Origin: Nymphaea colorata
Lineage: Eukaryota; Streptophyta; Magnoliopsida; Nymphaeales; Nymphaeaceae
Assembly (NCBI RefSeq): GCF_008831285.2
Contig: NC_045141.1
Location: forward strand, 22,474,742 to 22,538,741
Length of the DNA: 64,000 nucleotides
Reading direction: 5' to 3'
The notes under the pieces were generated by a model that ran no database searches, was not told the DNA's origin, and was given only the letters and a program-made list of their open reading frames with translations. This document shows positions 1 to 64,000 of this stretch, piece after piece. How positions within the stretch are numbered: position 1 is the stretch's first letter; each line of letters opens with the position of its first letter. The position numbers and the translations under genes are program-made.

Positions 1-1661
1 CATATTATCGACTTATAACAACAACAGAATCAAAATGCATGGCAAGTTAGCAACACTTATATATTAAATATTGCATAACATGATAAGAACCATGATTGAC
101 AGCTTGTTCTCCATTCCTCCTGCACTGCAGCATATTAAATATTGCATAACATGATTGACAGCTTGTTCTTCATTCCTCCTAAACTGCAGCATCCTGTCTC
201 ACTATTCATTTTAGGCATATATCACATATTATCACTGATTTTTATCAGTGAAAAATTATACCACATAGGAAATATACTTTTGCAGTTTTTCCCTGTTCTC
301 TCCATCAGTTCTCAATGCCTAGCAACTATGCATATCACTTGCTCCAAATTAGCTCACCATTGGTACTAATACTGCCAAATAGAACATTTCCTTGCAGCAT
401 TCGGATTAGCAGTACTAGAAAATGGAAGCATCGGACATGATAAAAAATGTTGAGCACATCCCCCATTCCATGAGTAGACACAGTGCAGCTTTAATGCAAC
501 TAAACGGTATGAAAGACAGAAAGAAGACGTTCAAGCTTTCAAACTTGTCCCATCGTTGAAAGTCAAGGGTCATGTCGACTTGCTTTTGACTGTGAAAAGG
601 AGACCTCGCTTCTGCTCCCCATAGGCAAGATAGAGGGAGTGAAGTCATGCTCTTAGCTACCTTCCTTTGCCTATTGCTGATGCTTGCTTTGCTTTTCTTT
701 GTTAACTGAGAAAACTGACACTGACTGCATGCAACAGATCATATCCTAATTAGGTCCGAGATCCTAATTATACGCTGCCCCATTTGTCACAATCATGAAA
801 GGATCTGATGTTGGTGCGGTCATACACAAAACTGCCATTTACTCAAACCTGCCATTGACCTAAAGGTGAGCTCAATGAGCTCATAACCATAAGCCTCCAA
901 CTTCCTTTTCCGCATCAAAAAACTTCCCAAAATCTTGAGCCAAAAATCAAATATGGTGTCAGACCAACAACATCACATCTCTCGCAAAGCAAAAAAAGAT
1001 CAAAGGCACGCTTGCTTCCAGATGTTCTCGGAAAGATCACACAGCCAACAACCCAGTCGATAAAGCATATTGACGTCCTTCATATTTCAACCGTTCTTCC
1101 CGAAGGAAACGTATCCTTGAAATATCTCTAAGTACTTCAAAAACATTAGTCAAGATCTTCTACAGAGGTAGCTGAAGTGGACAACTAATTCATACATCGC
1201 AAAACAACTATTGCCTTGAACGAGAAAAGAAGCTAGACAACACCAACCGCATTCAAAACCAGCATCCACTTCAACCACCAAACTCGCAGACCGCGTTATA
1301 CCCGAAATACTCAACAGAAGCCAGTTTTCGCGGACCAAAAAACGCACTATCATGTTCTTATACGGTTCAGTTAAATCCTAACTATCACCCTCGGACACGA
1401 TTTCTTTAACGTCTGATCAAAATGATCACCATTAAACGATCGCAACCTACCGTCTGTTAATGAAATTACCGACAAACTCCACATCGAAACCCTAAACGCC
1501 CAGTTCCAGAAAATACTGCCTATCAAGACAACGCAGAAAGACAAACTCGGATCTTATACGAGAAACAAAAAAGCAAAAAACCTAATTGCGCAGCCAAACC
1601 TACTCCCAGTGATGAAAATAACAACTGCAAAAGGAGATGGGAAGCGGGGGTTTCAGTTCAC
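1..1661 (-). other. Intron 1 of RPN9 (partial), no other gene seen
   Basis: This stretch lies downstream of the RPN9 first exon on the minus strand and shows no recognisable exon on either strand. It holds a short tandem duplication near its left end. I infer it is intronic because RPN9 needs further exons to the left. Confidence 0.5.
61..189. repeat. Short tandem duplication (two units of about 60-70 bp)
   Basis: Both units start with atattaaatattgcataaca and share the block gattgacagcttgttct followed by cattcctcc and actgcag. The first unit carries about 10 extra bases. Boundaries are about 61-131 and 132-189. Confidence 0.8.
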
Positions 1662-1811
1662 CTGGAGAACCGCTAGGGCGACGAACTGCTCGAGCTTGAC
1701 TGTCAGCTGGTGCCACAGCTTCTTCCGGTACAGATCGGCGAGGGAGTTGTACCATTCGGCAAGCTCCGGCTGGTCGGAGCTCGCCGTCTCCAGGTACTTT
1801 AGCGCCGCCAT
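1662..1811 (-). CDS. RPN9: 26S proteasome non-ATPase regulatory subunit (RPN9/PSMD13), first exon only
   Basis: The minus strand from the ATG at 1811 encodes 50 residues starting MAALKYLETA and including EWYNSLADLYRKKLWHQLT and LKYLE-type helices. It ends in LAVLQ directly before a GTGAAC splice donor at 1661. This matches, from memory, the conserved N-terminus of plant RPN9, a PCI-domain subunit of the proteasome lid that works in degradation of ubiquitinated proteins in cytosol and nucleus. The family is about 385 residues long, so only the first eighth is present. I found no second exon between 1 and 1661, so the gene continues past the left edge through a first intron of at least 1.6 kb. 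Exon length is 150 nt, phase 0. A plus-strand reading frame over the same bases is only its antisense shadow. Confidence 0.85.
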
Positions 1812-2112
1812 CGATTGGGGTCTTTCCAGCAAAATGCCCCTTCAACGTCAGGCGTTCCTGATTATTGTAGTATCTCCAAGAACCGGAAAAGATCGATCTG
1901 CAGACCCCCTCTCTCTCTCTCCCTCGCTGTTGCTTCCGGCTGCGGGAAAGGACAGGTCGGGAGGGAGGGGCTTTTTGTATTTCCCTTCTTTTCCTTTCGC
2001 CTTTTATCAGCAAGCCAATTTGACTAGATCGCCCTCGGTCTCATTTTCCATAATTCCGTATAACACCCAGTCTGGTTTGAGAAATTTCTGTTTACTCCAA
2101 ACGCCGCCTTAA
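1812..2112 (-). promoter_or_regulatory. RPN9 upstream region / 5' UTR
   Basis: This is the region immediately upstream of the RPN9 start codon on the minus strand. It carries a CT-rich tract at about 1909-1925 (GA-rich on the coding strand), which is common in plant 5' UTRs and core promoters. No convincing TATA box was identified, as is usual for housekeeping genes. Confidence 0.4.
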
Positions 2113-3797
2113 CTTGCAAATGGATCGGGCATGGCATTATCGGATATTTGATCTTTACTGACATATCCGTTTCTGTTTGGAAATTTTGATTTTACAATAG
2201 TATCTAGATGTGATGTAAGTCATGTTTTGGATCTGGATCCGATTCATAGATTGTCCCTTCCTTTATCTCTTTGATTGGATCTATTTGGCTCGTATGTCGT
2301 AGTTCCAGATCCCATTCTACTTCGTTCATTCTGATTTACCAGTTCCGGAACCGGACTCGAATCTACCAGTTCCATCTTGTGTTTGAGCTGAGATTATCTG
2401 TCATATATGAGTAGATTATAAAGGAAATACATTCTTTTATCAACCCGCTAGTTGTATATGTAAATGTGAAAAGCCATTAGTTTGCTTATTCGATGTAAAC
2501 GGAAAAGAGAAAGCTAGCGGATATTTGGATTGGCTACTGGGCTTACATTTATCTGATTCATTTTGGATTTTTTCTCTCACTATTAAATCTTTATGTTTTA
2601 TAAAATGGAAATTAATAAATGTAACAATTTGTTCCCAGTCCACGTAACCCGATTCTAAAAATTTAAAAACAATTAAAAGTTAAACCTGCTAAGCTATAAA
2701 TATAAAAAGCAGGTCAGACTAAGTCCTGGATAAAAGAATCTGAAAGAGTGAAAATTTTTTCTTACTATGTTATAAAGACTGACAACAATCTTAAATTGTT
2801 TGACGTAATTTCCTTAATCAACAAGAAACTATCATATTTAACAATTCATTTACTTTCCTTTCCTTTCATTTTTATTCAGACAAGTGTTTATAATAATTAT
2901 TTTATGTTCCTTTCATTCCTTCAAGTTAATTTTTATCCATATATTTTCTTTACCTTTACATCCTTTACCACCAGTCACTTCCCTCCATCCAAATATAGTT
3001 TGAGGCGAAGAAAAGCATGTGATAAAAATCCAATTGGCTCGATTGCATTCAGGTTTAATTTATATATTCAGGCTCGTTTGGCAAATAGTAATATACTATT
3101 GTGTTTGATAGCCTTGGATTTTAAATCTAAGCAGCCAAAAAAGTGTCGATCGTTAGTTTAAACAATCTGAGGATTTCAGTAGCAAGAATTTTAAGTTCAT
3201 GTTACATGTTAATTTGGTGTCTCAATATGATACTTTAAATCCCAGATTTTGATCCTCGGATATGAGATTCTCAATTTTCTCAGATCACCTCAGATCTTAA
3301 ATCCGAATCTATAAAGTATCTTCCCACAATGTGTTATTATTATCAAATCTTTATAGTCAGTAAAGAGTTGTGGCCACGGGATTGAGATCCACGGCAATCT
3401 TATTCCCCGGATCTCAAGTCCCCGGTAAACAAACTTTACCTAGAAATACAATGGTTGGGTGAGATTACAAAAACTTATCATATTGAAATTCATTTATATC
3501 GATTGTTAAGGATCCGGATATGCTAGAAACATAATCTTCGAGCAAATTGGATTCAACAACGTTCGCACTCCTATAGTGATTGATCAATACTACTAAAACT
3601 TTCCATCATGTTTCTAATGTTTATATAATTACATAAGATTCACTAACAAAAAACTTCTAGATAATGGTCATCTAGAAGCATGTTTATATATATATATATA
3701 CATATATATATATACATCAAACCTGAACCGTTTGATATGCAATCAGGTCACCCAAATCTTCCCTCTTCTCTCTCTCTCCCCTATCTTCCTCCCACAA
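2113..3797. other. Intergenic AT-rich DNA with a TA microsatellite
   Basis: No coding region is supported. Open frames here are AT-rich and low in complexity. A TA-rich simple repeat lies at about 3684-3715. Confidence 0.5.
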
Positions 3798-3930
3798 CCA
3801 CGGTGGCTCCCCCTGCCGATGACGGTTTGCCGTCAAGTGGTGCCACCCAGCAGGGTACCAATGAGTCCACCAGAAAACTGCTAGGGCTCCACTTTTCTTC
3901 CCCCCATCATCGAGTTGAGAGTTTGGGGCA
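3798..3930 (+). repeat. Dispersed duplicated segment, copy A
   Basis: About 133 bp running from ccacggtgg to gtttggggca, repeated in the same orientation at 14783-14927. The copies are very similar but copy A lacks about a dozen bases after gatgacgg. Both copies lie just downstream, in the minus-strand sense, of a GT47 gene half. Both strands can be read as protein, and I do not recognise either product. Confidence 0.8.
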
Positions 3931-4028
3931 GGTTTGATGAGGTACGTTTGATTTGCATTTCAGTGTTGGAAGGGAACGCTAACAATAGAGAGTAGACAAG
4001 CAAGTGAAGAACATAAGAATGATGGCTA

Positions 4029-4635
4029 CTAATCATATAACCTCACATTAAGTCTTCCGAGCCATATAGAATGAAACAAGATATGCATGACATCAAACCT
4101 CTTGGGAGGGTCATTGATCACAAAGTGCTTCTGAACCTTCATAACATTTGCTTGCAACTTCAAGTATGAATGTTCAGGAATGTTAATCAAAATCTCGTTA
4201 AGTTCGGGTATCTTTTGAACTGGAATTTGAACTGACAATCTAAAACATCATTGAAGGGGAGCACATAGCCATCTAAAATCGGCACCGGCACACAACCAGC
4301 TAGTATGGATTCAGTGAGCCCGGGAATGGCGACTTCATACCCACTTGGGTAGAGGAAGTACTTGGTGTTCATCATGTGCTCCTTGTAGCTTTGGCCTCTT
4401 GGCAGGCATTGAAAGATTTGAATTTGGGGGTCCTTGCCATCCCACTGTTCGAAGAGGAACTTTTTCACGGAGCCAGGGTTGCCTCTTGCAAAAAATGCTA
4501 ACACCCTTTTTGAGGAAGGTGGAGTTGCGGTTCTGACGGCTCTTGGGAGACAAAACCTGAAGTAGAATTCTAGGAGTGGCACATCTTTTCTTGGATTGAA
4601 GCCTTCTAAGATGTTGGCACTGCACAACACCCTGA
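4029..4635 (-). pseudogene. Exostosin-family glycosyltransferase (GT47), 3' part, frameshifted
   Basis: The minus-strand frame from about 4635 reads IRVLCSANILEGFNPRKDVP, then LAFFARGNPG, SYKEHMMNTKYFLYPSGYEV and AGCVPVPILDGYVLPFNDVL. These are hallmarks of the C-terminal half of plant exostosin-like GT47 enzymes, type II Golgi membrane proteins that transfer sugars in cell-wall or glycan synthesis. At about 4237 the frame breaks: after FNDVLD the reading continues one frame over as SVQIPVQKIPELNEIL, VQKHFVINDPPKRFDVMH and WLGRLNVRLYD, then a stop at 4029. Restoring the family's usual tryptophan after VLD needs one base, so a 1-bp deletion is the likely lesion. The N-terminal half of such a gene lies about 10.5 kb upstream on the same strand at 15112-16249. 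Confidence 0.85.
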
Positions 4636-4756
4636 TCAAACTTTACAGTGACATACGGTGCCTAAACATGACCAGAAAGAGCCCAATTCATATTGATATC
4701 GACTTGGTAAATCAAGATATATAAAATGTATTCAAGATAATAAGTTCAACATGCAC

Positions 4757-4759
<3 letters not shown>

Positions 4760-4790
<31 letters not shown>
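4760..4790. repeat. TA dinucleotide microsatellite
   Basis: An uninterrupted AT dinucleotide run of about 30 bp, followed by a short ACACAC tract. Confidence 0.9.
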
Positions 4791-4797
<7 letters not shown>

Positions 4798-5660
4798 ATG
4801 CCTTCCCTAGCCTGCTCTAGAAAAATATAGGACAGCTCATTTTTGATGTTAGGAAACCATAATACGCATTGGGAAAAGTGATTTTAGGATGGATTCACTG
4901 AGATCAACATTAATTAATGAATGGATTTTAGTAGCCCGGTTAGCTAGAGACTATGCTCGTGCTGGTGAGTCTGTGAGGGCGCAAATCTAGGTTATCCGGG
5001 TCTTGGATTTATGGAGGGATGAGGTCTTGTGTTGTTCTCTTGATCCCACAACCTTAAGCGAATCTTGGTTAAAAATGTATTGCTTCAAGAGTGCAATTAA
5101 ATGGCATTATAACGTAGTGCATAGTTGGTCGAGTTAAGGGCATGTGTAAGGTAGGTTTATAGTGTGATTTTCATTTGTGTCATAAATGATGTGACATAGA
5201 TCTAAGTTGAATGGGGCACCATTATCATCGTTGTATTCACCTTTTTGTACTACCTACGTCACCGCTCATTAAGCTGATTATGTCCAATTCAAAAATAACG
5301 ATTCAATAGCTATTGGCTGCATATGTTGTTTATTCGTTGAGCATTGCTGGAGTGCTGCAATATCATTTACCGTCCTTTTAAAAAGTTCCGATGACTTCCA
5401 AAATCTAGAGAATTTTAAGAATTTTAACCTAGGTAAAATTGCCAGGCTCCGAATACATTCTAGTGCTACCTTCTTTAGGCATTAAGTGATCGAGTCATTG
5501 AGGTTCTAAAAAACTTCAGAGATATAAACATAGAAAATTAAATTTCTGGGTTTATAAAGAAACACGCTTCTGGGAAAAAAAAAATGTATATGGAGGTTAG
5601 TCTCTCTCTCGTAGTACTAAGTGTCTTGCTGGTAGTATCTGCTTCTATTTGCGTCTACAG
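4791..5660. other. Unassigned intergenic DNA
   Basis: I see no supported coding region or named element here. Confidence 0.5.
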
Positions 5661-6233
5661 GGTCAGTCTGCAGATGGAACTTTAGATATGGTAGTGCGAT
5701 GGGTGCATGATATGAAACAGAGTTGAAAAAAATACATGACTTGGTTAGAAAAATTAATAAATATGAAACGAATTACATATTCATAATGTTTCTTTACATT
5801 TTCTGTTGCATTTAACGATGGTCGCTTGAGCTAGTTGGTGGTATTCAAGCTCTCTGAGGAGGAAGCAGTTGAACTTTGGTATTGCGAAGACAGAAGTTGG
5901 ACAAGCGTGCCTCTTCATATGTGATTCCATCAGATCAGCAGCAGACGGTGAAATACTTGAAGTTACCACTACTTCATGTAAACTTTTTCTTTGTTATTAT
6001 TTATTAACAAAGAATATCACAATCACATATGATTGTGATATAATGAGCGAAGGTAGCAAGTCTTCATTTTTTCATGCAATAAATGAGAGGAGGTTCAAAT
6101 CCACATTTTTTACAAGTTCAAATCCGAAAATATAAAGCTTGCGTTGGCCTCGTATGGTATCGGCAAAGGGCCGACATAATAATATGCATGGGCTGAGGCG
6201 CTCCCCATGAGAAACAGTATTAACGACATTGAT
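5661..6233 (+). repeat. Direct repeat about 575 bp, copy 1
   Basis: Runs from ggtcagtctgcagatggaac to about acgacattgat and recurs in the same orientation at 9322-9900 with scattered substitutions and small indels. Inside it, a plus-strand frame at 5869-5990 reads FGIAKTEVGQACLFICDSIR and AADGEILEV. This looks protein-like, but I cannot assign it to a family. The second copy carries extra bases in the same stretch, so neither is likely to be functional. Confidence 0.8.
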
Positions 6234-6298
6234 ACTGTCGCGCTTGCTCATCTTCCTTCTCCAGAACCGTCACACGCAACTTTCACGCATGCACACTT

Positions 6299-6488
6299 CA
6301 CTCCCCAACTCCACCTCTTACTACAAACAACAAGCATCTTTAATATAGTGTTTGCGTAACCTATGATTTTTTCTTTTTGCATAAATAGAATGCATTAAAC
6401 TTTTATACAAAAAGAAAAAACCATAGGTTACGCAAACACTATATTAAAGATGCTTGTTGCTTGTAGTTGGTGGTGGAGTTGGGGAGTG
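6299..6488. mobile_element. Foldback MITE-like inverted repeat
   Basis: Two arms of about 80 bp (6299-6379 and 6408-6488) are nearly perfect reverse complements around a loop of about 28 bp. The outer ends are cactccccaact and agttggggagtg. The whole unit could form a hairpin. It has no coding capacity, which fits a miniature foldback element. A partial relative of one arm plus loop lies at about 7042-7096, sharing gtgtttgcg and acataaatagaatg. Confidence 0.85.
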
Positions 6489-6820
6489 ACGTGGACCGCA
6501 ACGTTAAGCTTTGTGTCATGGCTTGGCAGGGCAAGTACTTCCCCAGTTAAGATGAATTTGAGAAAATAATGTTACATAAATATATGAAAAAAAGAGAAAA
6601 TATATTTAATTTTTAAATTAAAGGGATATTCATATCTAACAAACTAAAAAACAATTGATGTTTTTTTACTGGCTAAACAGGTGGTCATACTCCAAGACAT
6701 TTGGTATGGTTAAGCTTTATAATCAATGATGTTTTTTTGTCATTTAATATTAAAAATATATTTTACATTAAAATATATATTTTATAAGTTAAAAACATTT
6801 TTTTTATTATAACCAATACC

Positions 6821-7012
6821 AGCCGACCCATGCCCACCCCTAAATGCAACCGTGGTAGGACAGTGCGGCCTAACCTAAAGAAGCACATACTCGCTGTGTG
6901 GTTACAATGGATACAAGGGCCATTTCTGGATCCGATTCGACCCGATTCCACAAATAATTGGATTAGCCAAGACCGGTGCAATTCAGCTACTTAAAACATT
7001 GATCATCCCAAA
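6821..7012 (+). repeat. Inverted repeat partner, left copy
   Basis: About 190 bp found in reverse orientation at 10253-10450. Shared blocks include the sequence around gcacatactcgctgtgtgg and the stretch ending aaacattgatcatcccaaa. The two copies are clearly diverged, which suggests an old duplication. Confidence 0.8.
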
Positions 7013-7099
7013 CATCGAGTGTACATTGTGTGTTTACACTGTAAAATATGGTGTTTGCGGTTTGTTCTTTGTACATAAATAGAATGAATTAAAGAGGGC

Positions 7100-7325
7100 G
7101 ATCATTCAGGTAGTAGCCTGGGTGTCGAGCCGCCGGCCTGGCTCGGCCCGTTTATATTAAAAAATTATTGTTAATTTTTTTTAATAATATATATTTATAT
7201 ATTTATTTTTAATTAAAAATTATTTTTTAATTAAAATTTATTTTTAAATTTTAAATGGACCCAACACGAGACCTGGACTATCAGCCTAGCCTGGGCCAAG
7301 CTCACCGACCCGATGCCCACCTGTT
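7100..7325. repeat. GC-edged repeat with AT-rich core (Gly/Arg-type 'gcctggctcggccc' family)
   Basis: GC-rich edges reading ggcctggctcggcccg and agcctagcctgggccaagct flank an extremely AT-rich core. Similar edges occur at about 12360-12450 and inside the tandem units at 19.8 and 20.85 kb. This looks like a dispersed non-coding repeat family; I cannot name it. Confidence 0.5.
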
Positions 7326-7345
7326 AAGTAAAAAGTGACTTAAAT

Positions 7346-7515
7346 TTCACCAAACAGGTAGCAGACAACTACTCATTTTTCAATGTTTCAAGAAGAATAA
7401 TTATCATATTCAAAGAAATTATCCAGCCAAATACTCCAACCATACGAAAAAAAAGTAGAGCAACCTACTACTTTTACATCGACCACAGGTATAGAATGAG
7501 CAACTCTTGTGGTAT
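7346..7515 (+). repeat. Dispersed repeat family member a (truncated)
   Basis: Shares ttcaccaaacagg, cagacaactactcattttt and the block ending caactcttgtggtat with member c at 11819-12110 (same orientation) and member b at 9045-9315 (inverted). This copy is shorter than the other two. Confidence 0.8.
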
Positions 7516-8054
7516 CTAGAAGGACTCTTTCAAAACACTTTTTTTTTTTATTTGGACATGAATCATGAAAGTTAGTGCTTTTGAGATCTAGAAGGACTCT
7601 TTCAAAAGATGATTAGAAAAAGTGTGTTGCGCTTTTTTACGTTCCATACCCTTTTCGTACAAAATGTAGACATGAATCTCGGTCATGAAAACAATAAAAC
7701 TCTACCTAAAGTGGCGTTGCGATGCAGAAATAAGATCTTAAGAGTCAATAACATTCTTTTAAGCTTATAAAACTTACTTTTGTATTGATTTCCATCGTGT
7801 AAAACATAAAGATTAAAAAAGTTTGAGTTAAAATAATAAGGGGTCGTTATGTATATATATGCTTTGTTAATTTTTTTTGTCTTTCATATTGATACAAACT
7901 TAGACCCATTTGTACAGGATCTGTATTTTTACTTAAATAGTTTTTTGTTCAAGTTACCAAACAAGAACAACATTCATCTAAATCCAAACTGTTCTAGTGA
8001 TAGTAAAGGTGAGATTAGAAGCACGCAGGCAGAGAAATTATGACTAGATGCATA

Positions 8055-8056
8055 CA

Positions 8057-8095
<39 letters not shown>

Positions 8096-8097
8096 GT
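8055..8097. repeat. GT/GA compound microsatellite
   Basis: A TG dinucleotide run passes directly into a GA dinucleotide run. Confidence 0.9.
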
Positions 8098-8217
8098 ACT
8101 GAATTTAATTTATTAATGTACTTATTTTATTAGGAGATGATACATAGCATCATAAGTAGGATTTGGTTAATGGGCACCAACATGGTTATAAGTGGGAAAC
8201 AACGACTACTGGTTTGC

Positions 8218-8463
8218 TTAGGCAGTCTGGATAAGCTCATCAATGAGAGAGTAGACACGGTTCATGGACTCAAACTGCAAGACACCAAAGCCATCTTCAT
8301 AGTCGTACATGCACTGGGAGACCCTCGCAATGTTGAGAGTCACGTTCGTGAAGGAACGAGAGAAGACAGCCTGTTGTTGCTGCTGTTGAGCTGAGAGCAG
8401 CTCCCTGTTCAGTCTCTTCCATGCATCTCTTAGCAAGTCCCTTATGTGCTCTTGTGCTTGCAC
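8218..8463 (-). pseudogene. Terpene synthase, last exon only
   Basis: The minus strand after an apparent splice acceptor (ctgag before GTGCAAGC) encodes VQAQEHIRDLLRDAWKRLNR, then a polyglutamine run, then FTNVTLNIARVSQCMYDYED and a stop at 8218. This is the C-terminal helical end of plant terpene synthases, which cyclise prenyl diphosphates into mono- or sesquiterpenes. The active-site DDxxD and NSE/DTE motifs lie in earlier exons, and none were found upstream. Instead, LTR-like sequence begins within 10 bp of the exon edge. The exon itself is open, but the gene is truncated, so I call it a gene fragment. The polyglutamine run is unusual at this position. Confidence 0.8.
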
Positions 8464-8469
8464 CTCAGC

Positions 8470-8884
8470 TAAACGATAAGGTTAAAAGATTACGATTTTA
8501 GAGATATTTAAGGAAAGAATCCCTACAAGATCAATCAAAATTAATGATAAAGGAAAAAAAAAAATCTTTTCACAAAAATCAGATTTAGTTTTTCATGTTT
8601 ATCGATAAGGTTGAAAGGCAATCATTCTAGAGAAATTCAAGGAAAGAATCCTAGCAAGATCAATCAAAATTAATAATAAAGGAAAAAAAATCTTTCCATA
8701 AAAATCAGATTTAATTTTCCATGTTTATCATTGCCAAGATTATCAGAACTTCAACTATTTAAGCTCATTCTATGGATTGCGCAACGGCTCATGGTGGCCT
8801 TCCATGGTGAAAAACCATGCACATTTAATGAAAAGAATCTTTTCGCTGCTGGTTTTTATTTGTTTTGCTTCTTTTTTATTTTTC
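8470..8884 (+). mobile_element. TRIM-like LTR fragments, partial unit plus near-full unit
   Basis: Two successive copies of the same LTR-like sequence start at about 8470 (aacgataaggtt, about 130 bp, truncated) and about 8600 (to about 8884). They share blocks such as ggaaagaatcc, gatcaatcaaaattaat and ccttccatggtgaaaaacc with the element at 18164-19143. No primer binding site follows this copy. Confidence 0.7.
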
Positions 8885-9044
8885 GAGCATATTGTTGATC
8901 CTTATGGTTATCTTTGAAGTAATGTCTTGTTTGGATTTGTTTCTTTATCTTTCTTCATCTTATTTTGATTGTTTTCACACTATGAGAAATAATGCTAGAG
9001 CGATACTATTGTTTTTGTTTGGCTATGAGATTTCCAATATGAGT

Positions 9045-9315
9045 CGGATGCAGCTCTATTCTTCTTGAGGGCTTTCCCTTTTTTTTTTCTTTTGAGGACA
9101 TTGGGAAGAGCACGAAAGACTATACCACAAGAGTTGCTCATTCTATATCTTTATCGATACGAGGCACTTGATTTCCTGTGGTCAATATAAAAGTAGGAGG
9201 TTACTCTATTTTTTGTTCCGTATGGTTGGAGTATTTGGCTGGATAATTTCTTTGAATATGATAATTATTCTTCTTGAAACATCTGAAAAATGAGTAGTTG
9301 TCTGCCACCTGTTTG
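9045..9315 (-). repeat. Dispersed repeat family member b (inverted)
   Basis: Reverse complement of member c at 11819-12110 over nearly its whole length, including the T-rich block before gaggacattgggaagagcac. It ends immediately before the second copy of the 575-bp direct repeat. Confidence 0.8.
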
Positions 9316-9321
9316 CATGTT

Positions 9322-9900
9322 GGTCAGTCTGCAGATGGAACTTTAGATATGGTAGTGCGATGGGTGCATGATATGAAACAGAGTTGAAAAAAATACCGGA
9401 CTTGGTTAGAAAAATTAATAAATATGAAACAAATTACATGCTCATAATGTTTCTTTACATTTTCTGTTGCATTTAACGATGGTCACTTGAGCTTAGTTGG
9501 TGGTGTTCAAGCTCTCTGAGGAGGAAGCAGTTGAACTTTGGTATTGCGAAGACAGAAGTTGGACAAGCGTGCCTCTTCATATGTGATTCCATCTGGTTAG
9601 CAGCAGATGGTTTATATGGTGAAATACTTCAAGTTACCACTTCATGTAAACTTTTTCTTTGTTATTAACAAAGAATATCACAATCACATATGATTGTGAT
9701 ATAGTGAGCGGAGGTAGCAAATCTTAATTTTTTCATGCAATAAATGAGAGGAGGTTCAAATCCACATTTTTTACAAGTTCAAATCAGAAAATATAAAGCC
9801 TGCGTTGGCCTCGTATGGTATCGGCAAAGGGCCAACATAATAACATGCATGGGCTGATGGCTGATGCGCTCCCCTTGAGAACCAGTATTAGCGACATTGA
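9322..9900 (+). repeat. Direct repeat about 575 bp, copy 2
   Basis: Second copy of 5661-6233 in the same orientation. It differs by substitutions, a short insertion near 9610 and a duplicated ctgatg near 9855. Confidence 0.8.
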
Positions 9901-10252
9901 GTTCTATGCTTAGCGATCGTAGATCGCTTGATTTGAATTTTATGATTTAAACATTCTTTTTCCATGATTTTCTTTTCACTCAAGAAAGTCTGATTTTTCT
10001 GGGTTCACCAATCCACCGGAACCGATCTGTCGGCAATTTAAGTTGAGAGAGAAAGGGAGTTTGGATACACACCATTAGCGGCCCCACCGCCCTCTCATCT
10101 TTAAGTGCTCCCCTTTCTTTTCTTTCCTTTCTACAAACTGATGAAACTCATCGGGTTGGGCCCCATGGCTACCTAATTCGGATCCATGTCCGCTCGGTTC
10201 GGGTCCTAACAGTAATAGGGCTTCGGTATAACCCCAGTGCACTGCTGCCTCT

Positions 10253-10450
10253 TTTGGGATGGTCAATGTTTTAAGTAGCTGAATCGGGCCGGTCTTGGCG
10301 AATCCAATTGTTTGTGGAATCGGGTCGAATCAGATCCAGAAAAGGCCCTCGTATCCATTGTAGCCACATAGCGAGTATGTGCTTCCTTAGGTTAGGCCGA
10401 ACTGTCTTACCAAGGTTGCATTTATTTTAGGGGTAGGCATGGGTCGGCTG
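10253..10450 (-). repeat. Inverted repeat partner, right copy
   Basis: Reverse-complement partner of 6821-7012. Confidence 0.8.
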
Positions 10451-11110
10451 ATGGAATCCACCAAAGACAGCTGAGGGACTTCTCGGGGTACAATCTGTCA
10501 TATGTTTTACATTGTTGCTGATTAGAAAAGAACGGGATCTCATTTTGTCCTTAACTTTCTCTCCATCTCCCATGCCTCAGCATCTCCCTCCTGCAAAAGA
10601 ACGAGATCTCCTTTTGTCCTTTAACTTTCTCTCCATCTCCTATGCCTCAGCATTTCCCTCCTAGTGGTGATTGGAGGCATAGGAGATGGGGAGAAAGTTA
10701 AGGACAAAAGGAGATCTCGTTCTTTTCTAATCAGCAACAATGTAAAACATAAGACAATTATACGCCGAGAACACCCTCAGCTGTCTTTGATGGATTGTCT
10801 GCACCATGTTGAAGTCGAGCACCAAAGGCAGCTGAAGGAGTTCTCTGGATACAATCTGTCATATGTTTTACATTGTTGGTGATTAGAAAAGAACGAGATC
10901 TCCTTTTGTCCTTAACTTTCTCTCCATCTCTCTCATATGTTTTACATTGTTGGTGATTAGAAAAGAACGAGATCTCCTTTTGTCCTTAACTTTCTCTCCA
11001 TCTCTCATGCCTCAGCATCTCCTTCTGCTGGTGATTGGAGGCATGGGAGATGGAGAGAAAGTTAAGGACAAAAGGAGATCTCGTTTTTTTCTAATCAGCA
11101 ACAATGTAAA
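10450..11110. repeat. Nested foldback array
   Basis: A block of about 50 bp built on aacgagatctccttttgtcc followed by ttaactttctctccatctc occurs at least six times. Forward copies lie at about 10520-10575, 10588-10645, 10885-10930 and 10960-11010. Reverse copies lie at about 10675-10735 and 11040-11095. Copies are joined by catcagcaacaatgtaaaac-type linkers, so the region can fold into several alternative hairpins. No protein is supported. Confidence 0.8.
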
Positions 11111-11279
11111 ACATAAGACAGATTATACCCCGAGAACTCCCTCAGCTGTCTTTGGTGGATTGTCTGCACCATGTTGAAGTCCAGCCTAGCCAACTCATGT
11201 TGCACTTGGCATCTGCACTCTGTCCTCTCGAATGTCTCTATATTCTCATCAACCTCCGCCCAGCAAACCCTTCTCTAAA

Positions 11280-11400
11280 ATGAAATCTGCAGGGCACCCT
11301 GTACCTGTCGACACATCCTCTGGTCCATCCTCTCAACATTGCGAGGGTCTTCCAATGCATTTGGCGTTGGTGTATTGGAGATCACTTTTAATGTTGTAAT
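11280..11400 (+). pseudogene. Terpene synthase scrap
   Basis: The plus strand contains ctctcaacattgcgagggtc and following bases almost identical to the terpene synthase exon at 8218-8463, there on the opposite strand. It translates as PLNIARVFQCIW, equivalent to LNIARVSQCMY. Outside about 30 bp the match fades, so this is a small relic. Confidence 0.55.
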
Positions 11401-11462
11401 AAATATCGTTCTTGGGAAAGTATTCGTTGGGTATGTCATGGCAATCGGAAAATATTTCAAGG

Positions 11463-11793
11463 ACCAGGCACCTTCCATGAGTCATATAGTCCTTGGCATG
11501 TCATGTGGAGCCTTGTTCTTCAACAAAATTAAAACCTCTTCAGTGGCCATTGTTTTCCATAAGTTCTTGTTAACCCAAACCCAGACAGAGCAAATAGCAA
11601 GGTAAACAGCGGGGAGCATCACGTTTGTTCCACTTTCACTACTCAACTAGCTTTACGGCTGTCTAACACGTGGACAGGTAAATTATAGAGTTCCACCTGA
11701 AAAGAAGGAAGAGAGACCTCTGCAATCTGTCCAACAAATTCCCGTTCCGTATCAATATTTTGCACAGTTTATGACAATTTTCAACCTCAAGCC
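11463..11793 (+). repeat. Segmental duplicate, copy 1 (partner at 29313-29643)
   Basis: About 330 bp from accaggcaccttccatgagt to caacctcaagcc, present in the same orientation at 29313-29643 with few differences. On the minus strand it contains a short protein-like frame (AVYLAICSVWVWV then MATEEVLILLKNKAPHDMP) that I cannot assign. Confidence 0.85.
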
Positions 11794-11818
11794 AATAAGA
11801 AAACCAACACGCTAAGTA

Positions 11819-12110
11819 TTCACCAAACAGGTGGCAGACAACTACTCATTTTTCAGATGTTTCAAGAAGAATAATTATCATATTCAAAGAAATTATCCAG
11901 CCAAATACATACTCCAATACAAATACATACTCCAATATGGAAGAAAAATAGAGCAACCTCTTACTTTTATATTGATCAAAGGAAATCAAGTGCCTCGTAT
12001 CGATAAAGATATAGAATGAGCAACTCTTGTGGTATAGTCTTTCGTGCTCTTCCCAATGTCCTAAAAAAAAAAAAAGGAAAAGCCCTCAAGGAGAATAGAG
12101 CTGCATTCGA
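11819..12110 (+). repeat. Dispersed repeat family member c
   Basis: Longest member of the family that includes 7346-7515 and, inverted, 9045-9315. It contains an A-rich run at about 12063-12076. Confidence 0.8.
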
Positions 12111-12468
12111 GAACATTAGGTAACAGACCGCCTTCTCTCATTCTTCCAACAAACCAAGAAGAACCTTGCCACCGCCACTGCAACAGCCTCTCCTACCTTA
12201 AATCACTACCGGAAACTGGCCGATTTTTAGCTGACATTGGATAGTAATTAAACAAATACAAAAGAGGAAAAAAGGAAAAAACAGTTTGAACTTGCCCTTC
12301 TAGGGCTAGGTTGGTGAACCAAAGGATCTAGACAAAAGTATTGACCATTTCAAATTAAGTCTTGGCATCTGGCCGGGCCATAGCTCGGCCCTGCAGCCCA
12401 AACTTGGCCCGACACCCTAAACCTGAGCTTGGCCCTGACCCAGCCTAGTAATATATATATATATATAT

Positions 12469-12499
<31 letters not shown>

Positions 12500-13163
12500 A
12501 TACTTAAATATAATTAATCATAATAAAATATATATCATTATAAAAATAAAAATAGGGCATAGTGCCTATCTAAATCAGACTAAACCTAGGAAGCAGATTA
12601 ATCCAGGGTTTTGCTAAAGTTGGATCCTTATATATAATACATGTATTTATTCTGCTCTTTTCTTTTGCTGCTTCTAGTCTTAAGCTGTTAAACAATTCTG
12701 ACTCATCATAAAAATTAAAATGTTTGTGCGGTTAATGGAGATTTTTGAAGGATAAAAACAATGCAGATAGTGATATAAGATTGAGGTCACAAAGAGCAAT
12801 AGATAAATCTAGCAACACAGCATTGGACATGTCAAAAATATGTTTGACTGTTCATCAAGTATGATGTTACTTTTGGTGCCATGTCCTGCCTACACAGGAT
12901 ACAGTTGGCAAGTGACAATAAGATATGGATCAAAATTGACTTATACAGTGTTTCCAAAATGTGATTCTTTAGGTTCTTTTAGGTCGATCCATTTTGTTTA
13001 CCTTATATCTGCTATTCTAATATATTGCAAAGTTAAGAACCAGGATAGTTTGAGCTCCTGATTGTACAAATTTACTATCATGAAAAAACCAAGGTCTCTA
13101 GACAGGAACCTGCTTTTGCTGAACTCATACTTGTAAGAAAAAGTTTTTCCAATTTGTATGCAG
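12111..13163. other. Unassigned DNA with TA microsatellite
   Basis: Holds a GC-edged repeat at about 12360-12450 and a TA-rich simple repeat at about 12449-12500. No gene is supported before the superoxide dismutase remnant. Confidence 0.5.
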
Positions 13164-13581
13164 GCATGGAACCACAATTTTTTCCGGGAATCTATATGAA
13201 GCCTGGAGGAGGAGGAGTACCTACTGGGATTCTTCTGGAATTGATTGAAAGAGATTTTGGCTCATTTGATGCATTTGTGCGAGAATTTAAGGCTGCAGCA
13301 ACTACACAGTTTGGTTCTGGTTGGCCTTGGTTGTCCTGTAAGTACCATATATCGTTGCCGTTCTATGTGTATCTTGTATTATTGTTGACAGAGTTGCACA
13401 AAATTTACTGCCTGTAGGATAGCTTACTGCCAGTATCTTCCTTCTTCTTCCAGATAAGGCAAACAGACTTGCAGTGGGGAATGCAGTGAATCCTCTCCCT
13501 ACAGAGAAAGATAACAAGCTAGTGATTTCAAAAAGTCCCAATGCAGTGAACCACCTTGTTTGCGATTACTGGGTACTCTGA
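13164..13581 (+). pseudogene. FSD: Iron superoxide dismutase (FSD), two-exon remnant
   Basis: Exon A (about 13164-13337) follows a tgtatgcag acceptor. It begins in one frame as WNHNFFRES and then, after an extra dinucleotide near 13193-13197 (tctatatgaag instead of the expected tctatgaag), continues in another frame as [26 protein letters not shown] and [14 protein letters not shown]. It ends at a GTAAGT donor. Exon B (13454-13572) reads YKANRLAVGNAVNPLPTEKD and KSPNAVNHLVCDYW, with the tyrosine codon correctly split across the intron. A stop (13579-13581) follows at once where the family continues with the metal-binding DVWEHAYY region, which is absent. The N-terminal exons are also missing. 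Intact Fe-SODs dismutate superoxide in chloroplasts. This copy cannot encode one. Confidence 0.85.
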
Positions 13582-14782
13582 GCTTGTTTTACATCCTTTC
13601 TTTGAAGATGTGATATCCTGTGGAAGGTTTTGGACCCATAACTTGAAGGACGCGAGCAGATAAGATGGCCTGATTCTAGTGAAGCGATACACACGCAAGG
13701 GCGACAACTTAAAGCTATGAGCTCAAGGACTGAAGGCATCCCTCCTCATATTCGACGTCAGCAACACTATCAATGGTGAAGGTGCATTTCAGCGTTAACA
13801 GGATAACCAAAAAGCTTCCAAAAAAGATCGTACACTAATGACAATTTCAGATCAGAAGCAGAAAATCAGGAATAACTCATTACAAACCTGTTTTGGTACA
13901 TTCCACACAAAGGGGACATTGCACCTCTCGTTTATCGAACCCAGTGCATACGGAAGCATCATGAAACCCTTTAGTGTCCAACACGTCAGTGAAATCCAAG
14001 GCGTGCACATCTGGCGGCTTTTCACGTTAACAAGCTGCTCATTTCAGGTATTAGTTCTCTATTATTTGCTATCAACGAACTAAAAAGAAAGATAGCATAT
14101 GACTAATTGATCAAGTTGAATATCATAAAAACCGTATCCATCTGACGAAACAAGCACTTAGGAATGTGCAAGGGGTGGGAAAAAGACAAAGACATAATTC
14201 TTTTTTCTCTTTTTTTCATGGGAGCATTGTTACATCAAAAAATTACAATGCATTGTTCAGATATTCACATATTCAGATTCAACAATGAACAAAGAAAAGT
14301 TATATCCAAATCGAAGTCCAATTTCACTATCCAAATATGATCCTAATCTGATTTTTGCATTCATGTCCGAATCCAAATTTTGAACCGAGACTAGCTCTTT
14401 TCAAAATATAAGAGCATTGAATATGTGATAGTTATTTAAAACTAAATCATATTCAAATCTGAATCCGAATTCGAATCCAATAGGGTATTCATATATATCC
14501 AAATCTAAATCTGAATACAATTGGATGTCATTTCTTATGTCCAAATTTCATCCAACATCTTAATCGGATATTAAATTCTTTTTTCTACATCATATTTTTT
14601 TGAGAACATTTTGATATGATATCCAATCCAAAGAGGATATATTAACATTGGTATCTAGTTGACCGTGTACCATGAGATCACCCAAATCCCAAAGCTAGCC
14701 TGTACATTAGAGCAGAAGAAATAGGGGAGGCCTTAGGTTCTTCAGTTGGCTTCCACTAAATAGTTTCCAAATTAAGATTTCT
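13582..14782. other. Unassigned DNA downstream of the FSD remnant
   Basis: No product recognised. The stretch 14270-14560 is rich in repeated short blocks such as tccgaatccaaatt and caaatctgaatccg, as in degenerate tandem repeats. An open frame at 13838-14083 has no identifiable similarity. Confidence 0.45.
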
Positions 14783-14927
14783 CCACGGTGGTTCCCCCTG
14801 CTGATGACGGCAGGTTCGCCGAGGCTCCGTCAAGTGGTGCCACCCAGCAGGGTACCAGTGGGTCCACCAGAAAACTGCTAGGGCTCCACTTTTCTTCCAC
14901 CCTTCATCGAGTTGAGAGTTTGGGGCA
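14783..14927 (+). repeat. Dispersed duplicated segment, copy B
   Basis: Copy of 3798-3930 with about 12 extra bases. It lies about 185 bp downstream (minus-strand sense) of the N-terminal GT47 half. Confidence 0.8.
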
Positions 14928-15111
14928 AGTAAACAGATTAGTTATTTTACCTCTAACAGCTTTTCCGAATATTCGAGGATCTAGAGTTGCTGCTTTGGGT
15001 CAACGGTAGCATACAAATCCTAACTTTCTTTAGTTTATTTTCACAATGACTTTGAATAATGGGTGAAGAAGTAAAGAAAAACTGAAGGAAAGTTGTGGAG
15101 ATTTTTACTTA

Positions 15112-16249
15112 CCTAGTCATGGGAGGCGACTACACCATTTGTGGTGTTCCAATATGGGTACTTGTTTGCTATCACTTGGATGTAGTCACCGATGACTGCC
15201 CACATTCAGTGAAGATCCGCAATGCCAGCCTTGGATGCGACAAACCTTCTCATTCTTTGAACACTGAAATGGAGGAAGTAGAGCAAGGCCTGCTCTGGGT
15301 CACTGGTGATAAAGGGCAGCCTCTGCTTGTCCATCTCTTGGATGAAATGGCCCTTAATCGAAAACACTCCCATGCTAGACCCGTCATGGAAAATGCACAG
15401 TTTCCCTTCCCTCTAAATCCATATCTTTAGCCTCTTCTCCATCTCTATGTAGCTCCTGTTTAAACCAGTCATGGTTGGTCATCAACTAGATCTATGACTC
15501 TAATAACTACCATTTTCACATATGATCAGTAACAGGATTCAAATGAAATCTACAAATTATACACTCGTTGCTAAAAGATTCTTGAAGTGATCAAGGCCTG
15601 ATCAACTCTTAGGAAGCTTGATCACTAGTTCTTTTTACTTTTTGTAAAAGAAGGCAAATACAAAGTTGATTTACTGATGCGATGCGTATGAATTGTGGTA
15701 GATGGCCCCCTCAGCACAAAGCTCTAGCGAATCCAAGAAGTGTAGTTTCTCGCCATAACAGCCCTTCTAATGGCCACCCTCGACCTGGCAAGATCCTCCT
15801 CCAACTTCTCCCACCTCCTTGTCTCAACACCGCTGCCTCTCTTCTTCCTCTGCAGCCAGAGAGGACAGTTACAGTTAGAAAAACTGGCTGGCCATTTCAA
15901 TTGATCTGTGAAAGAAGATAAAGAGAGATATTAATTAGTTGAGTTTGAATTCATACGGTAATCACCGAAGCATTCGAAATGATTCTAAGTGTGTCGTTGG
16001 GCGTTGCGGGGCAGACTCGATGGGAGGCACAAGCATCGGTTCTTGGGCAAAGTCGGTGGGAGGGACATGCATGGGTGCAGGAGCAGAATCAGTGGGAGCA
16101 GGGGCAGACATGGTTACAAGGAAGAGATGAAAGAAGGAGAGTCTGGAGGAACTTGTTCCACTGCCATTGTAGGAACGAAGAAGGCCACAGAGAGTACGAG
16201 CACCAGCAAGAAAAGAAAGGCTGACAAGGCTCCTCTCGTATTGCTGCAT
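15112..16249 (-). pseudogene. Exostosin-family glycosyltransferase (GT47), 5' part, with several stops
   Basis: The minus strand contains, in order: a start region at 16249 (MQQYERSLVSLSFLAG) with a possible membrane segment; the family's LEEDLARSRVAIRRAVMARN motif near 15770; SYIEMEKRLKIWI near 15440; FHDGSSMGVFSIKGHFIQEM; PFITSDPEQALLYFLHFSVQ; and DYIQVIANKYPYWNTTNG ending ASHD near 15120. These are landmarks of the N-terminal half of plant GT47 exostosin-like proteins. Three in-frame TAG codons break it: 15724-15726, 15413-15415 (where the family has a tyrosine before REG) and 15115-15117 (where the family has the tryptophan of HDW). A GTAAGT donor follows the last. The matching C-terminal half lies at 4029-4635. 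Confidence 0.8.
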
Positions 16250-17940
16250 GGGGCTCCGTCAGAGCAACCGACAGTGGCCTGCTACCACGGTTGGTCTGAA
16301 AAACTCTTCGCGCCAGCACGCGTGGGCGGTGCGTTTCAAACCGCTTCTTGTTTCCGCCACCATTGATCACCGCAAGAGATCCTCGTCGCCGGTAAGAATC
16401 TTTGAGAGTTCCTTCACGGTGGAATTTGAAAGGTTTAAATAACCACTAATCTCTGTTTGTCTTTCATTTTTCACATTTTCTTAAATTAATTACTTTGTGA
16501 ACCATATGGATTTATTTGGGGTGAACGTGAGGAACATCCTACTGCCCCAAGCATGCCCTCCATTCTCTGGGTTTTTGGGGTCATGAAATGCGTCGGTGCT
16601 AGTTATACAACGATGCACCTTTCAACCAACCATATAGATTCATCTATTTAGTTTGATTTGATAAAAAAATTGAGATTTAGTTACTAAGCGTATTGGTATT
16701 CGGACTGCGATTTAATCGCCTAACCCAAATTTAGGTTTGACACGGTCCTTTAATTTTTGAAAAATAAGATTTTACTATTTAACATTTCCAAAAATTTTAA
16801 TTTCACCCTTGATAAATTTTGGTAATTATATACCATCCTTCAAAAAATCTTAAAAGGATTGTAAAAGTGTCAACCAAGTAAATGGCGTCTTTTAATTGAC
16901 CCAGTAAATTCAGTCAATTAAAATTTATATTAATTCTTTTAAAACAAGATGTTAAAAAATATTTAACCAGAAGGTGAGGTATATCGATCACGTGGTTGCT
17001 GTGAGATATTTTAATTGTGCAACATTCGGTCAACGTTAAAAGCACATAAAAAGTTAAAATAACACAAAACTTGCCTCGATTTATCAACCAGGAACAACTT
17101 TTTTGTCAAGCAGTATTGTTTGGCTAGGCTCATATTGCCCTATTTTTGGATTTTATGAGTTTTACAACTAAATTAATGTATTTAAATATTGATTTTAAGG
17201 CCAAGGTTATTGCTAAAATTAGTTGGGTACATGGAAAATTTTATTAAAATAACATTTATATCAACAAATTGTATGTTGACTGATTTTTATTGGCCTCTTT
17301 AATTATACAATATAGGATTACTAATTCTTTTTTAACTATTCAAATTAGTTATTTTTATTAATATTAAAATTAGTTAGGTAACTACATAAGCAATTTGTAT
17401 GTCCTATATTACTAGGTTAGGGATAAAAATCAGGCTGCTTAAATGGAATGATTAAAGTACTTTTTCTTTTTAGCGATTTCTTTTTAGCGATGTAAACTTA
17501 TTTACTGCTATGGTCTCATGAATAAATTGATGAGAAATAGACATTAAGTTAATTATTAAATGACTAATATAACGTCCAAATTTTAACCATGGAAAAATCT
17601 TCGTTGTTTGTAAAAACAACTAAAAATAAAACATGTTTTATATCAAATTGTTTTTTATAAACATATTATGATGGTTTTATTTTAGTAAAAAAATAGAGGA
17701 TCTGGTTTTTATCTTTAACCTAGCAGCCTGTAATCTACCAATTTCCCGTTTGTTTTATATTGGATCTATAAATTTGTGATATATTGGATCTATAAATTTG
17801 TGAAAAGATGTTTTAGGTGCATTTAGATTGCAGATATGTTAATTTCTCGTGCTTATTTTAAATTATAAAACAGTTGCAATTTTTTACTATCTTCTCAGTC
17901 AATTTAACAAAAAAAAACATTTTAAGAATTATATTTATAT
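16250..17940. other. AT-rich intergenic DNA
   Basis: No gene supported. A 24-bp tandem duplication built on tattggatctataaatttgtg occurs at about 17757-17805. Confidence 0.5.
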
Positions 17941-18163
17941 GGGACTTCCCAAGATGGTGAAAAAAAATCTGGTGAAAAGGAACAACAAGGACGTGTTCGT
18001 GGGTCAGGTGGTGATGAGCCCGATGGCGACGGCCCTTGTAGAATTGGGCTCCGTCGAAGGCCTTAGGGTCTTCTATAGTTTGATCCTCGCCATTAAAAGC
18101 CCCTTTGTCGATGAGATCCACCAAAGCGGCTGTACTTGCACCTCCACTATCTTTGTCTCATTG
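17941..18163. other. Unidentified open stretch upstream of LTR sequence
   Basis: Both strands are open. The minus strand reads [20 protein letters not shown], the plus strand [20 protein letters not shown]. Base composition is more gene-like than its surroundings, suggesting a captured or decayed exon. I recognise neither product. Confidence 0.3.
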
Positions 18164-19143
18164 TGTTAACGATAAGGTTGAAAGACAACTGTTTTAGAGA
18201 TATTTAAGGAAAGAATCCCCGCAAGATCAATCAAAATTAATGACAAAGGAAAAAGAAAATCTTTCCACAAAAATCAGATTTAGTTTCACATGTTTATCGT
18301 TGTCAAAATTATAGTGTTAACAATAAGGTTGAAAGACAACCGTTTTAGAGAAAATCAAGGAAAGAATCCCAGAAAAATCAATCAAAATTAATGATAAAAG
18401 AAAAAGAAAATCTTTCCACAAAAATCGGATTTAATTTTCCATGTTTATCGTTGCAAAGATTATAGGAACTTCAACTATTTAAACTCATTTTATGCATTGT
18501 ATAACCAAAGCTCATAGTGGCCTTCCATGGTGAAAAACCATGCACGTTTAGTGAAAAAAATCTTTTCATTGTTGTTTTTATTTCTTTTGTTTCTTCTTTA
18601 TTTTTTAACTTGGTATTAGAGCAAGATGCTTGATGAAGAACATCGAAGCCCATAGGTGGCCTGCAGACGACCAAATACATCATTGTCTTCTTCACCAACT
18701 CAATTTTGTGAAGAAAATCTTGAGGAATCAAACTTGGGTTTTCTAAATCGCTGCCAAAGCACGATCTACCTTCACAAAAAACTTCATGAAGCAAATTTTG
18801 GGCTCGACGAATCACTGTCAAAGAAATGGCATGATAACATTTTACAAAGTTCTGCAGCAAACTTGGACTTTTAGATTCATCGTCCAGTTTAAGAAATGAT
18901 GTTAACGATAAGATTGAAAGACAACCATTCTAGAGAGATTCAAGGAAAGAATCCCAACAAAATCAATCAAAATTAATGATAAAGGAAAAAGAAAATTTTT
19001 CCACAAAAATCAGATTTAGTTTTCTATGTTTATTGTTGCTAAGATTATAAGAACTTCAACTCTTTAAGATTGTTCTATGCATTATGTAACCAAGGTTCAT
19101 GGTGGTCTTTCATAGTGAAAAATCTTGCATGTTTAGTGAAAAG
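18164..19143 (+). mobile_element. TRIM-like miniature LTR retrotransposon
   Basis: A left LTR-like unit (about 18315-18610, starting tgttaacaataagg) is followed directly by tggtattagagc at 18611-18622. This is one mismatch from the plant initiator-methionine tRNA primer binding site tggtatcagagc used by Copia-type elements. An internal region of only about 290 bp follows, without gag or pol. A second LTR-like unit starts at 18900 (tgttaacgataag) and stops at about 19143, missing its last part. An extra half LTR (18164-18314) precedes the left LTR. This structure defines a non-autonomous TRIM; the element is old and incomplete. Confidence 0.7.
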
Positions 19144-19350
19144 ACAATAAATCCACCTTTACAATCCACCATTTGACTGTTGGGAAATTGCATTTATTGA
19201 ACGTCACAGACTTGCTATTCACAAGTCGTGACCATGCGTCCTGTTGATCCATATTCCTGGACGATGAGTAGATAATGATTATCGAAGAGTTAAGAAATAA
19301 AAAATGCAGTTGGAAAACCAAATGCCTCTTCATACAAAAACATAACAAGT
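19144..19350. other. Unassigned DNA between the TRIM-like element and the tandem duplication
   Basis: No gene or repeat recognised. Confidence 0.4.
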
Positions 19351-20399
19351 ACAGTACTGATTTCCTAGAAACCTCAATTGGATTTCTCTAGGAAATAAGA
19401 AAGAGAAACAGATAGCTACCTTGTAAAAGATTAGTCTATTAGGTTTATTGATGATAAAGAGACTGTAGATAGCAGCCATGAGCTTAACTTGAAAACGAAT
19501 GGAAAGTCAATCAACTTATCAAGTCAACGATGTAAGAATTTTCATGCATGCCAAGGATTAAATAAAGAAGAAATGTCAAAGCACATAGTAGAAGCAAGTC
19601 TAACCACTCAATTTTTTCTATATCCAGCATAACTGGAGATGACATGTTGAAAGCTCTATGGATATTCAAAACACTCAAGTATGTGTTATCTTTGCATGTC
19701 ACTCTTATGATATGCAGAGAACAAAAGAACAAATGGTAGTTCCATTTTTTGAACCACCTTCATATCACATTAACAAAGTGTCAAGTATTGTTGACATCGG
19801 CCTGGATCAGGCTCTAGCCATCCTACAAGCCTATGCCATGGCCGAACCCGAGGCCTGTTCATCAAGATTTGAACCCAAGTCCAGCTAGACTCGATTCAAT
19901 TTTAATGAAGAAAATAAAATATTCGTGTTTAATATAGAAATATAGTATTTGTAAATAAAAATGAATAAAAAATATAAATATAATTTCATATTATATATGT
20001 TATTAGGGCCTAGGCTCAGCCAACCATACTCTACCTCAAGAAGTTCAATTCATATACTTATCTTTAATATAATATGGTATTCATGGATCGTGCGCATTTG
20101 TTCTTTCATGCCTCTAAATTTAGAGTTGAAACTCTTATCTGCTAAAATCCACTTTGTTTGCATTGTTTAGTTTCAATATCCTTTCGATTTGACAGCAAAT
20201 ATGGTCATTTAAATATCTTTAGTTGTCTAAATTTTCAATGCATTCTCCATTATGACTTGTAATGAAAGGCTAGCAATCAAATAAATCAATACAAACCACT
20301 GCAGTTGTTATTCACATTTTTGCTAAATTAGAATCCAGAGTTTGTTCAAATGGAGACACTGCAATATCCAGCAGTTGTAAAGCAAACAGTAAAGCCAGT
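19351..20399 (+). repeat. Tandem duplication, unit 1 (1,049 bp)
   Basis: The unit starts acagtactgatttc and ends gtaaagccagt. It is followed head-to-tail by unit 2 with only a handful of visible base differences. It contains a GC-edged motif region (about 19795-20040) of the dispersed family seen at 7.1 and 12.4 kb. No convincing gene is inside. Confidence 0.95.
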
Positions 20400-21448
20400 A
20401 CAGTACTGATTTCGTAGAAACCTCAATTGGATTTCTCTAGGAAATAAGAAAGAGAAACAGATAGCTACCTTGTAAAAGATTAGTCTATTAGGTTTATTGA
20501 TGATAAAGAGACTGTAGATAGCAGCCATGAGCTTAACTTGAAAACGAATGGAAAGTCAATCAACTTATCAAGTCAACGATGTAAGAATTTTCATGCATGC
20601 CAAGGATTAAATAAAGAAGAAATGTCAAAGCACATAGTAGAAGCAAGTCTAACCACTCAATTTTTTCTATATCCAGCATAACTGGAGATGACATGTTGAA
20701 AGTTCTATGGATATTCAAAACACTCAAGTATGTATTATCTTTGCATGTCACTCTTATGATATGTAGAGAACAAAAGAACAAATGGTAGTTCCATTTTTTG
20801 AACCACCTTCATATCACATTAACAAAGTGTCAAGTATTGTTGACATCGGCCTGGATCAGGCTCTAGCCATCCTACAAGCCTATGCCATGGCCGAACCCGA
20901 GGCCTGTTCATCAAGATCTGAACCCAAGTCCAGCTAGACTCGATTCAATTTTAGTGAAGAAAATAAAATATTCATGTTTAATATAGAAATACAGTATTTG
21001 TAAATAAAAATGAATAAAAAATATAAATATAATTTCATATTATATATGTTATTAGGGCCTAGGCTCAGCCAACCATACTCTACCTCAAGAAGTTCAATTC
21101 ATATACTTATCTTTAATATAATATGGTATTCATGGATCGTGCGCATTTGTTCTTTCATGCCTCTAAATTTAGAGTTGAAACTCTTATCTGCTAAAATCCA
21201 CTTTGTTTGCATTGTTTAGTTTCAATATCCTTTCGATTTGACAGCAAATATGGTCATTTAAATATCTTTAGTTGTCTAAATTTTCAATGCATTCTCCATT
21301 ATGACTTGTAATGAAAGGCTAGCAATCAAATAAATCAATACAAACCACTGCAGTTGTTATTCACATTTTTGCTAAATTAGAATCCAGAGTTTGTTCAAAT
21401 GGAGACACTGCAATATCCAGCAGTTGTAAAGCAAACAGTAAAGCCCAG
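20400..21448 (+). repeat. Tandem duplication, unit 2 (1,049 bp)
   Basis: Second head-to-tail copy, offset by exactly 1,049 bases at the start. Differences seen include c/g at about 20414, c/t at about 20702 and t/c at about 20916. The few substitutions mean the duplication is recent. Confidence 0.95.
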
Positions 21449-21662
21449 TACCAGTAAGCATTCTCATGGCATTCTGCGATAAAAAAATGTAATCATGATG
21501 TAATAGAAAATGGTGATTTTCATGGGCACTACTCCTATATACTATAAACTCCTATATACTATAAACTGTAGATGTGCAGTACTCTAATTGACGAGTGTCT
21601 CGTTTTTTATCCAAGTCTCACACCATAAATGCAATGGCTAGCTGTTTTGATTTCAACCCAGT

Positions 21663-22292
21663 GATGACTAGAACTCTCTCGCTCAGCAACTTGTATTTGG
21701 GTCAATCTAGATGGAACTTTACCGAAAAAAAAAACTTGCGAGAAGGTCTCGTGTCCTCGATGCTGCATTCTAAAATTTTTTACCGAAGTAACCCTGAGTC
21801 TCGTGAATCATCGATCCCCTCGTCGACTCGGTCGCAGTGGGCCCAGCGGTATGCTCGCGTCTCGGTTTAAGTCTTCCACTCAGTAATGGATTAATCAAGG
21901 AAAATTGATTATATAAATACCTCTAGCCCTTTTTCTACTGTTTTGATCGGCAACAGAGAAACCCATCTCCACCCCCCCCACCCAAAAAAAAACGAACAAG
22001 AAAAAAAGAAGGGAGAGGAAAATAAGTTAGCTTCGGCTCTGAGAATTGTTCTGGCGATCTCTTTCTCATTGGATTTTGCTTTTCTCATTCCTAGCTGCAG
22101 ATTTGTTTTGGAAGGAATTGATCGGATCGTTTCTGTCGACGATATGTTAGTTTTGTTTTGATTCTTTTATTGCTCCTCGAGATTGGGGTTTTGGATGGTG
22201 GATTACGGTCTCTGAATTCCTTTCTGTCCTGCGTATTTGTTCAGTTGGAAAATGCGCAGTTGATCGACGTTGATCGACGAGCTGGTTGAGGT
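21663..22292 (+). repeat. Large inverted repeat, left arm (promoter-like, rightward)
   Basis: About 630 bp that recurs as reverse complement at 22410-23027. In the plus-strand sense it contains TATATAAATA at 21910-21919, then an apparent 5' leader (agggagaggaaaataagtta), then exon-like sequence ending gacgagctggttgag before gtgcgtgag. By eye roughly nine in ten bases agree between arms, with small indels. The right arm preserves a short exon-like frame, LENAEVIDELVE, between an acceptor-like and a donor-like site. I do not recognise the parent gene. Confidence 0.9.
21910..21919 (+). promoter_or_regulatory. TATA box in left arm
   Basis: TATATAAATA lies upstream of the leader-like part of the left arm. 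An identical box occurs in the right arm on the other strand. Confidence 0.6.
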
Positions 22293-22409
22293 GCGTGAGC
22301 TGCCAAGTACAGCTTGACTTGGCTAGGCTGGACATGGTGCAAACAATCCACCAAAGATGGAAAATAAACCCTAAAGAAGTCGCAATCCCAAGACAAATCA
22401 ATAAAAGAA
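22293..22409. other. Loop of the large inverted repeat
   Basis: About 117 bp separating the arms. Read on the minus strand it contains gatttgtcttgggattgcg and then tttggtggattgtttgcacc, followed by tccagcctagccaagtcaag. The last two blocks recur in altered form near 10790 and 11150. Confidence 0.7.
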
Positions 22410-23027
22410 GATCGCGCACCTCAACCAGCTCGTCGATCACCTCCGCATTCTCCAACTGAACAAATCCGCAGCACAGAAAGGAAATCAGAGACCGTAATCC
22501 ACCGTCCAAAACCCCGCTCTCCAGCAGATATAAAAGAATCGAAACAAAACTAACATATCGTCGACAGAAGCGATCCGATCGATTCCTTCAAAAAAAAATC
22601 TTCAACGAGGAATGAGAAAAGCGAAATCCAATGAGAAAGAGATCGGCTGAACAATTCTCAGAGCCGAAGCTAACTTATTTTCCTCTCTCTTCTTTTTTTC
22701 TTGTTCTTTTTTTATGGGGGGGGAACGGGTTTCTCTTCTACCGATCAAAACGGTAGAAAAAGGGCTAGAGGTATTTATATAATCAATTTTCCTGGATTAA
22801 TCGATTACTAATTGGAAGACTTAAGCCGAGACGCTTGTGTACCGGTGGGCCCACTGAGACCGAGTCAACGAGGGGATCGATGACTCGCGAGACTCGGGGC
22901 TATTTCGGTAAAAAATTTTAGAATGCAGCATCGAGGACACGAGACCTTGTCGCGGGATTTTTTTTTTTGGGTAAAGTTCCATGACCCAGATACAAGCTGC
23001 TGAGCGAGAGAGTTCTAGTCATCATCT
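22410..23027 (-). repeat. Large inverted repeat, right arm (promoter-like, leftward)
   Basis: Reverse complement of the left arm. On the minus strand it has TATATAAATA at 22772-22781, the same leader-like sequence, and the exon-like frame LENAEVIDELVE ending at a gtgcgc donor-like site near 22420. Transcription from this box would run toward the loop and through the left arm. Confidence 0.9.
22772..22781 (-). promoter_or_regulatory. TATA box in right arm
   Basis: TATATAAATA on the minus strand, in the position mirroring 21910-21919. Confidence 0.6.
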
Positions 23028-25681
23028 GGCATACAATGCGGCCTCAGAACCCATTTCAGGGATTGGATCTTTACACGTCTTTGCCAACTCTAGTTGGTTG
23101 GGTCGCAGAGTTGGATGGACCCGGAATGGAAGACTGTATAATGAATATGGATTTGACTAATAATCAGATAAATTCGGTTCATTGACTTTCAAAGGCCATA
23201 TCAGGCTAATTCAAGATCTAAATCTGAGATGCAAAGTTTGGATCTTATTTTCAGTTTGGATCCAGGTAATGTCCAGTGAAGCAGAGGTATTTGTTCTGAA
23301 ATGTATGTTATGATATTGGAGCCAACAAAATAAAGATTTGAGTGTGTCATACTTGTCCGAGCTCTTCTATATAAGGCATCAATCTGGTCTTATCCAATAC
23401 CAAAATCAACCTAATTAACTGAGTCATGTTTCGCGGCCTAGTAGACTTAGGGCCATACTTCAACTTAGTCATGTTTGCCACCATTTGCAACCTAAGTAAC
23501 ACATTTGTGCATGACATCGAACACGAGATTGGAACCTTAGATCCCTTCAAAGTGTAAGCCGCTTTGCCACCCGGTTGCGCTACACCCGTTGAGGCGATTA
23601 AAGTATTAAACTAATTATTTAACTTTTAATGTTCAGAAAAAAACAGTCTTACATGCATACATTCATAGATACCATTTTATAAACATATGTGGACATCAAG
23701 CCTGGGCCCAGATCTGTTTTCTCTCTCTCTCTCTCGTCTTCTCAAACTTGTTTTGTCAAATCCGATAGCTTGACCAACCAAGCTTCAATATCTCAAATGG
23801 CAGACGTTGAAGCACTAACCTAATGATCATCGCATCAACAAGCTAAGTCCTTGTTGAGAAAGAAGGAAAGCTTCATCACTTGGGTCCCCTGTAAAACGAA
23901 GATAGATATGCCTTGCTGGGAGGCACCCCTTTCTGGTGTCACCATGGATCACAATAATAGAGAGGAAGAGAGAGAGAGGAATGGAGTTGGGGGTCCTTTT
24001 CTGCGAATACTTAGGGTGGGGAGTATGTGAAAGTGGGAAGGAAGAGGCAAGCAAGAAAGTGAAGCAGCACCACCATTTTCTTCCTTCTCCACTAGCCGCT
24101 ATACACCAGGCATTACGCATCATTTCCAAGGAAAAGAGACAGAGAGAGAGAGAGAAAGAAAGATAGATCTGGGGAAAGCGCAGGTGCACGCGACTGACTA
24201 ATTACGTGTTCAATATTGAGTTACTACTCAAAAATGAGTCTTAGGAGAAAAGAATGCAAACGATGGGAAATTAAAGATCTTTGATTACAAGCTTAATTCA
24301 GCGATTGTAGAAGGAGTTTAGTCAGAGTGATCAACGGAGTTAATATGCAAACCCAGCTCGTTAGTTCATTGACACAAATGGTCGAGCCTTCGACAAGATC
24401 AAAGAAGCAATAGCATCATGTTGAGATCTAATTTAACCTTGAAAGTCTTTAAGTCCAACCTCCCTTGGCTAGGAAACAGGATAAATATTAGTGCGCACTA
24501 GTTTCCCAGAAATGTACTTTCTTCCAGCTCATGATCGGTTTGGCTCGACTCCGCTCCTTTTCCGGCCAACTAGGCGATAAAATTATCAATGTGGACATCA
24601 GCAATGGACAGCGGAGCAAAAGTGGATGTAAAGGGAATTATTCCTCAATCTCATTGCTCTTGTTGTACCGCACATGTAGCTTAGCTCTCTCTCTCTCTCT
24701 CTCTTTCTCTTTATATATATATAATGCCATGATCATTACCTGCTGATGAAAGAACGATCATAGGAGTGCAAAAGTGAATTAAGTGCAAGGAAATTTTTGT
24801 CTTCCGGTCACTCGCTGCTTCATCATAAAAGAATCCTTTTGTTCACACCTGCAACTTGCAAACAATTCAATCTACCGTGGTCGGCTTAGAAAAGCCAAAT
24901 AGGAAGAGAACCACTTAATTTCGAGTTATGATGCTGAAGCATTTCTATTAGTTCCTGAAGCGAGATGTTCCAAGGCGCTCCATCCCTTCGTTCTGTGTTT
25001 TTTGCTTCTCAGGTTGCCCTTGACTCAAAGCTGCGTTGAAAGGTGTGATTTGGAAGATCCTTAGTAAAATGAATCTTAAATCCACATTACATGTAAAAAT
25101 CAGATTTGACGGGGTGGGTCCGACCTCAAAGCTGCAGATCAGATCACTCATATATCAAATCCGCTGTAAAACAAACACACCTCAATCTAGGTTTATAAAT
25201 CCAATGTTTGATTACAGTGGGCTGTAGATTTCATATCAGTCTCAGATTTCACACCCTCCGAGACTTGACTGGAATATCAGACTCTTCATCTTCAACTTGA
25301 AGTGTTCTTTATTGTTACCATGCACAGCATGCGCCGGACTCCTGCCACTTGGTTTAGACACTCATCATCAGTTACTTTGACGACAGTTGATAGAATTATT
25401 TGACAGAGAAAAGTAAAAGTGTAAAAGAAACATGCATTCAAATTGGAAATTAACGCATTTCTGAGCCGCCTTCAGCTGCTCTACTTTACGTTAAGATCCT
25501 ATGGAACATTCTTACTTCCCCAGAAATTACATTTAAGTAATAAGCATGGCAATGTTCCAATCTGGACTCATTACAAGAAGCACAACGGCAAACACAGAAT
25601 TGCAGCTTTAAGTATACAGACTGATATATACCACATAGCAGAAAACCTGCGAAGATTTTTTGATGTCATCTTCTGTGGGAA
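23028..25681. other. Intergenic DNA
   Basis: No gene supported. GA/CT-rich simple sequence lies at about 23722-23735, 23957-23975, 24137-24155 and 24684-24704. Open frames over these are low complexity. Confidence 0.5.
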
Positions 25682-28600
25682 TTACACTTCTTCAGAAGTT
25701 TCACGTTTCTGTTTATCAGGAACACCTACTGGTAGTCGTACAGGCATAGATGCAGGAGAAGCATACTTGATAACTGCAATTTCAGGTGGGCCTTGTGTTT
25801 CTTCATCCTTGAGGACAGACACATCTGATTGCCTCCGTGAGTTTCCAGCAATCCTTTCTTTCCACATTTTCCCGTCCTGCCATGCCAAGTTGTCAACCAT
25901 AATGCTGAATTATGAAATATTAGCTGTGACAGAAAATAAATAAATAACAGGGGAATGGTTGAGGCAATGTGCAATAATCTTGGCCAAGTACCTAAGAAAT
26001 ACCTGACCACTCAGAAATCAGCATACACTTACTGATGCCCCCATTCCATTTCGGGTTTTGTTACCAACTGTTTTTTTTCAGATAATAATTGTACTTTTGC
26101 TAAGGATATTTGATCAACCGACTTGTGGAACAGACTTCCTATTACGTTTAGCATGCAATAAATGTCATTATGCTTATAAATTGGAAAAAAACAATCTCCA
26201 GTTAATGGCGCCCAAAATATTTGAAGCATTAAATGGTATTTAGCATAACAACAAAAAACAGGAAGGGATGGCTGTCACATTTGGTCTAGCTCCTCAATCT
26301 CGTACAAGATTAGTTTTCCTAGAAAAGAAAATTTGGCCTGGAGAAGAGACATTGATTGCCAATTATGGACACAAAAAATATGCTTATCCCTTTCAAGATC
26401 CTCAATTTTGATGGAAGTGCTTACAGATTATCATAGCTCTGAAGATGAGCTCCAGTAGGTATGCCGTAATCAGGGAGAAAAAGCTGGTGTGCTTTCTACA
26501 AGTACTCCGTTTTGTGCTTTCTACAAGTACTCCGTTTTAAAAACTCCAGCAGATTATTGTGGCAATCAGTTGAAAAACAAAAAAAGGGTTATTTGCCGAA
26601 AACAGAAAAACAGAAAACATTGTCACCTGTAAGTGAAAAGAGAATCAATATCAAGTACCGGATATCAAATCATGCTGGCAGAAATACTGGCTGACAGCCC
26701 ACAGCTAACTTTTAGATCACAAACAGCAAAAAGGAAATTGCATCAAAGTGCTGTGAAATGGATACCTATAGAAAGGATTCTATAATCAAATCATAATCAA
26801 GACCATTATTAATTAGTAATATACGTTTGAATATTTCTTATATACATGTTTTGGACTAGTAACAGCCTGCATGTATTTTTCAAAATGGGATGTAAACTGA
26901 TCAATTTGAGAATATTGCAATTGAAGGTAATATGAGAAACTGCAACAATGTTACAGAGAAGGGAAGCTAATTTGACAAGTTTGACTTCCTGCAAATGGCT
27001 TATCAAGCAAACTGTTTCTATGGCAAAAGAAGAAAGTTAATAAAGAAGGCTGCAAACAATCTCTGCAATCAGGAACAGTAACTTTGTGTTTAACTAATGA
27101 ATCTTTTCTTAGCTATCGGCCACAAAGTGAATAACAAGGCATGCCCCTTGCCGGACATAGGTGTGACAACACGTACAATGCATGCTTCCAGATTTACAGA
27201 TTAAGGTCGCTGAGCATATTAATTTGCAAGTTATCATGATGGGTTACATACTGGAAGTTGAACAAGATGAGGACATAGCAATATTTGCTGAAATTTGCAT
27301 ATCTGGTGCACATTCACGCAATGACAAATAAGGAAAGCAAATTCTCAGGAGAACCACCACACAGAATGTTGGGACATGGATTTTAGAGGGGTCTGATTCT
27401 GTTATATTTTCTCACTATTGGCTTCATATAAGTAACATGAACTTATGATATTTTCCCTCATAGTGGTTCAAAATGAATAGACATCTTTAAGAGATTTTTC
27501 CATGGATTTCATCAGACTGGAAATTTTACTACAGGAATTTTTCAATAAGACAATTCAGGTACAATCAACCATCTATGTTCTGGTCTGAGTTCCCCCATGT
27601 TGCATGTTGCGTACAAAACTTACGAGGCTATCTTCCCTACGAGGCTATCTTCCCAGGTGGCAAAAATTTTACGTGCCCCATGAAGTATAAGTTTTCATGC
27701 ATGCACAAAGACGTTATGAAAATAATAAAAAGTCACAAGTGAGAACGGTAAAGGAATCAATTACAAGTGTAAATACATGGCAAAAAGAGGTTCATGGAGA
27801 TGCACAACATGCATTCTGGACCACTCACTATTGACTAACAAGTAAATAAATGGAAAAAAGAGATTCATGGACATGCACAACATGCATTCTAGACCACTTA
27901 TTGACTAATAAAAATTGCCAATCTCATTTTGACATCAGGAAGATCTTCAGATACTACTCTGCAGATCATATGTTATGTATCATTGCTATAGGTGATGCGT
28001 TATTACTCTATCTTTTATTGTCTATGCTTATGATGTGAAATCATGCATGTGCATGAACTAACTACCAAAGAAAAAGAGAAGCCCGTGGCAGTGAAAAATG
28101 ACCATAAGTTCGTTTGACACAGCGTGCATTGCTTACATTTGATATTGATGGCTCTGGAGCTGGACATGTCACTGGGTGATCACTATCAGGTGGTTCAGTG
28201 GGATGTTCAATTGGCTTAAAATCACCTACTGTTTCAACTTCATGGGGTATGACCAAAGCAACATCAGAATTGATCTCGGAGTCTGGGAGCACAGTCTCTA
28301 CCTCGTCCTGAACCAATAACAATAGAAACAATATTCATGTCAGATTATTCGCTAGCTAACAAGACATACACAGACGACATTGTATACAACAGTAAAACTC
28401 TGCCAGAGAGGACTATATTCGGCAGATTAGCTCTGCTAACAATCTTAATTGCTAAAAAAAATATCAATACTTAATTTCATTTATTAATTTTAATGCTAAA
28501 GAAGAGAAGACAATATAAAAGACAAAAGTCAAGCAGGTGCTTGAAATAAATGGCAGAGCTTAATCATTTTCCAAGTAACAAGATGGGGATGCCTCAAACC

Positions 28601-30007
28601 CTCACTTTTAGGACATACAAGAAGATGATGAGTAAAAAGAAAGTTGAAAAGGAGAAAGGATAGAAGCTTTATGGGAAAAAATTGCAGGAGAGCATATCAA
28701 GGACAAGACAAACTTCTAATTTTTTAAATGAAAGGTTCTGCAGATGGATATTAACGATCAGAATCTAAGACTTCAAAGTGTGGTTTGATGCATGCTCTTC
28801 TCTTGTAGTTGACATAATATCAGACTTCAAAATTTCTTGACAGCAAACATGCCAGAGCATTCTAAATGTAAAAGGACAAAGAGAGAGAGGGAGAGAGAGG
28901 AAAAAACATGAAGGCTTTACAGAAAGAGGAACGTCATGGGATTTCCTCTAATTTTCTTTTCCCCCTCGACAGGTAGGAACAAGGAACTTTTGTCTCAGTA
29001 GGCATTCTTTTGACGACCAAGACACTGTATGTTTCCTGTACTACAACAGTAGAGTAATTTCAGCTTTCTCTCGACGCATGTGAAAGTTGAAAGATTACTA
29101 CAGCAAATTGTCATGAGATTATAAGAAGGAGGCATTACTGGCATGGTTAACCGACATAAATGATAGAACAGATTATAGAGAACTGGTTTTCTTCTCATTC
29201 TTGCTAAAGACTCGATTTAAACTAACATTTTCCGTTTGACGTAATGCACATATGGAAAGCATCTGAGCGCGCGTTAACTAACGGACGAAAATTAGAATGG
29301 CATTTACACAAGAACCAGGCACCTTCCATGAGTCATATAGTCCTTGGCATGCCATGTGAAGCCTTGTTCTTCAACAAAATTAAAACCTCTTGAGTGGCCA
29401 TTGTTTTCCATAAATTCTCGTTAACCCAAACCCAGAGTAAATAGCAAGGTAAACAGAGGGGAGCATCATGTTTGTTCCACTTTCACTACTCAACTAGCTT
29501 TACGGCGGTCTAACACATGGACAGGTAAATTATAGAGTTCCACCTGAAAAGAAGGAAGAGAGACCTCTGGAATCTGTCCAACAAATTCCGCGTTCCATAT
29601 CAATATTTTGCACAGTTTATGACAATTTTTTCAACCTCAAGCCGTGTCCCAGCATTGAGAAACTGACAATTATCTTCCAGGCTATGCTAAAAGCCAACAC
29701 CAGATGTTTCCACAGACTCTTAACAAAAGTACAGAAAAGCATAACAGGATTGATTTCCATTAAGATCATAAGGCATTAAATCACAACCATGGAGTACTAA
29801 AAAAACCCAAAACCCACGGCGGAGCATACAATAACCGATGTAGCAAGTCCACCTCACGAAAGACAACCTTCGTGCTTAACAGCTCAACGGATAAAATGAA
29901 ATCCCGCCATCTCCGACTAGAAAACGAAAATAATGACCTACCATAGAAGATCTAGTCCTTCGGTGGCTTCCTCTTCCCGAAGAAAACCTGGAGAAGATTC
30001 CCACCAT
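25682..30007 (-). CDS. Small plant protein of unknown function (143 aa, three exons)
   Basis: I joined three minus-strand exons, all in phase 0: 30007-29942 (22 codons, MVGIFSRFSSGRGSHRRTRS), 28307-28137 (57 codons, including DFKPIEHPTEPPDSDHPV and CPAPEPSISN) and 25876-25682 (64 codons plus stop, beginning DGKMWKERIAGNSRRQSD and ending KQKRETSEEV). Each junction has a GT donor and AG acceptor (GTAGGT/CAG; GTAAGC/CAG). The layout resembles, from memory, an uncharacterised plant family with a basic MVGIFSRFS N-terminus, a KPxEHPxEP motif and an EPSILNDGRxWKER motif; no function is known to me. The protein has no membrane segment, a basic N-terminus and an acidic, proline-rich middle. Introns of about 1.6 and 2.3 kb separate the exons, and intron 1 contains a segmental duplicate of DNA from 11.5 kb. 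Confidence 0.7.
26260..26412 (+). other. Protein-like relic inside an intron
   Basis: Within intron 2 of the 143-aa gene, the plus strand reads GMAVTFGLAPQSRTRLVFLE and then WPGEETLIANYGHKKYAYPF before a stop. It looks like a fragment of a real protein, but I cannot name the family. Confidence 0.3.
26487..26536. repeat. Short tandem duplication (about 24 bp)
   Basis: Two copies of gtgctttctacaagtactcc sit side by side. Confidence 0.85.
27768..27912. repeat. Tandem duplication (about 70 bp)
   Basis: Two adjacent units share gtaaata-atgg, ttcatgga, gatgcacaacatgcattct (catgcacaacatgcattct in the second) and gaccact. Confidence 0.85.
29313..29643 (+). repeat. Segmental duplicate, copy 2 (partner at 11463-11793)
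   Basis: Same-orientation copy of 11463-11793 located in intron 1 of the 143-aa gene, with a few substitutions and small deletions. Confidence 0.85.
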
Positions 30008-30154
30008 TTCTTCTACAGACCAAGACGGATTTCTCCTTCTCTCCTCAAATTTAGTTGGCAGTCAAGATTAAACAAAGCACTGCGGGTCTCTTCTCTCTCT
30101 TTGTATTATCGACCGATCGAATACTGCTTGAGAAGAACGCCTTCCCATTTCCGC

Positions 30155-30161
30155 ATTTATA
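30155..30161 (-). promoter_or_regulatory. Putative TATA box of the 143-aa gene
   Basis: TATAAAT on the minus strand lies about 150 bp upstream of the start codon at 30007. This would place transcription start near 30125 and leave a leader of about 120 bases. Confidence 0.5.
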
Positions 30162-30269
30162 GTGAAGGTCTTGAAAGGAAGCTGAAAAGGCCACGATCCC
30201 ATCATCCTGTTCCATCGTGGGCACATGAGGAAAAGGAGGCTGGTAATGAGCAAGGATGTTGAAAGGCCT

Positions 30270-33200
30270 GAGAGAGTTGTGAACTCATTGGCAATTCAAG
30301 GTTTCTGTAAAAAATCGAGTGCTTTCCAGTTTCTACCTCGATGGTGGGGATCTTTTCTCGAGAATTCTTAGCGCATAACACTGCAAATGGCATGGGGAGC
30401 CCGTATACATACATACTGTGGCCCATGCGGTGACAGCACCCACATGGCTCAATTTGGTCTTTGGGCCCCATAGTGAAGGAGCTCACTTTAACAGCATTAT
30501 AACGGCTAGCTGAACCAGTGGGTCGCCATGGCTTTGGTTTCTGTCATTTAAAGAAATTAAACACATGAAAGCAACGGTGAAATTTCACCTGGCACTGGGA
30601 GCAATGAGCAGCTACTTGTGCATTCTATCAGATAGCGCTGCTAAGACACTCTAAAATCTCCTCAGCTAATAATGGAAATTTGACGGTCGTGGTCGTTCTT
30701 GATGATTTCACAGGGCGCGTTTGATTTTAGCCCCACTCCTCGCTTTCAAAGTGGTTAAGACGGGGCCGTCATTATGGATAACAAAGTAATGGAATGAAAA
30801 TTATGCCATTTTAGTTGTGCCTTCTAATCTACAACCTCACTGCCTTCACCTCCAAAACTAAAAAAGATCGACTTCAATATCAATCCGTTTTAGACATCTA
30901 AATTGCGAATTTTACAACAGTCAAGGACTTTACAATCTCAATTTTCTAAATTTTTTCCAGTTATAGAATCTTAATTAAGCATGCCAAATAACAGAAAGGT
31001 ATGCTGAACATGATGATGATGCCAGTAGAACCGAAAACTTGGCGTGCACAAAAACTTTGGTTGTCATAATGAAGTGCTTAAATGGGTGCATCTTAATAAT
31101 GCGATTTAGCATATAACAGTATGCAGTTTTCTTATTCTTCTTCATTTTGAGGGCAAACTGTTATCATTCCATTTGGGGTTAAAAATGCTAAAAAGTTTAA
31201 ACAGCATGAAAATGGTATCCATCGATTCCGTAATAAAAGTGGAACAACTGTTTCTGCTGCAAGTGACGGCAAATTGAAGTTGACGTGTTGCAAATTTCAT
31301 AATGATAACAAAAATAAAGTTAACCCATTCTGTTTAGCAATTATACAAGTGAACCCCATATTTTAAATTTTATAGACAAGAGGACCGTATTGCCAGAATC
31401 TCGCCTGTTCGATGCAATTTTTTCTGTTTTTCCGATTAAGTGTTGGGTTTTTCAAAATAGTTCTAGCAGATTATGCCAATACAAGCACCTAGTGACTTGA
31501 ATGTATTGATATTTGATATAATCATGACAACAGCCGGACGGTGCTTCAGTGAAATTTCCATTTAGTGCCAACTAATCAACGTGTTTGCTCTTCATCTGAT
31601 GAATTTTTTAGCATCTTTTAGTAGAGGCAACATCTTAACAAGTCTGTACGTGCAACTAAAAATTGCAGGTCAATGTGCCCGTCTTCTTCAAATTAATTGC
31701 TGGAGTTGAAATTCATTAAGTCTATTATTGCAAGGAATGGAACAATACACACATACACACACACACACACATATATATATATACATATATAAGATGATGC
31801 AAATGGTTAAAAATAAGAAAATGTTCTTAAAAAACAATTGATACAGAGCATTAGTGACTGCTTATAATACAACAATAATTTCGCTCTATCCATCAAACCA
31901 ACTCTGGCAGCCCGAATTACAAGGAAGATCTATTTTTTCTGCTTTACTTTTGTGTTGGCACAATTCAGTTGTTTTTGCAAGGAAAGTTCCATTGATGAAT
32001 TGACATTATTTCTTGTTTGTAGTTAGGCCTTTTTAAGGGTGAGCTGCCTTACCATCGGTTGCATTAAGCTCGTTGAAGTTTCCAATTTGTACTTGATAAA
32101 CTTATTTTGCTGCCCAACGACATAAAAGAAAAATACTCAAAATTAGGGAACCGAATTTCCTATGTATAAGTTGCTTATTGTGTAAAATAATTCCCTCTAT
32201 TATTCATCTGTTGAGTCCTCATATGTAATGTTATGCAGAACTAGAAGATTCGATGTGGGACCAACATAGTCACACCCTTAACACCTGCAGATCTCCAATG
32301 AATGGGAGGTCCTCGAAACTTGATTTTTTGTCAACCGGATCACGTGGACTCACGTGAGATGTCTTCCATTAATTTTGCAGAAATAAGTGGAGAATTTATT
32401 AATTTTATCAGTCATATTCAGTTGGAGCAGTACTGAAATTATTTATTTTGATTAAATTTTAAATGGTTGAATTATAGACAACAAATGGAAACATGTAGCG
32501 ATGTTTGCTTTATCTCTCTCAACAAACATAAAATATACATACATAGTGTGTGTGTTTGATCTATCATAATGGACGGTTAAGAAAATAATAAAGAGAAAAA
32601 GGTGATGGACATTTTTGTTATCTATTATCACTTCTCACTTTTTTTTTGTATGTTTTTCTCTCAACTATTCAGATGTACAACTTAATTAGATAATTTGGTG
32701 ACCCTAAATAACCCCATATTTTAACGGAAATGGTGCAATAGTTTGGGGTGGAGATTGGTAGGTAGTTAGTCTCCATTTCTTTCGAACGTCAGGACTTACA
32801 TATATATATATGTATATATAGCATATCGTCTTTGACAAGATTGGTGCAATAATTTGGGGGTGGAGGCTGATAGGCAGCTAGTCTCTATTTCGAACGTCAG
32901 GACTTCAACTTCTTGCATTTATGCACTCTCGAATACCAAAAACATGTTACATATTCTAAGGAGACAAGGGGTTAGATGAGAGGTTCAACTCTTTGCTAGG
33001 AGTAGATCTCCCCCATTCACTTGAAATATATATAAAGATCTTTGAAAATACCCACTCCTCTTTCTTGTAAACTTGAATTTGGAAAAAAAGGTAAGACAAA
33101 TTACAAATATAGACAAAATAAATTTACACACATATAAGCATATACTAGAATGTTAGACTTTGACAAGAATTATCTAGTATGATAATTCCAATGAAATCAT

Positions 33201-33950
33201 AGGGTAGCATTTAAGTTGCAAATATCAAAGCTACTTTGTTTTTTAAGGGTCCAATGAGCCCTTAAAATGAGGAAAGGGAAGGAGAAAAACATAAATGAAT
33301 GAGTTTCCTAAACTCATTTGTCTCTTTAGAAGGGCATTTTAAATTATTTAAAAAACAACTTGGCTTTTATATTTTGCAATATATATACATATATTAAAAA
33401 ACAACTTGTTTTTTTTCTCTCTCCCTATATATATGAGTGATGAACAATAACAACTTTAGTTAAATAGAGTCACCTAATCATTTTAGATTGGAAGCAATCA
33501 AATGGCCCCTTTGTTTGTTTTAGGTAAAACTGTTTTACTTTGGATTACATGGAAAAAAATACAATATATCAGCACAATTCACTCGATGTTGTTGGTCAAG
33601 TCAGTTTTGAAACCAAATTGATCATCACCAATATTAGGAGAGAAGCAAAATTGATGTTTGGATTTGAAGCAATAGCAAAGGTAGACTTCAGTATCATAAA
33701 TACTAAGAAAAGTTAGCTTACAATGAAACTTATAAACATCCGAATGCATTTCAAAGTTACATGTAAAAGATGTGTGGATTTCTAAATAAGAGAAATTTTG
33801 CATGGAATTAAAATTTTATCTTGATATGAAAACTAATATGTGTATGTAGATCTCATCCGGATCCAATGAGTCCGATTGGTCCATTAAAACCAGTGATCAA
33901 AGAAACCATAAACCAGATCTATTCCGGATCATGGCCCGATCCATCTCACG
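30270..33950. other. Intergenic DNA
   Basis: No gene supported. Contents seen: an AC/AT compound microsatellite at about 31746-31790, a tandem duplication at 32729-32906 and AT-rich simple stretches. Confidence 0.55.
32729..32906. repeat. Tandem duplication (units about 65 bp, spacer about 45 bp)
   Basis: Units at about 32729-32798 and 32841-32906 share ggtgcaata, the purine-rich middle, and cgaacgtcaggactt. The spacer holds TA repeats. Confidence 0.8.
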
Positions 33951-33960
33951 CCAGGCCGCA

Positions 33961-33969
33961 AAACCCTAG
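33961..33969 (+). promoter_or_regulatory. Telo-box in the RH5 leader
   Basis: AAACCCTAG lies about 85 bp upstream of the RH5 start. In plants this motif is frequent near the transcription start of genes for ribosome biogenesis and translation, which fits a Dbp3-like helicase. Confidence 0.5.
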
Positions 33970-34052
33970 CACGAAAGCCTTCCTGTTAAAACCCTGGGAG
34001 GGGGCTTCATTCCTCCCTTGTTCCGGGGCCTCCTTTCTGGTTCGCTTCTAAA

Positions 34053-37000
34053 ATGGGAAGGAAACGGCAACAGCACGAAGACGGCGACCCAGAAACCCTA
34101 GGAACCGCTGAGGGGAAGGAGATGGAGTCTGCGAAGGCGAAGAAGAAGGAGAAGGGACAGAGGAAGGCCGAGAACGGCGGAGGATTGGAGATGGACGGAG
34201 AAGTAGGTCGCCTTCCGGACGCTGAACCGCAATCGATTGGGACGTTTCAAGAGAATGGCCATGGGTCCAAGAAGAAGAGGAAGAAACGGGATAAATCTTT
34301 GAAGGAGAACTGTTTGCACGGAGTGGAGGAAGCCGGTGAGGGATGTTCTGATAGGGAGGGGGAAGCTGTGCGGGTTTCCGAAAACGGTGGCTCAGGGAAG
34401 GTTCGACCTGGGAAGAAAAAGCAGAAGAAGTTGGCGAAAGAAGGGGCTACGGTGGAGTTTGAATCGAATGGAGTGGTGAAGGCCGAGGAAACGGATAAGT
34501 GGAATGAAGGCGATTATGCGGACGTGAGGAGGATGAAGAAGAAGAAAGGGAAAGAAGAGAATGGAACAGTGGAGTCGGCATTAGTTGGAAAACCAGATGA
34601 GAATTTGACGAAGCTGGAGAAAAAATGCAATGGAGTGGTAAAAGCGCAAAACAATTATGAGAGTGGAACTAAGGGCAACGGCGTTGAAAAAACTGGAGTG
34701 GAGAAGGGAGATGAGCGGGACTTTAAGGAGAAGGTAGTGACTGTTTCTGGGAACGACGTCGAATTGCCGAAGTATACGGCGTTTAAGTCATTTGTGGACT
34801 CGGGATTGCCTCGCGAGGTTCTTCATTGTTGCATGACATTCAGCAAGCCTTCGCCCATCCAGTCAAGGGCGTGGCCTTTTCTCTTGGACGGCCGGGATTT
34901 CATTGGAATCGCAGCAACTGGTTCAGGTTGTTTTTATTCACTTTTTTCCACGTCCGTTATGCTTGCCATTTGGATAATTAAAATCAAACTGAAGTCATTA
35001 CCCGTGCAACTTCCAGAATAGGCATATTACGTGGAGCCAGTCCTACATCACTTTCAAATTCTTTTCAGTGCTCTTTACAAATGAGCTCAACATTCATCTA
35101 ATTTCATGTACAACGTTGGTTCACACGGAGCCATGTTTTTACTTCTACTCGTATTGTCTAGTTCAGCTTACTGTGTGCAATCATTGCAGGTAAAACCTTA
35201 GCATTTGGTGTTCCAGCTTTGATGCATATTCTGCAGAAGGTCAACAGCAAGCAAGGCCGGAAAAGGTTGCCTCTTTGTCTTGTCCTTTCACCTACAAGGG
35301 AGCTTGCTCAACAAGTATGTCGTCCCTCCTCTTCTTTCTTCCCTTATGGTTTATGCTCATGATCGTTTTGGCTATCTTGTATCTTGATTTCACGAGAGGA
35401 TTCCACACACACAAACTTTTGTGGACCTGTGTGCAATATGTAGCTTTTATAAATTTGTTGGAAATTTTGTGGTGGCCAGTAGTGTCTTTCCATCAATTTT
35501 TAATTGTCCAGAAAATCTGATATGGTTTCATTGGGTTTGCTTTCTATTACTGCAAGATGATGGTTAAAAGTTAAAACTTCAACTACTAGACTAGATTGCT
35601 GACATATTATCAATCCAGTTGTTATTTTCACCTTGCTTGGACCTTATTTCCATTAATTGTGTTTTTCCTTCTGTTTGGTGCATTACAGATTGCTGATGTC
35701 CTATCAGATTCTGGAAGACCATGTGGCTTGAAGACAGTTTGTTTGTATGGCGGAACTTCTAAAGAAAAGCAAATATCTTCCTTGAAGTCTGGCATTGTAA
35801 GTCATTTGCTCCACCTATTTTGTTATGCTTTAAATGCATGGTCATACTAAGATTGGGATGGGTTCGTACTTGGTAAGCTTATCTAGAGTTTGGCACAATG
35901 AGCATGAAAATGATGGATTAGCATTGGCTAAAGGTAGTTCAAAATTTCAAATTGAGCTTGATTAGGCCTGACCTAAAAAGAAAATGAGTTAGGTAATGGC
36001 ATAATGGAAACAGACTCTGTTATTTGTGTCGTTCTGCTTGTGTTTATAAGCTTATGCTGCACTGGCCATGTCATCTGTGTTCAGTTCTAAAAACTACTGA
36101 ATTGATGAGTTCATATGGATAAATATTGAAATTTTTATATGGTTACCTTTTTTTTCTACGTTAGTTGTATTTGACCATTTTCTAAATTGACAACTTTCTT
36201 ATCTTCAGTTTGAAATCATGCCTTTTGTTAGGAAGTGTTTTTCTTGGTTTCTCTTAATCATATGTAGCATTTTATTTTTTCCCCCCACATGTACAAGGGT
36301 TATGGCAGAGACTGCTCTCCAGCAGCATGCATTTTTTTTGTTTATTTACTGAATCTCGGTCATAATTTTAGGATATTGTTGTTGGGACTCCAGGAAGATT
36401 AAAAGATTTGATTGAAATGGGCATTTGCTGCCTCAAGGAGGTCTCTTTTGTAGTGAGTACACCACCTTCTGAGCTCTTCATTTTTTTTTATGCTTTTAGT
36501 TAAAGTTCAGACTATTTCAATCATTTCTGCATGTGTTCTTTTTTTTTTTTAAAGTTTCAGATTTACCATTTCAATGTGCAGGGACAGTCCTTGTAGATAT
36601 CTGCTTTTCTGGAGTGTAGTTGAGAAGAAATGGTTGAATGAATAGGTTTAGTTTGTGTTTCTTTCCATGTGTTCTACTTTTGTTAGGATTCAGTTCTGTA
36701 CGTTTTCAGCATAAGGAGAAACTTTTTTATTCTTGAAGTAACTCATATGCTAGCAAAGGAGTTATTTTTGAAGATTTACTGTCAATGGTGAGTCCAAATT
36801 CCATGGCATAGGAGTTACTCAATGGTAACTTTTTTGCCAATGTCCAAAAAAATTGAAATGGTTTTCCTTTGGCAGCGAATTTTTTTGATGTTTAGATTTT
36901 TATGGTAAAGCCTTATAGTATGTCAAGAGGAATGGTTATCAAAAGTTCATAGAAGGTGCAATGATGTTTTTCTCGTTAATCTGAGCTTCAGATAATCTGA

Positions 37001-39070
37001 AGACAACAAAATATATCCATTCATTGCAAAACAACTGCTGAGCACCTTCTCTCTCCTTCACAGACACACACAATAGGTCGCTGTTTCGGTTTCTTTTCTA
37101 GCAGACTCCTTGTATAGGTCATCAATGATCACACATGCTGAAGCTCTCTCACCTAGGCTTGAACTCGGGTCATGTGAGCCCTAATGACATCCCATAAAGT
37201 TATAAACTGCTATTTTGTCATCCCTTTTTCCTTCTTAGAGCTTTCTTACTACTGACAAAAAGAAATTCGGAAGTTTGTAGAGGGTGCAATGATGTTTTTC
37301 TCGTTAACCTGAGATTCAGATACTCTGAAGACACCAGCATATCCATTCATTTCAAAACAGCTGCTGAGCACTCTCTCTTTCTTTCTTTCCTTCTTTCTCT
37401 CTCTCTCTCTCTCTCTCTCTTTCTGACAGAGGCCTTTGGTTTTCGTGCATTGCTTTGGTGAAAACATTGGCCACACAGTAACTATGGTGCCAATTTTTTG
37501 TATGGTATGAATCCTGAATTTTGAGAATGGTCTCTACTTGGTTTTTGACTGCAGATAATTACTTTTTTCTTTTCTAATTGGTGTTTACTTTAAAGATCTT
37601 CGTAGTTCGTAATATTCTATATCTCTCTTCTGCTTGATTTTGTTGTCAACTTCCTTTGAACCATGTTTAACTTTTGCTGCTAAAAGATTCTTTCCCAGTT
37701 TGAACCATGTTTAACTTTTGCTGCTAAAAGATTCTTTCCCAGAATATTCATTAGTGAGGTTTTGAGTCTTGACTAGGCATTCAGACCTGCCAAGCCTGAA
37801 TCCTTTATAGGTTTGACCTCTGCTGACGCAATGAACGGGGGCAATCTTCCTATGCATTTAAAGAGGCTGGATGGAGCTGAAAGTACATGACTCAAGTTTG
37901 AGCGGAGCTGGGCCATCTCAAACTCAGCTCAATTCTTAATGGGGACAACTTGAGTTTGACTTGAATTAACTTGAGCTTGAGGAGGCTCAAACTCGGTTCA
38001 GTTAAATTCGAGCTGAGATTTGGCTTGAGCTTAACCAAGCCGTTTATTAAAAAAATTTATTTTTTAACGTCAATGGAGACAACCAGATATGAACCTGGCC
38101 CTTGTTAGCCACCGGGAAACCATTGTAATACTTGCTTTTTTGTGATGATATTATGAATCACCTTCTACATATTCACTTTCTGTGCCTGCCTAGCTTGAGC
38201 TTAACTTGTTTACTTAAACGAGTCCATAGCTCAAACTCTACTGATTAATAAACGAATTGAGCTTGAGTTACTCGACTCAATGAACTGCCCTAGCTGAAAG
38301 CAGTAACTTGGACCTCAGTTAGAAACTTAAAACATCCTGTACCATTGATGGGTGTGAAGTATTCACAGAAAATGCATTCTTTTTGAAAAAAAAAACGCGA
38401 AAAAATGCGATAAATTAACTGGCCATTTTAAACTAAAAAAACATTTAAAATGAAAAATATGTTTTTTTATTTTTATTTTTTTCATTTTTTTTTCACTTTT
38501 TTCATTTTTTCACTTTTTGATGCCGAAGGGTATTTATAAGTTCTTATTGAGCATTTCCCTCATTTTGAATTCTTTAGTGTAATGTTATGTCCAAGCAAAT
38601 TTCTTGAATCAAACTTATAAATATGCACATAATCATGGACATGCTTTTTCTTTCCAGGAAACTAACTCCTTGCTGTGTGTGAGCAGTTGTGATAAACTGG
38701 TGGTTGACGTGTCTGAAGTTATTCACTTCCTGTAGGTTCTAGATGAAGCAGATCGAATGCTTGATATGGGATTCGAACCTGAAGTGCGTGCTATTGTGAG
38801 CCAGACAAATTCCAGTATGTGCTACTACTATGACTGATAGATTGTGCTTGTTTATTGCATTATGGTTCATCTTTCAAATGTTGAACCTCTACAAGTATTT
38901 TTTGAGTTGTTTCCCATTTTTGACTTTGTTGTCAATCTAGGGACTAGTTGGCCGAGTAGTAGACCTGGTTGGTGTCCAGCAGACTGATCTAGTCTAGCAT
39001 GGTTCATGACCAGATGAATGATTAGTATGTTTATGTGTCTTTTCTTTTTCGTTGGTACCTCTCCATCTCC

Positions 39071-39124
<54 letters not shown>

Positions 39125-41784
39125 TACATAAAGTTACCAGACTAACTAGCTAATTATGTCTTTTTGTCTTCATTATTAATCTTTCCCTCTCTCTTTTTCT
39201 ATAAATATATTTATTATTTGGACTACCAGTCTTGACTAGTCCCTTTTAGACCTTGATGAACCTGTGCTGCCTTCTTACTTTGACAGTTAGATCTTTAATG
39301 TAGCTTGTGAATACTATCATTTTTTGCAGAACGGCAGACCGTTATGTTTAGTGCCACATGGCCTCTTGCTGTTCACCAGTTAGCCCAAGAATTTATGGAC
39401 CCAAACCCCGTGAAGGTGTAGTTTTGATACTGTCGATATTGAATCACCTGAGTGCTCACCTCACTCCCCTTCTTTTCCTCATTCTGGACTGCATAAATGC
39501 TAAGAAAATCTGCTATTTCCAGGTTGTTGTGGGTTCTGAGGATTTGGCTGCAAACCATGATGTGATGCAAATAGTGGAGGTATATTGTGATGATAAATTG
39601 GGTTTGCTATTCAGCTAATTCCTAAACTTTGTTAGTACATCTTAATTTATTATCAAACAGGTTTTGGACGATCGATCACGTGATGCACGTTTAGTTGCCT
39701 TGCTTGAAAAGTATCACCAGTCCCAGAGGTATTTGTTGTCATATGTAGATGTCAAAAACATATGCTTCTTTGAATGAATTATACTGGTTCTAGCATGATG
39801 CCAGAAAATTTATCGGAGTTTGTTAGATGATCTAGCTTGGAGGCTCTGTCCCGTCTTCATCTTGGTATGACTTTAGAAACAAAACCTTAATAGATATAGG
39901 AGATCAAGAGAATTTTATACTACAGTGTGCCTGATGTTGCAGGATGACCTTAACAATCCATGGCTAAAAGTACCTTGCTTTGCTGTGAAAAACATCATGA
40001 ACTGCTTCTGCACCATAAACCATCACTACTGCTTATTTGATGGCTGTTTTTTAGTGACAGACTAACTCTCTACAAAATTATATCTGGTCTACCAAGATGG
40101 ATTTATTTATTCTTTCAGAAAGATTTTTTTTTTCCTGAGCTTTTACTATATAAGGCATGTGAATGGAGTTGTTCATGCTTCAGAACGCTGAATTATTTGC
40201 TGAGAGAGTTTGTGTACATTGTTTCACCATTTGCCTGTCCATTTTTATAATCATCTCTAGTATTTCCCATTAGATCATTTAAACAAATCGTTGTCCAATC
40301 TCGAAAATCCTTAGCTATGGGACTATTGTTTGCTGATATTAGGTTCTTGACAGGAACAGGGTTTTGGTATTTGTGCTGTACAAGAAGGAAGCTTCTCGAG
40401 TTGAAATCATGCTTCAGAAAAGGTGCCATTTATGTAGTGTTTTATTCTATGTTTTGTTCATTTTATACCATTTTGAAGAACATGATATGCTGTTTTATCT
40501 TAGATAACTACTTAATAGCTGGATATTTTATTTAATATTGTTACATTGTATTTTGACGGTGCTAACTATTGTAACTGGGGTATGGTTGATCTGTAGGGGT
40601 TGGAAAGTAGTCTCTGTGCACGGTGACAAAGCTCAGGCTCAACGAACAAACGCACTCTCTCTCTTCAAGGAGGGAAAATGCCCTCTAATGGTGAGAACTT
40701 ATTATATAAGTAATGTTTATTTTTATGAAGGTTTCTGTTGTCATTCCTTGTATATAAAAGCAAAATGATGTCCAAGTGCCATGGATGCTACTACACCACT
40801 TATGTCCAAGTACCTGTGTCGATATGGGCAGCTATGGAACAATGGTGCTTGGACATAAGTGGGATGTGGCGGATCAGTTTATGCAGGCCCAAATTTAGTC
40901 AGTAATTTTAGTGAAAAATCAAATCCTTAAATATATTTTTGAGTCTACAAAATTTGGATATAGTTTTGTGTACATACTGCATAGGCACACACGAGCATGT
41001 ACACATGTATACGTATGTAGTAGATACGTACAAAATTTTTCAAGTTCCCTTCCTAGGATTAGTGAGTGCTAGGGTGGAGATAATGGTCAGCTTGTCTGTA
41101 CTTTTGCAAACTGTCTTGGTGTTAACCAACTTTTGTGCACCTGGTTTTATGCAGATTGCTACTGATGTGGCTTCTAGAGGGTTAGATATTCCAAATGTTG
41201 AGGTTGTAATAAACTACAGCTTTCCTCTTACCACGGAGGACTATGTCCACAGGATAGGTAGGACAGGGCGAGCTGGAAAGAAGGGTGTTGCGCACACTTT
41301 CTTTACGCAGGAAAATAAGGTATGAAGCTGCTACCATGGTGTTTTGCGGGTAGTAGGTGGAGCGAGCGAGTTTAATATCATTGTTTCTCCAAGTAGGGTC
41401 TCTGAAATGCATTTTTCGAGACTACCATTACTGTTTCCTCCATTGCAATTATTCTTGAAATTGTCCACAATATGGAAAAAATGTGACGCTGCTCTCCCTC
41501 CTTGCAGGGGCTTGCTGGTGAGCTTGTCAATGTACTAAGAGAAGCTGGGCAAGTTATACCACAAGCGCTGCTGAAGTTTGGCACACACGTCAAAAAAAAG
41601 GTACTCATTGAGAGAGTTTTGCTTGACCGGAGTGGGCTGCAACCGTGTTCTGTTGGTCGTTGTAATTCGTTCGTTGGGTTTCTTGCAGGAATCGAAGTTA
41701 TATGGTGCACACTTCAAGGAGGTTGCGGCTGATGCCCCCAAAGCTACTAAAATCACATTCAATGATTCCGATGAGGACTCATGA
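34053..41784 (+). CDS. RH5: DEAD-box ATP-dependent RNA helicase (RH5 / STRS1 type)
   Basis: Thirteen exons join to 664 codons plus stop: 34053-34926, 35190-35314, 35689-35796, 36372-36452, 38736-38814, 39330-39415, 39523-39579, 39661-39728, 40354-40422, 40597-40690, 41155-41319, 41508-41600, 41689-41784. All introns are GT-AG and phases close. Motifs by residue: Q motif FSKPSPIQ (263-270), ATGSGKT (about 288-294), SPTRELAQQ (325-333), TPGR (375-378), DEAD (399-402), SAT (430-432), [11 protein letters not shown] (549-559) and [10 protein letters not shown] (579-588). The end [20 protein letters not shown] followed by an acidic tail is the RH5 signature; Arabidopsis RH5 is STRS1 and the yeast relative Dbp3 acts in rRNA processing. 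The first about 240 residues are a lysine/glutamate-rich, low-complexity extension (nuclear/nucleolar type), making this protein longer than the roughly 510-540 residues I recall for the family. The start is the first ATG after a stop-containing leader. Confidence 0.93.
36934..37385. repeat. Duplicated block in RH5 intron 4
   Basis: Two direct copies of about 120 bp (about 36940-37065 and 37268-37385) share gggtgcaatgatgtttttct-like sequence, atatccattcat and caactgctgagca-type ends, with several substitutions. A CT-rich microsatellite follows at about 37377-37422. Confidence 0.75.
37655..37742. repeat. 44-bp tandem duplication in RH5 intron 4
   Basis: Two consecutive copies start tttgaaccatgtttaac and end gattctttcccag. 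They appear identical. Confidence 0.9.
39072..39127. repeat. CT/AC compound microsatellite in RH5 intron 5
   Basis: A long CT run followed by ACACAC. Confidence 0.9.
40793..40866. repeat. Small inverted repeat in RH5 intron 10
   Basis: ccacttatgtccaagtacc is mirrored as ggtgcttggacataagtggg about 40 bp later. The unit is a short hairpin with no coding role. Confidence 0.75.
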
Positions 41785-43054
41785 GCCGCGATAGCTTCTC
41801 GATAGGTCGAGTTTAGATGATATCACGGGGAAATGCAATTGTACTGTCGGCTTCCCGATTTGGTCTCCTTGGCTTGAACAGTTTTCATATCTGCCTCGGA
41901 CTGCCTGCCTAAGTCTATGTAAAATGAGTCATTGATTGCGTTTGATTATTTGTGCGGAAGCAGGAACAGTGTCTCTTACCAAGAAGGGTCTTCTCCGTAG
42001 CATGGTCACTTGCTGTTAAGAGGGCAAGGGAGAAATTTTGTAGTGGTTTAATTTGGTCAAGTTATACGAGTCCTGAATTCATAATATTCATTAAACAAAG
42101 TTTGAGTGCATCAATGCCATTTCTGAGTACGAATGTTGGTTGCCTCGATCCGATGATCTTCTTGTGGGAGAAAATTTGGTTCTCGTAAAATCGTTTTCCA
42201 ATCGGCTGATCGCATCTTTGATTAGTCACGTTGTCAATTGGCTGAGTTACTTTTACCCGCCAGTATTGATGCAGTTGGTTGCGACTGACAAACGAATATG
42301 CAGTATTAATGAGCTGCTCAAGGCCGTTATCCTCCATCATTTTTCTGTAAAATGTAAGCACACCTGTACGAGTCAAACCTCAGCTTGAAAGTCGGTTTAT
42401 TAAAAGATTGGTTTGGCTGAACATTTTCGCATTTCGTTTCTTCTTCCTGTAAACCCATGATGAAAATTGAGACCTTATCCTGCTGTTTTTTGGGCGGAAA
42501 TTTACATGTCCTAGGATTGTGCACCAGAAATAAGAGTTCGGGTATATCCTCTGTAGTTTAGAAAGGCATCACGGTCCCTCGTGAACAAAAGGAAGATTTG
42601 CCAAATGGGGAGTCCTCGAAAGACGATTTTACTAAATGGGTTCCCATTTCCACAAAAAAAAAGCTGATATTTGTGGCCCATAATAATCTTTCTTGTGATA
42701 GCTTGTGAGGTCTTCATAATTCAGTGAGCATTAGATGACCTCACCGTCTGTCTGAGAGTGCTTACTAGAGTTGTTGCCAAACACGTCGGGTGGTGTCCCG
42801 GACGGTGAATCGTGATTGATGGGCAAAAAATGGGTTCTGGGAAAAAAATTGGCAAATCAAATATGCATGAGAACCGTTGGATAGGAACTAGGTCCAACGG
42901 TTTTCTCGAGTACTGTCACAGACCCACAATGTTCCTCCCTCTTGAGAACTGTCTTGTTTCTCTGCTTCTGGGCCTCTGGCCCCGCTTCTTCTTCCCTCGT
43001 TCTTCCGAAGTGAAAGGGTCAGGTCAGGGTCACTGAATTCCTGCACATGGCTTG
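41785..43054 (+). other. RH5 3' flank and PPR gene upstream region
   Basis: About 1.27 kb between two genes transcribed in the same direction. It should hold the RH5 3' UTR and the PPR gene promoter. No TATA box or other gene was identified. Confidence 0.5.
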
Positions 43055-46000
43055 ATGGAGACACTACTAAATTCTTCCTTCCTTCCACCTTACTCTCCTC
43101 CTGGACAGCACCCACTTCCTTACTTCTTCCCTCCGCTCCCCAAATCCCTAAAACCCTTAAAACCCAGAAACGACAGGAACACGAGTCTCTTTGCTTCGGT
43201 ACCCAGTGTCTCTGCAAACTGGACTCTGAGTGATGGAAATTCGAGGAAAACCTTTAGAAGAAACCTCCGGAAGAAGCCTCTATCGGACGATGACGCCCGG
43301 CGTATAATAAAGGAGCGGGCAAGATACCTAAGCGTGCTGCGGAGGAACCAGGGGTCCCAAGCACAGGCACCTAAATGGATCAGGAGGACGCCGGAGCAGA
43401 TGGCTCAGCTGTTAAAGGACGACAGGGACGGCCACATCTACGGGAAGCACGTCGTCGCGGCAATCAAGACGGTGCGAGGATTGTCGACGAGGCCGGAGGG
43501 GTCGTACGACATGAGGCAAGTTATGAGCTCGTTCATCACGAAGCTGACGTTCAGGGAGATGTGCATCGTCTTGAAGGAGCAGAGAGGTTGGAGGCAGGCG
43601 AGGGATTTCTTTTGGTGGATGAAATTGCAGGTGGGTGGTGAGTCTCTCTCTCTCTCTCTCTTTTTCACACACACGTGTTTTCTCCATGGGCTTGTATTGG
43701 TATATTTATCTGCTCTCCTAGCCAAGTTTTCCTTTTTTTGAAATTAAAAATAGTGCGGTTTGGCAGACCTCTACCTGCATATTAATTTGTAACAGATGCT
43801 ACACATCACGGGAAAATGAGGATGCCATTCTGGTGGTTTTCCTCCCATTTCCTTTGACTGTACAAAGGAGACAAAGCATACAAGTTTTATAGAATTTCCA
43901 CCAGTAGGGCTAATAGAACTGGCTCCTCGCCTACTTGTATTCTGATAAAACCCAAGAAAATCTTCACCGTGAGGTTTAGTGAGTTGATGACACTCATCTA
44001 TCTGTTTCCATGTACTTGTGGGCTTTTCCTATCGCGCCTATTTTTTCTTGGAAATGTAAGAACGGCCTGTTAATGGTTAGAGCCGATCGAAGGTGGATAT
44101 TTACCAATGGGTTTGAAAACCATTGGTTAAGAATCTGGACACCTAGGAGGTAAGGGGGATAGTAAACGAAAGCAGTCAAAAGGGATACGAGTTTGTTCAT
44201 ATTTTTATAAGGATGGAAGACAGGTATTTAAAATTCTCCAAAATTTTATTGGCGCAGTATTGCATATTTTAGAGGTTCCTACCTATGTACTCAAGTTGGG
44301 TTGCTGCTGTTTTAATTCTCTTTGCTTACACTGAAATTCATAGGTTTCTAACCGATGAAGTTGGCTCATGAGTATGTGCACAAGTAATTACTTACTAATG
44401 TCTGTCCTCTGAATGTCTTGAAATATCTACTTCTAATTTGATGTATTGCGTGTTGCACTCACAGCTCTGTTATAGACCTAGTGTTATTGCCTACACTCTC
44501 CTTTTACGGGTCTATGGACAAGCAGGGAAGATTAGTCTTGCTGAGGACACTTTTTTGGAGATGATAGAAGTTGGTTGTGAACCAGATGAAGTTGCTTGTG
44601 GCACTATGCTTTGTACATATGCTAGATGGGGCCGCCATAAAGCTATGCTGTCATTTTATTCTGCTGTTTGTGAACGGGGCATTCTTCCATCCATTGCAGT
44701 ATTAAATTTTATGATCTCTTCTCTGCAGAAAAAATCATTGCATGAGGAAGTTCTAAGAATGTGGGAGCAAATAATAGAATTAGCAGTCACTCCCAATCAT
44801 TTCACATATACAATTGCAATAAATTCATATGCAAGAAAAGGGCTACTGGAGGAAGCTTTATGTACACTAAGGAGAATGAAAAATTCGGGACTTGTTCCTG
44901 AGGAATTAACGTACAGTCTTCTTATAAGCTTGTGTTTGAAACTAAATCAACAAGCTAATGCTGTAGAGCTGTATGAAGATATGAAATCCCAAGGTGTTAC
45001 TCCTAGTAACTACATGTATGCTTCAATGTTGTCTCTTTACCAAAAGGAAGGTGAATATACAAAAGCTCTTGCACTCTTCTCAGAGATGGCAAGAAATAAG
45101 ATTGCTGCTGATGAAGTCATCTATGGCATTATGATCAGGATATATGGAAAACTTGGACTTTACATGGAAGCAGAAAGTACTTTTAAAGAGGTTGAGCAGT
45201 TGGGACTTCTTAATGAGGAAAAAACATATGTAGCAATGGTTCAAGTCCGCCTCAATGCAGGTAAATATGATATGGCCTTAAGCCTTTTGGAGCAGATGCA
45301 ATCTAGAAACATTCCCTTTTCCATGTTTGCATACAGCACCCTTCTTCATTGTCATGTTTGTAAGGAAGATGTGGCGGCTGCTGAAAGTACGTTCCAGGTT
45401 ATGTCCAAGATGGGTACACCTGATTCTTCTGCTTGTAATGACTTGCTTAGTTTGTATGTAAAATTGGGTTTACTCAAAAAGGCTAAGGCTTTCATACTTA
45501 ATCTGAAAAACAAAAAGATAAAGTTTGATATGCCCTTGTACAGGACTGTCATCAAAGTATATGGTAAAGAAGGGTTGGTAAATCAAGCTGAGGAACTCGT
45601 GAATGAGATGCAAAGTTACGGACTAGAATTGGATGATTTCACAAAAACTTCTTTGGTTCGCATGTATGGAGAATCTGGGAAAATGATTGAAGCAGAAAAT
45701 ACTTTTAAGGCCTTGGAAAAACCTGATGCTGTGGCTCTCAGTTTAATGCTTCAGCTGCACTTGGGAAATGGTGATGATATTAAAATCAATGGCTTCCTGA
45801 CATCTCTCTTGGAGACTTCTGGTGGCCTGGAAGCTGCAAGCCATCTGATACGAAAATTTGTTAAATCAGGCAAGTTCTTGGGCTTTCTGTTCATGAGAAG
45901 CGTACATGTTGGTTAAACTTGTGTACTTGTTCAGCCAACTATGCTTTCCTAGCCATTGACAGGGATCCTTTGTGGTGTGCAGGTGAGATAAATAAGGCTG

Positions 46001-48955
46001 AAAAACTCCATTTTCTTGTGGTTGAGCTAGGTGAAAAGCCTGGAGATACAAGTATTGCTTCTTTGATCAGTTTTTATGGTAGGCAGCATCAACTCAGACA
46101 AGCAAAGAAAGTGTTCAATTCTGTAACAGGTTCCTCTGCAGTTGGAAGACCTGTATATAGTTCTATGGTTGATGCCTATGCCAGATGTGGTAACCTGGAA
46201 GAAGCAAATCGTCTTTATGAAGAAATGGTTGCTCAAGGTCTTGGTCAGGATGCTGTGACTATCAGTGTTATGGTGAACGCTTTTACTAATCATGGTATGG
46301 TTACAAGTTACAACCTACAAATACAATCTAGCAGAAAAACCAAAATTCTCTAAAAATTTCTTAAATTACATAAAAGCTAAGCTCAAGTGGCACATTTTGG
46401 TCTTGTGTAATTACCAACTTCTTTGAGAACTCATTTGTCCTTTCTATTCAATTGTTGGTTCATCTCTCCTCTACATTTCAAGTGGTGCCTGAGGATCAAT
46501 TTTTTTCTTTTGATTCTTCTTTGTATATGATAAAATGCACATTTGCATGTAGATACACAAATGTACATGTATCTCTGTGTAGAATGGAAAATGTGATATA
46601 TGTTAGAAAAGTTTCAAAATCGTCTGTAATCTTGTCATTTTGTCTTTGGATTATTTCCACCTGGTCTTTAACTTATTAGATGACAATGTTGCGAATACAT
46701 GTGGAGAACCATTTTGGAATCTAAGTTTCCTTGTTTCTTTGGATATCAGTCTGGACTTTTGTTCTATCTAGGAAAAACCCTACTAATGCTATTTCTTCTT
46801 AGAATTACTGTTAGTATCGTTACTTGTCCAATCTGTTCATTCATATTCTATTTTCTCTATTTCTTTGCTGAAGCTTCTTTTTTCCATTGACAGGAAGGTT
46901 TCAAGATGCAGAGATGATGATTCATAGAAGCTTCGAAGAAAATGTGGAACTTGACACTATTGCATACAATACATTTATTAAGGCAATGCTTGAATCAGGC
47001 ACGTGATATCTTGCTAGTTATGTGCTCATCTGTAGCAGATATCCAGCAATATTTGCTTTTTAGGCAACCCATTAGACAGAAAACCTAAAATCATGAGGTT
47101 TGTCTCCTGTGCAGGTAAACTGTTATTGGCAGCCAACATATATGATCGCATGGCTTCATCTGGTGTTCCTACTTCACTTCAGACGTATAGCACAATGATA
47201 AGGCAATATTTGTGTTCATCTTTGGAAAAGCTTATTTGCTTTCCGAGAAGTTCTCTTTAATATCTCTTCAAGTATTTGTCCATGAACTTCTTGTTAACTT
47301 TAAAACCCTTCTGATGCAGTGTCTATGGCAAAGCTGGAAATCTTGATAAAGCTTCTGAAATGTTTAATACAGTGCTTAGTGCTGATATTAAAGTTGATGA
47401 GAAGGCATATACAAACATGATTACTTGTTATGGGAAAGCTGGTATTATATGGTTCAGACTTCCAATAAAGCTTTTTCTGATTGTTCAGTACTTTTTCAGT
47501 GCAGTGCTAGATTCAGCACAATGATAATGACAAAAAAAAAGTTCAAGCAAACTTTTGTTAATGTCTTCTTTTATGGTGCCTAGCTTCTAAAATTGACAAT
47601 GTTTGGCATCTTCTATTCACTTAAATAATCTTTCAGAATTGTTCCAACCAATAGGTCATCTATACGTACATAGAAAATCTTGATCTCTTTTTTTCTGTTC
47701 CTTTTTCTAAAGACTAAAGTATTATGAACCATCACTAGTATTTTTGTTTAAAAATACTGAACAATGTCTACATTCTACTTGAAATTGGCTAGAAATTAAT
47801 CAAATTATTCATGGATAAAGCTGGTTGCTTTCATTGATGTATAACCAGCTCTTAGAATTTATATCAGCATAACCTTGTTATCAGAATTTTCTGCTTTGCC
47901 CTGCTTTTATTGTTCATCTATTTGGAGTTTAATGTAGCTTAGTTGGTTCTCACTTTAGCAGTGCTTTTACATTTCTATGGGTCTTATCTTGCATTACTAA
48001 TGAGGTCTGTATCTGTAGGTAGAACAAGTGAGGCATTTGCTTTATTCAATGGGATGAAGAAAGAAGGAATAAGACCTGGAAAGGTATTATGCTACCAGGT
48101 TCTGGTTTACTGTTGCTGCTTTTTCAGAAGAATCCGTGTGTCCCTTAGGAAGTTAGTTTTTGTACTTCTATTGTAGAACCTGATATTTTCATATCTGTCA
48201 AGCAAGTCCATTTTCGAGGCAAGTAAATGTTCATGACAAAAGCATCCAAGTAACTTCACTAGGATTAGCACCCAATTACTAGTGAATGCTTTTCCTGAAT
48301 TGTCATCAAGGCAGTGTTCCAGCACTATCTCCTTTCATGACTGCCCCTATACAAAAGATTTTGGAGCCATCTAACAAAGTAATTTTCATTTCGGCAGATC
48401 AGCTACGATACCATGATCAATGCCTTTGCTGTTGCGGGCCTTTATGAACAAGCTCAGCAACTTTTTCAGACCATGCAAAGTGAGGGATATTGTCCAGACA
48501 CCTTTACACATCTTGCACTTACTCGAGCATACTTGGAAGGTAAAAAGTACTTGGAAGCAGAGGAAATTATCCATGTGATGCGTAACAAAGGACTGCGTCC
48601 CACCTGTGCATATTTCAATGAGATTATTACTGCCTATTCCAAAGCTGGACTGGTTACCGATGCTGAAAGAGTCTATGTACGGATCAGTGAAACTGGTATA
48701 GCACCTGATATCTCATGTTACAGGACAATGCTTAGGACATATATGGAGAACGGGTGCTTGGATGAAGGAATTTCATTTTTCAGGAGCATTTATCGGACTG
48801 TGAAGCCTGATATTTTCATTCTAAGTGCAGCAGTTCATCTCTATGAGCATGCAGGAATGAAACATGAGGCTGAGGATGTTCTTGAGTTCCTGAACATGCA
48901 TGGCCTGGCGTTTCAGAAGAATCTGAGGGTTGGGAGAAAGGTTGTCCAACATTAG
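43055..48955 (+). CDS. EMB976: P-class pentatricopeptide repeat protein, EMB976 (At5g27270) type
   Basis: Eight exons join to 1,076 codons plus stop: 43055-43630, 44465-45869, 45983-46294, 46894-46998, 47115-47202, 47320-47441, 48019-48083, 48398-48955. Landmarks include LSDDDARRIIKERARYLSVL, QAPKWIRRTPEQMAQLLKDD, KHVVAAIKTVRGLS and KEQRGWRQARDFFWWMKLQ, then tandem 35-residue PPR repeats such as EDTFLEMIEVGCEPDEVACG. This order agrees, from memory, with Arabidopsis EMB976 (about 1,038 aa), a P-type PPR protein needed for embryo development; such proteins bind organellar RNA. The serine/proline-rich N-terminus looks like a plastid transit peptide. The start is the first ATG in frame; an upstream ATG (43047) is followed at once by TGA. 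Introns 2, 4 and 5 appear to start with GC rather than GT. It runs convergently toward the SUV2-like gene. Confidence 0.9.
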
Positions 48956-50631
48956 TCATGCATGCAAAACACAGCCTAGACTTTCCTGGGCGTGGGCAAG
49001 TTCTTGTTCAGGTGCTGCCCAGTGATTCACTCCAAGGTTGCTACATTGCAGGAGTATGATTCTGTACAATGCTGTGATTGTGGTAACCATGTTCTACGCT
49101 TTATGTCAAAGGACACGATTGTGCAATTACATGGACCAACATTTGAATGGTGGGCCATACAAGACCAGGAGATAATACAGTTCAGCTGCTGGTGATGGAA
49201 AAGAACATGAAAGGCGCTAATTGTAATTTAGTTGTCAGATTAAAAGATAATTAAGCAGAACTCCTGTTTAGGCCATCCTAGAGTTGCTTGGATGGTGGGC
49301 TAAGCCTTGAATTAAACTCTCTCTCTCTCTCTCCCTCCACTCACATACACAATATTCTTTTTGTTGTAATTGTGAATAAAGGTTATCAGGGTAATGATAT
49401 TTTGTTCTCCTCAGTTCAGATGGCGTCCTTTAATCGGAGGGACCTCGGTTTAAATCTCTCTTTCATAGGTTAAACGTTTGCAGATCCTCCCCCGGTACAG
49501 CAATGCACCCGCGATGGTTTCTTGTTTTTTGGCTTGTCATGGAGTTTTTTGTGCTTGTACTTTTCCTATTGAATTTTTTGAAAAGAGAGATCCTGCATAA
49601 TTACATGATGATATAATGATATAATCGATACAGCAATGCACCCGCGATGGTTTCCTGTTTTTGGCTTGTCATGGAGTTTTTATTTTGTGCTTCTTGTACT
49701 TTTTCTATTGAATTTTTGGAAATAAAGATCCTGCATAATATCATTATGATATTATGTTTCCGCATATGTTCATGTTTGAGAATTGGAAATATAACTTGCA
49801 GTTGAAAGAATTGATTTGAATCCTAATGACCATTGTTGGTTCTTTTGCTGGCACTGGCAGCTACTTTTCGTAGCATGATACGATCTCCGAAGTGGTGTAA
49901 CTAATGGTATGTAAATGGGTCGAACTTAGATCAAGTGTATGTTTAATTGGGTGTGGCCCAATCCGTGTCGGACTTGGACTAGTAATATTCGATTTCTGGA
50001 ATAGTATTTAGCACTGTAGCTCAATATTAGGAGTCATTAGATTAAATAAGATTAATTAAAAATGTTGTATTTCTCCTTAATACTGCTGGATGCTTGACAA
50101 ACTCAACTTAAAAGGAAACGACCTATAAATAATCTAAATTTACAATAAAGTTTGCCAAAAAGTAATAAATAAATGTTGACGCCATAAACGAAGCACTCAA
50201 CAACAAATTAACGCACAATTTTATGAGAAAAACAAGTAGTGACGAAAAAAGAAAAAATACAATTGAAGACAGTCGATTGGAAAATGCGCTGAAGTATGTA
50301 GTAAAATATTAAATGCAGTAGTGGATACTCTGTGGGCGAGCAGGAAAGAGAGAGAGAGAGATGTGAAGAGTAAATATGTGGGAGAGCAGGAAGAGGGGGA
50401 GAGAGAAAGAGTTCTGCGGGGTATGACTAAAATTGTTACATTTACATTGGCTTAGCTTTAAATACAGAAGCATATAATGTACAAAATTTCCTCGCACCAA
50501 CAAGATTTGCTCATGAGACGCTCCTATAGGATGGCAAAATCTGTGTGTCAGAGGCCCCAACGGTGTCAAAAATACCTCATTCGATCTTATGGTCATGCTT
50601 CCAAAAGAATAGAAAGAAATAAAACATACAA
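48956..50631. other. Convergent intergenic region between the PPR and SUV2-like genes
   Basis: Expected to contain both 3' UTRs. It includes CT and GA microsatellites (about 49317-49334 and 50347-50365) and the tandem duplication at 49.5 kb. No further gene is supported. Confidence 0.5.
49497..49745. repeat. Tandem duplication 3' of the PPR gene (period about 133 bp)
   Basis: Two units each contain acagcaatgcacccgcgatg, ggcttgtcatggagttttt, ctattgaatttttt and gatcctgcataat. They lie about 550 bp past the PPR stop codon, probably beyond its 3' UTR. Confidence 0.85.
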
Positions 50632-52511
50632 TCATGAAATGCTTCCTAGCAGAGGCGATGTTCTTGATTTTAGTACGCGAGCTAGGTCGATTAGGTCAGC
50701 TTGATTCACATCTTTTCTCCTGGAACCTTCACGTTTCTGAGAGTTTTCAGCTCCAGCTCCCGCAATGATCCTGTGCGCTATGTCAACCAACACTCTGAAC
50801 ATGCTTCTGCTACTTGCAAATGCTTCTAAGACAACAGAAGAGTGAATGGGGTGTGACACCAGCCGGCACAGAAGTATCAAGGCCTCGCGAATAAGTGATG
50901 TCCTGCATTAAAACGTGGCAATCGTGTTCAGCTACAAACTTGATCATGACATGTAATTTTTATATCCGCCATGTATATTCCTTAATATATAGCCCTGTCT
51001 GGCCACTACCAACTCAACATAGTCCACACGGAAGAATACTTTTTAAGTACAAAGTACACAGGAGAAAAGGACGAGACATTCAAAGACAGCGTGCAACAAA
51101 GTCCACAAGATACAATTATACAAGGCATCTGAGGGTTCCTTGATAATTCACACATCTCCAATTTACTAATATTCAAACCTCCTAAAACCCAACAATTTTT
51201 TGCATGTGTTGCTAGATAGAAAACGCATAGCAGGGTCAGATACGTCAAAATTACCTTTCTTTGCAGAGGTCCTGTGAAGCAGAAGACTCTGCCTCTTGTG
51301 CATCCAACTCTGACGTCAACACTTTCACAAGTAGCTCCAGAAGGTTTATCCTTCGAAATGCCCCTGAATTTAGGATCTTCATGGCAGCTTCACCTGAAGC
51401 CATTACAAATGCCAACACATGGATCCCATGTCTACGCAACACAAGCTCCTGGAAGGATATTCCATCTTCACGGTCAACAAAAATGGAAGCATGATCGCTG
51501 ACAGATATTGTGCTCAAGAAACAGCAAGGAAGTGAAGTACGTCGGCATGTCCCAGAGGTCGCATGATGGATAACAGAAATCCAAAACAAAAACGTATATA
51601 CCTGTACACCTTCCCCAGTGCATGACACACATTCAGCTAACCCTTCCAAAATACGACTGCAGCAAGCTGGCAACGGTGGAGCATCTAAAGTATCACCAGC
51701 AGGCGATGCACTATTTGTCTCATCTTTACAACCACCACAAAAGAGCATCATTGCTTCTTCACCTTCAAAGGACATGCCGTAGAATATGTCAGGAAAATGA
51801 CAGAAAGCCAATAAATTTCAGAAAATAAAAAAATGGAAATACGATGGAATACTAGCTTCCCATAAATGGAAAACACAAACTACCTGCACCTGTAAGCTTG
51901 AGCCTTATTATGCTCTAACCTGTGACTAGTTTTTTGCAACATTGTCAAATGTGTAACTAATCACTTGTGCATACTGGTCGGGTCCAAAGCTAGTTAAATA
52001 ACATAACTTTTAATGTAGAAAGTCACAAATTTGATTTTTAATATAACAATTCATGAAATTTTAAAAATCACAAAAATACAAAATCACAAGAAAAAATTAG
52101 GAAACGAACACTCCCTGTGAAAAAACATGAATTGGATAAACATACAAAATAACAAATAGATGTTACAAAGTATATAAACTTTATTAAAAAAAATAACACA
52201 AGGATGTGCAAACATTCAGTTCCATGACAGCTATGAATAACACAAGGATGAAGTCATAGTTTCCAAGGAATCTTCCAATTGGTCACCGCATAGATGGAGA
52301 GGGGGAGAAGGTGTTGTATATACGTTCAAATGTGCAAGTGGCTAATAGAATAGAATGTAAAAGCCATGAAATATGATAGTTGATGAAAACCATCATTAGC
52401 TATCAAATCAAGATTGCCACTTGGCTGCCAGTCAAAAGCAACCTAACAAGTGATGCTTCTTACATGCTTTTGACGCAGCAGTCTGAGCTCTCGTATATCC
52501 TAGTTATCATG

Positions 52512-52542
<31 letters not shown>

Positions 52543-52543
52543 C

Positions 52544-52587
<44 letters not shown>

Positions 52588-55500
52588 CCATCCACCGCCT
52601 GACTGTCTGATGTTCCTAACCATTTCTTCTGAAAATCTAACCACACTGACGATGTAGAGCACCCTAAAATATATGAAACAAAAAAAGTGAAAAATCTGAT
52701 GTCTAGATCAGATTTTATGAGTTGAGAAAGCTAAGACATTTAGTTTGAAAACTTTTACGAAATTTGATTTACAAATCATACTTTCATGGGTGTACTTTGA
52801 ATCTCTAGCTTTTGACATGTTGCATCCATCTCGAGGGTTGACCACATAGATTAACGTGGAATCCACAAGTTATAGGAGTAAAAACGTGGAAATCTGATGT
52901 CCTGGTGGGATTTTATGAGCCGATAAAGCTAAGACCTTAGATTAAAACCGTGAAAAAGAAATATTTACAAATTGGATTTTCATTTTCTTAACATAATCTT
53001 TTATATTACAGATCATATGAAAAAGTTCGGAAAATGGGTGGAATCGCTGGATGGCCCAAAAAATAGATAAATATAGAGAGGAGAATCCAAAGGCACACAC
53101 ATGTATAGGGTCTTCAGAGTTCAGATCATGTCAGCAATTATGACATCTAGCATGCTAGCTTTGAAGCTTTTTCAGATAAATAAAAAGGCAACAAAACGTT
53201 GGAACAAAAAAAATCATGAAGTTTGATGTGTAGATAAGGATTTATAATAATTTTATTCGTAGATAAGATCTTAATTGTAAAACCTTATAAAGTTCAATGT
53301 ATACATCAAATTTTCTTATTTTCTTTTTCTTGAATTCTACACTTTTCTACATATAAAACCCATTCATACGGTTGGATTCATAAAAAGCCAGACTCGTCCA
53401 AAATATTTCACTAATTAACTAACAAAAACAGTCCAAGCAGTGACACATCAGTCACGACAACCTTCACCCAGCATGGTCGAAGGGTATAGGGACATGGCCA
53501 TACATATAAGTATGTATATATCTGTATATGCATATATGTACATATATAATAAGATTTTAAGCAAAGAGACATAAATTGTTTACATTTATAAATTATATAT
53601 TACTGAATAAAAAATGCTAAAATAGATAAAAAAACAAACAAAACAATACAAAAATATACCCAAAAAATTACAAAAATTAAGTCTGCATGTCCAAGCAATG
53701 TCTGGTACCAGCACCAGTGTTGTGTCGCGCCAATACAGATACTTCTACCTTTTAAAAATGTCCCTTACATAGTTTGCAACCCTTTCATTTCACAGTTGGA
53801 GAATATCAATGCATTCTGAATGCAGCAAAAGAAGCTGGTTGGTTTCTAAAGTAAAGTCAGGACCACCGATCACCAGTAACCTTTCACGGGAAGAGAGACC
53901 ATCTTGGATCCATGTTTGCTTCCCGTTTTCCTACAGCTTTTGCCTATGAGTGCAAGTGTGTGCTCAATGTTCATGTTACCTTCAAGATTCAATTTACCAG
54001 ATGAAAACTGTTGACGATAAATGTGAACATACAGTTCAGAAGCAGGAAAAGAAGACGCACTGCTTGCAACTGCACCACCAAAGCCACTCTCTTCTGCAGA
54101 AGCAATGATATGCTTTCAAGAAGTGTTACAGTTCCAAACCTGTCTTGGACAGCTAATGTCAGAAATAATGAAAAGGAGTAATTTTCCAAGACGTAAAGTA
54201 AAATGCCTTACTTGTTCCTTTCAGACGAAGGACTGCTTCTCATCATGATCAAGTTCATTACAGATATTGCTTCCAATTGTATTTGATGGTTTGTGTTCTC
54301 CACGGCAATCTGGTGCATCTTCTCAAAAAGGGCCACCAAGTTGATATTAGGTTTTTGTCTGACTAATCTAGTTCCCTTTTCACATATTTTCTCAGTGTAA
54401 AGGAACTCTTTTGGTAAGTGTGATGAGGACGCAGCTCCTCTAACAAAATCCGAAATTTCTTTTGGCCATTTTGCAGATTGTCCCAACAAAGGCATGCCAG
54501 AATCTAAGCCAATATTTGAAGCCCCAGGATGGTTCACCACTATGTTGCTCCTGGTAAGAATGGATAATGCTTGGGTTAAAATAGTAATTCCATGCATCAT
54601 TGCAGTCATCCTTGTTCAAACATTCAGTTAAGAAAAAAATTTGCAGAAAAAGGGAACACCTTCGACTGGAGTTGGAGTAAAGAATAAGAGCATGATGTAA
54701 GACTGAGTGGATAATACGGAGTGATCTATGGACAATGTCAACCTGCAGTAAGAACAGAACATAAATAAAAAATATAAAAGGGTATACAAAATATAAGTAA
54801 AAGCACACACACACAGTAATCACAAGCATGTTGCAAAGCCATAGTTGTTTTAAAATATCATCCTGCTTCTAAAAAAGTTAGGAACATGCCACTTGATCTT
54901 CAATTCCCTATTAGCACGAACAGTATTGATGAAACCATCAGTGGAGCAAGAACTGCAGTACATGTGCCACAATGGATGTAATACGTGATTATATGATGTC
55001 AAAAAGAAGCATATGGTATGGAACATTATTAGTTTCGAAATATTGTGCTTCATCATAATCCCATTCTATGGATACAATGGAATTATTCTCTTGATCCATT
55101 TTTGCATGCTACAACAAAAAGTTAAGCAAAAAAATAGTTTGCAAAAGGTTTCAAGATCCAAAACTCCAGCAGAACAGATAGAGAACATTTTCACTAAAGC
55201 ATTACTTGCTCACCATTGTTTTCTATTAAGGTCCAAGCAAATATATAATGTTGACTGATGAACAGCTTTAGATGACCTCCTGACTCTATAACAATATAAA
55301 TTGCATCAACTATTTGTTTATCTCATCATGTGAACTGACTAGCATAATATTACAAAGATGTACCATCTAAGTTGTCATTGTTACCATGAAACACAAAAGG
55401 ATATGTTATCTTATTATTGATGCTATTATGATTCCTGATGAAGATCATGGCAGCGAGACTGGGAAGAGATGTGGGTTTAATGATAACTTGCATGATGACA

Positions 55501-58500
55501 CCTGAAAACAACTTTTCTATGTACAAGTTTGTAAAAAAGAACACAAAGTTTTCTTGTACACTAGAAATACAAAGCTCTTAAACACATCTTATTCCTTGTT
55601 AAAGTCTCATATACAGGGATAGAATGAAAAGATAAAATGCATTCATGGACTACAGAGCAACATGCATGAAACTCACATTTCGGAGACAGCATAGACCAAG
55701 CAATGCTTCCACCAGTGAATCCAGCTGCGCCATGTCATTCATTACCTGCTATCCAAAAAATGAAAGCAAGAAAAACTATTGATTGGTGCCTCAACCATTA
55801 AAACACAGCAATGGCAGTATGAAACATGCAGAGCGCCTTATGAAAATATCCAAAGAACATAATATTGTTTCCATGAGCAGTAAACATTGCCCACATTCCA
55901 GAATATTATTGCTAGATGCAATTTGGCCTTTAGGCCCCCAAGGACCAGCTCAAAACAGCAGCAGGTTTTTATGCAGAACTACAGGAGGAAAGAAATGGTT
56001 AATGAGAGAGAATTTGAAGGGCACCAACGTATTTTAGGAGAGTTGCAAACCTAACATAAATACTATGGGTGTTCATCTTCTCATCACAGGCTGACAAATC
56101 CTGGCGTGATGGGTCACATCATGTGCAACAATCACAGGCCTAAAAGGTCTCAATGAAGGAAAGGAAAAAAGGGAGGAGCGAAAAGACATTGATGAACTTA
56201 GATACATAGATACACTGGGACAAGGTTGAGGTGTGTCTATAAGAACCCACATATCAGCCTTTCTCTGCATCGAATCTCTCACACCTTTACTTCATTTTAT
56301 CATTTGTTTCAGTGTTTCCATGTGCCTGAATCTTTACCTATAGTTAATCTATCAAATAACAACTGCAGAACAAATTTTAGAAATTTATTTAAGCATTCAT
56401 AAATTGGAATTCTATTACATCTATATCCGAAATAACTATCCATCCACTACATGTTTCTCAAAAAAAAAAATCATCAAACATCCTGGTGAAAATCTAAATA
56501 ATGAAAAGACAAACAAGTAAGGACGAAACGACACCTTTGTTAGAATCAAATAAAAGCAGCCAACTTTTGCAGCTTCAGTATCTTGAATAGAAGGTGCCTG
56601 ATAACTGCAATCATGAGGTATCAAATAGGAAATTTTTTCTTCAGCCGCAGAATCCAAAGCACTTGCCGAGGCCATATTCATGAACTTAAACAACGAAATG
56701 AGATCAGCTGCACAAGAGGCAAACAATTTCCTGACCAGCTTCTGCCCTGAACTTTTTCCAATGTCGGGCCTCCATAGCTTAATCAACTTGTTTGATGCAT
56801 GGTGTTCAATTGTAACTTCTTTGTTAATAGCAGGATCAGAAAAAGCATCTGTTTGAATTCCCACAGTTTTGGAAAATTTTGGCTTTGCAGTTGTTTCCCG
56901 GCAAACATTTGCCTCTACCTGTAAGTAAACAATCTTGCTATGTTAACCATCCAATCCATTGGACATCTTTTAGTTTTCAGCTGACGAGAAAATAGTTGAT
57001 TGATATTGATTTAACAGCACACTGGTGCACAGTCTTCAGTTACCTGCATGGAAGACTTATGGTGGGTACCAGAATTTGAAGCTGCGAGAAAAGGAGCAAA
57101 ACACAATACTAAGTCCATAATCTCGATTTAATGCACCACATTTCAAAGGGGAAAGGGCATTTCTCTCGGTTAAGGATTATCTCTTACCACCATCAGTCGA
57201 AAGACGGGCCTTAAGATCTGAAACCATAGATAAGTCATTAGGCAGAGCACTTTCTTGGCTTCGATTGGAGTTCTCAAACTGCCTCAGTGAAGATTTCTCC
57301 AGTGATGTGGGTAAGTTGCTGGTGTCCCTAAATAATCTCTTAGATGTTTTTCCTCTGATCCACTGCGAACTCGTTGTGCCTCCAGTATCAAAATCAGGAT
57401 ACACAATGCCATTCCTTTCTGAAGAGTTAACTGCATGATCACTTGGCAGGGACACATGATGATGGTTTCCAGCCAAGGTTCCTTGGTGTCTGTAGTTTCC
57501 AACAAGCTTCAAATGAGTAGCAATGATTTGATGGAAAGGTAGAACTCCATAATAGTAGCTGGTAGTCCCTTTCCACTCCTTTTTCTTAAAATAAACTAAT
57601 AAATACATACACATACATATGTGTAGAAATGGTGGATACCAGGATACAATGTGTATGTGTATATAAAGAAAGAGAGAGGTATTTCACTGTCAAATACAAA
57701 ATGAAAAATGAAGTATTAGAATCAGAGTAGTGACAATAACACTTTTAAATCCCAGACGCATACAATAAAAAGATTTATGACTGGCCACTTTCTTCCTTTG
57801 TTTCCCAAAAAAAATGAGGGACAAGCAGGATGAAACTATGAAGCAAAGAAAACACAAACACAGCAAAGAGGATTTTCTGTTAATGTAGAGCAACAACATA
57901 AGTGTGTGGAAATCCACTTTTTTTTTCCTTTAAATGAATACTGTATTGAAGCATCATAGTTTTTAACATACCCTGGGAAGAGACAGTAGCTTCAACAAAA
58001 CACATGTCAACATCGATAAAAAACCTATCACCACAGGAGGCATGATAAACAGCAAAAAGACAAGATATTACAATTTTCATGTAAGCACAAAAGCAGAAGC
58101 TTTATGTCTTGACCAGCTAGACTACCAAATAATCGATACCTATGACATTTGCACAAACCTCATTCTAGTTACTTGAAACAAACAGCATCAAATTCTCAAC
58201 ATGGTATTATCCACAAAGAAAGAGAGTGTTTTACTTGCATATCTGCTTCAGTTGTTGGATTTCAACATCCTTGTCAGCAATTTGTGCAAGAGCAATCTTC
58301 AGTTCTTCATTTTTCCTGTCCCTGTCCTTCAACAACTGTGTGCATTCAAGTTCCTGAAACCGTATGTGCAAATAGTACTTATTCAAGAAAACCAGCTTAA
58401 ACAAAAGATGGACTATTCAATAATTAAAAGAATCCATAATGGTCACGTTTGTTGAAAAAAAAAATTCTAAAACCATTTACATTCAACTTGCAGTGAAAAA

Positions 58501-61392
58501 TCACCATAATACTGAAAATATCTACGTAAGCATAAAAGCACTATCAAAGCTAATGGTGTGGAAAAGGTAACAGGAAGAATGCGCCTTCTCGTTAGTGGCA
58601 GGACCTTGGCTTTTGCCAATCAAAAGCTTGAAACAAAAGAGTTGCACCAGTGAAGAACACTCAAAGAATTTGTGTCCAATCATATTTCTCTTGTGTAAGC
58701 CAACTTCGTAAGAAGTAGTACAATCCTTGTGGAAGCAAAGGCATCTTAAGTGAGCTCTTTCAATTATGCATAGTGGCAAGTGGCAGTGAAATCAGTAGAC
58801 ATTTTCTCTATATCTCATCCTTTTTTGCTTTTCTGTTTAAGGATAGACATGGAGCAGCTAAATTATGAGGCAAAATCATCTCTCTTCCGCTCTCACCACA
58901 CTCCCACCCAAACACCCCAACATTCTCCTCCCTCTGCACCCCCCCAAACACACACACACACACAAAAAACAATCTTCCCCCTCCTCTTAAAATAATGCCG
59001 AAGAATAAAATAGCATGCCACTTTCCATTTTAAATAGACATAATATATCTAATAATAAAACATGAAAACAATGATTTGGTGACAACCAAAGCTTCTTCAA
59101 ACAAAGGTGATGACACAGTATGGCACATATTTAGGAAAAATAGAAAGGTAACATAGCATATAAATTTTAAATAAGAAAGTCATGGTAAATTGATAATGCC
59201 TAAGCAGTCATCTCCTACCATACATCAGATGATCAGAGTAATCAAGGTTGGCATACCTGATATATAAGCTTCTCGTGCAGGCTTTTCAACCCTTTCTGGG
59301 GAAAGCAAGAACAAAGAAAAAGAAAAAGGAAAAACAAGAGACAAGTTATATGCAGTCAATTATTTGGAAGTTGCCAACCAACTCAAAGTTCATGTAGACA
59401 TACAACATACAAATAAGGTAAGAGATATTCACAGACAATACAACCCAAAGTTCAGAGCAGGGATAGATGACCAAAACAGAGACTGGAGGCAATCCAGGTT
59501 CAAACCCCATGGACATGCAACACTCAGATAAGCCCAACAGGTCCTTGCTCTGGGGACCATGGATGCACTAAAGCGAGCAACAATGGCACTTGATTCAGAT
59601 TATGGTTTCGACGTGTAATATCAAGTAAAGGAAAAAGGGACATATAGGTAAGGTGAAATCAATCTATACAAACTAAAAGCCTGAATACTCGACCAATAAT
59701 GGCCTAATGAAATGCACTCATGTTGTCGATTACACATAATTTCAAGTAGTATAAGCAATAATCTAATCAATTGACAGGAGGTAGCAATGTAAAGAGTGCT
59801 TAGATCGGAATAAACAAAGGCTTTTCATGTATTGTACGACCAATACCTGTAAGTCAGGGACAATAAGCATATTTGTCATGGTTCACGCAATAATTCACTT
59901 TCAGTCTCCAACTTGGGCATGTGCTAACCAAAATCAACTGAAAGAACGATTTTTTTCTAAATACCAAGATTTGCACCATGAATTACTGATAAGAATCACG
60001 AATGCAGAATCAGAATTTGCACGTAGTCTATTATAGACTCCATGTCCATTCTATAACCACCAAATCATCCTCATCCACGGTAGGGAGACCACAACTGCTA
60101 ACTGAACACAAAAGTTAACTAGAATATCTGTGGAATACCTAGCAGCCTAAAAATGGACAGAGATGAACCGTTATCAGCTCCATCACCTATGTGAATGTCA
60201 GCAGACATGTGAAACTGCTTCATCGGTTATATATGTCTTCTACAAGTTTAAGCAGCTAAACAATTTTAGGCAGAACAAGTTAGAGGCAAAGCTTGCCTCC
60301 GCAGAGAACCAGGTGCACTAGACCAATTGTCATTGTGTCGTGAATAACTTGTGCTATGTCAAACGTTAACGAATTTGATTTCGAGCAATTCTTTTCAATT
60401 GTTAACAGAATCTAGTTTTTCATAATTTGTCTTTGATTCAAGATGTTTTGTTTAACATAATAATAGAATGACAAAAAAATAAAGTATCACACAAGAACCA
60501 TATATAGAAACTAACAAGGTCATATCAACATGTTTCCACACTAAAAGATATCCGTTGGTATCGAATATAATGGTGTGGAAAAATATCCATTCGTATCGAA
60601 TATAATGTTTCTGAGAAAAATTGAGGTTAATAAGCAGCCTTGCATGAGGAGTCCGTAAGGGACTTGGAACAGAGTATTTCCCATATAATTTCGAATCGCA
60701 ATAGCATCCCACAAAGCCTAGAGTGCACCAGAAAAAACATCAACTAGATAGTTGAATGAATAACTGCTCTCACAATTCACAAACCCCAAAACGAAATATG
60801 GGGGTCGCATAACAACCTCATCGGGCCGCTTAGTTCCGGTAAAAATGAAAACACCCATCCAATCAGACTAAGATACGCGTCATAAGACTCATATACTCGC
60901 CTATCAAGACACGCCCTCGTTCGGAACCAAACTTTTATCTTCTATTCGATAACTAAACCAACCGTCTTTATCCCCCTTTTTGCCATTAACCAAAACATTT
61001 ACACATTGTATCGCGAAACCCACCTTCAGATTCTCAATTTCCTCGTCCTTCCCACCATACAGCCCACCGCCCACATGCGAATTCCTCCTCCCTCTATGGA
61101 AATCACCACCCGCCCGCTTCCTCGCCGGCGAGGGTTCGCCTCGCCGGTCAACCGGAAAGCTCTGGGAGAGCTCCCTGGGAGGGGAAAAACTGAACATGTA
61201 ATCCTCTAGTCTGGCCTGTGGAGCGGCAGCGAGGCAGGCGGACGGCTGCGGCTGAGTTGCCTCCCTCTTTGCGTTCATGGCCTCCTCTATGCGGTCCAAA
61301 TCTTGGCAGACGGCCGCCTCGAAATCGACGTCCCACTCCAGACCGAACCCGCTCGCCATTGCCTCCGCTTCTCCCCCTCCCTCCTCCGCCAT
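50632..61392 (-). CDS. SUV2: ATRIP-like DNA-damage checkpoint protein (SUV2 type)
   Basis: Minus-strand exons, phases closing: 61392-61024, 59295-59257, 58353-58235, 57489-57188, 57081-57044, 56918-56535, 55745-55677, 54742-54660, 54550-54212, 54139-54033, 51762-51602, 51448-51255, 50902-50632; about 824 codons. The N-terminus has an acidic EWDVDFEAAVCQDLDRIEEA segment and FSPPRELSQ. Exons 2-3 give a coiled coil (residues about 124-176, with KNEELKIALAQIADKDVEIQ). Later exons are alpha-helical, with EALLGLCCLRN, HSVLHHALIL, KFGTVTLLESISLLLQK and the C-terminal REALILLCRLVSHPIHSSVV. From memory this matches Arabidopsis SUV2, the ATR-interacting protein that brings ATR kinase to RPA-coated single-stranded DNA in the nucleus. 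It is longer than the about 646 residues I recall. Uncertain points: start (ATGs at 61359 and about 61431 are also in frame) and the acceptor of exon 4. The identity is likely, not proven. Confidence 0.7.
51763..54032 (-). other. Large intron of the SUV2-like gene
   Basis: A 2.3-kb intron with no recognised gene. It holds a CT/TA compound microsatellite at about 52512-52587 and other AT-rich simple sequence. Confidence 0.55.
52512..52587. repeat. CT/TA compound microsatellite
   Basis: A CT run passes into interrupted TA repeats of about 55 bp. Confidence 0.9.
60545..60612. repeat. Short tandem duplication (about 37 bp)
   Basis: Two adjacent units carry atcc(g/a)tt, gtatcgaatataatg. They lie inside the first intron of the SUV2-like gene. 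Confidence 0.75.
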
Positions 61393-63657
61393 GAGCGCCG
61401 GCGGCAATGAACGGTAATCGGAGAGTATCATAGAGGGTCTCAGCCTCTCAGAGACTCGCATCGCAGGTACCCTTTTCATGAAGGAAACGGTCCAGTTCTC
61501 AATTCGCTGATAGATTTTCGGCGGGAGAAAAATATCGGACGCCCGTTTAAAATAACCGCGTTTTCCTGTGAAAATATCGGAATGTTTAGGATGCCTCGAT
61601 ATGTATAAGGACGTGTTTGGCGTTAAATTCACACGTTTAGAACCATCTTGATATTTTTGTTTGGTTTTTAATTTGGCCTTGTATATCATGTAAGTCCTAA
61701 GTACTAAAACAACTTTCTTGACAAGTAAGCAAAGTCTCTTGAAACCAAATGTAGCACATCAAACATGCATTTCTTGAGCCATTTAAAGAAAAATATTTAA
61801 TAGGTCAGTTACTTCAAAACAACAATTTATAACGGAAACTTGTATCTAACACTATGTTTAAATAGATAGAATGAAATTAATGAAATTGGCCAATATTATG
61901 CTTGTTTGGCTAAAGACACAAAAGGAAAAATAAAAAAGTATGTCGTTTAAAATAATAATGCCGTTAAAACATCCTTGTATACCTCCCCTTCGAAAACATA
62001 TTCTAAGAAATGAAAGTTCTGAAGTTTCTCTCCAAGAATGAACACATTGGCATTATGGGGATGTTCTTTTTGTTTAGAACTAAAAACTTTCTTCTCGTAG
62101 AGTTTCATTTTTTTTGTATGTTTTACTTTACCTTTTTTCGTGAACGCATTTCTTGTCCATTTGGGTAACATAAAGGAGATTGTGCATTTAACCATAGATT
62201 CTCAATTATTTTCATCATGTGAATTCAAATGAAATCAAGGGTGTTGTTTGATAGCCTCAGATCTTACTTTTGATGCAGTGCTCATAAAGAAAATAAACAT
62301 TCGATTTTTAGATATATAAAAAGAAAAATTTGAAATCTATGTGGCCAAGACCTTATCTTTGAAGTCTGAGACTCCGATGAAACGGAATTTCTAATATCAA
62401 GTCTTAAGATTTTAGATCCTCAGTCATCTTTTAGATCACCTCAGACGAGGTAAACAAACACTCTGAATGTTCCAATCGTACTTAGATTGGTCTCTTTGTT
62501 ACCGAATCCAGTGAAAAGGAATAAGGTAAACAAAGTCGGATAAGGGTAAATTATAACCCATTTGCAGTTACTTGTCCATCCTATCGTAGCCAGGTATGCC
62601 GGATCCGGCGAACGAATAGGTTTCTCCGGCCAATGCAGACTCTTACGACGAAAAGAGCGTCGATCTCATCGGTAAGGATGGGATCGATCATCTGGATATG
62701 AATTTTAGCCCCCGTCGTAACTCTTAGTTCGTCTCGACGGCCTCTTCTCAGCCCTGCACCTTCGTTGCCTTTTACGTTCTTCATCTTGATTTTTGCTACG
62801 TAATCCATGATTGATTATAATTGGTCAGTACTTGTGAATTTGGAAACAGACATTGCCTTTCGGAAGCTTTTCTCCGGCTACAAAAAAAAATCTACAGTTA
62901 TCCTTGCTCATATATTAGGTTCGAATACCATTAGATTTGTTCGATTTGAGCTCAGAAAGAACAGTCTAATTCGATGAAGCGCCCGTAAGTTGCTGCGGTT
63001 TTCTTTTTTGTAATTATCTTGCTGCAGATTCATTATTTTAGGAGTGTGATTTGCGTTTTCCTTTGTTGAAAAACTCGCAAAAGAAGTTAGATCAGTCGTT
63101 TTGACCTCGACGACCAATCCTACATTTCTATCTGGACCGTCGAAGAAAGGCCTGGAAATATGAGTAGATCCTCATTTCTTTTGTTTCAAATTCTTCTTTC
63201 CTTTACAAGGAAGAAGTTATCTTTCCCAGCTTAAACGATCCAGTGAAAACTATATTTACTTTAGTAGCGAGTTCTGCATACTGTGGCCACTCATCCTTCA
63301 ATTAGACAGTGAAATGCGTGTTTTCGATCTTGACTCTCTTCTTCGAGCCGCGACTTTCTCATAGATCAATCATTAACACACATGCGATCAAAATGAATAC
63401 AGCTGCCTACCTTTTTTTGTCACATAGATTGAGCACCAGTGATCCGATTGAATCCACCTGTGGTCCGATTCCATTAAAGCCACACGACAAGCACCATGGA
63501 TCGTGAAGCAAGCACACATGCCGCATGGGGTAGGAAGATCCCCACTTCTCTCTGCCAGAAGATTCGCTCGCTTCATGAATGCTTTAATTGCCATTTGCCT
63601 TTCGGCTGACAGGAGGCTCCTGTCTGTTACTTTTTACGATTAACTATTATTTTTTTT
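61393..63657. other. Region upstream of the SUV2-like gene, no gene identified
   Basis: The first few hundred bases should contain the SUV2-like promoter and leader. Open frames at 61947-62195, 62581-62808 and 62908-63117 show no recognisable product and no supporting splice structure. Confidence 0.45.
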
Positions 63658-64000
63658 ATGTGTTTCTTCGCGATGGTGAATTCAGGGGCAGCCCCAGCTG
63701 AAGATTCCCGTTATCGGCTATGCGTATATTCCAAGAGGAGGAGGAGGAGGAGGAGGTTGGTGGACGATTTTTCCGGCCGCGCTCTCCCCTCTCCTACTTT
63801 CTGCCCAATTCAGCGGTTTGTATCGGCTACGCGGTTTTCTTAGGCTTTCAAGTATTGGGCGGATCCAGTGGGCAACGGGAGTCCCCTTCCCAGACTGTTG
63901 GCGGTTCCAAACCGAGCCCGCACCATGTGTCGGCGGCGCATGCCCCCCGCTCGTGCTTCGCCCCCAGTTTACTGTTTCCATGGGATCTATGCGGTACAGA
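63658..64000 (+). other. GC-richer, possibly genic edge of the window
   Basis: Base composition rises above the surroundings. A plus-strand ATG at 63673 opens MVNSGAAPAEDSRYRLCVYS followed by an arginine run from a gga/gag repeat, stopping at 63843. A further ATG at 63981 runs off the edge. This could be a gene's 5' end or antisense of one. I do not recognise it. Confidence 0.25.

Follow-up and report, generated by a model that had tools for sequence, protein, structure and literature searches.

An inverted copy of a lipid-kinase-like promoter and leader in Nymphaea colorata and its possible history of self-silencing

Natural gene silencing and new miRNA genes have both been proposed to originate from inverted gene duplications. 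The available part of PMC3203196 describes PAI1-PAI4 as a natural siRNA-making inverted repeat at which methylation is coextensive with the shared sequence. MIR163 arose through an inverted duplication that captured part of the promoter of its founder (PMC5388894, in the portion available), and at VIM4-VIM2 of Cvi-0, read-through RNA gives rise to siRNAs that act both in cis and in trans (PMC13213937, likewise in part). Hairpin transgenes also methylate themselves, an outcome that is prevented when C is changed to T in the sense arm, according to the excerpted text of PMC9263138. Here, we describe an inverted repeat in a window of 64,000 nucleotides (the whole stretch of DNA that was analysed) on contig C4 of Nymphaea colorata. 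With its parent gene located, its decay one-sided, and its promoters lying inside the arms, the locus bears on the question of whether such a repeat silences itself, its parent, or nothing.

The inverted repeat is real. Local alignment of the left arm with the reverse complement of the right gives 563 matches, 55 mismatches, and 29 gap columns (91.1% identity ungapped, 87.0% with gap columns), in agreement with a preliminary description of this DNA that reported arms of about 620 bp, roughly 90% alike. The two arms have 183 12-mers in common, against at most 0 between the left arm and 200 random window stretches of equal length, with stretches taken from the locus itself set to 0. The loop given in that description is present but measures 107 bp rather than about 117. 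The components are listed below.

21658..22301, plus strand: left arm, made up of about 65 bp of C4-derived flank (21654-21721) and then the C9 promoter, leader, and first intron bases
22409..23029, minus strand: right arm, delimited by its pairing with the left one and including outer C4-derived flank (22982-23021)
22353..22972, minus strand: right copy of the C9 promoter and leader, corresponding to C9:21568341-21568974 at 90.9%
22302..22408, no strand: loop, asymmetric, made up of right-copy intron sequence and a filler of about 60 bp
22298..22357, minus strand: loop filler; a repeat at 11149-11214 is related to it (82% over 66 columns)

The right copy reaches about 50 bp deeper into the intron than the left copy, and by eye there is a TCTTT microhomology where the filler meets the right copy. 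The relative of the filler comes from the edge of a cluster at 10455-11185 in which copies of a sequence with CACCAAAGACAGCTGAGG are nested, in both direct and inverted orientation (the inverted pairs are 74-124 bp long and 93-96% identical). A further repeat family occupies 8470-8883 and 18164-19142, with a 97-bp piece that has five copies in the window, 80-88% identical to the reference copy. A tandem duplication at 19348-20405 and 20397-21456 (period 1049 bp; 99.06% over 1060 columns, with 8 mismatches and 2 gaps) ends 200 bp to the left of the inverted repeat and is either very recent or a duplication of the assembly.

A search of the genome (407.8 Mb in 783 contigs) with the left arm returned at least four places. 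Besides the two arms themselves, these are C9:21568419-21568961 and, on C4, a 61-bp end match. Among the matches listed, the 543-bp match on C9 is the sole other long one beyond the arms. It covers the promoter and 5' leader of a minus-strand gene that appears kinase-like, and on this basis the arms are read as ectopic promoter and leader sequence copied from a C9 lipid-kinase-like gene. The following C9 exon reads MQKHGSLKRNVNPLRIFSRHSG, and the parent open reading frame begins MQKHGSLKRN.... Three of the five downstream C9 frames scanned match Pfam DAGK_cat, one of them above the cut-off (E 1.9e-6, 27.9 bits vs 23.6) and two below it (E 0.007 and 0.017); the remaining two, the MQKH exon among them, gave no DAGK_cat match. 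The downstream exons read like plant LCBK1, which we take to be the sphingoid (long-chain) base kinase. The alignment and the C9 match thus bear out the proposal that the 5' end of a gene was duplicated in inverted orientation with its promoters facing in, and the homologous gene elsewhere in the genome, for which a search had been suggested, is located on C9. A second gene of this kind lies on C10, with 64% identity over the first coding exon. It gave no match to either arm with E below 0.1 and is unusable as an outgroup, so changes in the arms are polarised only by the majority of three sequences.

The promoter boxes and the putative splice donors of the leader lie in the arms as follows, the latter placed by eye.

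21910..21919, plus strand: TATATAAATA box of the left arm; the C9 gene has the same box
22772..22781, minus strand: TATATAAATA box of the right arm, facing the loop
22291..22292, plus strand: GT of the putative donor of the left arm (GTTGAG/GTGCGT)
22418..22419, minus strand: GT of the putative donor of the right arm (GTTGAG/GTGCGC)

Each arm therefore carries the same box pointed toward the loop, as first described. The box sits in a run of 41 columns identical between the arms, the second longest such run, and 1963 of 5000 column shuffles contain one that long. The longest, of 45 columns, lies upstream of the box and was reached in 1221 and 1268 of 5000 shuffles in two runs. Special conservation of the TATA box is rejected, as the identical run is no better than chance; because shuffles often reach equal runs, both arms keeping the box is what about 90% identity gives. 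The stretch previously called an exon-like end is indeed derived from a gene, although it is better described, partly by eye, as the 5' leader and exon-intron junction of the lipid-kinase-like gene. The LENAEVIDELVE stretch of the arms is probably leader, since the right-arm open frame has no methionine ahead of it and the C9 splice at ACTTTATAG/AACGTG (by eye) would leave LENAEVIDELVE in a different frame from the kinase start. In the C10 gene, again by eye, a stretch that translates as VIDELLQ... stands ahead of the start codon and resembles the LENAEVIDELVE of the arm; a frame running into the start codon there leaves some room for a coding extension. A Pfam scan of the right-arm open frame (22147-22587, minus strand) gave no match. 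As far as the sequence can be read, a hairpin would carry leader rather than an identified coding exon.

Outside the right arm, the locus continues into sequence that is shared with other sites.

22982..23418, plus strand: right flank, shared with C4:22805947-22806435 (86-87% overall with gaps)

Over 23062-23418, the flank differs from this relative at 10 of 357 ungapped columns (2.8%). The relative lies 300 kb away and is without the kinase fragment, and 23062-23422 is also found at C9:19.75 Mb and C4:21.46 Mb. Low-copy 23062-23600 is a local hub of copied segments on C4, with pieces recurring at C4:21.46, 21.48, 22.81, and 23.08 Mb and at C9:19.75 Mb. Because the junction with the C4 flank is the same in both arms, a single insertion before the inversion is indicated, and the order of events would be insertion, then inverted duplication together with about 60 bp of flank, then loss of 32 bp on the right. 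Divergence between the arms is 8.9% (55/618) or 10.9% (61/558), and 9.7% (52/535) without a C/A-rich low-complexity tract whose alignment is doubtful. The right arm is 7.8% and the left arm 11.3% from C9 (7.3% and 9.9% without the tract). A flank at 2.8% and arms at 9-11% do not fit a simple history; the mismatch could be accounted for if the arms decayed faster, if C9 is under constraint, or if the flank was copied later.

The decay of the arms is one-sided. Across 558 common columns, 36 changes are private to the left arm, 18 to the right arm, and 21 to C9, while 7 sites differ in all three. With polarity taken from the majority of three, which is rough, C>T plus G>A changes stand against the reverse at 18:1 in the left arm and 7:1 in the right (jointly 25 vs 2) and at 5:9 in C9, whose reverse class may include deamination predating the inversion. 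The right flank, taken over four copies, totals 5:15 (0:1, 0:5, 5:2, and 0:7). The arms differ from C9 (Fisher p 0.0002) and from this low-copy flank family (p 2e-6). The tests were repeated without the C/A-rich tract on account of its alignment, leaving 29 private changes in the left arm (16:1), 17 in the right (6:1), and 18 in C9 (5:9), with the arms at 22 vs 2 and p 0.0005. A faster overall rate in the left arm was rejected, as 36 vs 18 (p 0.02) became 29 vs 17 (p 0.10) without the tract.

By sequence context, private C>T changes in the left arm fall at 11 of 80 CG, 2 of 49 CHG, and 5 of 125 CHH sites; the corresponding counts are 2, 3, and 2 in the right arm and 1 (of 80), 0, and 4 in C9. 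Non-CG changes number 7, 5, and 4 of 174 in the left arm, right arm, and C9. Of the contrasts in rate between the arms, only this CG difference, 11 vs 2, is left, with p 0.022, uncorrected for multiple tests. Among 43 CpGs of C9, 10 are TG or CA in the left arm with CG kept in the right, 1 shows the opposite, 4 are changed in both, and 22 are CG throughout. The observed/expected CpG ratio is 1.48 for the C9 5' end, 1.14 for the left arm, and 1.32 for the right. C>T changes outnumber G>A changes, with counts of 18 vs 7 over both arms (p 0.027) and 13 vs 5 in the left arm alone (p 0.059), although the numbers are small. An excess of C>T is common in silent plant DNA, and the general mutation bias of plants favours C>T. 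We read the excess as pointing to past cytosine methylation of the arms, stronger on the left. The weakness of this reading is that the footprint is mainly CG and in one arm, with 2 CG changes on the right vs 11 on the left. RNA-directed methylation marks non-CG sites too. Symmetric self-silencing fits poorly because the right arm has far fewer CG changes than the left. C9, for its part, has retained its CpGs, which makes lasting silencing of the parent in the germline, and with it a trans effect over evolutionary time, unlikely.

The locus has what a hairpin RNA would require. Folding 21900-22790, a check proposed in the preliminary description, gives -602.6 kcal/mol vs -226.2 +/- 8.1 in 20 shuffles, a low energy that is expected for any such inverted repeat. 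That description envisaged a self-complementary RNA of over 1 kb, which is too long: the parts of the promoters upstream of both starts never share one RNA, and the stem would be about 340 bp. For a plus-strand RNA running from about 30 nt past the left box (21940-22760), the predicted fold contains 337 pairs, including 11 G-U pairs; its longest Watson-Crick run is 39 and its energy is -540.2 kcal/mol. The minus-strand RNA is about equally stable (-544.0 kcal/mol). Perfect 21-mers to C9 number 12 on the promoter side and 49 on the leader side among 624 in the left arm, and 36 and 119 among 652 in the right. This stem and these 21-mers supply what dicing, and targeting of the C9 leader, would need. 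As at PAI, genic sequence is present here as a long inverted duplication, and a homologous gene lies at another locus. siRNA production from such a hairpin is plausible. An Rfam search of the window at gathering scores returned 0 matches, where a young miRNA would not be expected in any case, and a tRNA scan of the window found none.

With moderate confidence, we regard the locus as a decaying, formerly methylated inverted duplication of the C9 kinase-like promoter and leader, born of repair and silenced by itself. A stretch of about 635 bp of the LCBK1-like C9 gene, comprising the core promoter, 5' leader, and first intron bases, would have been copied as DNA into C4, at a target site that already carried the low-copy flank sequence. 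Homology with C9 spans promoter to intron and stops at both breakpoints. The kinase stretch and about 60 bp of flank would then have been duplicated in inverted orientation, with unequal inner breakpoints and a dispersed-repeat filler of about 60 bp added, as may happen in template-switching or end-joining repair. Leftover transcription from either inward promoter could have produced a foldback RNA with a stem of about 340 bp, and this RNA, or pairing of the repeats, may have drawn cytosine methylation to the arms as at PAI1-PAI4. Self-silencing would be the expected end, since the promoters sit inside the target; once the promoters were shut off, the arms would decay by deamination. As the evidence stands, this is a well-dissected but ordinary rearrangement.

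Other explanations differ mainly in what they make of the C>T excess and of the hairpin. The palindrome may be inert, an accident that was never transcribed and whose excess is the ordinary mutation bias of methylated intergenic DNA. The left-arm changes are mostly CG (11/18), the arms are unequal, and the box bears no sign of constraint, all of which would fit; the adjoining low-copy flank family has no such excess (5:15), although it is short and of other composition, and we consider an inert palindrome possible but doubtful. It is unlikely that the locus is an active hairpin-siRNA or young miRNA locus, whose foldback would be diced to 21-24-nt RNAs that lower the C9 kinase gene in trans by leader cleavage or promoter methylation. 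The perfect 21-mers to the C9 promoter and leader, Watson-Crick stem runs of up to 39 bp, and the precedents of MIR163 (PMC5388894), PAI1-PAI4 (PMC3203196), and VIM4-VIM2 (PMC13213937), each as described in the parts available, speak for such activity. Set against these are a box that is not preferentially conserved, a C9 5' end without CpG decay, and a promoter that is itself part of the self-targeted arms; the PAI repeat, in the available text of PMC3203196, is transcribed from a promoter outside it. A more speculative variant, to which we give little credence, has the promoter-leader hairpin acting on the unlinked kinase gene, with C>T changes in the left arm making U-G pairs such that the DNA repeat is broken and escapes self-methylation while the RNA still folds. 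The left arm has 13 sense-strand C>T changes, in the same direction as the G:U hairpin design of PMC9263138 (seen in excerpt), of which this would be a natural version.

Origins other than copying and repair can be weighed as well. A remnant of a homeologous kinase gene from whole-genome duplication, later inverted, would draw on another low-copy stretch shared between C4 and C9 (C9:19.75 Mb) and on a weak match (70% in 284 columns) between window 14372-14649 and a C9 stretch some 2.3 kb upstream of the kinase copy; this match is either a repeat or a trace of collinearity. The genes neighbouring the locus in the window include the following.

4187-4642, minus strand: GT47 exostosin-like gene
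13049-13417, plus strand: Fe/Mn superoxide dismutase exon
33990-41325, plus strand: DEAD-box helicase exons, the N-terminal one below cut-off
44399-48955, plus strand: PPR protein gene

When the 64-kb window was compared with the 220 kb surrounding the C9 gene, just the arms and the 14372-14649 match came up at the thresholds used; the superoxide dismutase, helicase, PPR, and other frames of the window had no match in those 220 kb. The PPR gene has no close second copy and is uninformative on homeology. The lack of collinear neighbour genes, together with the only other match of the first coding exon lying on C10 and not C4, makes a homeologous remnant highly unlikely. Mutator elements typically have long terminal repeats whose promoters face inward, and the long inverted ends seen here, with their inward promoters, recall a Mutator-like or foldback DNA transposon. 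This is disfavoured mainly by copy number: among the matches listed from the left-arm search there are only the two arms, C9, and the 61-bp end match, only the arms share both ends, and the C9 copy, which stands alone at the 5' end of a gene, is not palindromic. No target-site duplication of 5-12 bp was found near the ends (1 mismatch allowed at 8-9 bp, 2 at 10-12 bp), which is weak evidence as 157 of 300 random place pairs give a chance match and about half give none; overall, a transposon is very improbable. Least credible is a fold-back chimera of the assembly. The nearby 1049-bp tandem copy at 99% calls for care in this region but lends no direct support, and a fold-back is disfavoured because the arms have diverged (55 mismatches and 29 gap columns), the loop lacks symmetry, and the inner breakpoints of the two copies differ.

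Compared with described systems, the inverted duplication on C4 resembles in outline PAI1-PAI4 of Arabidopsis, which is likewise an inverted gene duplication with a possible foldback RNA and homologous single genes elsewhere (PMC3203196, in the part available). The same text gives PAI1-PAI4 as a tail-to-tail repeat of two genes that is read from an outside heterologous promoter, whereas the C4 locus has promoter and leader only, promoters inside the arms, and arms that are 9-11% apart. Mutator-like elements share the long inverted ends and inward promoters, but same-ended copies, in a count that is a lower bound, and target-site duplications were not found here. MIR163, as far as the excerpt of PMC5388894 goes, is also an inverted gene duplication that includes part of the founder promoter; it differs in making a defined miRNA, while the part duplicated on C4 is promoter and leader. 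At VIM4-VIM2, related gene 5' ends are inverted around a short non-palindromic middle, much as on C4 (PMC13213937, in part). There, the available text describes two head-to-head genes in a repeat of about 6.4 kb, whereas the 5' ends of the C4 locus point inward and the gene body is gone.
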